Position numbers and translations under genes: made by a program. This document shows positions 1-40,191 of a stretch of DNA of 40,191 bases, piece by piece; position 1 is the first letter of the stretch; each line of letters starts with the position of its first letter. The notes beneath the pieces are model-generated. The model was not told the origin of the DNA. It did not search any database and worked only from the letters and a program-made list of their open reading frames with translations. The stretch comes from a virus, in the IMG/VR virus record IMGVR_UViG_3300007770_000037, positions 1 through 40,191 of that record, one strand, 5' to 3'.

Positions 1-120
1 ATCGCCGGGCACAGCCCCAAGCGCCCCCAGCGCAAAGGACCCGCCCGCGCGCCCGTCGCCCTTGGCCGGCATACCCTCTAACACCCTCGCACGTTGCGCC
101 ACGTCGCCAGGGCGGCCCAT
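1..120 (-). CDS. Partial small ORF running off the window start
   Basis: A minus-strand frame is open from about 372 to base 1, with an ATG at 118-120. It would encode a Gly/Ala/Arg-rich peptide of unknown function and resembles no family I know. If the two window ends are joined, the frame reads five more codons and stops at a TGA at 40174-40176, immediately before the purine-rich ribosome site of the next gene. No strong ribosome site precedes the ATG, and a GTG further upstream is an alternative start. Support is only the open frame and the neat junction. Confidence 0.3.
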   Translation of the reverse strand, partial: MGRPGDVAQRARVLEGMPAKGDGRAGGSFALGALGAVPGD

Positions 121-372
121 ACCGGCCCGATAGCCCGAGTGCACAAACGCTAACCGCTTGCGCTCGTTAAATCGACGCACAGGGCGTCGTATTGGTCGGT
201 CGGTCGGCTTTTGCCCAGTTTCCCAGGTTTTCGCCCGACTCGACCTCGGCGCCCTACAAAGTGACAGAATAACGCGACGACGTGCGTTGTGCCGCTTTAG
301 GGCGGTCGCCCGTGATAGTGGGAGCACGCATTGCACGTCGTCGCGTTTGTATTGGCCTGCCTGTCGCTTGCC

Positions 373-573
373 CTAACACCCTGCCCGAGCACGTGCCCGG
401 CGGCCTGTCACCACTCGCAATACCGCACGCACGGGCCGGAATTGCCGGCCCGTTTGCACTCGGGCGGCCCGATGTGATCGCAAGCAACGAAAAACGCCCG
501 CCTCGCTTGCCGGCGGCGGTACGCAACAAACGATCGCCGCAACGATCGCAAACGCAGCTAGTAAACCTCGCAT
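373..573 (-). CDS. Small secreted or membrane-anchored protein (66 aa)
   Basis: The protein is 66 residues. A GAGGTG ribosome site precedes the ATG with good spacing, and this decides the start; two in-frame ATGs further upstream lack such a site. Residues 2-18 (RGLLAAFAIVAAIVCCV) form a hydrophobic stretch like a signal peptide, with a possible lipobox cysteine at 16-17. A small-residue segment follows (PPASEAG), then an Arg-rich tail ending in Cys. It is the last gene of the tail-fibre module. Function is unknown; a role in lysis or host-envelope modification would fit its exported character but nothing shows it. Confidence 0.5.
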   Translation of the reverse strand: MRGLLAAFAIVAAIVCCVPPPASEAGVFRCLRSHRAARVQTGRQFRPVRAVLRVVTGRRARARAGC

Positions 574-639
574 TGTGCACCTCATTTTGAGAACCAAACC
601 GATAACAACCGGCCAACGTAGCCGGCAACGAACCCGATA

Positions 640-951
640 CTAACCCGCCGTGCTTTGCACCTTAGTTGGGTTTAACTCTAGCCACGCCTCGACTAGAGGC
701 GACGTACCGCCGGCGACGTTTAGTCGCAATTGGCAATCGGGCAACGTGAAAACGCCGACGCCCGGTGCGGTAAACTCCACCGCGCTGTCGATGTCAAACC
801 ACGTCGACCCGTCGTCGGGCGAGAATTGCAGCTTAGCCGTAGCGCCGTCGAACGTTTCCCCGACCGCGACCGCACCCGCACCGCCGCCCCAAGCAATAAC
901 GGCCGTGTTTCCGGCCGGTTGTGCCGTCGCCAATTTCGTAGACCATGCCAT
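640..951 (-). CDS. Small tail-fibre-module protein (103 aa)
   Basis: The start is the ATG at 949-951, preceded by AAAGGA at normal distance; an upstream in-frame start lies inside the neighbouring gene and has no ribosome site. The 103-residue product reads as a beta-rich domain (repeated Gly/Ala/Val strands, FSPDDGSTWFDID, then a conserved-looking PDCQLRLNV stretch). This pattern is common in small phage virion proteins that sample a measured or averaged value of beta sandwich type. It follows the LamG-like fibre gene by 4 bases, so the two are probably translated together. No enzyme motif is visible; structural role is inferred from position. Confidence 0.7.
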   Translation of the reverse strand: MAWSTKLATAQPAGNTAVIAWGGGAGAVAVGETFDGATAKLQFSPDDGSTWFDIDSAVEFTAPGVGVFTLPDCQLRLNVAGGTSPLVEAWLELNPTKVQSTAG

Positions 952-955
952 AGCG

Positions 956-1705
956 TTAGATCCTTTGTGTTGCGGTGACCGCTGCCGCATGCGCTGCCGG
1001 GCATGCGGCGACCGCTGCAACCTGTTGCATTGCGGTTGCCGCGACGGCCGCCGTTGGGGTTTCCATGAGTGCCGTAATTTCGCCGGCCGACAATATTCGA
1101 TTCCATACGCACACGTGATCGACTAACACCGTTCCCGTTAACGCCGAGGGCGATTGCGGTAGTTGCAATTCCATGTCGGCAATAATGTCATCGACTCCGC
1201 TAGGGTGCTCGGCGCTAAACAACTCGACGTCGTCGACAACGCAACGCATTATCGAGGTTGCGTTTGTCCACGAGAACAAAACCGAGTGCCAATCGTTGTC
1301 GGCCTGTATGCTCGCGTTTAATTCCTCGGCACCCGAGTTGGTTTCGATCAGTAAACGGTACCGAAACTCCGAGTTTAATGCGGTCATTTCAATTCCGGCG
1401 TTAAACCTCGCACCGCCGCCCGCGCCGATGTCAAAGTAGAAATCGCCGGCCTCAGTCGACACCTCGCCGACGAACTTAAACCGAAACCATAACGTTTGAT
1501 CGATCGCCTCTAACGGTACGAGTATGTCGGCGTCCTCGATATACGCCCCGGTGAACAACGGGCCAACCGACAACGCTTGATCGATAACGCCGGCACCGTA
1601 TGAGGCGGCAACAACGACCGGGAGGGCGTTAACGCTGTCGTCGACCGCGTCGCCGTCGTAATCGATATTGACCATTAGCCCGGTAGTCGGAATTGCAAAC
1701 GCCAT
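956..1705 (-). CDS. LamG/concanavalin-like tail-fibre protein
   Basis: The 249-residue protein has the signature of a concanavalin A-like (LamG) jelly-roll: an interior region with WHSVLFSWTNATSIMRCVVDDVELF and a late strand reading VDHVCVWNRILSAGEITAL, the classic DEVRIWNRALSxxEI pattern. Such domains bind carbohydrate in phage fibres. The C-terminal 35 residues are an Ala/Val-rich low-complexity tail. The start codon overlaps the stop of the tail-collar gene by one base. Probable role: receptor or glycan contact at the fibre tip. The family assignment comes from motif reading only. Confidence 0.75.
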   Translation of the reverse strand: MAFAIPTTGLMVNIDYDGDAVDDSVNALPVVVAASYGAGVIDQALSVGPLFTGAYIEDADILVPLEAIDQTLWFRFKFVGEVSTEAGDFYFDIGAGGGARFNAGIEMTALNSEFRYRLLIETNSGAEELNASIQADNDWHSVLFSWTNATSIMRCVVDDVELFSAEHPSGVDDIIADMELQLPQSPSALTGTVLVDHVCVWNRILSAGEITALMETPTAAVAATAMQQVAAVAACPAAHAAAVTATQRI

Positions 1706-2166
1706 TAATTCTCAACCTTAATAATTGTATTGACAACGAGAAACGGCGACACCGTCGGCACGGGCGAGCCCAAGCCCGTATTTCCGGTCGGTTGCATTTC
1801 GTCGTCGGCGTCGGGTGCGTAAATCGACTCGCCGCCGCCGGCCTTTGCCATAACCGCACCGCTCGGCTCGTCGGTTTCGCCGTCGTCCGAAAACGCCGGC
1901 AACGGGTGTGAGTGCGGCGGCAGTTGCGACAGGGTTAGCGTCGTCGACCCGCCGCCCTTGTCGCCGAGCGATTGCGAGGCGTTAGGGTGCACTAATGAAC
2001 GGCCTCGGGCGTCGGGCAACGCAAACGAGGGCGAGGTGCCGCCGTACGTGTTGCCGATCGCCGCGAACAAATCAGCGTACGACGCCGAGTGCAAAATAGC
2101 GCCGTCGCATGCCAACCAACCGGCCGGTATAACCGAGCCCGCAATTTGCTTAATTTCGCCAATCAT
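1705..2166 (-). CDS. Tail-collar domain protein
   Basis: This 153-residue protein opens with GEIKQIAGSVIPAGWLACDG and continues with LFAAIGNTYGG, FALPDARGR and the late PFLVVNTIIK. These are the hallmarks of the phage tail-collar domain (T4 gp12 collar / microcystin-dependent MdpB family). The domain usually sits at the host-facing end of short or long fibres. The gene lies between the FCCH-module fibre gene and the LamG fibre gene and is in the same operon. The assignment is secure at domain level; which virion part carries it is inferred. Confidence 0.9.
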   Translation of the reverse strand: MIGEIKQIAGSVIPAGWLACDGAILHSASYADLFAAIGNTYGGTSPSFALPDARGRSLVHPNASQSLGDKGGGSTTLTLSQLPPHSHPLPAFSDDGETDEPSGAVMAKAGGGESIYAPDADDEMQPTGNTGLGSPVPTVSPFLVVNTIIKVEN

Positions 2167-2179
2167 TTTTCCTACCTCA

Positions 2180-3007
2180 TTAAATCAGTTGCACGACGTC
2201 CAATTGCACGCCGTGTGTAACAACTCCGTCGCTGTGCGTTAGTTCAAACCGGGCCGTATGCGGCTCGGCGTCGCCGTTGATCGGCTCGGCGGTGCCGGCC
2301 GACGCCCACGCGGCATAACTCTCGCCATTCTCGCCGACTAGCTCGACGGCGTTGTATGCCGTTTTGCGAACGCGAAACCGGCGGTTGTTCAATTCCGTCA
2401 TGCCGACGACGCCCGAAATTCGCACCTCGTCGCCGTCGCTCAACTCGTGCGCCGTTGTGAACGTTACAACGACCGGGTCGGCTTGCGTTGCTGCCGATAA
2501 CGCCAACCCGACTAGCGGGTTGTCGGCCGCTTGGAAACTCATAACCAACAACCCAGCGCGAAACGAGCCCGCCGAGCCGTATGCGGTATAGTCGGTCGAG
2601 TCGACATCGGCGAGGGCAACGGTTGTCGACGTTAGTTTGATAACCCGTAAAAGTCGGTTGTTTAATTCCGTCATGCCGACGACGCCGGTTATGTAAACCA
2701 ACATGCCCGTTTCTAGCTCGTGCGTTGTGCTCAACGTCACGACGGCCGGGTTTGCTTGCGTTACGGCCGTTATTACGTGATTAGCCGGCATGCTGCCGTT
2801 GTTTGTGTCGAGCACGTTTTGCGACGAGCGCGAGTTGATAACCGCGTTTGTGCGGTTGTCGCGTAGCGTCAACGTCAACGCCGAAACCGCCGTGCGACTC
2901 AACGGCACGCCGTCGCCGTCGAGAAATTGTATTTTGTACGTAGCACTCGACCCCTCGTTGATTCGACGGGCGTTGCGAGTCAGTACGTTAGCGCTTGCGT
3001 TTTGCAT
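2180..3007 (-). CDS. Tail-fibre protein with two FCCH-like modules
   Basis: The start is the ATG at 3005-3007, with AAGGCGG upstream; the longer open frame is Arg/Tyr/His-rich shadow sequence overlapping the previous gene. The protein is 275 residues. Residues 10-70 form an N-terminal beta domain (TYKIQFLDGDGVPL). Residues 79-149 and 170-240 are two copies of one module, each with a xANPxVVT opening, HEL, a GVVGMTELNNR loop and a closing Y-A-Y/W-x-S-A-G. This looks like the E1-FCCH-type module found in phage fibres. A third copy lies in the next gene upstream. The last 35 residues (TARFELTHSDGVVTH) form another beta segment. Role: baseplate or fibre structure. Confidence 0.8.
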   Translation of the reverse strand: MQNASANVLTRNARRINEGSSATYKIQFLDGDGVPLSRTAVSALTLTLRDNRTNAVINSRSSQNVLDTNNGSMPANHVITAVTQANPAVVTLSTTHELETGMLVYITGVVGMTELNNRLLRVIKLTSTTVALADVDSTDYTAYGSAGSFRAGLLVMSFQAADNPLVGLALSAATQADPVVVTFTTAHELSDGDEVRISGVVGMTELNNRRFRVRKTAYNAVELVGENGESYAAWASAGTAEPINGDAEPHTARFELTHSDGVVTHGVQLDVVQLI

Positions 3008-3069
3008 TGTTCCGCCTTGCGAAAAACGGCGGGTCGCTCGCCGCATGGAGCAACCGACCCGCCGCCCGG

Positions 3070-3882
3070 CTACGCTGCCGTAATTGATAATGTCAACGTA
3101 ACGTCGAGCGTGTCGCCCGACTCGACCGCCCGCACTTTCGACCACGTGCCGCCGCTCGTGTAGGCGGTATAGGCGGTCGAGTCGATACCGTCGAGTGTAA
3201 ACGTATTTGCCCCCGTGTCGGTAATCGTAAAAATCAGATTGTTGATTTCCGTCATGCCGCCGACGCTTTGAATACGCACGCGGTTGCCGGTCGTCAGGTT
3301 GTGCGCGACCGACGTTATCGAGCATGGGTTAGCTTGCGACGCGCCGGTAATGTCGCCGGTTGTAAAATCGCCAGCACCGTACAACGTGCCCGTCGCACCG
3401 CCCTTTGTATTGTCGCTCGTCATAAACGCGCCGAAAATGTCGTCATCGGCGTTGATCGTAAACGTTGCCTTGCTCGCCGAGTTGTCGACCGAGCCGGCCG
3501 CAACGGTGCCCGCTGTAAACCCAACGCGTGCGCCCTCGGTGTATCCGGTAATCTCCGACCAACCGGCGTGCGACGCCATTGTGTCGCCGGCAACGGCTAC
3601 GCCGGCATCTTTCAACGACACGTACCAAAGCACGTCGGCCGGCACTGACTTAACGAGCCGCGTTAGCAACTCGTTGCGGCCGGTCGTTACGACGAGATTG
3701 TTAAACCCGTCGCGCCACTTTAGCCGGCCTCGCGGCTCGCGGTATTTGACCGGCTCGCCGAGCAAACCTCGCCGCATGCGTGTTTCGGGTGCGTAGCATT
3801 CCAGGTCATAACGTGTCGCAATTCCATTTCGCAACACTAACTCGGCGTCGCGGCGTACGTTGTTGATTGGCAGAATTAGCAT
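3070..3882 (-). CDS. Tail-fibre protein with one FCCH-like module
   Basis: The protein is 270 residues. The N-terminal 60 residues (VLRNGIATRYDLECYAPETRMRRGL) are unusually charged and followed by WRDGFNNLVVTTGRNELL, a pattern seen at the start of phage fibre proteins that carry a short trimerising head. Residues 178-247 repeat the module of the next gene (SQANPCSITSVAHNLTTG, GMTEINNLIFTI, DSTAYTAYTSGGTW). The gene pair is therefore linked by shared modules as well as by position. The role is structural, at the fibre or baseplate; no catalytic motif is present. Confidence 0.75.
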   Translation of the reverse strand: MLILPINNVRRDAELVLRNGIATRYDLECYAPETRMRRGLLGEPVKYREPRGRLKWRDGFNNLVVTTGRNELLTRLVKSVPADVLWYVSLKDAGVAVAGDTMASHAGWSEITGYTEGARVGFTAGTVAAGSVDNSASKATFTINADDDIFGAFMTSDNTKGGATGTLYGAGDFTTGDITGASQANPCSITSVAHNLTTGNRVRIQSVGGMTEINNLIFTITDTGANTFTLDGIDSTAYTAYTSGGTWSKVRAVESGDTLDVTLTLSITAA

Positions 3883-3896
3883 TTCTATTTGCCTCG

Positions 3897-5102
3897 CTAG
3901 TGACAGTGCAAAACAACAACGCCGACCGCGTTGCGTTTCATAGTTTCCGACGTTGTGCCGCCTGTCGTCAAGTTGCCCGAGGTTGTCGAGGTGATTTGCA
4001 ACACGCCCTCGGGCGTTGTCGCCAGTAAATAACCCGGTTTCGTAGGTGACACGATGTCACCTTGCCCGGCGTCGTTTTTCACGGTTTCGCTCGCCGAGGC
4101 GTGCATTGCCGCTTGTATCGTGTCGGCCTGTCGCACTAAATCAACGGCCGCCGCCGCCCGCATTGCAATTTCGGTTGCCGAGCCGACGTGCAACGAGCCG
4201 CCGTGCGTTGCGTGCATCATTAGCCCGCGACCGCCGAGGCAAACACCCTGCAACGGCACCGATCGTAACTCGTCGATTAGCGACAGGTCGGCGAGTAGGT
4301 CGAGGGCGAGCGTAACCGCAAACGTTTGATTTGCGGCGGCCGACAAACCAACGTCGACCGACAATGCCCGCAAGTGCGTTGCCGACAGGTTGCCCGACGG
4401 GTCGACCGACGACGCGCCGGCGAGCCCGAGGTTATTAGCGGCGGCAAGCAAACCCGAGGCGGCGAGGGTTGCGGCGGCTTGCAAGGCGGCGGCCGAGCGT
4501 AGCGTTGCGACGTCGTCGGCCGCAAACCCGGCAGAAACACCCAACGCGGTTAACTCGCTAAACACTTGGTTGCCGGCCATATCTAACCCGGCAACGATCG
4601 ACTCGCCGAGGGCCGCTTGCATTGCCGCCGTGCTATCGAACGTCAAACCGGATTGCAACGCTAGGTTTAACGTGCCTCGGGCGACCAGCTCGCCGACGAG
4701 GGCGGTTGCGGCCGCAACCGAAAACGACACCGCGTGCCCGCCTTGCAACGCCGTTTGTGCGGCGATCGCCGCCGACGTCGCCAACGTCAACGCCGCGCCG
4801 CCCGTAATATCCGCCGAGCCTGTTTGCAACGCGGCGACCGGCAAGGGCAACGCACCCTCGGCGAGTAAAACGGACGAGCCCGCCAAGTCGGCGGCGGCGA
4901 CTATCGACAACGCTTGCGGAATTGTTAACTCGTACGCCGCCGCCCAGTCGGCCGACGCCGCAAACCCGTGTGCCTTATCAAACGCAATCGCACTCGCCGA
5001 CGAGTCGTCGGCCGCCGACGTCAACCCGAGGGTTTCGCTATAGTCGCGTCCGTAATCGTTTACGCCGCGCTCGCCGACCGAGTACCCGTGCGTCGTGTGC
5101 AT
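3897..5102 (-). CDS. Ala-rich low-complexity fibre protein (401 aa)
   Basis: Translation starts at the ATG 5100-5102, one base after the TAA of the upstream gene, so the two are probably coupled. Residues 30-300 are a long Ala/Leu/Ser/Thr/Gly-rich region with quasi-repeats of hydrophobic and small residues and few charges, like a repetitive rod or helical fibre shaft. The N-terminus (MHTTHG) is echoed near residue 300 (MHATHGG). Close to the C-terminus the 19-bp dispersed palindrome is read through as GDIVSP. No family is recognised. Its place among collar and LamG genes supports a fibre or tail-spike shaft. Confidence 0.7.
   Translation of the reverse strand: MHTTHGYSVGERGVNDYGRDYSETLGLTSAADDSSASAIAFDKAHGFAASADWAAAYELTIPQALSIVAAADLAGSSVLLAEGALPLPVAALQTGSADITGGAALTLATSAAIAAQTALQGGHAVSFSVAAATALVGELVARGTLNLALQSGLTFDSTAAMQAALGESIVAGLDMAGNQVFSELTALGVSAGFAADDVATLRSAAALQAAATLAASGLLAAANNLGLAGASSVDPSGNLSATHLRALSVDVGLSAAANQTFAVTLALDLLADLSLIDELRSVPLQGVCLGGRGLMMHATHGGSLHVGSATEIAMRAAAAVDLVRQADTIQAAMHASASETVKNDAGQGDIVSPTKPGYLLATTPEGVLQITSTTSGNLTTGGTTSETMKRNAVGVVVLHCH
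4044..4062. repeat. Dispersed 19-bp palindrome, copy 1 (inside a gene)
   Basis: AGGTGACA-CGA-TGTCACCT: 8-bp arms match perfectly around a 3-base centre. This copy lies in the C-terminal part of the Ala-rich fibre gene and encodes GDIVSP. Its outer flanks lack the GA/TC extension seen in most other copies. Confidence 0.95.
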
Positions 5103-5103
5103 T

Positions 5104-5511
5104 TTAGGCGGTCGACCTTTCGAGCAACGGCGCGAGTTTGGCAAAAATGCTTTCGAGGGTCGTTACGGCGCCCTTGCCTAGCACTTGCTCGCCGTCGGAA
5201 ATCGACAGAACCCGACGCCAACTCGTGCCGGGTGCCTTTGCCTCGTCGGCGACTTCGTACCCGGTAACCGTGCGCACTTGCCGGGTAACCTCGCCCGTTT
5301 CATCCTCAACCCAAACCTCGCGCTCTAACTCGACCTCGCGGCCAATCAACCCGACTGCCTCAATCATTAGGCGGCCGTTTGGCCCGTCGGGTCGGCTAAA
5401 CAACACTTGATCGACAACCATTTTGTCGAATGCCGCCGCCGGCCTTGCGGGTACGCTCACGACCGTTTCAAGATCCGCCGCCGAGCTAATGCGTTTAATT
5501 GTTTCGGGCAT
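5104..5511 (-). CDS. Small protein of the fibre module (135 aa)
   Basis: The product has 135 residues and no recognised domain. The middle is rich in charged beta strands (REVELEREVWVEDETGEVTRQVRTVTGYEV), and the C-terminus (AVTTLESIFAKLAPLLERSTA) is an amphipathic helix. It resembles small fibre chaperones or fibre-linked hypothetical proteins only in size and position. It starts about 30 bases downstream of a copy of the bipartite GTCACA/TTTCAC element, which may control it. It is coupled to the following Ala-rich gene by a one-base gap. Confidence 0.7.
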   Translation of the reverse strand: MPETIKRISSAADLETVVSVPARPAAAFDKMVVDQVLFSRPDGPNGRLMIEAVGLIGREVELEREVWVEDETGEVTRQVRTVTGYEVADEAKAPGTSWRRVLSISDGEQVLGKGAVTTLESIFAKLAPLLERSTA

Positions 5512-5542
5512 TGTTGTTTGTCCTCGCGTTTGTTGCCTGTTT

Positions 5543-5569
5543 GTGAAATTCCGCGGCGGTCGGTGTGAC
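5543..5569 (-). promoter_or_regulatory. Bipartite GTCACA-N15-TTTCAC element, copy A
   Basis: On the minus strand GTCACA and TTTCAC are separated by exactly 15 bases that contain CCGCGG. The element fills the intergenic gap and points at the gene starting at 5511. It is a candidate phage promoter or activator site; function is not known. Confidence 0.6.
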
Positions 5570-5577
5570 CGTTGCGG

Positions 5578-7122
5578 CTACGTGTACGCCGGCAGATAGT
5601 ACGTCGTGCCGGAAATCTTGACCTCTACCCAATCGGTCGGTGCATCGGTCGTCGGGTCGTCGCTGCCGTTGCCCATTGTCGCGCGAAAATCGACAATGCC
5701 GCCCGTTGCCGCAATTCTAAACGCCTCAGTCGTGCCGCCCTTTACGACGAGGTTGTTTGCGCTGTCGCACGCGATCGTGCCGCCGGTGCCCGATGTCGAG
5801 TTGAGAAACAACAGAAGTTGATTATTGTCGATTTGCAATCGGCCGCCTCGCACCCAGCATTGCGACGTCGAGCCGCCTTGCGTGCCGCCGAATGCTATGC
5901 GGCCCGTGCCTTTATCGGCCGAAATGATATTGCTCGCACCCGCGCCGCCGGCGTCGGTGTAAGAATTTAAAAACACTTGGCCCGAGTCGCTGCCCCACGC
6001 GGCCCATTTGTCATTCGCCGCACCGCCCAAATCGACGAGGTTCAAAAACGCGCCGGCACCGCCTTGCGCGGTAATGTGCGCTTGGTTCGTCGCCCGATAA
6101 ACGTTTATATGTCTGTGATCGGTGCCGCTAGTCCAGCTCGCGACGGTGCGAGGGTCGGCGAGCCCCATGCCGAAATTGCCGTACGTATCAAACAACCCGA
6201 CGACGGCGTTGTTTGTCTTAAACTGTAAATTATGGTTTGTTGACGTGCCGACTATGCCGTTGCTGTTGTCGGCAACCAATTCTTGCACGACCGGCGTTGT
6301 AGAATCCTCAACCTTAATCCTCGGCGACGCCGCGCCTTTTATATGCAACTCGGCCGTCGGCACCGCGTGCCCAATCGCGAGGTAACCGCCGTCGTTGTCG
6401 ATATAACTAGCGTGCCCGAGGTTAGCCGCCAATCGCACGCCTATATTGGCCGTGCCCGGTTTGTAAATATCTAACGAGCCCCATTGCGCAGAAATCGAGT
6501 GCGAGTTTTCAAATAACTTTAGCCGCACTTGATGCGTTGACGCGCTACGGTACGGATCGATAGATAGCCCGGCCTCGCTGCCGTCCAACTCGCATTTGAG
6601 CCGCACTTGCGTTTCGTTTGCTTGGTTGTCCCGCAATCGCAATTGCTCGCCGAGGGTCGCGACTTCCAGCAACACCGCGTCGGCGGCGTCGCCGACTCCA
6701 ACTAACGACCCGTCGTCGTAAATCTGCCCGTCGCGCCAACCGGCCGTCGCCTTGCGGCCAACTAGGTCGTCGGTTACTTGCGAGTTGTCGTTTTCGTCTA
6801 GCCAAGCGCTCGACATTGTTAGCCGCACCGACTTAGTGCCGGCGGCCCAGTTGATAAACGCGCCGGTTGTCGACTCAAGCAACGTACGCGTTTGCAACTC
6901 GCCGTTTGCGGCGTCGTTAACGATTGTCGCGCGGCTCGTTTCTCGGTCGGTGCCGTCGCTAACGATAATCTCGACCGTGTCGCCCCAGGCCAAATTGCCG
7001 TCGCTAACGGCGTCGGCAATCGATCGCGTCAGGGAGTCAAACGCCGCGCCCGTAACGAGGGTGCCGCCGCTGCCCGTGCTCGTCGTTGTCGTGCGTACAA
7101 AGTCGGCCCAATTTAACGCCAT
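5578..7122 (-). CDS. Large tail-fibre/spike protein (514 aa)
   Basis: The N-terminal 110 residues (MALNWADFVRTTTTSTGSGG, then alternating strands with DTVEIIVSDGTDRE) form a baseplate-attachment-like domain found at the head of many phage fibres. From about residue 160 on, the sequence is Gly/Asn/Asp-rich with short beta strands (SIDPYRS, LDIYKPGTANIG, LHIKGAASPRIKVEDS, AFRIAATGGIVDFRA). This is typical of a trimeric beta-structured fibre with repeated xGLGxxxP-type turns. The region AELHIKGAASPRIKVED is characteristic of fibre segments placed before an intramolecular chaperone, but no chaperone catalytic motif is visible. Probable host-recognition fibre. Confidence 0.8.
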   Translation of the reverse strand: MALNWADFVRTTTTSTGSGGTLVTGAAFDSLTRSIADAVSDGNLAWGDTVEIIVSDGTDRETSRATIVNDAANGELQTRTLLESTTGAFINWAAGTKSVRLTMSSAWLDENDNSQVTDDLVGRKATAGWRDGQIYDDGSLVGVGDAADAVLLEVATLGEQLRLRDNQANETQVRLKCELDGSEAGLSIDPYRSASTHQVRLKLFENSHSISAQWGSLDIYKPGTANIGVRLAANLGHASYIDNDGGYLAIGHAVPTAELHIKGAASPRIKVEDSTTPVVQELVADNSNGIVGTSTNHNLQFKTNNAVVGLFDTYGNFGMGLADPRTVASWTSGTDHRHINVYRATNQAHITAQGGAGAFLNLVDLGGAANDKWAAWGSDSGQVFLNSYTDAGGAGASNIISADKGTGRIAFGGTQGGSTSQCWVRGGRLQIDNNQLLLFLNSTSGTGGTIACDSANNLVVKGGTTEAFRIAATGGIVDFRATMGNGSDDPTTDAPTDWVEVKISGTTYYLPAYT

Positions 7123-7127
7123 TGCGT

Positions 7128-7448
7128 TTAATCCTCTTTTGCCGAGTCGTCGAGCATATCGTCGAGTTTGCCGCCCGGCTCGACGGTGCCGCTAATAACG
7201 TCGAGGCGGCCTTGCATTCTCGCGAGGCGCACGTTTACTCGCTCAAACTCGCGGCGCGTTTCGGCGTGCCCAACCTCGCATTTTTCTAGTTTCGATTCGA
7301 GGTTTAATTTCGCCTCGTTTATATTCTTGCGGTCGGCCGCTTGCGTTGCCGTTAATGACTTCCACAGCAACGCGATAACGCCGCCGAGGGTCGAGACAAT
7401 GATAGTTGCCGTTGTAACAATGCTTTCTATCGACACTGTATTACCCAT
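7128..7448 (-). CDS. Membrane-anchored coiled-coil protein, holin-like
   Basis: The 106-residue protein has one membrane segment at about residues 8-30 (ESIVTTATIIVSTLGGVIALLW), then a charged heptad-rich helix from 35 to 90 (NINEAKLNLESKLEKCEVGHAETRREFERVNVRLARMQGRLDVI). This layout is seen in XhlA-type lysis accessory proteins and in some holins and spanins. It sits between the DNA methyltransferase and the fibre genes. As no other lysis gene is recognised it is the best holin/spanin candidate in the window. The function is inferred from topology only. Confidence 0.65.
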   Translation of the reverse strand: MGNTVSIESIVTTATIIVSTLGGVIALLWKSLTATQAADRKNINEAKLNLESKLEKCEVGHAETRREFERVNVRLARMQGRLDVISGTVEPGGKLDDMLDDSAKED

Positions 7449-7587
7449 TGTTTCGACTCAGTACCAACCGACGCGATTGCCCGCTTGCGACGCCTTAGTT
7501 GTACGCCGCGACACGGTGCCGCGTAAAGTCGTGTCACACTTCGCGCGATAGCACGCGCAGAAACCCGAGGTTTTTAGCGGTCGGGTG
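7449..7587. other. Intergenic stretch without recognised gene
   Basis: This gap of about 140 bases separates the holin-like gene from the end of the methyltransferase gene. It contains no open frame with a ribosome site. A short AACC-CGA-GGTT hairpin followed by T residues lies near 7563-7575 on the plus strand; it is too small to call a terminator with confidence. Confidence 0.5.
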
Positions 7588-8373
7588 TCACGGTTTCGCG
7601 TCACGCGCCCGCTGCGCTCGCTTGCGACACGTCGGCCCGGCGTATCGCTGTCGGCCTTTTAGCCCGCCGACGGTACGCCCGCAACCGCACGCACAAACCC
7701 GCCTCGGGCTATCCCCAGGTGACACGATGTCACCTCGCGCGGGCAACCGATACGATCGCAAAACGGCCCGCGCCAACTCGCGCCCCATAGGCAACGGCAC
7801 GCCATTGCCGACCGCACGTTTGCGGCCCTTTTCGTTGAAATCCGGCAAGTCGAAATCGTCGGGCAAACCTTGCAACCGGCACAGCTCGCGAAACGATCGG
7901 CCGTCGCTTGCCATTGCGGGCGACTCGGCGTTTGGGTTTCGGTCGCGGCGCGGCACGTCGAGCAAATCGCCGTCGCGGGTGCCGTATTGAATATGCCGCA
8001 AACGGCGTTGCCCGCTAAACTCGTCGGCGTTGACGTCGAGGCGTTGCCGGTTGTATCCGGCAATTTCGACGTCGGGAACGCGCGCGACGTTTTCACATAA
8101 CCACCAACACGGCGAGGCGGCGACGACAACCCGCGCAAACTCGTCGAGCATTGCTAACCCGTAGCCGGTCGGCTCGACCCGGCGTGCGCCGCTGAAATCT
8201 TGACAGGGCGGCCCGCCTATGACGCCCCAAAACACGCCCTCGGGCGGTTTGAACGATCGAACGTCGCCGCCGAAAATTTTGTCGGGTCCGCGCACAACGC
8301 AAAACCCCTCGGCCTCAAACGCGCGGTCGAGCAAACCAACCCCAGGAAACAACGATAAAACGAGGTGCGGCAT
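7588..8373 (-). CDS. DNA (cytosine-5) methyltransferase
   Basis: The motif order of C5-methyltransferases is complete: motif I FPGVGLLDRAFEAEG (9-23) for SAM binding, motif IV GGPPCQDFS (53-61) with the catalytic Pro-Cys at 56-57, motif VI ENVARVP (94-100), motif VIII QRRLRH (122-127) and motif X AVGNGVP (187-193). At 261 residues it is short for the family. The target-recognition region (130-180) is small, and residues 227-252 add a CACGCGR...CRKR zinc-knuckle-like tail. The dispersed palindrome encodes GDIVSP exactly in the linker before that tail. No partner restriction enzyme is adjacent, so an anti-restriction or regulatory role for an orphan enzyme is likely. Confidence 0.95.
   Translation of the reverse strand: MPHLVLSLFPGVGLLDRAFEAEGFCVVRGPDKIFGGDVRSFKPPEGVFWGVIGGPPCQDFSGARRVEPTGYGLAMLDEFARVVVAASPCWWLCENVARVPDVEIAGYNRQRLDVNADEFSGQRRLRHIQYGTRDGDLLDVPRRDRNPNAESPAMASDGRSFRELCRLQGLPDDFDLPDFNEKGRKRAVGNGVPLPMGRELARAVLRSYRLPARGDIVSPGDSPRRVCACGCGRTVGGLKGRQRYAGPTCRKRAQRARDAKP
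7717..7735. repeat. Dispersed 19-bp palindrome, copy 2 (inside methyltransferase gene)
   Basis: AGGTGACA-CGA-TGTCACCT with perfect arms. It falls in the linker between the catalytic core and the Cys-rich tail of the cytosine methyltransferase and is translated as GDIVSP. Confidence 0.95.
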
Positions 8374-8374
8374 T

Positions 8375-8704
8375 TTATGCGCTCGGGTTGCAGCTCGTCG
8401 CCTCGCGCACCGTGCGGGCGGCTGTAATCAAATCTCGGGCGGCAATACTAAACTCGGCGTCGGATTTAGCCGGGCCGATCTTGCCGCCGAGCGCTCGCAC
8501 CCTGTCGCACAACGCGTCGGCGTGATTGACGAGCCGAGGCGTTGCCACGTCGCGCGGGTCGATTTCGCGGCCGGGCGGGTGTGAGGCGATCGTACCGCAC
8601 CTCGGGCACCAACGGATAGCGATTGCACCGGGTTGATCGTTTGGAATTACGCCAACGGTGCTATGCACCGTGTGCATTGTGTGTTGACACGTAGGGCAGG
8701 GCAT
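8375..8704 (-). CDS. Zinc-ribbon protein (109 aa)
   Basis: The ATG at 8702-8704 overlaps the stop of the sulfotransferase-like gene (TAATG), which fixes the start. The longer open frame running through that gene is a shadow. Residues 3-6 (CPTC) and 33-36 (CPRC) make a four-cysteine zinc ribbon. The rest is helical (RLVNHADALCDRVRALGGKIG, FSIAARDLITAARTVREA). Such small zinc proteins are common in phage early operons as nucleic-acid-binding or adaptor proteins. It ends one base before the methyltransferase start, so it may be co-translated with it. The exact function is unknown. Confidence 0.8.
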   Translation of the reverse strand: MPCPTCQHTMHTVHSTVGVIPNDQPGAIAIRWCPRCGTIASHPPGREIDPRDVATPRLVNHADALCDRVRALGGKIGPAKSDAEFSIAARDLITAARTVREATSCNPSA

Positions 8705-9249
8705 TAGTAGTGCTTTCGATTGGTGGAAACGGATAACGCGGGCGACACGCCGTCGCCCGTATTTTGGCCGTCGAGCAACAACGGGCCGTCGACGTAGGGC
8801 AAACCAATCATCGGCAGGAAATGCCGCAACGCCGGCTCGCTCAATCCCTCGAAACTCGTCACGTGCAACTCGTCGCAATGCACAAACCCGTCGTGCACGG
8901 CGGCGGCGATTTTCGCCGAGTGCGTTGAAACGGCATTTGCGGGCACTTGTGCGTGCCCGTGTGCGAGTTGCGATTGCACGGTTGCGTATTTCTCTCGCAC
9001 AACGCAAATTGCGACGATGCGGTTGTAACCGCGAGCCCGCAACAACTCGGCCCATAGCCGCACGCGAAAGTGCTTGATTATCACGGCCGGCCGTGTCGTG
9101 CCGTTGTCGGCGACCTCGGGCACGTCGTGCGCCTTTTGCGGCTGATTGGTTGACGCCGAGCCGATGCAACCCGACCGTTTCAAAATTGCGGCCATTAGAC
9201 GATTTCCGGATGACTCCGGCCCGCAAACTATAAACGCCGTCGCTGTCAT
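8704..9249 (-). CDS. Sulfotransferase-like P-loop protein
   Basis: The start ATG at 9247-9249 overlaps the upstream stop (ATGA) and has an AAAGGTGG ribosome site. The 181-residue protein begins FIVCGPESSGNRLMAAIL (6-23). This matches the 5'-phosphosulfate-binding loop of PAPS-dependent sulfotransferases, where SSG replaces the GKT of kinases. Further in, VVREKYATVQSQ matches the 3'-phosphate-binding Arg/Ser element. It is shorter than usual sulfotransferases. A sulfotransferase in a phage could modify host or virion glycans, or a small molecule. The alternative is a degenerate nucleotide-binding kinase; the loop without Lys argues against that. Confidence 0.65.
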   Translation of the reverse strand: MTATAFIVCGPESSGNRLMAAILKRSGCIGSASTNQPQKAHDVPEVADNGTTRPAVIIKHFRVRLWAELLRARGYNRIVAICVVREKYATVQSQLAHGHAQVPANAVSTHSAKIAAAVHDGFVHCDELHVTSFEGLSEPALRHFLPMIGLPYVDGPLLLDGQNTGDGVSPALSVSTNRKHY

Positions 9250-9671
9250 TCCTCGCCACCTTTCCACGGTACGCCGCAACGCTCTTGCCATTGCCGCAAA
9301 AACCAACCGTCGGGCGGGCACGGTTGCGGCAACAACTTACCAAACCAAGTGCACAGCAAAACGCCCGAGTAATACTCGGCGTCGCGGTGCATTTTTAACC
9401 AAATCAAATTTTCTAGTTGCAGGTTAGGCAACATGCCGCCCGCCCGCGCGTCGGGTATGCGGTCGCCATGCGCAAGCCTATGGCAACGCGTGCACAATAA
9501 AACGATCGCCTCGCGGGTATCTTGACAACTCGACCGCGTCGGCCCGCCGATAATGTGCGCGTTTTCGATGCAAAACGGCGCAAACCAAGTCGACGGCGGG
9601 TTGCGCTCGTCGCGCCCGCACGCCCAACAAACGCACAATCGCGTTTCGACGTCGTAACGTATGTCAACCAT
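9246..9671 (-). CDS. HNH endonuclease
   Basis: The protein is 141 residues with the start at the ATG 9669-9671, overlapping the upstream gene by 8 bases. It carries CWAC (15-18), NAHIIGG (37-43) and CTRCHRLAHG (60-69): paired Cys pairs holding zinc and the HNH catalytic histidines of the McrA type. The Trp-rich C-terminal half (WLKMHRDAEYY, WFGKLLPQPCPPDGWFLRQWQERC) is a probable DNA- or partner-contact region. It lies in the early operon next to the RusA resolvase. Possible jobs are host-DNA nicking, recombination or packaging help. It could also be a homing endonuclease, but no intron context is seen. Confidence 0.85.
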   Translation of the reverse strand: MVDIRYDVETRLCVCWACGRDERNPPSTWFAPFCIENAHIIGGPTRSSCQDTREAIVLLCTRCHRLAHGDRIPDARAGGMLPNLQLENLIWLKMHRDAEYYSGVLLCTWFGKLLPQPCPPDGWFLRQWQERCGVPWKGGEE

Positions 9672-10056
9672 TATCGACGGCCTCGAAATACGGGTCGTTT
9701 TCAGGGAATACGACGGCGAGTATTTCGCGGGCGACGCCTCGCAACATGCAATCGGCCGCAACCTCGCCCTCGGTCGCCGTGTCGTCTGTCGGGTCGGCGT
9801 TGATCGCATTTAGGCAAAACCGGCGAACCATTTGCAACCGCTCGCAATACACCGTCGCCCGGCTAGTCAACTCGACCGCCGACCCGATTTCGACTACGTG
9901 CTCGGCCGAGTTGCATTGCCGGCAATAAAACGGGTTAGCGTCCGGCCCGTTGCACTCGACGTCGTACGCTATGCACGAGCCACAAAACCCGGCGCCCTCG
10001 ATTGCGAGTTTGCGTCGTCGTTCCTCGACTATTTCTCGTCGTATGTTTTCGATCAT
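9664..10056 (-). CDS. Cys-rich protein of the early operon (130 aa)
   Basis: The ATG has a GAGGTG ribosome site and overlaps the RusA gene by 4 bases. The N-terminus is a charged helix (ENIRREIVEERRRKLAIEG). Then come CGSC (25-28), a Cys at 35 and CRQC (45-48), which together could hold one or two zinc ions. The C-terminal half is helical with two further cysteines. No family is recognised. Its position between resolvase and HNH nuclease suggests a DNA-transaction partner. Translation appears coupled along the whole stretch from 10619 to 7588. Confidence 0.8.
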   Translation of the reverse strand: MIENIRREIVEERRRKLAIEGAGFCGSCIAYDVECNGPDANPFYCRQCNSAEHVVEIGSAVELTSRATVYCERLQMVRRFCLNAINADPTDDTATEGEVAADCMLRGVAREILAVVFPENDPYFEAVDNG

Positions 10057-10619
10057 GTTTGCACCTCGTGCGTAATGGTAACGTCGAGCCGAGGTATCGG
10101 CCCGTAGACTTTTTCGATAGTGCCTTTTGTTATCGCCGCGTCGTCGGCAAACAGGGCGTCGAGCAACGCTTTGTCGATGTTGTCGCGGTCGGGTTTGCGG
10201 GTCGCTCGTTGGCCGTGCAACGCCTCGCGGTCGGCGGCGTTTAGCTTGCGGCCCGCGACCGACTTAGGCGGCGACAAACACGCCCGCCAAGATAAATCGA
10301 CGACCAGCTCGGCCGCCGGCAACGGCGGTGCCGAGGCGACCGCGAGTTGCGCCCATGCCCGATAACGTTTGACTCGCGGCGATTGGTCGCCCTTTCGATA
10401 ACGCGGTTTCCCGATCGGCTCGCCGATAATTGTAAACTCAATTTGTGAAATCTCGAGATTGTGACCGAGCTCGCCGGCGACTGTGTCGCGGGGTTGCAAT
10501 AGCGACTCGCCGGTTGACGGGTTAAACCTCGCCGCGACGCCGGCTTTTATCGCCGACCAGCAACCGCCGCACGCGTTGCCGCCTCGGCCGCACAGCTCGC
10601 CGCAGAATTGACAAAACAT
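10053..10619 (-). CDS. rusA: RusA-like Holliday junction resolvase with zinc-ribbon N-terminus
   Basis: Residues 58-185 match the RusA fold: a first strand EFTIIGEPIGKPRYR, then the signature KPDRDNIDKALLDAL (142-156) followed by D159/D160, giving the acidic metal-binding residues that cut four-way junctions. Unlike E. coli RusA (about 120 residues), this protein has an extra N-terminal 45-residue segment with CQFC (3-6) and CGGC (17-20), a zinc ribbon probably for DNA or partner binding. GAGGG precedes the ATG. Role: resolving recombination or replication intermediates before packaging, working with the Rad52-like annealing protein of the plus operon. Confidence 0.9.
   Translation of the reverse strand: MFCQFCGELCGRGGNACGGCWSAIKAGVAARFNPSTGESLLQPRDTVAGELGHNLEISQIEFTIIGEPIGKPRYRKGDQSPRVKRYRAWAQLAVASAPPLPAAELVVDLSWRACLSPPKSVAGRKLNAADREALHGQRATRKPDRDNIDKALLDALFADDAAITKGTIEKVYGPIPRLDVTITHEVQT
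10445..10465 (-). promoter_or_regulatory. Bipartite GTCACA/TTTCAC element, short copy B
   Basis: Same half-sites as the other copies but separated by 9 instead of 15 bases, around CTCGAG. It lies within the RusA gene, so it is partly constrained by coding. This is a weaker member of the family. Confidence 0.4.
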
Positions 10620-10808
10620 TTACACGCCCTCGCGCTTCCACTTGAATACAACCCGGCAAACGCCGTCGACCGGCGGTTTGACTATACGGGCAACCATAAC
10701 CAACGACGGGTCGCGCGAATGCCGGCGGCCGACGTGCGGCGTTTTCTTCATTGCTTCCCAGGTGCACGACGCCCGCACCTCGCACTCGGTTGTTTTATAC
10801 GTCGACAC
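10620..10808 (-). CDS. Small early protein (62 aa)
   Basis: I choose the GTG at 10806-10808 because AGGGG stands 8 bases before it and the overlap with the upstream gene falls to 14 bases. A GTG at 10863-10865 would extend the protein by 19 residues but overlap by 71. The product is basic (VKPPVDGVCRVVFKWKREGV at the end) with two cysteines near the start. Its stop is immediately followed by the RusA start, so the two are coupled. No family is recognised; a nucleic-acid-binding accessory is possible. Confidence 0.6.
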   Translation of the reverse strand: MSTYKTTECEVRASCTWEAMKKTPHVGRRHSRDPSLVMVARIVKPPVDGVCRVVFKWKREGV

Positions 10809-11442
10809 TCGGCAACCCCTCAATCGACGCCCGCACAATAGCTCGACCTCGGTAATAGTCGGCACGACGCCGGCTTGCCTGTTGCACTCGGTCTATCCAA
10901 TACGGCAAATGACACCAATGCGCACCCGCGACGCAATCGCCGAGCCGCTTTAGTGACACCGCAAACGGCCCGAGGTGCTTTACGTGCTCGCGGTGCGTTG
11001 ACAGATACGCAACCCAATTTGTGCGGCGGCTCGCGTCTCGCATTGCATCGAATAACCAACGCCGGAAAGGGTCGGCAAAGTCGAGCGCCGACAGGTCGCG
11101 CCAAATACGGGCGGGCGTGCAATCGTAGTCGCCGCAATAATTGACGCCCGGCAACCGCCGGCAACGCGTCGGCTCGTTGGGTTGCAGTATCAACAGAAAC
11201 CCGGCAACCATATTTTCGGCCTCGTCGTCGGTCGGCGGCCGTGTGAAATCGTCAACGATAACCTCGACCGGCGCGAGGTGACATTGTGTCACCTCGGCTG
11301 CCGAAACCCGCTCGTCGATAACCGCTTGCAACGCCCGGTCGGCGTACTCGGTTGCAACGGCCGTGCCGCCGCCCTCGCCCGACTCCCAGCTAATCGCGTC
11401 GGCCCGCGCTAGTATTTCCTCGACCCGCTCTCGCAGTTTCAT
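10795..11442 (-). CDS. DnaB N-terminal-domain-like protein
   Basis: The start is the ATG at 11440-11442 near the end of the helicase gene. Residues 70-200 resemble the helical N-terminal domain of DnaB helicases: a DEAENMVAGFLLIL helix, then ARIWRDLSALDFADPFRRWLFDAMRDA, close to the DF-x-D-xxHRxIFxAM pattern. The ATPase domain is absent (215 residues in total). A stand-alone N-domain could act as a helicase loader, a primase-binding adaptor or a poison of the host DnaB ring. The dispersed palindrome is translated as TQCHL at the junction of the first helical region and this domain. Confidence 0.65.
   Translation of the reverse strand: MKLRERVEEILARADAISWESGEGGGTAVATEYADRALQAVIDERVSAAEVTQCHLAPVEVIVDDFTRPPTDDEAENMVAGFLLILQPNEPTRCRRLPGVNYCGDYDCTPARIWRDLSALDFADPFRRWLFDAMRDASRRTNWVAYLSTHREHVKHLGPFAVSLKRLGDCVAGAHWCHLPYWIDRVQQASRRRADYYRGRAIVRASIEGLPSVDV
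11276..11294. repeat. Dispersed 19-bp palindrome, copy 3 (variant centre, inside a gene)
   Basis: AGGTGACA-TTG-TGTCACCT: arms are identical to the other copies but the centre is TTG instead of CGA/TCG. It lies in the DnaB-N-like gene at a probable linker. Confidence 0.95.
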
Positions 11443-11446
11443 ACCG

Positions 11447-13012
11447 TTACCCTTTGCCGTATTCGCTAACGGGGAGATCCCAGTAAACCGCGCCCTCGCG
11501 CGGACAATTCCGAAGCAACGGCCGCCCGTCGTCGCCAAACGGCACGCCAGACGTTTCGAGTTTCTGTGCACGACAACGCCGTGCGAATTGCTGTGCAATC
11601 TGGTTAAACGTCAACTCGCCTTTGTGCTTGGCCGCATAGAAGCATTGATTCCAAACGGTTTGTAGGTCCGACGGTTTCGGTTTGTACTTTGTGACGCGGC
11701 CCGTTTTGCGTACTAGCTCGCCGTCGGTTTGCATTACCATGCGCACCGACCGCTTGTGCGTGTGCCCGCAATTAGGGCAAACCGGCTTGCCGGCCCGGCG
11801 CAGCCGGTGGCATTTCGGGCAACAAATCGGCTCGTTGCACTGTTCCTCGGTTTGCTCGCGGCGGTCGGCCTTGACGCGATCGGCGATCGACTTGTTGTCG
11901 TCGCCCAGCTTCCAGGGGCGGTCGTCGTTTAGCGACCCGTGACGGTGCCAATTGCCGCCGTGATCTTGAACAACAACGTGATCGAGCGACGGGTGCGCCC
12001 TCAGTAGTCGGCCGCCGGCTTGCAGGTAGTTAGACAATCCGCCAAACGCCGTTGCAAAAATGCAATGATACAACCAAGGCCAGTCGACGCCCTCGCGCAA
12101 AACGAAACGATTGCTAACGACTTTGCAAATACCGTCGCGGCTTTCGCCTTCGATGTCCTCGCGCTCGCTGTCGGGCGTGTCGGCGTCAATGTGCCGGGCC
12201 GTTATTCCTCGCTTGCGTAATTCAGTGCAAAGCCAAATCGATTCCTCGACGCCCGGTGCAAACATAATCGCCGGCCGGGCGTCGGGGTTTAACTCGCAGA
12301 AATGCCGGTAAATCGAGCCAACGATTGTCGGCGTCATAATCGCACGTGAAACCGCGCCCTCGCTATACTCGCCGGTTTTGTTGCGGCGTATGTTTTTCAA
12401 TTCCGGCTCGTTGGGTGCGTACGTGTGCGCAAATACGTGCGCGCCGCACTCGCGGCAATCGCTATTGTTAGCGCCGACGATTAGTCGGTTGTAAACGCCG
12501 TGCACGTCGACGGGCGTTGCCGTGAACCCAATCACGGCCCGGCACCCGGCGGCAATGTGATTCGCAACGATCGTTTGCGCGGTCGCATGCGTGTTTGCGT
12601 GCGCCTCGTCGATAAACACGACGTCGGCCGCGTGTAGGTCCCAACCGCCGCCGTCGACGAGCGACCGGCAACGCTCGGTATCGATTGCGCATATTTGCGT
12701 GTCGCGAATTAACGCCGGCTTGTTGCCGGCCGCCCGCAACCCAAACGAAACGCCGAAATCGTCAAATACGCCCGCCGTTTGTTTCGTCAACGCCTTGCGG
12801 TGCGTATAGCATGCGAGTTTTAGCCCGAGTTTCTGACACGCCAGGGCGAGCGCGACTTGCACGCGGGTTTTGCCGCCGCCCGTCGGGAATACGACAACCG
12901 GCAGGTCGGGATAACCCAAACCCGACAACGACGGCAACAACGCCGAAATCGTAATTGCTTGGTGCGTCCACGGCGTAAACGGCAACCCCAGATCGGACAA
13001 CGCGAGCGACAT
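11447..13012 (-). CDS. SF2 DEAH-box helicase with zinc-ribbon
   Basis: The start is the ATG at 13010-13012 behind a GGGGGG run; two in-frame ATGs further upstream lack a ribosome site. The 521-residue protein has a Q-like TPWTHQ (13-18), Walker A PTGGGKT (43-49), DEAH (135-138), motif III FTATP (163-167), and in lobe 2 FGGLSNYLQAGGRLLR as motif VI. A CCPKC...CPNC zinc ribbon follows lobe 2 near residue 400, then a basic C-terminal domain. It resembles the RAD3/UvsW-like and type III restriction helicases used by phages for replication start or fork remodelling. As no polymerase is seen, it probably works with host replication enzymes. Confidence 0.9.
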   Translation of the reverse strand: MSLALSDLGLPFTPWTHQAITISALLPSLSGLGYPDLPVVVFPTGGGKTRVQVALALACQKLGLKLACYTHRKALTKQTAGVFDDFGVSFGLRAAGNKPALIRDTQICAIDTERCRSLVDGGGWDLHAADVVFIDEAHANTHATAQTIVANHIAAGCRAVIGFTATPVDVHGVYNRLIVGANNSDCRECGAHVFAHTYAPNEPELKNIRRNKTGEYSEGAVSRAIMTPTIVGSIYRHFCELNPDARPAIMFAPGVEESIWLCTELRKRGITARHIDADTPDSEREDIEGESRDGICKVVSNRFVLREGVDWPWLYHCIFATAFGGLSNYLQAGGRLLRAHPSLDHVVVQDHGGNWHRHGSLNDDRPWKLGDDNKSIADRVKADRREQTEEQCNEPICCPKCHRLRRAGKPVCPNCGHTHKRSVRMVMQTDGELVRKTGRVTKYKPKPSDLQTVWNQCFYAAKHKGELTFNQIAQQFARRCRAQKLETSGVPFGDDGRPLLRNCPREGAVYWDLPVSEYGKG

Positions 13013-13016
13013 TTTG

Positions 13017-13130
13017 CTACCCCCCGCCATGCACAACACAATGAACTATAAACACGACGAGCCCGAGTACGTACCAACCCCAGGAAAACCCAAACGCCGA
13101 CAACAAAACAAACAGAATAAATAGCGACAT
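13017..13130 (-). CDS. Tiny membrane protein (37 aa)
   Basis: The ORF reads MSLFILFVLLSAFGFSWGW and then YVLGLVVFIVHCVVHGGG. That gives two hydrophobic stretches (2-13 and 20-33) separated by an aromatic turn, so a hairpin of two membrane helices or one long helix. GGAAGG lies 8 bases before the ATG, an ideal ribosome site, and the gene fills the whole gap between the ParB-like gene and the helicase gene. No family is recognised. It could be a superinfection-exclusion, inner-membrane tethering or toxin-like peptide. Confidence 0.65.
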   Translation of the reverse strand: MSLFILFVLLSAFGFSWGWYVLGLVVFIVHCVVHGGG

Positions 13131-13132
13131 TT

Positions 13133-13888
13133 TTAAACCTTCCAACGGTTGAGGGATTGCGACAACGCGTCGAGCGCGTCAACGACCGATTGCCCGCCCT
13201 TTGTGCCGAGCCGCGATCGCAACGCGACCGTGCGGCGGGCGAGTTGCGCGAGCGACTTTTGCAACGCGGCTTTTTCCTCGGCCGGCGGCACCTCGGGTTT
13301 CGCCGCCTTTGCCTTTGCCTTCGACTTAGCCGCCTTGCCGGCCGGGTCGCTCGCCGCGAGTTGCTTTGCCTGCGCGGCTTGCTCCGCTCGCGGCATGCTG
13401 GCGACAAACTCGCATAACGTCGTCGTGAGTTTGTCGGCGTGTTTGCGGGCCGCCGGTGTCATTTTCTCGACCGCCTCGGCCCGCTTGCCGTCGCGCTTTA
13501 CAGTGCGCTCGCTCTTGCCGGTTGCCTTTGCAATCGTCGCGGCGGCGTTTGTGCCGTTGCTCTTGCCCTTGGTCGCGTTGTATAGCTTGCCGCGTAACGT
13601 CGAGGCGACCGTCGACGGCAGATTGCGCCGCCCGAGCTGGTTTTGCATTATCCAACGCTTGACCTCGCCGCGATTGGCAAACACTTTTTCGACGGTGTCA
13701 AACGGCAACCCCTCGCCGCCGCAAATCTCGTGTCGGTTATGCCCCTCGACGACGACGTTGTGCCCTTTCCAGACAACAACCGGATCTCGTGCGCCGCCGT
13801 GCTCGATAATTTGTTGCCGCAATTCCTCTTTTTCGGCGTCGGACAACGGCGGCAGTAAATCGCGAAACTCTTTATCAACCTTCAACAC
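13133..13888 (-). CDS. ParB-like protein with HTH
   Basis: Residues 1-80 match the ParB/Srx fold: an LSDAEKEELRQQIIEHG helix, PVVVWKGHNVVVEGHNRHEI with the EGHNRHE motif (48-54) in place of the GERR/EGHRR box. Residues 113-137 (TNAAATIAKATGKSERTVKRDGKRA) form a helix-turn-helix like the KorB/Noc DNA-binding helix. A Lys/Ala-rich linker and a C-terminal helix (VVDALDALSQSLNRW), probably for dimerisation, complete 251 residues. No ParA ATPase is adjacent. ParB homologues bind dispersed palindromes as centromere or global repressor; this one is the leading candidate reader of the nine 19-bp palindromes. Confidence 0.8.
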   Translation of the reverse strand: MLKVDKEFRDLLPPLSDAEKEELRQQIIEHGGARDPVVVWKGHNVVVEGHNRHEICGGEGLPFDTVEKVFANRGEVKRWIMQNQLGRRNLPSTVASTLRGKLYNATKGKSNGTNAAATIAKATGKSERTVKRDGKRAEAVEKMTPAARKHADKLTTTLCEFVASMPRAEQAAQAKQLAASDPAGKAAKSKAKAKAAKPEVPPAEEKAALQKSLAQLARRTVALRSRLGTKGGQSVVDALDALSQSLNRWKV

Positions 13889-13899
13889 GGTAAAACCCT

Positions 13900-14487
13900 T
13901 TATTGCATTTCACGAGGCAGGCGCGGCAGGATTCGCGACCCGGCCGCAGTTGGGAAACAAGCAAACGCCGCCCGCGAAAAACCCGGCGCGGTTTGCTTGT
14001 GATAAACGCACGTTGATGTAAACCCGGCCTCGGCCAATAGCCCGTGCATCATTGCGCGATTTGGCCGAAACCAGTTTGTCGGGTTGTCGGGAAACAACGC
14101 CATAACCGGCGTCGGGTTGTCGTTGGGTAGGCATGCCGTCTCAATAAACAATTGCTCAATCGTTTTGATTCGCAAACGGCGCAGCAAACCGACGACGTCG
14201 GGAATGTGATAGAGCACGCCCGCGCATAACACAACGTCGGCCGGCGGCAGTTGCAAAAACGCGTCGGCCATAACGTCGACTTGCACAAACTCGACGTCGT
14301 GCATTTTCGGGCACCGCACAACGTCGACGCCGGTTGCCCAGGTCGCGCCGCGATTGATCGCCTCACGGACAAACCCGGCCGACCAACACCCGACGTCTAG
14401 GAATGTTTTGCCTGTCAAATCGTCGGGTAACTTGAGTGCGGACCACTCGGCCCGCACCTCGTCAAGATCGTACGTGCGTGCTTCCAT
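13900..14487 (-). CDS. Class I SAM-dependent methyltransferase
   Basis: The 195-residue protein has motif I FLDVGCWSAGFVREAI (29-44), an acidic GVDVV (53-57) after the second strand, the motif VQVDVMADAF, and motif IV DVVLCAGVLYHIPD. This is the Rossmann methyltransferase fold of the CmoB/UbiE kind. The VGCWSAG loop is close to that of tRNA wobble-uridine CmoB-type enzymes, but the rest is too divergent to name a substrate. It is the first gene of the minus early operon, just behind the divergent promoters at 14.6 kb, and may be a host-takeover, nucleoside or glycan methylase. Confidence 0.85.
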   Translation of the reverse strand: MEARTYDLDEVRAEWSALKLPDDLTGKTFLDVGCWSAGFVREAINRGATWATGVDVVRCPKMHDVEFVQVDVMADAFLQLPPADVVLCAGVLYHIPDVVGLLRRLRIKTIEQLFIETACLPNDNPTPVMALFPDNPTNWFRPNRAMMHGLLAEAGFTSTCVYHKQTAPGFSRAAFACFPTAAGSRILPRLPREMQ

Positions 14488-14489
14488 TT

Positions 14490-14516
14490 GTCACAATCCC
14501 CGGCTCGAGATTTCAC
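14490..14516 (+). promoter_or_regulatory. Bipartite GTCACA-N15-TTTCAC element, copy C
   Basis: GTCACA, 15 bases with CTCGAG, TTTCAC. This is the only clear copy read on the plus strand. It lies 3 bases before the methyltransferase ATG and points at the plus operon. Confidence 0.6.
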
Positions 14517-14532
14517 GCTAACGACCGGCGCG

Positions 14533-14551
14533 AGGTGACACGATGTCACCT
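14533..14551. repeat. Dispersed 19-bp palindrome, copy 4 (control region)
   Basis: AGGTGACA-CGA-TGTCACCT, extended by CG on both sides so the arms are 10 bp. It lies between the divergent early genes, within the transcribed leader of the minus operon, and is the copy best placed to act as an operator. Confidence 0.95.
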
Positions 14552-14565
14552 CGATTTTAGAATTA

Positions 14566-14599
14566 CCTGTTGACGCCGGCCGCCCGAGTACGATATAAG
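14566..14599 (+). promoter_or_regulatory. Plus-strand early promoter
   Basis: TTGACG (14570-14575), an 18-base spacer and TATAAG (14594-14599) form a good sigma-70-type promoter for the XRE gene at 14643. The -35 box sits inside CCTGTTGACG (14566-14575). This decamer is repeated in inverted orientation at 14614-14623 and again at the promoter near 36450, so it may be an operator. Confidence 0.7.
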
Positions 14600-14623
14600 G
14601 TTTTGCATTGTCACGTCAACAGG
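14592..14623 (-). promoter_or_regulatory. Minus-strand early promoter, overlapping and divergent
   Basis: Read on the minus strand, TTGACG (14619-14614), a 16-base spacer and TATATC (14597-14592). Its -10 box overlaps the -10 box of the plus promoter. It would drive the methyltransferase, ParB, helicase and RusA operon. The overlap means the two promoters should exclude each other. Confidence 0.6.
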
Positions 14624-14642
14624 GTTTCACGGTTTTAATTCT

Positions 14643-14918
14643 ATGGACGAAACAAGCCGAATTTTTAAACGCAACGTGCGAGCCGCAATTGCGGCCGACG
14701 ATCGATCGCAAACGGCAATTGCACTCGACGCCGGGCTAACGCAACCGCAGTTGTCGCACATTCTGTCGGGCGACCGATCGGTTACGCTACGCGTCGCCGC
14801 GTCGATTGCCGGCGGCCTCGGCGTTAACCTCGGCGAGTTAGTGCAACAAAACGAAAGGGCAAACGGTGCCAAACGAAAACGACCGGCAAGCAAACGAAAA
14901 CGACAACCCGCAAGATAG
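14643..14918 (+). CDS. XRE-family helix-turn-helix repressor
   Basis: The 91-residue protein has a Cro/CI-type HTH between about residues 22 and 48: SQTAIALDAGLTQPQLSHILSG, with the QPQLSHIL recognition helix, followed by RSVTLRVAASIAGGLGVNLGELV. The C-terminal 20 residues are very basic (AKRKRPASKRKR), which could add DNA binding. It is the first gene of the only plus operon and is driven by a promoter flanked by inverted CCTGTTGACG decamers, its likely operators (autoregulation). It may act as the Cro-like switch of the virus. The Rad52-like gene overlaps its end by 53 bases. Confidence 0.9.
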   Translation: MDETSRIFKRNVRAAIAADDRSQTAIALDAGLTQPQLSHILSGDRSVTLRVAASIAGGLGVNLGELVQQNERANGAKRKRPASKRKRQPAR

Positions 14919-15609
14919 CCTCGACCCGATGCGCATTTGGTCGCAATGGTCGAGCGACACGCCGCGCGACGCGTTGAAAGAATTTAAAAAGGCGGGCGGT
15001 TTCTCGGGTACGGCGATCGACGTTACGTATCGTTTCGAGCGACTTACGCAACTATTCGGGCCAAACGGGCAGGGCTGGGGTTTCGAGATTGTCGAACGCT
15101 GGCGAGAGGATTTCGCCGGGCATGCGTACGTGTTTGTGCGCGGCTTTATATGGTACGTCGACCCGTCGACCGGCAAACGGTGCGAGACTTCGCACCAAAT
15201 CGGCGGCACGTACGGCGACAGGTCGCCCGACGAAGTTTGGAAAATGTCGATAACCGATGCCGCGACTAAATGTTGTCAGTTGCTTGGCCTCGCCGCAGAC
15301 GTTTATCGCGGGCAAATGGACGGCAACAAATATCTAATGCCCGAGGGCGACGCCAAACCCAAATCGCGGGCAAAACCAAAACAGCAACAGCAACGCCCGC
15401 CGGCCGAGCCGAAACCGAAACCGCCGGCCGCCGATGCAATCAACGCCGTTTTAAAGGCGATCGACACCGCGACCGACCGCGAGGCGTTAAAAGGGCCGTG
15501 GCAATGGTTCAAGTTGCACGAGGCGGCATTACCCGAGGCGCAACGCGAAACAATGCGCGGCCTATTTACAGCCAAGGGCGCCCAGCTCAAAAACGAGGCG
15601 GCGCAATGA
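14866..15609 (+). CDS. Rad52/22-like single-strand annealing protein
   Basis: The start is a GTG with AAAGGG seven bases before it. Starting instead at the ATG at 14929 would avoid the overlap but lacks a ribosome site. Residues 30-165 match the Rad52/Rad22 annealing fold: ALKEFKKAGGFSGTAIDVTYRFERLTQLFGPNGQGWGFEIV, then strands with HAYVFVRGFIWYVD and a DAATKCCQLLGLAADVYRG helix. A Pro/Lys/Gln-rich linker and a C-terminal helical domain follow. It anneals complementary single strands in phage recombination. No partner exonuclease is recognised nearby; RusA on the other strand can finish the exchange. Confidence 0.85.
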   Translation: MPNENDRQANENDNPQDSLDPMRIWSQWSSDTPRDALKEFKKAGGFSGTAIDVTYRFERLTQLFGPNGQGWGFEIVERWREDFAGHAYVFVRGFIWYVDPSTGKRCETSHQIGGTYGDRSPDEVWKMSITDAATKCCQLLGLAADVYRGQMDGNKYLMPEGDAKPKSRAKPKQQQQRPPAEPKPKPPAADAINAVLKAIDTATDREALKGPWQWFKLHEAALPEAQRETMRGLFTAKGAQLKNEAAQ

Positions 15610-15836
15610 GCGACTATATCGACGCTGCCGAGCACGAGCGCAAAATTGTCGAGTTTCAAACGGGATATGCAATCGAGGTTTGCCAGATTATCAACGCGGC
15701 GGCCGACCTCGACCAGCTCGCCGCCGTCGGTGCCGAGTTAGCCGCCGAGCCTAGTTGGTGCCGCTCGCACGATCTTGTGCGGGAGTCGTACCGCGATCGG
15801 CGTGCCGAGCTGCGAAAGGCGGGCGGGCATGAGTAA
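15606..15836 (+). CDS. Small protein of the recombination operon (76 aa)
   Basis: The ATG overlaps the stop of the Rad52-like gene (ATGA), so it is translationally coupled. The product is an acidic helical protein (SDYIDAAEHERKIVEFQTGYAIEVCQIINAAADLDQLAAVGAEL in separate helices) ending in a basic segment. No domain is recognised. Its fixed position behind the annealing protein suggests an accessory to recombination, but that is inference from context. Confidence 0.75.
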   Translation: MSDYIDAAEHERKIVEFQTGYAIEVCQIINAAADLDQLAAVGAELAAEPSWCRSHDLVRESYRDRRAELRKAGGHE

Positions 15837-16239
15837 AACGCCAACCGCGACCGCAACCGACGTTTGGTATTGGCTACGCGCTGGCGTTTTTACGGTTGCC
15901 GTTTGTGAGGCGACAGGCGAGGCGATCGTTTACAAAGGCGACCGCGAGCTAACGAGCCGAATAAATACGCGACACCGAAACCTCGACGACGAGCACGGCG
16001 ACCCGAGGGTTGATTTGTGGCACGAGTCGAAACGCAGGTCGTGCCACGTTTCGCACATTGTTTGGCAGGTACACGCCGAGCGCAAATTGCCGTCCGGTTT
16101 TGAAATCCACCACAGAAACGGCAACCCGCTCGACAACCGTTTCGATAACTTGCTATGCGTGCACCCTCGCGACCATATCAAATTGCACGGGCAACCCGTC
16201 GCCGACGGCGAGTTTAACGACGACACAATACCATTTTAA
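15829..16239 (+). CDS. HNH endonuclease (homing-type)
   Basis: The start ATG overlaps the upstream stop by 8 bases; the longer open frame has no ribosome site. The 136-residue protein contains a beta-beta-alpha HNH core at 92-110, EIHHRNGNPLDNRFDNLLC, with the catalytic His pair and the Asn residues in the order of HNH_3 enzymes. It is preceded by SHIVWQVHAERKLPSGF, as in many free-standing phage HNH proteins. The N-terminal 60 residues include a short beta-rich segment typical of NUMOD-like DNA contact. It may be a selfish homing gene or serve recombination. Confidence 0.85.
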   Translation: MSKTPTATATDVWYWLRAGVFTVAVCEATGEAIVYKGDRELTSRINTRHRNLDDEHGDPRVDLWHESKRRSCHVSHIVWQVHAERKLPSGFEIHHRNGNPLDNRFDNLLCVHPRDHIKLHGQPVADGEFNDDTIPF

Positions 16240-16253
16240 AAACAACGTTGTTT
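16240..16253. other. 14-bp perfect palindrome in a gap
   Basis: AAACAACGTTGTTT follows the HNH stop codon at once. The rest of the 157-base gap up to 16396 holds the dispersed palindrome and a GGAG ribosome site before 16397. The hairpin could stop or pace transcription, but there is no clear T-run. Confidence 0.4.
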
Positions 16254-16345
16254 CGCGGCGGCCGGCGACGGTTCGCTAGTGCCCGACGAGGACGGTTGAC
16301 GGTTAGGAAACCGAGCCGCCGGGCGGGTCGCCGCACGTTATTTCG

Positions 16346-16364
16346 AGGTGACATCGTGTCACCT
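16346..16364. repeat. Dispersed 19-bp palindrome, copy 5
   Basis: AGGTGACA-TCG-TGTCACCT, i.e. the same element read in the opposite orientation, matching the opposite direction of the plus operon. It lies 33 bases before the start of the gene at 16397. Confidence 0.95.
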
Positions 16365-16396
16365 CGCCACCTTCCCGAGTTTGGAGATTTTAGAGC

Positions 16397-16699
16397 ATGA
16401 AACCGCGACGACTTAAAAACGGGCAATCGATCTTGCTGTTGCACTCACCCGACGAGGCGGCGTTAGCGTCGGTCGACATTTTGCTAACCGTTGCCGCAAC
16501 GGGCAAGGTTTCGAGCGACACCGTGCGAGCGCTTGCGACTAAGGCGCAAGGCGCGTTAGAGGATTTCGTAAACGCCCTCAACTCGCACAATAAAACCGCC
16601 CAGTCGGCCGAGGCGGGCGAGGGCGAGTCGCCGACGCTATTTGACGAGCCGCCCGCCGCCAAAACCGAGGCGAAACCCAAAACAAAGGCGGCAAAATAA
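16397..16699 (+). CDS. Small early protein with disordered tail (100 aa)
   Basis: The ATG has TTTGGAG eight to ten bases upstream. The first 70 residues are a helical domain (PDEAALASVDILLTVAATGKV, TVRALATKAQGALEDFVNALN). Residues 70-100 are charged and Pro/Lys-rich, with an SPTLFDEPP peptide reminiscent of a short linear docking motif, perhaps for the host sliding clamp, though it lacks the usual Gln. No family is recognised. The dispersed palindrome just upstream could control this gene separately from the first half of the operon. Confidence 0.7.
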   Translation: MKPRRLKNGQSILLLHSPDEAALASVDILLTVAATGKVSSDTVRALATKAQGALEDFVNALNSHNKTAQSAEAGEGESPTLFDEPPAAKTEAKPKTKAAK

Positions 16700-16939
16700 A
16701 TGCGATCGCTCAAACAGATACGCCGACTCTATAACCGGCAAGCCCGTGCTGGCCGCCGGCGTCGAGCGATTGCCGGCAACGAGGGCGTCGCGCTGCAGGA
16801 TTGGCGCAACCGCCAACGCGAGGCGGCACGCCTTGCGGATAAATACGCACGCGAGGTTGAGCGACGCCGACGCGTTGTCGCTGCCCGCGTGAAACGTGAA
16901 CGGGCCGCCGCCGATGTCGTGCGACCCGTGTTTGAGTAA
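16700..16939 (+). CDS. Basic helical protein (79 aa)
   Basis: The ORF begins directly at the base after the stop of the gene before it (TAA-ATG), so it is translationally coupled. The protein is almost entirely Arg/Ala/Glu-rich helix (RRLYNRQARAGRRRRAIAGNEG, REAARLADKYAREVERRRRVV), so a coiled coil or nucleic-acid-binding helix is likely. Its codon use in the Arg-rich part is like the shadows, so the possibility of a spurious ORF cannot be excluded; the coupling argues for a real gene. Confidence 0.6.
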   Translation: MRSLKQIRRLYNRQARAGRRRRAIAGNEGVALQDWRNRQREAARLADKYAREVERRRRVVAARVKRERAAADVVRPVFE

Positions 16940-16959
16940 ACCGCCCTAGTCAGGCGGTT
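16939..16959 (+). terminator. Hairpin at the end of the plus operon
   Basis: AACCGCC and GGCGGTT pair around a 7-base loop, starting at the stop codon of the last plus gene. There is no T-run, so it may be a transcript-end stabilising hairpin or a weak terminator. Confidence 0.45.
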
Positions 16960-17316
16960 AGGCGTTGCCCGTCGGTGCGAGGTTTTCTTTACCTTATAGG
17001 TGAACAAATGTTCTACTCGACGCCGGCGGGCGATTGCCGCTAAGTTGCGATCGACAATTTACAAACCCGGCCCGAACGCGTGCGGCCGGTCAGCGCTGAG
17101 GCGCACCGCACGCGGCAGGGTTTCGCAATGCTCCCGCGTGCAGGTGTCCGACGAACGGCACGCGGCAACGAGTTGCGACCGTAGGGTTGATGTCGCACGC
17201 GGTTACGAGGCGACACGGTGTTAGCTGGTGAGGGTGCCGGAAGCAAAACACGACCTCGCATGTGCGGGGTCGGTGCGCGCGGCTCGGGATTAAAAAGCAA
17301 ATTTCGCCGAGCGCAT
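16960..17316. other. Intergenic region between converging operons
   Basis: About 360 bases without a supported gene; a plus ORF from 17000 is Arg/Cys-rich and lacks a ribosome site. A hairpin at 17251-17272 has 10-base arms (CGACCTCGCA and TGCGGGGTCG) with one G-U-type mismatch around a two-base centre. The region could hold a small RNA, an origin or nothing; no tRNA cloverleaf could be drawn. Confidence 0.4.
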
Positions 17317-17353
17317 AAAAACGCCCGCCTCGGGTCCGACACCGAAAACGGGC
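17317..17353 (-). terminator. Terminator after the glycosyltransferase fusion gene
   Basis: On the minus strand GCCCG...TCGG pairs with CCGA...CGGGC and is followed by GTTTTT and then ATGCGC. The same TTTTTATGCGC follows three other hairpins in the window. Confidence 0.7.
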
Positions 17354-17397
17354 AAGGGTCGCCGTGTGAGCAACACCGAAAATATAGCGCCGGGCCG

Positions 17398-19452
17398 TTA
17401 GTATGACAAGCGCACGCCCGGCCGACCCGCCCAGAAATGCCCCAGTCGCTCGCTGTCACGCTCTATCGTGACGTTAAACCCGGCCGACTCTAAACACTCC
17501 CGCAACGCCTCGGCGTTGTATACGGGCCATTGCGGCGACACGTACGCGACGTCGCCGGGTGCCGGCTTGTACTCGTGAAACTCGCCTAGCACGTAATCGA
17601 CCAAATCGAGGCGTTGTGAGGTCAACAGGGCGGGAAACTCGCCGCCCTCGCAATCGAGTTTCAGCAACGACACCCGGCCGAAACCCTCGGCGGCATGCTC
17701 TATCGCCGTATCTAGCGGCACGGCGGGCACGGTTTCACTAGCTCGGGCGGTTTCGCCAATCCCCAGCGTACAACCGCCGCCGCCCGTGTTTGCCGGGTCG
17801 GCTGAGTTGCAAAACGCCAACGAGTCGAAACCGGGTTGCCACACGGCCGCACGGTGCACCTCGGCCCGCTTGTTGTGCAACGCTAGGTTTTTCTCGGCGA
17901 GTTGATAGTTGCCCGCGCTCGCCTCGTACGCGTGCACGCGGGCGACGCCTCGGCGTAGGCATGCGAAACTAAACGAGCCGACGTGCGCGCCGACGTCAAG
18001 AATAACGGTGCCCGGTTTGAACCTCGCCGGCAATCGATATTCGTTTTCGGAAACGATCGAGTCAAAAATAGGACAATCCCAGGTGCCGGCCCTCGATTGC
18101 CAATAGCCCGGCCGATCGAGCGACGCCGGGCCGCTCGGGACTAACGAAACCTCGTTGCGCTCGTGCCATAGCCAACGACCGCGCCAAACGCCGTCGACGA
18201 GCCGCAAACGCATCATGCCGACCTCTTGGTTTTTGTGCGCGTTGCCAACGATCGTTAAAACCGGCTCGTCGTTTTCGAGTTGCAACGACCAACGTTTCTC
18301 GCAATCGGCACCGCCGACGCTAATTGCGCCGCCAGGGTCGAGCCGCAACGGCCGCGAGCCCCCGCCGCGAGTGTAAACGTACTCGCCCTCGATCGACTCG
18401 GCCGCGAGTTGCTCGGCCGCCGTGCTCGTTGCAACGTCGTAAATACGGCCCGACCAATGTTTAGCCAACTCGGCGCGAGCCCGCGTCGGTGCCCTCGGGT
18501 CAACTAGGCATTTCAATTCGGCACCCGCGCAGATTTGCGATTTACCTTGCGCGGCGTGTTGCGTAACTAGCCGCCCCTCGAAATCCTTTTGCATGATGCA
18601 CGGCCAGACCCAACCGGCCTTATGCGGCGAGATACTGTACGGCGTGCCGAGTTTACGCCATGCCAAATGATAGGTTGATTTGTCGCCGAAAACGAAACTG
18701 TAATACCAATCGCTGTACTCGTTAATAAACATCGTCAACAGCAACTCGGGCATGCAACGCGTTTTGTCGATTAGAAATTGCCCGCTTTCAAAATCCGGCT
18801 CGTTGATATAGTCGAGCCCCACGTTGCGCCAAACCTCGGGCGGCATCCACTCTTTGCGCGACCGGCCGGGCGGCAGGTCGGGCCAAAATATCGCGCCCGT
18901 TTCGGCGTATTGCGGCGAGCCGAATAGGTACGACGGGTCGGCCGCCGGTATAACGTCGGCGTCGAGATAGAGCACGTGCGCAAACCGCGAGTGCAACACC
19001 GAAAACGGTTTCAATTCCCAACCGTTGAGCCGGCGCGGCGGACGATCTAACCCGGCAATAACCTTTGTCGCGTCGACGACGGTTACGCCGGGCAGGGTCG
19101 CGGCGGCCCGTTGCATTTCGCGGTCGAACTCGCCCTCCCCCAAATGCCACAGCTCGACCGGCAAGTCGCACCCGAGGTGCCGCAACTCGTGGACGCACGC
19201 GTATGCGCACGTAAAAAACGTCGCACCGCCGGCACCTATCACAATGCCGTGCTCGTTGCCCAGGTCGGGCAGGTCGACACAACGTTGCACTCGCTCAACC
19301 TCTCGATCGAGCAACAGCAACTCGGCGTCGTGCGTGTTTTTCCATTTCTTCCAATGCTCGGGCAAATCGCCGATTGATTCGATTACGCCGGCCAAAACAT
19401 CGGCCGAGGTGTTTTCGGTTACGTCGCTCGCCTTAATCGCTGTCGTCGCCAT
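17398..19452 (-). CDS. Mannosyltransferase-like / FkbM methyltransferase fusion
   Basis: The ATG at 19450-19452 has GAAAGG before it and overlaps the Cys-rich gene by 20 bases. The 684-residue protein joins three parts. Residues 65-335 resemble putative fungal-type mannosyltransferases: GIVIGAGG, LNGWELKPFSVLHSRFAHV and the DxD metal site in LYLDADVIP (161-169). Residues 355-440 are a beta-rich linker domain. Residues 481-680 are an FkbM-family methyltransferase with VILDVGAHVGSF (483-494), YEAS (509-512) and LLKLDCEGGEF (596-606). It probably adds a hexose and then O-methylates it, on a virion glycoprotein or host surface sugar. It ends the tail-tip operon. Confidence 0.85.
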   Translation of the reverse strand: MATTAIKASDVTENTSADVLAGVIESIGDLPEHWKKWKNTHDAELLLLDREVERVQRCVDLPDLGNEHGIVIGAGGATFFTCAYACVHELRHLGCDLPVELWHLGEGEFDREMQRAAATLPGVTVVDATKVIAGLDRPPRRLNGWELKPFSVLHSRFAHVLYLDADVIPAADPSYLFGSPQYAETGAIFWPDLPPGRSRKEWMPPEVWRNVGLDYINEPDFESGQFLIDKTRCMPELLLTMFINEYSDWYYSFVFGDKSTYHLAWRKLGTPYSISPHKAGWVWPCIMQKDFEGRLVTQHAAQGKSQICAGAELKCLVDPRAPTRARAELAKHWSGRIYDVATSTAAEQLAAESIEGEYVYTRGGGSRPLRLDPGGAISVGGADCEKRWSLQLENDEPVLTIVGNAHKNQEVGMMRLRLVDGVWRGRWLWHERNEVSLVPSGPASLDRPGYWQSRAGTWDCPIFDSIVSENEYRLPARFKPGTVILDVGAHVGSFSFACLRRGVARVHAYEASAGNYQLAEKNLALHNKRAEVHRAAVWQPGFDSLAFCNSADPANTGGGGCTLGIGETARASETVPAVPLDTAIEHAAEGFGRVSLLKLDCEGGEFPALLTSQRLDLVDYVLGEFHEYKPAPGDVAYVSPQWPVYNAEALRECLESAGFNVTIERDSERLGHFWAGRPGVRLSY

Positions 19453-19828
19453 TGGTCGCCTTTCGCTCGGGACAATCGAGGCAAACGGCAACGGTGTGCC
19501 TGTCGTCGCGGCCTCGGATAGATAACGTGCACTCGGGTTTCGGTATCCCGACACACGTGCACGAGTAAATTTGGTGCGCCTCGTCGCGCCCGCCGCACAA
19601 CGTGCAATTTACGACTCGGGTTTTTTCGCCTCGGTATACGCACGACGTTACGTCGTCGAGCGACTCGCGGCGAGGCGGCGTCGCGGTCGGCGGCCCGGTT
19701 TTTAGCCAACACTTCCAGCACGTCGGCGGCGCGGGCAACCCGACCGAGCCTTGCCCGCAATGGCAGAAAAACCCGCCCGCCGGGCCGGGTTGAAAATCGC
19801 ACGGCGAGGTTTCGTCGCGAGGCGGCAT
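19433..19828 (-). CDS. Cys-rich zinc-binding protein of the tail-tip operon (131 aa)
   Basis: The ORF starts one base after the stop of the gene before it and ends 20 bases inside the glycosyltransferase gene. It has CHCGQG (22-27), CWKCW (37-41), CTLCGG (75-80), CTCVG and CLDCPER near the end, i.e. at least ten cysteines in CxxC or CxC pairs. The pairs could hold several zinc ions or disulfides. Such a short multi-ribbon protein beside a tail gene is unusual. No family is recognised. Confidence 0.75.
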   Translation of the reverse strand: MPPRDETSPCDFQPGPAGGFFCHCGQGSVGLPAPPTCWKCWLKTGPPTATPPRRESLDDVTSCVYRGEKTRVVNCTLCGGRDEAHQIYSCTCVGIPKPECTLSIRGRDDRHTVAVCLDCPERKATNGDDSD

Positions 19829-20611
19829 TTATATTTTCTCCAACGTAACCGTCGCGCCGGCGGTTAGGTGTTGACCAAAACACCAACCCGTCGAGCAATT
19901 GTTTGCGGGTTTCGGGCAGCTCGGGCCATTCGGCCATAGTATCGGCCCGGCCGGGTTTGAGAGAATCCACGTAGGGCACTCGGGTCGGTCGGGCGCTAAA
20001 TCCTCGTCGTCGAGGGACCACGAGAAATTGTTTGTGCAGTTGATCGCAATGCCGAGTCGATAAACCGCAAACCTAAAATAATGGTCGCCGATTACGTCAG
20101 GCGGCGGCGGGCCGACTTTTGGCGTGTACGTTATCGTGTACGGCATGCTGATACAGTCGGTCGTTATGAAATCCCAAAACGACCCGCACCGATTTGCGAT
20201 CGAACCCATATTGCCGCACTTTGGATCGCACGAGTCTAGCGCGCCGTCAAATGCACGATCTAAATCAATTTCGCCGTCGCACGCGATCAGCCCGTTAACG
20301 GTTGCCGTCGTGCTTTGAAATGACGCAACGCACGAGCCTTTTGGCCGATGATAAAGATACGACCCGTTGACGTTGCGAAAATCGATTGTTTCGGTAACGT
20401 CATAAAACCAACTCGACGTATCGGTGCACGACACTTGATCGAACCCGGCCAACGTTAGCCGGTAGTCGCTGCTGCCCTCTAAAATGTCGGTGCAATAGTA
20501 GCACGGCACGCCCTCGCAACAGCAAAGATCGAGCACCGACAACCCGCCGTCGGGTTGCTTTAGAGGTTTGCCGTTATGGAGTTTCCACAAACCCGCAAGT
20601 CGGTTTGTCAT
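19829..20611 (-). CDS. Cys-rich tail-tip protein (260 aa)
   Basis: The protein starts MTNRLAGLWKLHNGKP and has an early LCCCEGVPCYYCTD cluster (28-41), then CDGEIDLD, CDPKCGNM, NRCGS, DCISMPY and more cysteines along the length, with beta-type strands between. The CCC-x3-PCYYC cluster recalls hypothetical proteins found in Planctomycetota prophage-like regions. It lies between the tail-tip proteins and the glycosyltransferase fusion and is probably exported to the virion surface, where disulfides would be stable. Function unknown. Confidence 0.75.
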   Translation of the reverse strand: MTNRLAGLWKLHNGKPLKQPDGGLSVLDLCCCEGVPCYYCTDILEGSSDYRLTLAGFDQVSCTDTSSWFYDVTETIDFRNVNGSYLYHRPKGSCVASFQSTTATVNGLIACDGEIDLDRAFDGALDSCDPKCGNMGSIANRCGSFWDFITTDCISMPYTITYTPKVGPPPPDVIGDHYFRFAVYRLGIAINCTNNFSWSLDDEDLAPDRPECPTWILSNPAGPILWPNGPSCPKPANNCSTGWCFGQHLTAGATVTLEKI

Positions 20612-20620
20612 TGGTCGCCC

Positions 20621-21610
20621 TTAAAATTCGCCCGTCATGCCTTCGCCGGTTTCGCACGAGCCCGACTCGCTGCCGCCGCTGAAAACCGACCCGCTGCCCA
20701 ACGAGCCCGCGTCGCAACACGAGTTGACGTCGTAAGCAAACGCATAGTCGGGCGCAATCCAGCCTGTCGCACCGCTGCCGCTATCGCTTCCAGCGCTGCC
20801 GCCGACGCAGTCGCTATATTCGACGATGTCGCAAACCTTATTCGGGATAACTCCGAAATTCATCGACGCCATTAGCTCGACTTTAGTTAACGCGCCGGGG
20901 TGCGTTGTATCGAGCGACGGCGAGTCGACAACGTCAACGACTACGCATACGCCGTGCATTTGCGGTTGAAATACAAACCAACCCGAAAACGGCTCGGCCC
21001 CCGACTCAACCGAGTGTACGGCCGCCGCTTGCCTCAACAATACGTAATCGTTTTCGAGTCCTTGCCAACGAAGTAATGTATTGTCGGCCGTGAAAACCGA
21101 CACGGGCAACCCGCTGTCGACGTCGACAGCGCCCGGTTTGAAATACGCCGACGGGTCGTCGTGCCGTAGCGGTTTACTTAGCTGCGCTTTGACCAGGGCA
21201 CCGCCTCGCGGCAACGAAAACCACCACTCGCCGTTTTGCTCGTCGCCCCAACACCGTTGCCAGTGTGCGATAACGGGCGTGCCCTCGGGAACCCAACCCG
21301 GCGTGCAAATATTGCGGGCGGTCGCGCCGTACTTAGTTGTCGGTGCGTTGCGTAGCTTGTAAATCGTATCGCGAAAACCGGGCAACGGCCTAAACGCCGC
21401 ATCGATAAACGCAATGCGAAACACGTTGCCGGGCGGGTCGGGATATTGCGGCGAGTCGTTTTCGCCGCACGTCGTAATCGCCAAAAACTGGTGCCGGCTG
21501 TCGTCGGCCGACGAGTCGCGTTGCATATTCTCGACCAGCTCGCCGAGCCGCTCGACTTGCGTTTGCAATTGCTCGATTTCGCGCCGGTCGCTCGGGTCGC
21601 GGGTTACCAT
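20621..21610 (-). CDS. Tail-tip protein with N-terminal coiled coil (329 aa)
   Basis: The ATG at 21608-21610 has GAGGCGG before it; the longer open frame would translate the palindrome and the bipartite element and has no ribosome site. Residues 7-27 (DRREIEQLQTQVERLGELVEN) are a heptad coiled coil, followed by beta-rich sequence. The last 60 residues are Gly/Ser/Cys-rich (DCVGGSAGSDSGSGATG, CCDAGSLGSGSVFSGGSESGSCETG), a flexible, possibly disulfide-linked tail. It is probably part of the tail tip or a host-contacting appendage. No family is recognised. Confidence 0.75.
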   Translation of the reverse strand: MVTRDPSDRREIEQLQTQVERLGELVENMQRDSSADDSRHQFLAITTCGENDSPQYPDPPGNVFRIAFIDAAFRPLPGFRDTIYKLRNAPTTKYGATARNICTPGWVPEGTPVIAHWQRCWGDEQNGEWWFSLPRGGALVKAQLSKPLRHDDPSAYFKPGAVDVDSGLPVSVFTADNTLLRWQGLENDYVLLRQAAAVHSVESGAEPFSGWFVFQPQMHGVCVVVDVVDSPSLDTTHPGALTKVELMASMNFGVIPNKVCDIVEYSDCVGGSAGSDSGSGATGWIAPDYAFAYDVNSCCDAGSLGSGSVFSGGSESGSCETGEGMTGEF

Positions 21611-21646
21611 GCTTGCCGCCTCGCTTGTGACTTTGCCGGCGGCGCG

Positions 21647-21665
21647 AGGTGACACGATGTCACCT
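21647..21665. repeat. Dispersed 19-bp palindrome, copy 6
   Basis: AGGTGACA-CGA-TGTCACCT. It lies 37 bases before the start of the tail-tip gene at 21610 and directly abuts bipartite element copy D, one base apart. Confidence 0.95.
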
Positions 21666-21666
21666 C

Positions 21667-21693
21667 GTGAAAATCCGCGGCGGCCATTGTGAC
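21667..21693 (-). promoter_or_regulatory. Bipartite GTCACA-N15-TTTCAC element, copy D
   Basis: On the minus strand GTCACA, 15 bases with CCGCGG, TTTCAC, pointing at the tail-tip gene at 21610. It adjoins a copy of the 19-bp palindrome, so the two systems may act together here. Confidence 0.6.
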
Positions 21694-21717
21694 AGGTTAT
21701 AACAAAACGCCGGCAAA

Positions 21718-24117
21718 CTAAATATCGCCGACCGGCTCGGGCCATAGTTGCATAGCGTCTAGCTCGCCGGCCCAGGTTTGCAACGTCATTTTCGGCACGC
21801 CGTTTAACGGGTACGTAAACCCGATCGACGTTATAACGGTGTTGACCGTTTTGCGGTTGTCGTCGTACGGTGCCGTCGTCGTGTAATCGAAACCGACAAC
21901 CTCGACCATTACACCCAGGTCGAGCAACTCTTTAAAATCGGCGATCGCCTCGGCACCGTTGTTGCGAGCACGCAATTGCACCGACTCTAGCGAAATCACC
22001 TCGCGGGTTTCGGTATACCAACGGGCGGCAATCCTCGCGATTGATTCGAGCCGCGTTTTTACGTCGTCGGTGCCGAGTGCCGGCGGGAAAAACCCGCCGT
22101 TGCTCCGAACTAGGGCGCCCGTGTCAGGATCGACGCCGACAACCGTTGACGGCACGACGTATGTTAGGTCGTAACCCTTGCCGGCGTTAATGATCTTGGC
22201 GCGTACGTAGTCGCGGCTGTGATCGACGACCGGCCAACGCGACTCGACGTACCGAGGGTCGCGGATTGCGAGCGTAACGATTCCGTGCGTGTTTAAATCC
22301 CACTCGGCTAGTTTCTTATCAACTCGCAACGTCTCGTGCTCGATCGGCACAAATGACGTTTCGTTGTCGAGGATGTGCCGAGGTGCGCCGGTTACGTTTA
22401 GCCGCACTTGCCGCGACTCGTGCGGCACCTCAACTCGGCAACTCCATTTGTGCGAGTCGCGGTGTTTACTGTCGGTCGTTTCGATGTCGGCGGCCTTTGC
22501 CAACTCGTCGGCCTTTGCCCAACGTTGTTGCGCCTCGGGTTTGTCTTTCGTTTCGGGCACCCGCAGCACGAGAAACGGGCGCATACGTTTCGGCTCGTCG
22601 CCGGCGGCGGCGAGGTTAACTAGCCCGCTGCCGAGGATTGCGCCCGAGTAGTCGACGCCAACGTATAGCGGCAACGTCGATTCTAAATAGGTCGATCGAA
22701 TATGCGCGGCGACAACCTCGGGCCGGTCGTCGTTGTCGCGGGTTTCGGTGTCGTGAGGAAACACGGCGTAACGCTCGTCGTGCGTTAGCCAATCGCCGAG
22801 CCCGTTGCCGGTTGTAAATCCCCAGTCGGCCGGCAATTGATAGAGCGTAAACACGTCGGCGAGTCGCGGTTGCGCCCTTGCCTCGGCGTTTCGTTTCTGT
22901 CGCTCGGTTGTGCCGAGATCGGCATAGTCGGCGGCATTGCTCGCGGCCTCGTTGTATTCGTCGGTTAGCGTTTTCGGCACGCCAGTTTCGTCCCACCCTT
23001 TTTCTAAGTTTGTATCGGCGATCGAAACCGAGAACACCGACACCCGCCGAGGACCTCGCACGATAACCTCGTCGACTTTTTCGATACCCGACGACGACAG
23101 GGCAACCGTTGTGCCTTGGTCGTAGTCGTACCGCAATTCGATCTTACGCGGGTTTTCGGGTATCGGGTCGGCCGTCGGAATTGCTAGGGCAATGTCGGCC
23201 TCGGTTAGCGTGTTAACGTTTAAGTAAACGCCTAACTCGGGTAGGTCGTTGTCGATAACCTCGAAGAACCAGGACCATAGCCGGCGGCGGTCGAGCAACC
23301 GACCGAGCAACGAGTAAACGGTTTGCCCGGCTTGCTCAATCGTTGGACGATCCCAGGTCGGCAAGTTAACGGCGATCGTATCGTAAAACGGCAACTTAAC
23401 TTGGCCGAAACGATCGCGAGGCGCGGCCCGGTGCAACAGGTATTTAACAATGTCCGACGTGCTCCAATAGCTCGCCGCCGTCGAGGGTGTTGCTGTGAAC
23501 ACGTGCGAGTCGGTGCCGCCCGGCCCGCCAGTCGCGACCGTGTCTAAACTGCGATTGGCTAACCCGCCCTCGTTGAACGGCGGCGCGTACGGTTGCTCGG
23601 TAACCTCTATCGCCGACGTATCGGGGTTTGTCCACTCGAAAAACGCTCGGTCTATAACGTGATCGGCGAGCACTTTTTCGAGCCCGTAGCACGTAAAGGT
23701 TTGCTCGCCCGTCGGGATTGGTATTGCCTCGTCGCCCTCGGTGCGCTCCAACACGCCGCCCCATTGGTCGCCCGTAATGTCGAGCACGCCGTACCAATCA
23801 CGATTTAGAATCGTATCCTCGTCGTCGAAACTATAGTCGAGAGTCGGGCAAACGATCTTGACGTAAAGGCGGTTGCGGCCCGTCATGCGAGCGCGCCGAA
23901 AGTATTGCGGCAACGACGGCGTGCGCAACCAACCGTATTGCCAAAACAACGTCGCGGTCGGCAACGAGGGTGCGCACGACCAATTTACCTCGGTCGGCCA
24001 TAGGTCCGGTTGTATCGCCCAATCGTCGGCCCAGTCGGTGCGAAAGTAAACCGAGGGCGACAACGTGCCGTGCCCTCGGCCCGTACCATACCCGCCGAAA
24101 TTTACTAAGTCGGCCAT
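21718..24117 (-). CDS. Baseplate hub / tail-tip protein (799 aa)
   Basis: This is the largest gene of the window. The N-terminal 100 residues (VNFGGYGTGRGHGTLSPSVYFRTDWADDW) are followed by a region with WYGVLDITGDQWGG and GEQTFTCYGLEKVLADHVI that resembles the barrel-type core of tail hub proteins (gp27/gpD-like). Residues 200-330 include ARRxxG-type loops and SWFFEVIDNDLPELGVYLNV. The last 150 residues (ARWYTETREVISLESVQLRARNNGAEAIADFKELLDLGVMVEVVGFDY) are typical of hubs. Position right after tape measure and distal-tail genes agrees. It has no lysozyme or peptidase motif that I can see. Confidence 0.65.
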   Translation of the reverse strand: MADLVNFGGYGTGRGHGTLSPSVYFRTDWADDWAIQPDLWPTEVNWSCAPSLPTATLFWQYGWLRTPSLPQYFRRARMTGRNRLYVKIVCPTLDYSFDDEDTILNRDWYGVLDITGDQWGGVLERTEGDEAIPIPTGEQTFTCYGLEKVLADHVIDRAFFEWTNPDTSAIEVTEQPYAPPFNEGGLANRSLDTVATGGPGGTDSHVFTATPSTAASYWSTSDIVKYLLHRAAPRDRFGQVKLPFYDTIAVNLPTWDRPTIEQAGQTVYSLLGRLLDRRRLWSWFFEVIDNDLPELGVYLNVNTLTEADIALAIPTADPIPENPRKIELRYDYDQGTTVALSSSGIEKVDEVIVRGPRRVSVFSVSIADTNLEKGWDETGVPKTLTDEYNEAASNAADYADLGTTERQKRNAEARAQPRLADVFTLYQLPADWGFTTGNGLGDWLTHDERYAVFPHDTETRDNDDRPEVVAAHIRSTYLESTLPLYVGVDYSGAILGSGLVNLAAAGDEPKRMRPFLVLRVPETKDKPEAQQRWAKADELAKAADIETTDSKHRDSHKWSCRVEVPHESRQVRLNVTGAPRHILDNETSFVPIEHETLRVDKKLAEWDLNTHGIVTLAIRDPRYVESRWPVVDHSRDYVRAKIINAGKGYDLTYVVPSTVVGVDPDTGALVRSNGGFFPPALGTDDVKTRLESIARIAARWYTETREVISLESVQLRARNNGAEAIADFKELLDLGVMVEVVGFDYTTTAPYDDNRKTVNTVITSIGFTYPLNGVPKMTLQTWAGELDAMQLWPEPVGDI

Positions 24118-24135
24118 TAAAAACCCGCCTCAATT

Positions 24136-24162
24136 GTGAAATCTCGAGCCGCGTTTTGTGAC
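24136..24162 (-). promoter_or_regulatory. Bipartite GTCACA-N15-TTTCAC element, copy E
   Basis: On the minus strand GTCACA, 15 bases with CTCGAG, TTTCAC, ending 18 bases before the hub gene ATG. This spacing is too short for a normal promoter plus leader unless transcription starts inside it. Confidence 0.55.
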
Positions 24163-24186
24163 AAACCAGGCCGTCGATTGTCGTTT

Positions 24187-24717
24187 TTACGTGCCAAAAT
24201 ATGCAATGCACGACCAACCGTCGCCGTCGGTGCCCGTAAATCGCAAATCTTTTTCGCCCGCTGCAACGGCCGGCGTTGCGAGCGCTGCGCCGTAGTAAAC
24301 GAGCTGGTTGCGTGCGCCGGGATAGAATCGAGGAATGATACCCGAGCCGATAAAGTCGTAACCGTTTGCGCCTTGCGGGCCAAACGCAACGCCGGCGGTA
24401 TTGTTTGCCGCTAAAAATATCAATTGCAACGCCAGCAACTTAAAACCCGTCAGGTCAACCGTGCGGGTAATATCCTCGGCCAACGGTGCCGCCGTTAGGT
24501 CGAAATCTTTAGTTGTTCCGCCCGACAACGTGTGCGATAGATCGATTGGCAATTCCGTTAACGCGGGCGTTGACGAGGCGTTAAGCGTAAACGACTCGTT
24601 GTACGCCGAAAACTTGTCGGTGCGGCCCGACAACGGTGCGCCCGGTGCTGATGTCGCGTCGCGCTCGACTGTGCCTAGTAATGATGTTGCGGCGTTTAGC
24701 TTTACTGCGTCGGCCAT
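24187..24717 (-). CDS. Virion structural protein (176 aa)
   Basis: The product is a Ser/Thr/Ala/Gly-rich beta protein (KLNAATSLLGTVERDATSAPGAPL, TKDFDLTAAPLAEDITRTVDLTG, then ALQLIFLAANNTAGVAFGPQG). This kind is common among small tail or head surface proteins. The C-terminus (EKDLRFTGTDGDGWSCIAYFGT) ends in beta strands. No family is named with confidence. It lies between the distal-tail-like gene and the hub gene, so a baseplate or tail-tip role is likely. There is no sign of an enzyme. Confidence 0.7.
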   Translation of the reverse strand: MADAVKLNAATSLLGTVERDATSAPGAPLSGRTDKFSAYNESFTLNASSTPALTELPIDLSHTLSGGTTKDFDLTAAPLAEDITRTVDLTGFKLLALQLIFLAANNTAGVAFGPQGANGYDFIGSGIIPRFYPGARNQLVYYGAALATPAVAAGEKDLRFTGTDGDGWSCIAYFGT

Positions 24718-24728
24718 TGTTCAAACCT

Positions 24729-25142
24729 CTAGAGTATTGGGTGCGGTGTCAACACGATTCGCATTTTGGCGACGCCGCCAAACGGGTAGTAATACGTCGG
24801 GCCGAGGGCACCGTTTAACGCGTACGCGTCCGGCTCGATAATGCGGTCAACCGAATATAGGTGCCCATAAATTCCGGCGTAATTAACGTTGTTGTATTTG
24901 AGTTGCAACGGCCCGACGCCAACTAGCGTATTCCAAAACGCGAGGGCGGCTTGCGCTTCTAGGTAGGTCGAAAACACGTGCCGTAACTCGCGCTCAAACT
25001 GCCGGCCTTTAACGCCGGTTTGCACTTGATAGGTGCCCCAGGTGCCCGGCCGCGTATGGTTTTCGACTTGCGGTTGCGCAAACTCTGGCGCGGGTCCTAT
25101 CCAATGCTCGAAATCGTAAACGTCTATGCCGTGCGCGGCCAT
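24729..25142 (-). CDS. Distal-tail-like protein (137 aa)
   Basis: GAGGTG precedes the ATG. The 137-residue protein reads HGIDVYDFEHWIGPAPE, then QVQTGVKGRQFERELRHVF, TYLEAQAALAFWNTLVGVGPLQLKYNNVNYAGIYGHLYSVDRII. The NVxYAGIYGHLYSVDRI segment and the strand order recall the Dit/gpL-type ring proteins or the N-terminal half of minor tail proteins after the tape measure. The gene position directly after the tape measure matches. Assignment is by position and style, not by a sure motif. Confidence 0.6.
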   Translation of the reverse strand: MAAHGIDVYDFEHWIGPAPEFAQPQVENHTRPGTWGTYQVQTGVKGRQFERELRHVFSTYLEAQAALAFWNTLVGVGPLQLKYNNVNYAGIYGHLYSVDRIIEPDAYALNGALGPTYYYPFGGVAKMRIVLTPHPIL

Positions 25143-25155
25143 TTGTGCACCTCGT

Positions 25156-26670
25156 TTATTCTGTCGACAACGCCGTTGCGTTTTGTTGTGCCTGTTGTGC
25201 GTTGCGACGTTTGCTCGGCGTTAGCCGGCCCGCGTTTAGCTCGTCGCGGATTTCTTCTAGGATCTTGATTTGCGAAAGTATCAACGCGTTTTGGTCGTTG
25301 ATTTCCTTTAGGGTGCGGTCGGCGGTTACGTCTTGCATGCCTTGCAACGAGTTTGCCAAAACGGCAATGCCGGTTTCGGGGTCATTGCCCGAAATGCCGA
25401 GCCCGATACGACGCGCACCGCGTTGCATAAAACTTTCGATCGGCGTTGCCCCGCCGTAATCGATTTGCCCGAGCGTACCAATAACGATGTCGGCGACCTC
25501 GTCTCGCAACGCGCCGGCGCTTCTCGTTCGCGACGCCTCTAATAATCCTTTACCTCTAGCGTCGCGGTCGACCGTGCGTAACTCGCTCGTGCCGCCTCGC
25601 AACACGGCGGCCATTTTGTCGGTTGCCTCGACGCTGCCGACGATCTTACCAAACGCCGCTTGCAACCCTCGGCCGGCCTCGGTGTCGGCACCGCTCAATA
25701 GTTGCTTAACGGCGAGTACCGTTTGCCCTTTGAAACCCGACTTTGTAACCTCGGCCGCCAACTTGCCCGACTTATCCGCTTGTACGTGCGCGAGTCGCTC
25801 AAACGTTGTTTCAAATTGCGGCACCAACGTTGCAAGGTTTTTTTCGAGATTGATTACGGCGGTTTTTGTTACGGCCGCGTCAGGGTCGCCGATTTGCGAG
25901 CCGATCGAGGCAAACAACGCCGCCGTTTCTCGGGTCGATTTAATGCGGTCGGTCGAGCCTGTCGTTGCGATCTTGCCCGAGGCAAGCGCCGGCGCGACTT
26001 GTTTAAACCCGCTCAACCCGGTAAACCTCGCTTGCCCTTGCACGGCGAGCAACAACGCGAGGGTTTCTTTAGCGTCCTTGCTGCCGGTAACCTTCATTGC
26101 ATCGCCGAGCGCGCCGCCAAACTCGGCCAAGTCGTCGGGCGCATCCTTAAAAAACACGGCGGCTTTGTCGAGGATTTCTAGCGTTTGCCCTTTGTTGCCG
26201 GCGGTCGCCGACAGGATCGACGAGGCGGCTTGATTCAACGGCGCGACCGACTCGAAACCCGATCGTTTTTGCACGCCCTCGATTTGCTTTAGAAACGCGT
26301 TTGCCTCGTCCTTGCCGACGCCGAGCCCGAGGTTTTTTATAACGGCCGCTTGCGATTGGCCGACCGTTAGTTTTGTATCCTTCGCCTCACCTTGCAATCT
26401 GTTTTGCTCGGCGAGCGCTTGGTTGAATATTGCGAGGGCGGCTTGCGCACCAAAATACGACGTTGCCAAACTCTTGACGGTGCCCGCGAGTTTCGACGTT
26501 GACGACTCGGCCTTGCGTGCGCCGGCCGCGCCCGTGTCGCCGGCCTTGCGAGCCGACTTTTGCACGCGGTCGTAACCCGTTTGCATTTTGACTTCTTGGG
26601 CGATTAGCTTTTGCTGCGCCTTGAATAACCGCGCCTCGGCCGACGTGAACTCGACGACAACTTTACCCAT
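25156..26670 (-). CDS. Tape measure protein
   Basis: The protein is 504 residues: short for a tape measure. The N-terminal 80 residues (VVVEFTSAEARLFKAQQKLIAQEVKMQTGYDRVQKSARKAG) start with the beta-helix pattern typical of tape measure proteins, and the remainder is Ala/Lys-rich helical sequence with a few hydrophobic stretches (SYFGAQAALAIFNQALAE). It starts 9 bases after the frameshifted end of the chaperone. At about 0.15 nm per residue a tail of roughly 75 nm is expected if the whole chain spans it. No peptidase or lysozyme domain is visible. Confidence 0.85.
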   Translation of the reverse strand: MGKVVVEFTSAEARLFKAQQKLIAQEVKMQTGYDRVQKSARKAGDTGAAGARKAESSTSKLAGTVKSLATSYFGAQAALAIFNQALAEQNRLQGEAKDTKLTVGQSQAAVIKNLGLGVGKDEANAFLKQIEGVQKRSGFESVAPLNQAASSILSATAGNKGQTLEILDKAAVFFKDAPDDLAEFGGALGDAMKVTGSKDAKETLALLLAVQGQARFTGLSGFKQVAPALASGKIATTGSTDRIKSTRETAALFASIGSQIGDPDAAVTKTAVINLEKNLATLVPQFETTFERLAHVQADKSGKLAAEVTKSGFKGQTVLAVKQLLSGADTEAGRGLQAAFGKIVGSVEATDKMAAVLRGGTSELRTVDRDARGKGLLEASRTRSAGALRDEVADIVIGTLGQIDYGGATPIESFMQRGARRIGLGISGNDPETGIAVLANSLQGMQDVTADRTLKEINDQNALILSQIKILEEIRDELNAGRLTPSKRRNAQQAQQNATALSTE

Positions 26671-26679
26671 TGCGACGCC

Positions 26680-27587
26680 CTACCATTTTAAAGTTTGTGC
26701 CGCCCGGTGCGACACGTGCAACCCGGCGTCGAATGCCCGCAAGTCGGCAAACGTCGGCCGGTAGTCGCTGTGCCGGCCGTTTTCGACGACCAACGCCCAG
26801 CGTAGAAACGTCAACCAACGTCGGCCGCCGGTTTCGACTCCCCTTTTTTTTTAATAAACGATTGCCAAGTTTCGTTATCGAGCAAAACGTCGAGGATACG
26901 CGCCCGCGTGTGCTCGCCCATAATGTCGAGCAAATCCAACTCGGGCAACCAAACGCGATAGTTAGCTTGCAATGCCATAACGGCGAGCATATCGGCTTGC
27001 TCAAACTCGACGCGTAACGTCGTGTCAAACTCGTTTGCGTTTCGCAACGCCTCGGCGATCGCCTCGTTGTACGACGAGGCGAGCAACCAAAGCGCCTCGT
27101 ATTTTCGATCGACGCCGACCGGCTCGTAACGCTCGGTCGCTGTGCTCCACTTGAGCCGCTTAGGCAACGCGCACTCAAAATGCGGCTCGGGTTGCTCGAC
27201 AAACTCGCGTGCCGTCGGGCATAGCCACTTGTTGCCGTCGGGCAGTTGCAACCAACGACCGCCGAGCACATCTTGAGCCCGCACAACGTCGTCGGGTTTT
27301 GGCGGGTTTTCTCGGTCGCAACCAACCCACCAATCGCCGCCGCCGAAATCCTCGGCCGGCACCCAGCGTTGCCGCTCGGCGAAATGCCCGAGTTTTTCTT
27401 TGCCGAGCTGCTTACGGCCGACGATAACGCCCGGCCCGCCCGAGGTATTGAGGGTGCGCGACGGCCCGGCGGCGGTTTCTCGCTGTATGAAATCGTCGGC
27501 CGCGTCAAACGCATAGGATAACCCCAGCTCGGCGAGCCGCTCGATTGTCACGCGGTTACGCTCGCCCGGTATGAAATAGAGAAACAC
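26680..27587 (-). CDS. Tail assembly chaperone, frameshifted long form (about 302 aa)
   Basis: The first 248 codons are those of the short form. At 26844-26850 the mRNA reads A AAA AAA followed by GGGG, a perfect slippery heptamer. Slipping back one base gives 54 further codons without a stop, ending at a TAG at 26680-26682, nine bases before the tape measure ATG. The extra part (LTFLRWALVVENG, YRPTFADLRAFDAGLHVSHRAAQTLKW in pieces) reads like protein and not like an antisense shadow. Lambda G/GT and most siphophages use the same device, with the long form loading the tape measure. The shift itself is inferred, not proven. Confidence 0.8.
26811..27587 (-). CDS. Tail assembly chaperone, short form (258 aa)
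   Basis: The unshifted product begins MFLYFIPGERNRVTIERLAELGLSY. It has a central region with WVPAEDFGGGDWWVGCDRE, a four-helix C-terminal part (YEALWLLASSYNEAIAEALRNANEF, FEQADMLAVMALQANYRVWLPELDLLDIMGEHTR) and ends FIKKKGESKPAADVG. It is unusually long for a gpG-type chaperone; the N-terminal 120 residues are extra and unrecognised. It sits in the chaperone position, between the tail tube and tape measure genes, and the frameshift site falls at the very end. Confidence 0.8.
   Translation of the reverse strand: MFLYFIPGERNRVTIERLAELGLSYAFDAADDFIQRETAAGPSRTLNTSGGPGVIVGRKQLGKEKLGHFAERQRWVPAEDFGGGDWWVGCDRENPPKPDDVVRAQDVLGGRWLQLPDGNKWLCPTAREFVEQPEPHFECALPKRLKWSTATERYEPVGVDRKYEALWLLASSYNEAIAEALRNANEFDTTLRVEFEQADMLAVMALQANYRVWLPELDLLDIMGEHTRARILDVLLDNETWQSFIKKKGESKPAADVG
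26844..26850 (-). other. Programmed -1 ribosomal frameshift site
   Basis: Slippery heptamer A AAA AAA within a run of nine A, followed by GGGG, in the frame X XXY YYZ. A stem-loop may form in the GC-rich 26760-26840 sequence after it, but I did not fold it. Confidence 0.75.
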
Positions 27588-27662
27588 CGTTGCACCTCGC
27601 CGTTTTTGCCTGTTTTGTCACAACGACCGGCGGCGCCTTGTCACAACGCCTCGATCGCACGG

Positions 27663-27980
27663 TTACGCTTTGCCCTTCTGTGCGGCCTTGCTGCCCTTCT
27701 GTGCGTCGCTGCCGGGTTTCGCCGCAAGATCCTCGACCGCCGCCGTAGCTTGCGCCTCGGCCCGCTTGGCGGTCGCCTCTTGGCGTTTCCGCTCGCTATC
27801 CGCGACGAGGCATTGCAGTTTGTCGGCACCGCCTTTATCGCAATCCGCTAGGGCGGCAACCTCGGTCGCGACGTTGTCGGCCAAACTCTCAACGATCGAC
27901 TCGGCCGCAAACCGCCCGCAACCCGTAAACCGTTGCACTTGCTTTGCCGCCGCCGCCTTGGTTTCGTTACTCGACGCCAT
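27663..27980 (-). CDS. Small protein between tail tube and chaperone (105 aa)
   Basis: The start is the ATG at 27978-27980 with GAGGG before it; the longer frame would begin inside the dispersed palindrome. The sequence is a helical N-terminal part (NETKAAAAKQVQRFTGCGRFAAESIVESL) and a long Lys/Ala/Glu-rich second half (DSERKRQEATAKRAEAQATAAVEDLAAKPGSDAQKGSKAAQKGKA), probably extended or disordered. It has cysteines at 22 and near 50. It lies in the tail module and could be a minor tail or assembly protein. No family is recognised. Confidence 0.7.
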   Translation of the reverse strand: MASSNETKAAAAKQVQRFTGCGRFAAESIVESLADNVATEVAALADCDKGGADKLQCLVADSERKRQEATAKRAEAQATAAVEDLAAKPGSDAQKGSKAAQKGKA

Positions 27981-28008
27981 AGTTTCGCCCTCGATTGCAG
28001 GTTGCGCG

Positions 28009-28027
28009 AGGTGACACGATGTCACCT
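28009..28027. repeat. Dispersed 19-bp palindrome, copy 7
   Basis: AGGTGACA-CGA-TGTCACCT, in the 52-base gap between the tail tube gene and the gene starting at 27980. Confidence 0.95.
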
Positions 28028-28032
28028 CGATT

Positions 28033-28974
28033 TTAGTAGGTCGCCGTTGTGTCGATAATCAACGGCGCATTGCCCGACGAGTCTTTCATTGATTCAATTA
28101 CTAGCGATTGTTCGGCCGGGTTTTGCGCTTGTGCATCGGCCGCCGCCCGCACCGTAACCGGCCCGGCCGAGGTTATCTCGATATGCTCGGCGGTGCCATT
28201 GGAAACAAACCCGTCGCCCGACCCGTCGCCGAGCCGCTTACGCAACACGACCGTCGTATTTGCGTGCGTGCCAGCCGCACCGCCGATCGTGATACCCGAC
28301 GCGCCAAACCAAGTCGGCGAGATTCCGCGCACTGTAATGCGCGGCGCGCTGGTTTTATTCTCGATGTGCGCATCCCAAATATCAGATTGCACGCCGCCGG
28401 GGTTTACCTCGTTGCCGAAATCGATTTCGACCGATCGGTATTGCGACAACGTTATATTGCCAAAGTCGATCGGGCCGAGGGTCCAACGGGCCGGCGAAAT
28501 CGTGATAGTCGGCAACGCGGCGACGTCCGAAATTACGACGGCGTCGGTGCCCGACTTTTTAATTATGACAACGTCGAAACTTAGCGTTGCGTGCCCTTGG
28601 TGATCGCACGACAACGTGCGAGGGATTAGCCAACCGCTCTTGACGGTTAGCGAACGGTGCACCGACCCGGCCGAGGGCGAGCCCAGGTCGTCGAACTTTT
28701 GCAGGTATAACCCGATTCCAGGGTTGACCGTTGTTACAACCGCGAGCCCGGTTGACCCCATTAAGTCGAGCAACGTTGCGATCGCGTACCCTTGCAACGA
28801 TCGAGTCGCACGAGCCGACATAACCGACGCGTGCGAGGGCGACGTTTCGTTTGCTGTAACCTCGCGGTCGATGTCAAACTCGAAATCGTCATTTGCCGAC
28901 ATAATGTCGGGCACGTTTGTTGCGCTCGCCGAGTCGACGTGCGATTGCATGCAAAATAGTTTGTGCGTTGCCAT
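28033..28974 (-). CDS. Major tail (tube) protein
   Basis: The 313-residue product begins ATHKLFCMQSHVDSASATNVP. It has alternating strands throughout (TLSFDVVIIKKSG, ITISPARWTLGPIDFGNIT, VEIDFGNEV, PRITVRGISP) and a late Ala-rich loop, as expected for the beta-sandwich tube proteins. Residues 60-110 (YAIATLLDLMGSTGLAVVTTVNPGIGLYLQKFDD) contain a strand-helix-strand segment. Position after the neck genes and before the chaperone pair is the classical tube place. Direct family naming is not possible from the motifs alone. Confidence 0.75.
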   Translation of the reverse strand: MATHKLFCMQSHVDSASATNVPDIMSANDDFEFDIDREVTANETSPSHASVMSARATRSLQGYAIATLLDLMGSTGLAVVTTVNPGIGLYLQKFDDLGSPSAGSVHRSLTVKSGWLIPRTLSCDHQGHATLSFDVVIIKKSGTDAVVISDVAALPTITISPARWTLGPIDFGNITLSQYRSVEIDFGNEVNPGGVQSDIWDAHIENKTSAPRITVRGISPTWFGASGITIGGAAGTHANTTVVLRKRLGDGSGDGFVSNGTAEHIEITSAGPVTVRAAADAQAQNPAEQSLVIESMKDSSGNAPLIIDTTATY

Positions 28975-28977
28975 TGG

Positions 28978-29484
28978 TTAACCTCGTGCTTTGTACTCGG
29001 AACGTTGGCGGAAATCGGCGAGGCGTTGTCGCATGCGCCTGTCGAATACTTTGACTAAAACGTAAACCTCGCGCTCGCTAACCGCTGTCATTTCGCGCAA
29101 TTGATTTACCCGCGAGTTGCGGATAACACGCACGCGCACGCTCAACGGTATACGTACGCCTTTCGACGACGCCCGCACGTCAACAACTCGGGCCATTCGC
29201 CGCATCAAACCCGAGTATACGTTTGGCAACGTGTGCCCGAAACGTTTTTCCTTTCGACCCGTGTACGTCGACGCGTAACGTTTCGGGTTGCCCTTTTGCA
29301 ACTCGCCCTTGCGGCGGGTGTATTTGTACTCGCGAGCGCCGGCGGCGGTAAAGTGCTTGTCGCGATAACGCGAATGCCACAACATGCCGGTTTCGTGCCA
29401 TTGCGCCTTAACTTGCGCACGCCATGCTTTGCGAAAGCTACTCGGCACGACGCCGGCTTTTTTGACTTTTAATAACGCGACCAT
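28978..29484 (-). CDS. Tail completion / neck protein candidate (168 aa)
   Basis: The protein is basic (VKKAGVVPSSFRKAWRAQVKAQWHETGMLWHSRYRDKHF), with a region of conserved-looking aromatics and a closing beta part (GVRIPLSVRVRVIRNSRVN, EVYVLVKVFDRRMRQRL). HK97 gp10-like and minor-tail Z-type neck proteins have similar size and charge. It lies just before the tube gene, where tail terminator or completion genes are found. The assignment is positional. Confidence 0.6.
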   Translation of the reverse strand: MVALLKVKKAGVVPSSFRKAWRAQVKAQWHETGMLWHSRYRDKHFTAAGAREYKYTRRKGELQKGNPKRYASTYTGRKEKRFGHTLPNVYSGLMRRMARVVDVRASSKGVRIPLSVRVRVIRNSRVNQLREMTAVSEREVYVLVKVFDRRMRQRLADFRQRSEYKARG

Positions 29485-30039
29485 TTAACCGCCCTCGCTG
29501 CCTTGCCCTATGCGAAACTCGACTATCGCGGCAAAGCAGTCGCCGAGGGTCGGGTTGCGTTTGGCGTTGCCTCGAAACGGTGCGGTCGACAACTCGGCCG
29601 CGTTAATGTCGGCGTACGGATAAACGCCCGACATTGCGAAAACCTGTTGCATTGTTTGGCCGACGGCGTTTGCAAAGTCGATGTCGCCGCCCTCGTTGTC
29701 GCCCTCGAAACCCGCCGGCGTCGCTTGCTCAAACGTTGCGTGCACAACGACCGACAGGTTGAAACCCTGCCCGGTTTGCGACGACGAGTTGCGCAATAGC
29801 GTTACGCCGCCGTCGGGCGTTTCCACTTGAATAAACGGCCGCAGCTCGTCGAGGGCGGCTCGGGTAATCTCGCCGTCGCGGTTTAGCTTTACGGGTAAAA
29901 TCTGCCCGTGAATCCGCCCCAACGCGTCGAGGCGATCGGAAACGTCGAGAAACGCTCGCGCGGCGTCGCTGTCGGCGATCGCGAGGCGCACTTTATCTAT
30001 CGGCGTTGAAATCGGGCCGGCCGGCGTACGTCGTGTCAC
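29485..30039 (-). CDS. Neck / tail terminator candidate (184 aa)
   Basis: The gene overlaps the one before it by 4 bases. It encodes an acidic protein with IDKVRLAIADSDAARAFL near the start and PFIQVETPDGGVTLLRNSSS, FNLSVVVHATFEQATP, GDCFAAIVEFRIGQGSEGG strands. The pattern resembles tail terminator (gpU-like) proteins that cap the tube, or a minor connector. No signature motif decides. It belongs to the neck cluster between capsid and tube genes. Confidence 0.6.
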   Translation of the reverse strand: MTRRTPAGPISTPIDKVRLAIADSDAARAFLDVSDRLDALGRIHGQILPVKLNRDGEITRAALDELRPFIQVETPDGGVTLLRNSSSQTGQGFNLSVVVHATFEQATPAGFEGDNEGGDIDFANAVGQTMQQVFAMSGVYPYADINAAELSTAPFRGNAKRNPTLGDCFAAIVEFRIGQGSEGG

Positions 30040-30449
30040 TTTATCGCACCTCGCCGGTTAATCGTTTTTTGGCCCTCGAATATCAAACCCAACTCGGCGC
30101 AACCGCCCGACGTGCGGGCTATGGTTTCAATTGAGTATGTTAGCAACAACCCGTCGGGCGTTTCGACTTCAACCGTCGCGGCGTCGTCGACCAGCTCGAC
30201 GCCCGAGAAACCCTCGGCGTTGCGATCGGTAACAAACGACAACGCGCGGGTTTTCACCCAACGCAAACCCGCCGGGCCGTAATCGCCCTCGCGCTCAACC
30301 TCGACCTCGCCGGCTAGTATCGCATTGTCGATCGTTTTTGCGTTGCTGTCGTCGCCTCGACCGTCGCCGGCGGGTACGTACCGCACGACGTCGCCGCTTT
30401 GCTTATGCAACGCGCCTTGCGATCGTGCAAATTGTTGATCGAAACCCAT
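30036..30449 (-). CDS. Head-tail joining protein candidate (137 aa)
   Basis: The product starts MGFDQQFARSQGALHKQSGDVVRYVPAGDG. It has beta strands such as GEVEVEREGDYGPAGLRWVKTRALSF, VEVETPDGLLLTYSIETIA and CAELGLIF. Lambda FII-type and other small stopper proteins have this size and beta-barrel style. It is the first gene after the capsid gene and before the other neck genes, the place of a stopper. The family assignment is not certain. Confidence 0.6.
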   Translation of the reverse strand: MGFDQQFARSQGALHKQSGDVVRYVPAGDGRGDDSNAKTIDNAILAGEVEVEREGDYGPAGLRWVKTRALSFVTDRNAEGFSGVELVDDAATVEVETPDGLLLTYSIETIARTSGGCAELGLIFEGQKTINRRGAIK

Positions 30450-30472
30450 TTGCCAACGCCCTATATAAAAAT

Positions 30473-30509
30473 GCGACGCGCCGCCGTCTCAGGGAAGGCG
30501 ACGCGCCGC
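30473..30509. repeat. Direct repeat in the gap after the capsid gene
   Basis: GCGACGCGCCGC occurs at 30473-30484 and at 30498-30509, a 25-base period. On the minus strand a T5 run follows the second copy. The gap of 111 bases has no gene; a GCCGGC pair further on may form the stem of a terminator. Confidence 0.6.
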
Positions 30510-30560
30510 GCGACAAACAGGCCGGCGCACGTGTCGTCGGCCGGCTTGTCGACCCGTACG

Positions 30561-31574
30561 TTACGCCGTAACGGCCGAAATCAGGTGCCCGGCCTCGGCG
30601 TGCAGAATCTTTACTTGCCGCTTGTTGCGGGCACGGATAACGCCGCCGCGCCGCGCTTCCTCGCGGTATTCCTCGATAATCAACGACTCGCTGCCGTCGT
30701 CCGACGTGCCCGGTAGCGGCTCGCTATTCTTGGTCGAGAAAATCGAGCGCCCTATATGTGCCTCGGGTGCTTCCAGGTCGCCGTCCATTCCGTCGTTCAT
30801 TACGCGGCACACCATACATAGCGTATCGTTCCAAATATGCGACAACGCCGCCGTTTGGCCGCGATCGGCCGTGTTGCGGTACGCATTCGCGACCAAGATT
30901 TGGTCGACCTCTAACAACGTCGCCAACGCCGACAGGTTGTCGAGTTGTTTGGGGTCGTCGCCGCCCCAATATTTCAACAGGTCTTTAACCTCGGCGCATT
31001 GCTTGAGATTTCTCAACGCCTTTTTCGTCATAATGACGGTGTTAGGCGATTGCCCACACGATTCTTCGACCTTTTGCACGGCCGCCAAAATGTTGGCGAT
31101 CGGCGTTGCGCTCGCGTGCGTTGTCCACGGCGTGCCGGCGGCGGTCGTCAAACTCGCACCCGTCCACGTCGTTGTATTAAACACCGCGTCGGCAATGTCT
31201 TTTTCGAGCGCTTGCAAAACGCGATTGATTGCGCGGGCTGTGTGGATGCCCTCGGCCCGTATCAGATCGCCGTAACGCTCAATCGTCGCGTCGTCGACAA
31301 CTTCCTCGACGCCGTGCTCGTCGACGTCGTAACTGTCAGTCGTCCACGTGAAATCGTCGCGAGCGTACGTCGATTTCGCCTTGCGCTTGGTGTCCTCGAC
31401 TTTGGTTAGCAACGACTCGACGGTTACTTTGGAAAAACTCGCGGCCTCCTCCATAACGCCAATCATCGGCAACACCGCGCCGCCGATGTAGCCGCGTCGA
31501 TTCGCGGCTAGAGAAAACTCGTTGTACGTAATCGCAAGATCGGTGCGATTGATTGCAACACTAGGTGCGGCCAT
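30561..31574 (-). CDS. Major capsid protein
   Basis: The 337-residue protein starts MAAPSVAINRTDLAITYNEFS after a GAGGG ribosome site. It has GGAVLPMIGVMEEAASFSKVTVES and the long helix VEEVVDDATIERYGDLIRAEGIHTARAINRVLQALEKDIADAVFN, with the PNTVIMTKKALRNLKQC beta/helix and a C-terminal beta region. This is the E-loop, spine helix and P-domain plan of the HK97/GPE capsid fold. No N-terminal delta domain is present; the scaffold is probably supplied by the nested gene of the protease. Position after the decoration genes supports it. Confidence 0.85.
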   Translation of the reverse strand: MAAPSVAINRTDLAITYNEFSLAANRRGYIGGAVLPMIGVMEEAASFSKVTVESLLTKVEDTKRKAKSTYARDDFTWTTDSYDVDEHGVEEVVDDATIERYGDLIRAEGIHTARAINRVLQALEKDIADAVFNTTTWTGASLTTAAGTPWTTHASATPIANILAAVQKVEESCGQSPNTVIMTKKALRNLKQCAEVKDLLKYWGGDDPKQLDNLSALATLLEVDQILVANAYRNTADRGQTAALSHIWNDTLCMVCRVMNDGMDGDLEAPEAHIGRSIFSTKNSEPLPGTSDDGSESLIIEEYREEARRGGVIRARNKRQVKILHAEAGHLISAVTA

Positions 31575-31634
31575 TGTTCAAACCCTCGTGATTTAGTAAA
31601 CGGAAACTAAACGAAATCCGTTGCCGGTTTCCGC

Positions 31635-32012
31635 TTACGACATAATTCTAGAATTGTGGTGCAACACGTCGACAACCGACCCGTCGCCCGAAACCGCCTC
31701 GGTAGCCCAACCGATTAAATCAGTTGTGCCGGCTTGTACGTCTGTCACTTTGCCCGACGCGCCGGGATAAACCGCCGCGCCTTTCGCAATCGCTTGCGAG
31801 GCAATAAATTTGCGGCGAGGTGCAATACCCATCGGCAACACCGACGCGACGAGGGCGCCCGATAAAACCGGGTCCTCTAACGTGCCGGCCTCGCGATCGG
31901 TCGCGCCCGCCAGGGCAAGCGCGGTGCCGCTCCATGTGACGCGCAAATACTGCCCGAGGGCCGTACCGTCGTGCGTCAGGGAAACGGCACCCGTATTTGT
32001 TTCGCCGCTCAT
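31635..32012 (-). CDS. DUF2190-like capsid decoration protein
   Basis: The 125-residue product resembles the first half of the neighbouring gene: ALGQYLRVTWSGTALALAG aligns with ALGKGIRVMMSGGYLAAAG, DREAGTLED with DDELGVMEE, and the ends EAVSGDGSVVDVL with EAASGDGSEIEVM. Both look like DUF2190 proteins, beta-barrel proteins that sit on phage capsids. GAGGTTG precedes the ATG. It lies directly before the capsid gene. Role: capsid stabilisation or scaffolding. Confidence 0.75.
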   Translation of the reverse strand: MSGETNTGAVSLTHDGTALGQYLRVTWSGTALALAGATDREAGTLEDPVLSGALVASVLPMGIAPRRKFIASQAIAKGAAVYPGASGKVTDVQAGTTDLIGWATEAVSGDGSVVDVLHHNSRIMS

Positions 32013-32052
32013 TATTCAACCTCGAAACTAACTTGCCGAAACGTCGCCCAGT

Positions 32053-32859
32053 TTACGCGCCGGTTGCGGCCGTTACGTTAGGCAGGGAGTAAACGACCGT
32101 CATGCGAGTACGGCCGGCGGTGCCGTCCTGCCCGCCCGTCGTAATGACGCCGCTAATAACGCGGGCCGTTGCGAGGTATCGTCGCCGCACGTGATCGCCG
32201 GCACTTTCGCCGCCGTCCAAGTCGGCACCCTCTTTGCCGCCGGTGTAGCCAAACGAGATCGACTCGCCGGCCAACAAGTCGGTCGCCTTAACGTTGATCG
32301 CCGTATAGATGCCGTTAGGGTCGGCAACGTCGCCGACGTCCATTAGCGCCGAGGTGCCATCGTCCCAAACGGCGACGTTGTGCACGATGACGTCGAGCAA
32401 CGTTGCGCCGGCCGGCAAGTTAACCGAGCCCGTGTACGTCGTGTCGCCGTCCTCGGTAAATGTGACTTCCTCGGTAACGATCTTGCCGCCGCCGGCCGCA
32501 CCGCCGCCGGCGAGTCGCATTACCTCAATTTCGGAACCGTCGCCGCTCGCCGCTTCTAACGCGATACCCCAACGCGAGCCGCTAACCGTCGGCGAAATCT
32601 CGCCGTCGGCCGCCGCGTAAATCTCGGCGTATTGCGTAATCGCCGCGTTTGCAACACAACGCAACGTTTCGCCTTGCGCGGAAAGTCGCACCGTGCCCTC
32701 GCCGTCTGTCGCTAACGTTGCTTCCTCCATAACGCCTAGCTCGTCATCGCCGATACCGGCGGCGGCAAGGTAGCCGCCCGACATCATTACGCGAATGCCC
32801 TTGCCGAGCGCCGCGTTGTTGGGAAATGTGCGAGTTGCGCCCGATACTTTGGCACTCAT
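32053..32859 (-). CDS. DUF2190-like decoration protein with extra domain (268 aa)
   Basis: The start is the ATG at 32857-32859 after GAGGTTG; the longer ORF begins inside the palindrome and is rejected. Residues 1-120 are a DUF2190-like unit, paralogous to the next gene. Residues 130-268 form a separate beta-rich domain (VTFTEDGDTTYTGSVNLPAGATLLDVIVHNVAVWDDGTSALMDVGDV, then VRRRYLATARVISGVI) that could be a capsid-surface immunoglobulin-like or glycan-binding domain. The Gly-rich linker GGGAAGGG joins them. It probably decorates capsid three-fold points. Confidence 0.75.
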   Translation of the reverse strand: MSAKVSGATRTFPNNAALGKGIRVMMSGGYLAAAGIGDDELGVMEEATLATDGEGTVRLSAQGETLRCVANAAITQYAEIYAAADGEISPTVSGSRWGIALEAASGDGSEIEVMRLAGGGAAGGGKIVTEEVTFTEDGDTTYTGSVNLPAGATLLDVIVHNVAVWDDGTSALMDVGDVADPNGIYTAINVKATDLLAGESISFGYTGGKEGADLDGGESAGDHVRRRYLATARVISGVITTGGQDGTAGRTRMTVVYSLPNVTAATGA

Positions 32860-32917
32860 ATTTTCAACCTCGTTTGATTTGTGACGTGTAAAAACTAGCG
32901 TGTCGGCCGGGTTTTTG

Positions 32918-32936
32918 AGGTGACACGATGTCACCT
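32918..32936. repeat. Dispersed 19-bp palindrome, copy 8
   Basis: AGGTGACA-CGA-TGTCACCT, in the 84-base gap between the protease gene and the decoration gene. Confidence 0.95.
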
Positions 32937-32943
32937 CGCGCGG

Positions 32944-33465
32944 TTACTCTTGTTTCGCAACCTCGTCCTCGACGTCGTATTTTTCGAGCAACATGCGGCG
33001 ACGCTGTCGGCCGCCGTTTTGCGACAACAGGTATTGCCGATGCAATTTCGGGTCGCGGCGGGCGGCAATTTGCACGGCCTTAATCCGCTCGACCTTGCCG
33101 CTTTGCTGGATCTTCTCGACGAGTTGCGAGAAACCCTCGACAGGGTCGCCGGCGGCGTCGTCGCCGACTTGGTCGCCGGTTTGCATTAGCGACACGCCTT
33201 GCCCGCCCTCGGCGGCTTGCGCGGCCTCGGCGGCCTCGGTCGCGGCTTGCGTTGCCTTCGCCAGCTCGTCGGCGTGCGACTTGCGCTCGGTTTCGAGTTG
33301 CTTGTTTTGCTCGGCGGCCCAGGCGGTCGCGGCGGCCAACGGGTCGGCGTTTGCTTGCAGTTGTTCCAAGACAAACGCGGCGGGCGCGCCAGGGCACGCG
33401 GCTTGCAAACCCGCGAGTTGATCTTGTGCCGATACTTGCTCGGCCGGCGTTGTATCCTTCGCCAT
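32944..33465 (-). CDS. Nested scaffold protein (internal start in the protease gene)
   Basis: Inside the protease frame an ATG at 33463-33465 has GAGGT with a seven-base spacer, the same strong ribosome site that precedes other genes here. It begins MAKDTTPAEQVSAQD and yields 173 residues. Most of that is Ala/Glu/Gln-rich helical coiled coil (LETERKSHADELAKATQAATEAAEAAQAAEGG) ending in a basic part (RRDPKLHRQYLLSQNGGRQRRRMLLEKYD). This equals the lambda C/Nu3 arrangement, where an in-frame start gives the scaffold. Proof would need protein data. Confidence 0.7.
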   Translation of the reverse strand: MAKDTTPAEQVSAQDQLAGLQAACPGAPAAFVLEQLQANADPLAAATAWAAEQNKQLETERKSHADELAKATQAATEAAEAAQAAEGGQGVSLMQTGDQVGDDAAGDPVEGFSQLVEKIQQSGKVERIKAVQIAARRDPKLHRQYLLSQNGGRQRRRMLLEKYDVEDEVAKQE

Positions 33466-34104
33466 TGTTTCTACCTCAATCGGTGGTTTCCAACTTGCGG
33501 CTAACGTCGCGATCGCCGACGGCAACTCGTCGGCAAACTGCGAAACATTATCAACACCAACGGCCGCAGTTTTCGCCGGGTCGATTACGTCTACGAAACC
33601 CAACGCCTTTGCCTCGTTAGCGTCGAGGTATGTTTCGGCGTCGAGCATTGTTTCAATTTGTGTCGCCTCTAACCCCGTGCGGGCGGCGTACACGTCGACT
33701 AGCTGCGCGTCGATCTTATCGACGGCGTCGAGCACCTTGCGGGCGTCAACGGCCGGCATGCGGTCGAGGGCGAGTTGCGTGCGGTGAATCATTAAAAACG
33801 CGTTGCTCGCAATATGCCGCTCGTCGGCGGCCATTAAAACGACCGTTGCGGCCGACATCGCAAACCCGATAACCTCGGCCCGTACCCGTGCCGGGTGCTT
33901 TGCGAGCAACGAGTAAATCGCGGCGGCCGCGCCCGCGTTGCCGCCTCGGCTCGAAATCGTTAGGTCGATTTTCGTTGCGTTGCCGAAATGCGACAGCTCG
34001 GCCGCGATCGCCTCGGCCCAGTATTCGCCGATTGTGCCGAATAGCGTTAGCGATAGCGTATCGCCGTCGGCTTGTTGCGTTAGCTCGAAACTATTTAGTT
34101 GCAT
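32944..34104 (-). CDS. ClpP-like head maturation protease with scaffold C-terminus
   Basis: The first 190 residues follow the Clp/S14 or S49-type phage prohead protease: TISSRGGNAGAAAAIYSLL (oxyanion GG), VIGFAMSAATVVLMAAD with the catalytic Ser in the GFAMSAA turn, MIHRTQ with the catalytic His, and a late DANEAKALGFVDVID. The C-terminal half is the nested scaffold region. The ATG is preceded by GAGGGCG and overlaps the portal gene end by 14 bases. It probably cleaves scaffold and capsid-associated proteins during prohead maturation. Confidence 0.9.
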   Translation of the reverse strand: MQLNSFELTQQADGDTLSLTLFGTIGEYWAEAIAAELSHFGNATKIDLTISSRGGNAGAAAAIYSLLAKHPARVRAEVIGFAMSAATVVLMAADERHIASNAFLMIHRTQLALDRMPAVDARKVLDAVDKIDAQLVDVYAARTGLEATQIETMLDAETYLDANEAKALGFVDVIDPAKTAAVGVDNVSQFADELPSAIATLAASWKPPIEVETMAKDTTPAEQVSAQDQLAGLQAACPGAPAAFVLEQLQANADPLAAATAWAAEQNKQLETERKSHADELAKATQAATEAAEAAQAAEGGQGVSLMQTGDQVGDDAAGDPVEGFSQLVEKIQQSGKVERIKAVQIAARRDPKLHRQYLLSQNGGRQRRRMLLEKYDVEDEVAKQE

Positions 34105-35746
34105 CGGTTGCGCCCTCGTTGGGTTTGTCGCCGCCCTCGGCCGGCTCGTTTACTTCGTTGGCAACAACGGCCGACGTCAAGTCGACCTCGGGTTTGTGCC
34201 CGTACGCCAGCTCGCGCCAACCGACATCGGCGGCCGGGTGCTCGGCGTTGATCGCGTCGGCCTCGGCGATCGCGTTGCGGATAACCAACGCCCGACCGTC
34301 AACGACACCCTTTGCCAAGTCGACGACGTCAACGCCTTGCTCGGTCGCAATGTCGCCGAGGGTCGCTTGATTGCTCGACAACCGCAGTTGATTTGCGGCG
34401 GCATCTTTAGCCGGCTCGATATATCCCCAACGGGCCGGCATCCAACGGTGCTTAAAAATGTCAACGCCGGCTTTCGCCTTCGCCCGCAAAAACGCCGACC
34501 GCGTGCGCCATTGCCGCACTTTCCAACGAAACGTCGGTCGATGCAACTTGGCCGCGTGCCCTTTCTGTAACTGCCGCATGCGCATGCGCGCTTGATCGAT
34601 CGCCCCTCGCCATGCGCTGAAATTCGACGACGACGCGTCGAGCATAAAGACAATTAACGGCAGGTCGAGGTTGATTGCAACGAACGTCATTAGCAACGAC
34701 GCGTGCGGGAAAAACTCGGCGTTTGGAATATTGGGCGCAAACCCTTTTAGAGTTTCCCCAGGTGCGCCGGTGTATTCCATGCCCGGCCCGCCGCCTTGGT
34801 TTATTTGCGTTGTGCCGTCGCTGCGCGTTGTCGTTGTTTGCGACCCGCGTTGCGCTCGGGCACCGCCGACCGACGGCGAGCCTAACTCGCGCTCGCGAAT
34901 GATCGCGTAAAACGACGCGACCTTTGCTTTGACCATTGCCGCAAATTGCAAGTCGTCGTGATAGTTCAACGGCAACACCATAGGCGCGAATGCCGTAACG
35001 CCTCGGCGTTGCGACATGCGCTTCGGAACGTATACGTGAAACGCTTGCCGGTCGCCGGTTTTCGGGTCGCGGGTCGGGTAGCGTCGCGATCGATTCTCGC
35101 GGCGTAGCGTCGCTGTCGGGTCGACATCGTCATACGTTAGCCAATACGCCGCCCGTTTGTTGTTGCCGTCCAATTCGACACCGTGCACAAACCGCGATCG
35201 AGTTGCGTTGCGGTAACCCCAAGGGTTGCGCATGCGGTGCCCCTCGAACGCTTGCAGCATGCCGGCCGTCGTCGGCATTATCATTTGGTCGCCGTCGACA
35301 ATGCTCGCCCTAAACGACTCGCACTCGAAATCGTGAAACTCGCGCTCGCCCTCGGCGTCGCACGCGTCGGCGTCGGTTGACCAGTCGCGCCACAGCTCGC
35401 GCAACGACGCGTCGCAATCCGCGTCGCCGGTTTGCGGGTCGAGCGTAAACCCGCCTTGAAAGATATTGGCGACGAGGCGGTTTACGCCTTGGCCGACAAC
35501 CATATTATCGCGATCGGCGAGCCGCGATCGCTCAATCATTCGCAAAAAATCGGTTTCGTTTCGGTAATGGTAATCGGCACCGCTGCCCATTGCGGCAACG
35601 CCCGTCGGCGCGGGCAGGTATCGGTTGACGCCGGCGGCGTAATATCCGTTTGTTGTCTCGGCGAGGGCGTCGGCAAATGCGCCGTTTAGCTCGGGCAAGT
35701 CGACGGCCGACGCTAGGTCGTTTGATAGTTTGGCAAAATCGATCAT
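34091..35746 (-). CDS. Portal protein (lambda B type)
   Basis: The 551-residue protein has the features of the lambda-like portal family: RSRLADRDNMVVGQGVNRLVANIFQGGFTLDPQTG near the start, MVLPLNYHDDLQFAAMVKAKVASFYAI in the middle, and DASSSNFSAWRGAIDQARMRMRQLQ, the S-x-N-x-S/A-x-R motif before the clip and stem. The C-terminal 80 residues are acidic (VNEPAEGGDKPNEGATDATK). AAGGG precedes the ATG. It forms the DNA entry ring on the procapsid and binds the terminase. Confidence 0.9.
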   Translation of the reverse strand: MIDFAKLSNDLASAVDLPELNGAFADALAETTNGYYAAGVNRYLPAPTGVAAMGSGADYHYRNETDFLRMIERSRLADRDNMVVGQGVNRLVANIFQGGFTLDPQTGDADCDASLRELWRDWSTDADACDAEGEREFHDFECESFRASIVDGDQMIMPTTAGMLQAFEGHRMRNPWGYRNATRSRFVHGVELDGNNKRAAYWLTYDDVDPTATLRRENRSRRYPTRDPKTGDRQAFHVYVPKRMSQRRGVTAFAPMVLPLNYHDDLQFAAMVKAKVASFYAIIRERELGSPSVGGARAQRGSQTTTTRSDGTTQINQGGGPGMEYTGAPGETLKGFAPNIPNAEFFPHASLLMTFVAINLDLPLIVFMLDASSSNFSAWRGAIDQARMRMRQLQKGHAAKLHRPTFRWKVRQWRTRSAFLRAKAKAGVDIFKHRWMPARWGYIEPAKDAAANQLRLSSNQATLGDIATEQGVDVVDLAKGVVDGRALVIRNAIAEADAINAEHPAADVGWRELAYGHKPEVDLTSAVVANEVNEPAEGGDKPNEGATDATK

Positions 35747-35755
35747 TGCGCACCC

Positions 35756-36055
35756 TTAGTCGGTCGACCCGTTGCGAAAATCTTTAAAATCGGGGTGCAC
35801 GACCGACGACGAGTCGGCGTCGCCTTTCGCGGCAATCCACGCTTGCGCAAACTCCATTTGCGGCCGGATTTCCTCTACGGCGATTTTCTGCGACATCGCT
35901 GCCGAGCCGCCTTTGCTTGCCTCGGCGTGTTGCAGAATCAGCAACCGACGGCACGCCGTAACAAACGCAATTGCGCGGGCCGTGCTCGCGGTTTCCTCGT
36001 AGTCGGCGTTGTCAAGATACGCCCGCTGTGTCGCTTCTAGCGTGTGCTCTACCAT
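35756..36055 (-). CDS. Small protein in the gpW position (99 aa)
   Basis: The ATG at 36053-36055 is chosen because the 34 codons before it are low-quality sequence running into the dispersed palindrome; its ribosome site is weak, so the start is uncertain. The helical product (LEATQRAYLDNADYEETASTARAIAFVTACRRLLILQHAE, MSQKIAVEEIRPQMEFAQAWIAAKGD) resembles no known family by eye. It lies between terminase and portal, where lambda has the head-tail joiner W. A head-completion role is thus possible. Confidence 0.55.
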   Translation of the reverse strand: MVEHTLEATQRAYLDNADYEETASTARAIAFVTACRRLLILQHAEASKGGSAAMSQKIAVEEIRPQMEFAQAWIAAKGDADSSSVVHPDFKDFRNGSTD

Positions 36056-36140
36056 GCCGGGATTGTGCGGGCCATCGCACGAGGCGGCAAGGGCAAGTCG
36101 GCCATAACGGCCATATACGGCCCGCGTGCGGGCGTTGCCC

Positions 36141-36159
36141 AGGTGACACGATGTCACCT
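36141..36159. repeat. Dispersed 19-bp palindrome, copy 9
   Basis: AGGTGACA-CGA-TGTCACCT, between a terminator (36163-36191) and the gene starting at 36055. Confidence 0.95.
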
Positions 36160-36162
36160 CGC

Positions 36163-36191
36163 GCGCATAAAAAACCCGGCGGTTAGCCGGG
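36163..36191 (-). terminator. Terminator after the 60-aa gene
   Basis: On the minus strand CCCGGC, a five-base loop and GCCGGG are followed by TTTTTT and ATGCGC. It abuts the dispersed palindrome. It should separate the small gene from the head operon unless read through. Confidence 0.8.
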
Positions 36192-36209
36192 TGCGAGCCG
36201 CCGAGGCGA

Positions 36210-36392
36210 CTATTTGAAACGCCGCAAGTCGGCGACGTTTACAGGGTAGAAAACGTTTTGCGTATGGCAAAACACGCGGGCGAGTTGGGTGCCCTTGTAG
36301 TTGGTTGTAAGTTTGACGAGGGTTACAGCAACCTCGCCGACGTGTTGAGTTGTGAGCCGAAACACTCGGCCGGGTGTAAACGTGCGGGCCAT
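36210..36392 (-). CDS. Small basic beta protein (60 aa)
   Basis: I start at the ATG at 36390-36392, after AAAGG; an ATG at 36426-36428 lies at the expected transcription start and lacks a ribosome site. The product (MARTFTPGRVFRLTTQHVGE, then VAVTLVKLTTNYKGTQLARVF, then CHTQNVFYPVNVADLRRFK) is beta-rich with a basic end. It is bracketed by a strong promoter and a terminator, so it may be expressed alone, perhaps early. No family is recognised. An SH3-like or small nucleic-acid-binding fold is conceivable. Confidence 0.7.
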   Translation of the reverse strand: MARTFTPGRVFRLTTQHVGEVAVTLVKLTTNYKGTQLARVFCHTQNVFYPVNVADLRRFK

Positions 36393-36434
36393 TTCGTCGC
36401 CTTTCGTTAGTGGGTGTCGACTTGCCATGCACTA

Positions 36435-36463
36435 AAGATAGGCGACGTCGCTTGATTCGTCAA
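36435..36463 (-). promoter_or_regulatory. Strong minus-strand promoter
   Basis: TTGACG (36463-36458), a 17-base spacer and TATCTT (36440-36435). The -35 box is embedded in CCTGTTGACG, the same decamer found at both divergent promoters near 14.6 kb. It drives the 60-aa gene and may be bound by the same regulator. Confidence 0.7.
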
Positions 36464-36496
36464 CAGGTTTTCAGGATAAAACCCGAAATACTTTCG

Positions 36497-36537
36497 GCGC
36501 ATAAAAAAACCCGCACGGGCGGCAAACCCAGTGCGGG
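36497..36537 (-). terminator. Terminator after the 208-aa gene
   Basis: On the minus strand CCCGCAC, a 14-base loop and GTGCGGG are followed by seven T and ATGCGC. The promoter for the next gene starts 34 bases later. Confidence 0.85.
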
Positions 36538-36605
36538 CGGGTGCCATACGACCGGCAAGTCGAGACAAACCCGAGCCGCTAATATCGCACGGCCCGTCGA
36601 TTTCG

Positions 36606-37232
36606 TCAAACGGCGTCGATAGCGTCGGCGATCGATTGCAGAATCGACCGCAGGGCGTCGGCCTTGCTGCCGACCGTGCGATTAGCAACCGTGCGAGGCA
36701 AACCGAGCCCGGCGTACACGCATTCGAGGGCACGCCATTGCGGGCCGTTAACGACGCCTTGCACGTTGCCGCCGTCGCGGCATTGTGTCGCCGCATAGCC
36801 GACCGGCTCGCGGTCGATTATTTCCAGCGTGATCGTAATCGACCGCGAGGGCGGGTCGGGTTTCGCAATCGGCGTGTCGTTTTCGGCCGCCTCAATCTTG
36901 CGGTCGGCGTCGCGGTGCGCGTAGTCGATCGCCGAGGCGGCGTCGTGAAACGCGCCGCCGTCCGACACCGTTACAACCGGCGAGGGTTTCCAGATCCCCC
37001 AGGGGCCGCAATAGCCGACCTCGCCGCGATCGCCGCTCGTGTCGGCGAGCAACCACCCGGCCGGCACCGACTCTAACGCGTAACCCTCGGGCAACCCTCG
37101 CAACGCCTCGTCGGCCTCGTCGTCGGCCTCGTTGTGATTTTCCGCGGCCGGCGTTGTGACAGGCGGCCGGTTTCGAGTCGCCTTTTTCTTGCGGGCGGCG
37201 GGCCGTTTCTTTACGGCTTTACGCTTTGCCAT
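36606..37232 (-). CDS. Protein with basic N-terminus, after the terminase (208 aa)
   Basis: GGAGGTG precedes the ATG. The first 25 residues are Lys/Arg-rich (AKRKAVKKRPAARKKKATR) and the next 20 acidic (ENHNEADDEADEALRG). A folded part with GYALESVPAGWLLADTSGDRGEVGYCGPWGIWKPSP and AIDYAHRDADRKIEAAE follows, then beta strands and a closing helix. No family is recognised. The basic tail suggests DNA contact; the position suggests a packaging or head accessory. The bipartite element copy F lies in its early coding part. Confidence 0.75.
   Translation of the reverse strand: MAKRKAVKKRPAARKKKATRNRPPVTTPAAENHNEADDEADEALRGLPEGYALESVPAGWLLADTSGDRGEVGYCGPWGIWKPSPVVTVSDGGAFHDAASAIDYAHRDADRKIEAAENDTPIAKPDPPSRSITITLEIIDREPVGYAATQCRDGGNVQGVVNGPQWRALECVYAGLGLPRTVANRTVGSKADALRSILQSIADAIDAV
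37134..37160 (-). promoter_or_regulatory. Bipartite GTCACA-N15-TTTCAC element, copy F (one half degenerate)
   Basis: On the minus strand GTCACA, 15 bases with CCGCGG, then AATCAC in place of TTTCAC. It lies in the coding region of the 208-aa gene. The fixed spacing supports membership. Confidence 0.45.
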
Positions 37233-37248
37233 GTTGTCGCACCTCCAT

Positions 37249-39330
37249 TTAATAGAACGGGCGGCCGTGCGGCGTTTGCCAATCGGCCTCGGGTTGCTCG
37301 TCGGGCGACTCGCCCGCGAGCGTATCGGTTTCGGTTACGCGGGCCGGCTCGACGCCGAGCCAACGTTGCGCGACGTTACTATACGAGTCGGCGTCGAGGT
37401 AATGGTTGACGCGTGATTTTACAACCCAACGTCGCACGGTGCCTTTGCCCTCGATAAATTCCTCGGTTAACCGCTCGGCGGTTATTTGCTTGAAAAAATA
37501 TTGATGATCGCCGCCGGTTGCAATGTGAATCGTGCACGCGCCCGGCTCGTCGACAGGCGTTGCCCAACGGGCGTGCGTGAAACTCTTGCCAACGTCGGCG
37601 TCGAGTACAACGTACAACCGACCGTACTTTTTATTCAACCGCACGTGCATGCCCGGCCCGATTAGCTTAACGTCGGTGCCCGTCGAAATCGGGTGCGTAT
37701 ACGATCGGTCGTACTGTTGCCCGTGCCCGCGACCGACGATCGGCCAAAACGTCGACAACCCGGTTTCGTCGTCGGGCGACCAGCTCGGCAACCTGTCGCA
37801 CTCGGCGCAAAACCCGTAAATCGGGTCGGGCGTCCAACCTGAGTCGATAAACACTAGGTCGGGCAACAACGGGTCGGCCTCGCCCTCGCGGCGAAACCCG
37901 TACGACAAAACGTCGTCGCGTAGGTATCGCAACGCCCGCAAAATAGCCGCCTCGACGCCGAGGCGTTGCGAGTGCACTTTTAAAATGTCGTGTTGAATAA
38001 CCCGACAGTTTGCCGCCGCGTCGCTCGACTTGACGACGTAATGCAATTGCCGTGCGCGTATGTCGACGCCGACGGTTAAAAACTCGTGCGACGCCGGGAT
38101 AATGCCGCGCTGAGTTGCCGAGGTGTCGCCCGTGCGCAAGATCATAGCTTGCGGGTCCAAGTCGATAAGATCCTCAACGGCATCCTCGGCCGGCAACGCC
38201 CAAACGAATTGCCGTATTTCTTTTTCGGCGTTTATCCTTTCCTCGGTATTCTCGCCGAGTTGATCGGCCGCCCACTCGTCTGCCGCGTGATCGGCCGCCG
38301 ACAGGAATAGATTATTAAACGCATTCCAACGAAACCCGAGGCGGTCGGTTTCGGGCGGGTCGCCGCTAACCGTGCCGTCGGCCGCGATCGCTTGGCCGTC
38401 GTGCACGAGTACCGCTCGCATGTTCATTTCGCGTTGCTGTGCGGGCGTGATTTTCTCGCCGCAGCTCGGGCAAGCAAAATGCGCCGCGAGTTGCGCGGCC
38501 TTTTGTGTCGGCGCGTCTTTCCAGCCTATGAGGTGCTCGCGCTCGGGCGTTACGTACTCGCGGCAATGCGCGCACGGGCACGCGATACGCGAGTGCGTCG
38601 AGGCGGTTGTATACTCCCGCCACGTGCGGCCCGACTCGGTCGAGACGGTGCATTCTTTATAGGTGCGGCGGCGGTGCCGAGGAAACGACCGTTGCCGCGC
38701 TTGCAGTTGCGATATCTTGTCGGCCTCGCGCGACGCCGCGCCGGCCTCGTCCATGCCGTCGGTTTCGGTCACGAGTAGCACGCGGGCAGTAAACCCGGCC
38801 CGCGATTTGTCGCCGCCGCCGCCCGTCATAAACTTAAGGGTCGCACCGTTTGCCATTTGCACGGCGTCAACCTTACGACCGCCTCGCGAGCCCGCGCCCG
38901 TCTCGGGCAACAGGTGCGCAAAACCCGAGCCCTCGATAACCGGCCTTATATCGATTGTCCATTTGTCGCCCGACATATCGGCGTCGGGCAAACCTATTAT
39001 CGACGTGTCGCGCAACTCGCACACGTGATAGAGGGTCGGGATAACAAACGCGCACAACGTTTTGCCGGATTGCGACGGGCCGGTAATTGTAAAGTCGTTC
39101 CAACGGCCCGAGTCGATCGCGTCAAACAACAACCCGACAAACGGTTGCCGGTGCACTCTAAATAACTCGCCTTTGTACTCGCCGTCGGGCACGATAATTT
39201 CGGCCTCGGCAAACTCTCGCAACGATCGCGACGACGGCCGTTTTGAGGATTGGCAAAGGTGCGACACCTCGGCCTTTAACGCCGGCGAAAACGCGTATTT
39301 TTTGTCACGCCGCCCGGCCTTGTTTTTCAC
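37249..39330 (-). CDS. Terminase large subunit (lambda A type)
   Basis: The 693-residue protein starts at a GTG that overlaps the TerS stop (GTGA). Residues 84-91 (GPSQSGKT) are Walker A, 184-195 (VLLVTETDGMDE) Walker B with the catalytic acid, and the region near residues 248-295 has CPCAHC and CPSCGE zinc ligands that are typical of GpA-family enzymes. The nuclease part has GVDIRARQLHYV, VFIDSGW and DADSYS acidic sites. It cuts concatemers and pumps DNA into the prohead using the portal. Confidence 0.95.
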   Translation of the reverse strand: MKNKAGRRDKKYAFSPALKAEVSHLCQSSKRPSSRSLREFAEAEIIVPDGEYKGELFRVHRQPFVGLLFDAIDSGRWNDFTITGPSQSGKTLCAFVIPTLYHVCELRDTSIIGLPDADMSGDKWTIDIRPVIEGSGFAHLLPETGAGSRGGRKVDAVQMANGATLKFMTGGGGDKSRAGFTARVLLVTETDGMDEAGAASREADKISQLQARQRSFPRHRRRTYKECTVSTESGRTWREYTTASTHSRIACPCAHCREYVTPEREHLIGWKDAPTQKAAQLAAHFACPSCGEKITPAQQREMNMRAVLVHDGQAIAADGTVSGDPPETDRLGFRWNAFNNLFLSAADHAADEWAADQLGENTEERINAEKEIRQFVWALPAEDAVEDLIDLDPQAMILRTGDTSATQRGIIPASHEFLTVGVDIRARQLHYVVKSSDAAANCRVIQHDILKVHSQRLGVEAAILRALRYLRDDVLSYGFRREGEADPLLPDLVFIDSGWTPDPIYGFCAECDRLPSWSPDDETGLSTFWPIVGRGHGQQYDRSYTHPISTGTDVKLIGPGMHVRLNKKYGRLYVVLDADVGKSFTHARWATPVDEPGACTIHIATGGDHQYFFKQITAERLTEEFIEGKGTVRRWVVKSRVNHYLDADSYSNVAQRWLGVEPARVTETDTLAGESPDEQPEADWQTPHGRPFY

Positions 39331-39929
39331 GCGTCGCCGCCTAACTCGCGAGTCGGCGCGGCTTGCATTTCACGATCGAACGCGTCGAGGGTGTCGCTCA
39401 ACATATCGCGAGCCGCGCCGCCGTGTTGCCTTTCGAGGCGATCGCCGAGCCCGCGCAACGCTGCAATAAATCGCGAGTGCATTTCGTGCACCTCGTCAAC
39501 CGAAACGAGGGTGCCGGCTTTTTCTAATCGCTTGAGTCGCGACAACAAGAATTGTTCGCGTCGCTCTTGCTCGCGCCAATCGCCGTCGGTGCCGTCGCCC
39601 TTGCGGCGCAGCTTGGCCGAGTTAGCCGCGACAAACTCGTGCAACCAACGTACGAGCGCGGGCAGGTCAATTGCCGCCGGCCGCAACGGTGCGCCGTAGG
39701 TGTCGGCGACGTCGTGCAATTGTTTGATTTGCACGCCGGCCCAATCGGCATAAATCGATTTAGGCACGCCGCCGAGCCAATCGAGGGCGGCAACCTCGGT
39801 TTCGTATGCGACGACTAACGCCAGGGCGTCGCGTTGTCGCTTGTTGGGTTTGCCGTCGGCGGCGAGGCGTTGTCGAGCCTCGGCCGCGTGCCGCTCGACG
39901 GCGGCCGACGGCGGCTTTGCTTTGCGCAT
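39327..39929 (-). CDS. Terminase small subunit (Nu1-like)
   Basis: The 200-residue protein has a SIYADWAGVQIKQLHDVADTYGAP helix-turn-helix region, as in Nu1/DUF1441-type small terminases, followed by helices LPALVRWLHEFVAANSAKL and a charged coiled coil (DWREQERREQFLLSRLKRLEKAGTL) for ring formation. It recognises the packaging start site and loads the large subunit. The ATG follows directly on the T-run of a hairpin whose 3' arm contains the GAGGG ribosome site; this makes start and control unusual. The open frame begins there, and no better start exists downstream. Confidence 0.85.
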   Translation of the reverse strand: MRKAKPPSAAVERHAAEARQRLAADGKPNKRQRDALALVVAYETEVAALDWLGGVPKSIYADWAGVQIKQLHDVADTYGAPLRPAAIDLPALVRWLHEFVAANSAKLRRKGDGTDGDWREQERREQFLLSRLKRLEKAGTLVSVDEVHEMHSRFIAALRGLGDRLERQHGGAARDMLSDTLDAFDREMQAAPTRELGGDA

Positions 39930-39957
39930 AAAAAAACCCTCGCTTGTTTGTCGAGGG
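39924..39957 (-). terminator. Hairpin with T-run just before the small terminase gene
   Basis: On the minus strand CCCTCG, a nine-base loop and CGAGGG are followed by seven T and ATGCGC, where ATG is the TerS start. The plus strand also has a T-run, so it could stop transcription in both directions. The CGAGGG arm doubles as the TerS ribosome site. Confidence 0.8.
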
Positions 39958-39993
39958 TTTTTATAGCCTGTCGGGTCGCGGTTTGTCTAACCG

Positions 39994-40155
39994 CTACGGG
40001 CGGCCGAGGCTAACGGCCAACTCAGCCCGGCGGTTACGCTCTAGCAACAACGCGTTTAGCCGAGGGTTGTAAATCGTCGGGCAATGCTTGCTTAACTCCC
40101 TTTCCTCGGCAATACGGCGGGCGAGGGTTTCGGCGTCGAGGTGTGCGAGTCGCAT
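39994..40155 (-). CDS. Small protein upstream of terminase (53 aa)
   Basis: The ORF reads MRLAHLDAETLARRIAEERE, LSKHCPTIYNPRLNALLLER, NRRAELAVSLGRP and ends at a TAG. GGAAGG stands before the ATG at a workable distance. It is helical and charged, with no recognised family. Joined to the window start, the previous frame would end 19 bases before this ATG. The hairpin GCGGTT-TGTCT-AACCGC overlaps its stop codon. Confidence 0.65.
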   Translation of the reverse strand: MRLAHLDAETLARRIAEERELSKHCPTIYNPRLNALLLERNRRAELAVSLGRP

Positions 40156-40191
40156 GTTTCGTTTTCCTTCCTATCAGAATGCCGGGCGGCG

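Follow-up and report, generated by a model that had tools for sequence, protein, structure and literature searches.

A gene of a phage, located on the minus strand from 17398 to 19452, specifies a protein of 684 aa in which a GT71-type glycosyltransferase (GT), an all-beta domain designated MID, and an FkbM-type methyltransferase are joined. That this protein is an enzyme with two activities, predicted to transfer a sugar and to methylate a sugar, is well supported by its sequence and by modelling, because the two family matches, the two folds, and the intact motifs agree, and the parts are repeatedly fused or adjacent in other phages. The two steps had been proposed in an earlier note on the same DNA, and the evidence speaks for both activities. 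Encoded in the structural operon, the enzyme probably adds a sugar to the tail-tip protein of the same phage and O-methylates that sugar. A tail protein is preferred as acceptor because pairing of the GT with a Gly/Ser tail gene was found to be conserved in both directions of searching. The stretch of DNA that was analysed as a whole, referred to as the window, is the entire IMG/VR virus record IMGVR_UViG_3300007770_000037, comprising 40,191 bases.

The fusion gene is a single frame without stops from the ATG at 19452 to the stop at 17398. Its GT domain, residues 61-340 (18433 to 19272, minus strand), matched Mannosyl_trans3 (PF11051) over residues 68-197 and a second stretch with an E value of 3.3e-35 and 122 bits, far above the curated cut-off of 22. 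AlphaFold2 (AF2) modelled the domain with pLDDT above 90, and a GT-A fold with DxD, as is characteristic of GT71, was evident from the model and from Foldseek. The nearest solved structure in the Foldseek searches was 7xjv, the yeast GT71 alpha-1,3-mannosyltransferase MNT2 (E 1.4e-11, 16% identity); TM-scores to MNT2 were low (0.28 by query, 0.38 by target), in part because the alignment spans 294 columns of a chain of 684 residues. The DxD motif D164-A-D166 (18955-18963, minus strand), the E-x-G motif, and the GDKxT motif are invariant in 44 family members. The term "mannosyl" is a family name only, and retaining alpha-1,3 transfer of mannose from GDP-mannose, as GT71 would require, is a putative activity here.

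MID occupies about residues 345-440 (18133 to 18420, minus strand) and was modelled as eight strands at 356-439 with pLDDT of about 90 or above. It is conserved in GT-MID relatives and has no match in Pfam. The methyltransferase, about residues 455-684 (17401 to 18090, minus strand), matched FkbM (PF05050) over residues 486-659 with an E value of 3.1e-13 and 50.6 bits, exceeding the curated cut-off of 22.7. A full-length AF2 model built from an alignment of 36 rows showed block pLDDT values of at least 85 over residues 11-440, but was poor in the methyltransferase part, mostly 24-36 for residues 451-570, because methyltransferase rows were misplaced in the alignment. This domain was therefore modelled separately, yielding a class I fold with pLDDT 89 and pTM 0.90. 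The FkbM structure 2py6 gave the top query TM-score (0.52) among the 50 Foldseek matches listed. No variation was seen across 16 methyltransferase sequences in the SAM motif (DVGAHVG in the window, 17977-17997, minus strand) or in the K-x-D-x-E-G motif; both are intact in the window protein, so that profile, class I SAM fold, and motifs all indicate the FkbM class. The composition given in the earlier note, a mannosyltransferase-like domain with DxD linked through a beta domain to an FkbM methyltransferase, was thereby confirmed.

The minus strand of the window carries a gpA-type terminase, a lambda-type portal, a Clp-like head protease, and a major head protein. Since the GT gene is located in a virus record together with these structural genes, it is phage-encoded. 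Positions 21099 to 40191 are 99.99-100% identical to another record, IMGVR_UViG_3300007754_000380 (19,093 bases), and L004 represents a diverged relative of the window phage with a terminase of 65% identity; the region of the fusion gene lies outside the coverage of both. The window and the former record stop at the same base, 40191, which may mark where the genome truly ends or reflect an assembly break common to both. Several other genes of the window were recorded in passing. A second small class I methyltransferase is encoded at 13900-14487, and a C5-cytosine DNA methylase-like gene, in which the catalytic region is matched in part only, is located at 7588-8373. Two adjacent genes at 2180-3882 have E1_FCCH-like and tail-tube-like repeat domains in common; 51-nt repeats recur within them, and a tail-collar gene (1705-2166) and a lectin-like gene (956-1705) accompany the pair, distant from the GT.

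The operon has the order candidate tape measure, two small genes, a 799-aa protein, the gene at 20621-21610, a Cys-rich protein, CYS1, and GT-MID-methyltransferase. The candidate tape measure, a protein of 504 aa devoid of Cys (25156 to 26670, minus strand), was chosen by position and composition, and profiles of tape measures failed to recover it. From its place in the structural operon, the gene order of relatives, and the weak profile match of the adjacent gene, the 799-aa protein (21718 to 24117, minus strand) is presumed to be the tail tip. The label "tail tip" used in the earlier note is retained on these grounds, but received no support from protein families, as no match was obtained in Pfam, PHROG, or GenBank phages. 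A pairwise HMM comparison of the tail genes of the window with those of L017, L018, L042, and L030 also gave no match, and we infer the tail identity of the window genes upstream of the fusion gene.

Three Cys-rich proteins, noticed before as neighbours of the enzyme, are real. CYS1 (131 aa, 13 Cys; 19433 to 19828, minus strand), recognized by homology to an ORF of L018 and by profile search, is encoded by a gene overlapping the GT gene by 20 nt. It is followed in the upstream direction by a protein of 260 aa with 17 Cys (19829 to 20611, minus strand), judged by composition and position to be a possible tail protein or acceptor candidate. The third gene (20621 to 21610, minus strand) more likely starts at ATG 21610, yielding 329 aa, rather than giving 354 aa; 9 Cys were counted in the longer version. 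By composition and a weak profile match, its product with Cys and a Gly/Ser-rich C-terminus is the candidate acceptor. It was the only window match, albeit weak (E 0.0035), to a tail family preceding Gly/Ser genes in Planctomycetota prophages. Its Gly/Ser stretch is weak as well, with 12 of 16 residues and below the strict threshold defined below, and the acceptor is therefore less certain in the window phage than in relatives. In L017, L018, and L049, CYS1 is fused to the GT and corresponds to the N-terminal portion of the chain, and a profile made from these three and the window protein matched nothing else among the loci then collected; CYS1 was seen only with GTs. CYS1 and MID are most likely parts for recognition of the acceptor. 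Overall, Cys-richness of upstream neighbours was mildly raised (Mann-Whitney p 0.004), and the share of upstream neighbours with at least 3% Cys did not differ significantly. Being mild, Cys-richness is not used as a main argument.

A palindrome of 19 nt, AGGTGACAnnnTGTCACCT, is present in nine exact copies over 40 kb, starting at 4044, 7717, 11276, 14533, 16346, 21647, 28009, 32918, and 36141. None were expected and none occurred in shuffled sequences. The copies are mostly located at gene borders, one of them near an HTH gene (14643-14918), and each also contains a start codon and an AGGTGA resembling a ribosome site. Apart from loci of the same phage, the palindrome was absent from all loci examined. 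The set looks like dispersed operators of the stoperator kind, and the copy at 21647 to 21665, 37 nt upstream of ATG 21610, is a possible operator of the present gene set.

Relatives of the GT were found neither by tblastn in GenBank phages and plasmids, the latter yielding weak FkbM matches only, nor in a scan of viral single proteins. IMG/VR was searched with a DNA pattern for the motif GDKxT...LAW, revealing 64 stretches, and 44 of 44 scanned representatives matched Mannosyl_trans3. A pattern ending in LA[FY] missed the family because LAW is present in its members; L007, obtained in this way, is a chance match. A scan of genome collections added 50 loci, the best and longest of which are located in Planctomycetota MAGs. 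Judged from these sequences, Planctomycetota are likely hosts of the window phage.

Comparisons among these loci revealed that GT and methyltransferase are combined, in one chain or as adjacent genes, in many IMG/VR phages and in Planctomycetota genomes, a search that had been suggested along with the fusion itself. In L017, L030/L050, L040/L065, L042, L092, L095, L096, and L139, GT-MID is followed by a directly adjacent or overlapping separate FkbM gene. GT and FkbM form a single chain with no recognisable MID in L035, L039, L041, L055/L059, L079, and L124. The longest arrangement, a chain of 1077 aa in L018 (L018:3496-6729), consists of CYS1, GT, a diverged region aligning to MID, FkbM, and a sulfotransferase-like end, and this type of relative may, by its sequence, sulfate the sugar in addition to methylating it. 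The same contig, listed alongside L072, also encodes a putative sulfotransferase of 217 aa and a glycosyltransferase-like gene. In a quick tree, the window GT groups with GT-MID phage proteins of L050, L056, L066, and L071 (SH-aLRT 87). The fused state needs three changes on this tree, a count that cannot separate gain from loss. PHROG scans of neighbours in the relatives were mostly without matches. Judged by sequence, a further GT-methyltransferase combination is seen in L008, L047, and L068, in which the GT71-type domain is C-terminal and located behind other, non-FkbM methyltransferase domains. Stand-alone GT71-type genes of 300 aa end an apparent tail module in L019, L021, L028, L034, L043, L052, and L062, following a protein that is large or Cys-clustered and lacks Gly/Ser tracts; use of the family in connection with tails may thus be broader. 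A description of the GT71-MID-FkbM cassette was not found in the open-licence literature, which does not by itself prove novelty.

Long Gly/Ser tracts, such as (SGS)n in L096 and (GS)n in L042, are frequent in genes upstream of GTs bearing MID or FkbM. For counting, a strict tract was defined as at least 19 Gly plus Ser in 24 residues on the same strand within 4.5 kb upstream, and loci were required to have at least 1 kb of upstream sequence. Since the Gly/Ser proteins of four loci (L049, L092, L099, and L139) lie outside the first ORF picks, the association test was done in six frames. Tracts were present upstream of the GT in 13 of 22 MID/FkbM-linked loci, but only in 1 of 52 others (p 5.7e-8, a descriptive value, the definition having been set after the pattern was seen). 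The sole exception among the 52, L069, proved to be FkbM-fused once the contig was extended (L079). Outside this upstream interval, 1 of the 22 linked loci contained a tract.

A reverse search, independent of the GT, was run with a pattern based on EFPxxxGR(F/Y)LMR(F/Y), a motif of the Gly/Ser tail protein. It revealed 38 loci, 23 of them with a GT downstream, either directly after the stop or behind one small Cys-rich gene. All 15 GT-negative loci are contig ends with at most 613 nt past the stop; where more than 613 nt were available, GT-MID was directly downstream in 20 of 20 loci. The 23 GTs form 12 clusters at 90% identity, with pairwise identities down to 52%. Beside generic (GS)5 tracts in viral contigs this GT was found in 0 of 32 cases, and the claim of pairing is therefore restricted to one tail-protein family and its relatives. 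Because these relatives share descent, the pairing is partly inherited gene order and does not represent many independent events. The prophage-like loci L093 and L096 contain a tape measure, tail genes, the Gly/Ser protein, and GT-MID, with FkbM next in L096. This order matches the window, and parts of it are visible in L095 and L097. Of 19 viral GT loci for which at least 7 kb was available, 9 have a tape-measure-like gene upstream, the label being a reading of the seeds.

From these data, a soluble enzyme is envisaged, the GT71-type domain of which would move a sugar from a nucleotide-sugar to a hydroxyl of the tail-tip protein encoded in the same operon. The acceptor residue would most likely be a serine of the Gly/Ser-rich region in the product of the gene immediately upstream, and the FkbM domain would then use SAM to O-methylate the attached sugar. 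Acceptor, O-linkage, donor, order of the steps, and position of the methyl group are all predictions. The phage could benefit by stability of the tail tip, by shielding, or by altered adsorption.

Other targets have to be considered. The methylated sugar might be added to an envelope glycan or a surface protein of the host, with the result that the receptor is altered and other phages are kept out. Surface glycans are frequent substrates of FkbM enzymes. Phage glycosyltransferases altering the host surface are known, as stated in PMC12619734. However, the gene is part of a late structural operon and is paired with a tail gene in relatives, no GtrA/GtrB-like partner was detected among the window proteins scanned, and no membrane-spanning stretch stands out in the enzyme, its hydropathy peak being a core strand of the GT fold. 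A host-surface target therefore appears unlikely. Of the two targets offered in the earlier note, the virion protein is favoured by the pairing with tail genes in both search directions, and the host surface gained no positive evidence. A different virion protein, be it one encoded at 19829-20611 or 19433-19828 or still another, could also be the acceptor, if the Gly/Ser tract in relatives were just a flexible linker. The weak tract in the window would fit, as would the common occurrence of Cys-rich neighbours in FkbM-linked loci and the existence of members without a Gly/Ser neighbour, for example L071, where an apparent tail fibre gene with an intramolecular-chaperone-type end lies upstream. 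Yet the motif of the Gly/Ser protein predicts the GT in all 20 usable loci, and GTs lacking MID and FkbM hardly ever have such tracts beside them. We regard a different acceptor as improbable too.

It is even more doubtful that the fusion is a passenger gene (moron) with no role in the virion, kept through inherited gene order. Relatives do have descent and gene order in common, and not all GTs of the family have MID, FkbM, or a Gly/Ser neighbour, but the pairing persists for GTs down to 52% identity, the pieces have been re-fused in several ways, and the catalytic motifs are intact. Very little speaks for glycosylation of modified bases in phage DNA, although DNA-modifying virus-encoded GTs are known, as cited in PMC12619734, and the window contains the C5-cytosine methylase-like gene mentioned above. 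No gene for base hypermodification was detected among the window proteins scanned with Pfam, the fusion gene adjoins structural and not replication genes, and the fold is nearest to protein and glycan GTs.

Glycosylation of the phage's own tail-tip protein thus remains the preferred reading. Few examples of glycosylated phage virions have been described, and in these the acceptors are on capsid and tail tube. In the present case, a specific acceptor can be predicted from gene order, together with a product formed in two steps, sugar plus methyl, for a group of phages whose GT had no relative in the GenBank phages searched. It becomes directly testable which virion proteins carry sugars and what attaches them, and MID and CYS1 constitute new parts for study.

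In comparison with known systems, the GT domain resembles fungal GT71 enzymes of the MNN1/MNT2 type (PF11051, 7xjv) in family profile, best solved fold, DxD, and GT-A architecture. It differs from MNT2, to which identity is 16%, in being part of a soluble phage enzyme with additional MID and methyltransferase domains. Likewise, the C-terminal part shares family, class I fold, and the SAM and K-x-D-x-E-G motifs with FkbM sugar O-methyltransferases (PF05050, 2py6), but is fused behind a GT and has a putative substrate. The best structural match in a viral library (BFVD), A0A6J5NND2, 25% identical over 322 columns, is an "AdoMet_MTases domain" protein of an uncultured Caudovirales phage. Its name suggests another GT-methyltransferase fusion, but with 511 aa it is too short for three domains of the size found in the window.

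An experimental precedent is A064R of chlorovirus PBCV-1, which attaches sugars and places an O-methyl group on the last of them (PMC9614988). Both proteins combine GT and methyltransferase domains in one virus protein. A064R, however, consists of two rhamnosyltransferases of other families followed by the methyltransferase and acts on the N-glycan of a capsid protein in an algal virus, whereas the window enzyme has one GT71-type GT, a beta domain, and the methyltransferase. As domain families and order differ, the window enzyme is not an A064R, but by analogy may work like one. In the mycobacteriophages Che8, Corndog, and Myrna, phage GTs glycosylate capsid and tail tube (PMC12363180, PMC12619734). 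Phage-encoded GTs acting on virion proteins are the common element, proposed from genes in our case; the descriptions considered include neither a GT71-MID-FkbM fusion nor a Gly/Ser tail acceptor. Virus-encoded glycosylation of virions is therefore already known, and the GT71-MID-FkbM cassette with a Gly/Ser tail gene would add a variant.

A repetitive serine-rich acceptor encoded beside GTs (GtfA/GtfB) and carrying O-linked sugar is known from serine-rich-repeat adhesins (PMC6973325). A repetitive serine-containing candidate acceptor gene beside the GT is clear in the relatives and weak in the window. The adhesin system employs other GTs and accessory Sec export and is located on the bacterial surface, and Pfam revealed neither GtfA/GtfB nor accessory Sec families in the window proteins scanned; the comparison concerns the way of working only. 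In this sense, we tentatively suggest, as something quite possible though not yet favoured, that the Gly/Ser-repeat tail protein, the Cys-rich module, GT71-MID, and FkbM of Planctomycetota phages might together form an O-linked methyl-sugar coat of the tail tip, a phage counterpart of the glycosylation of serine-rich-repeat adhesins.
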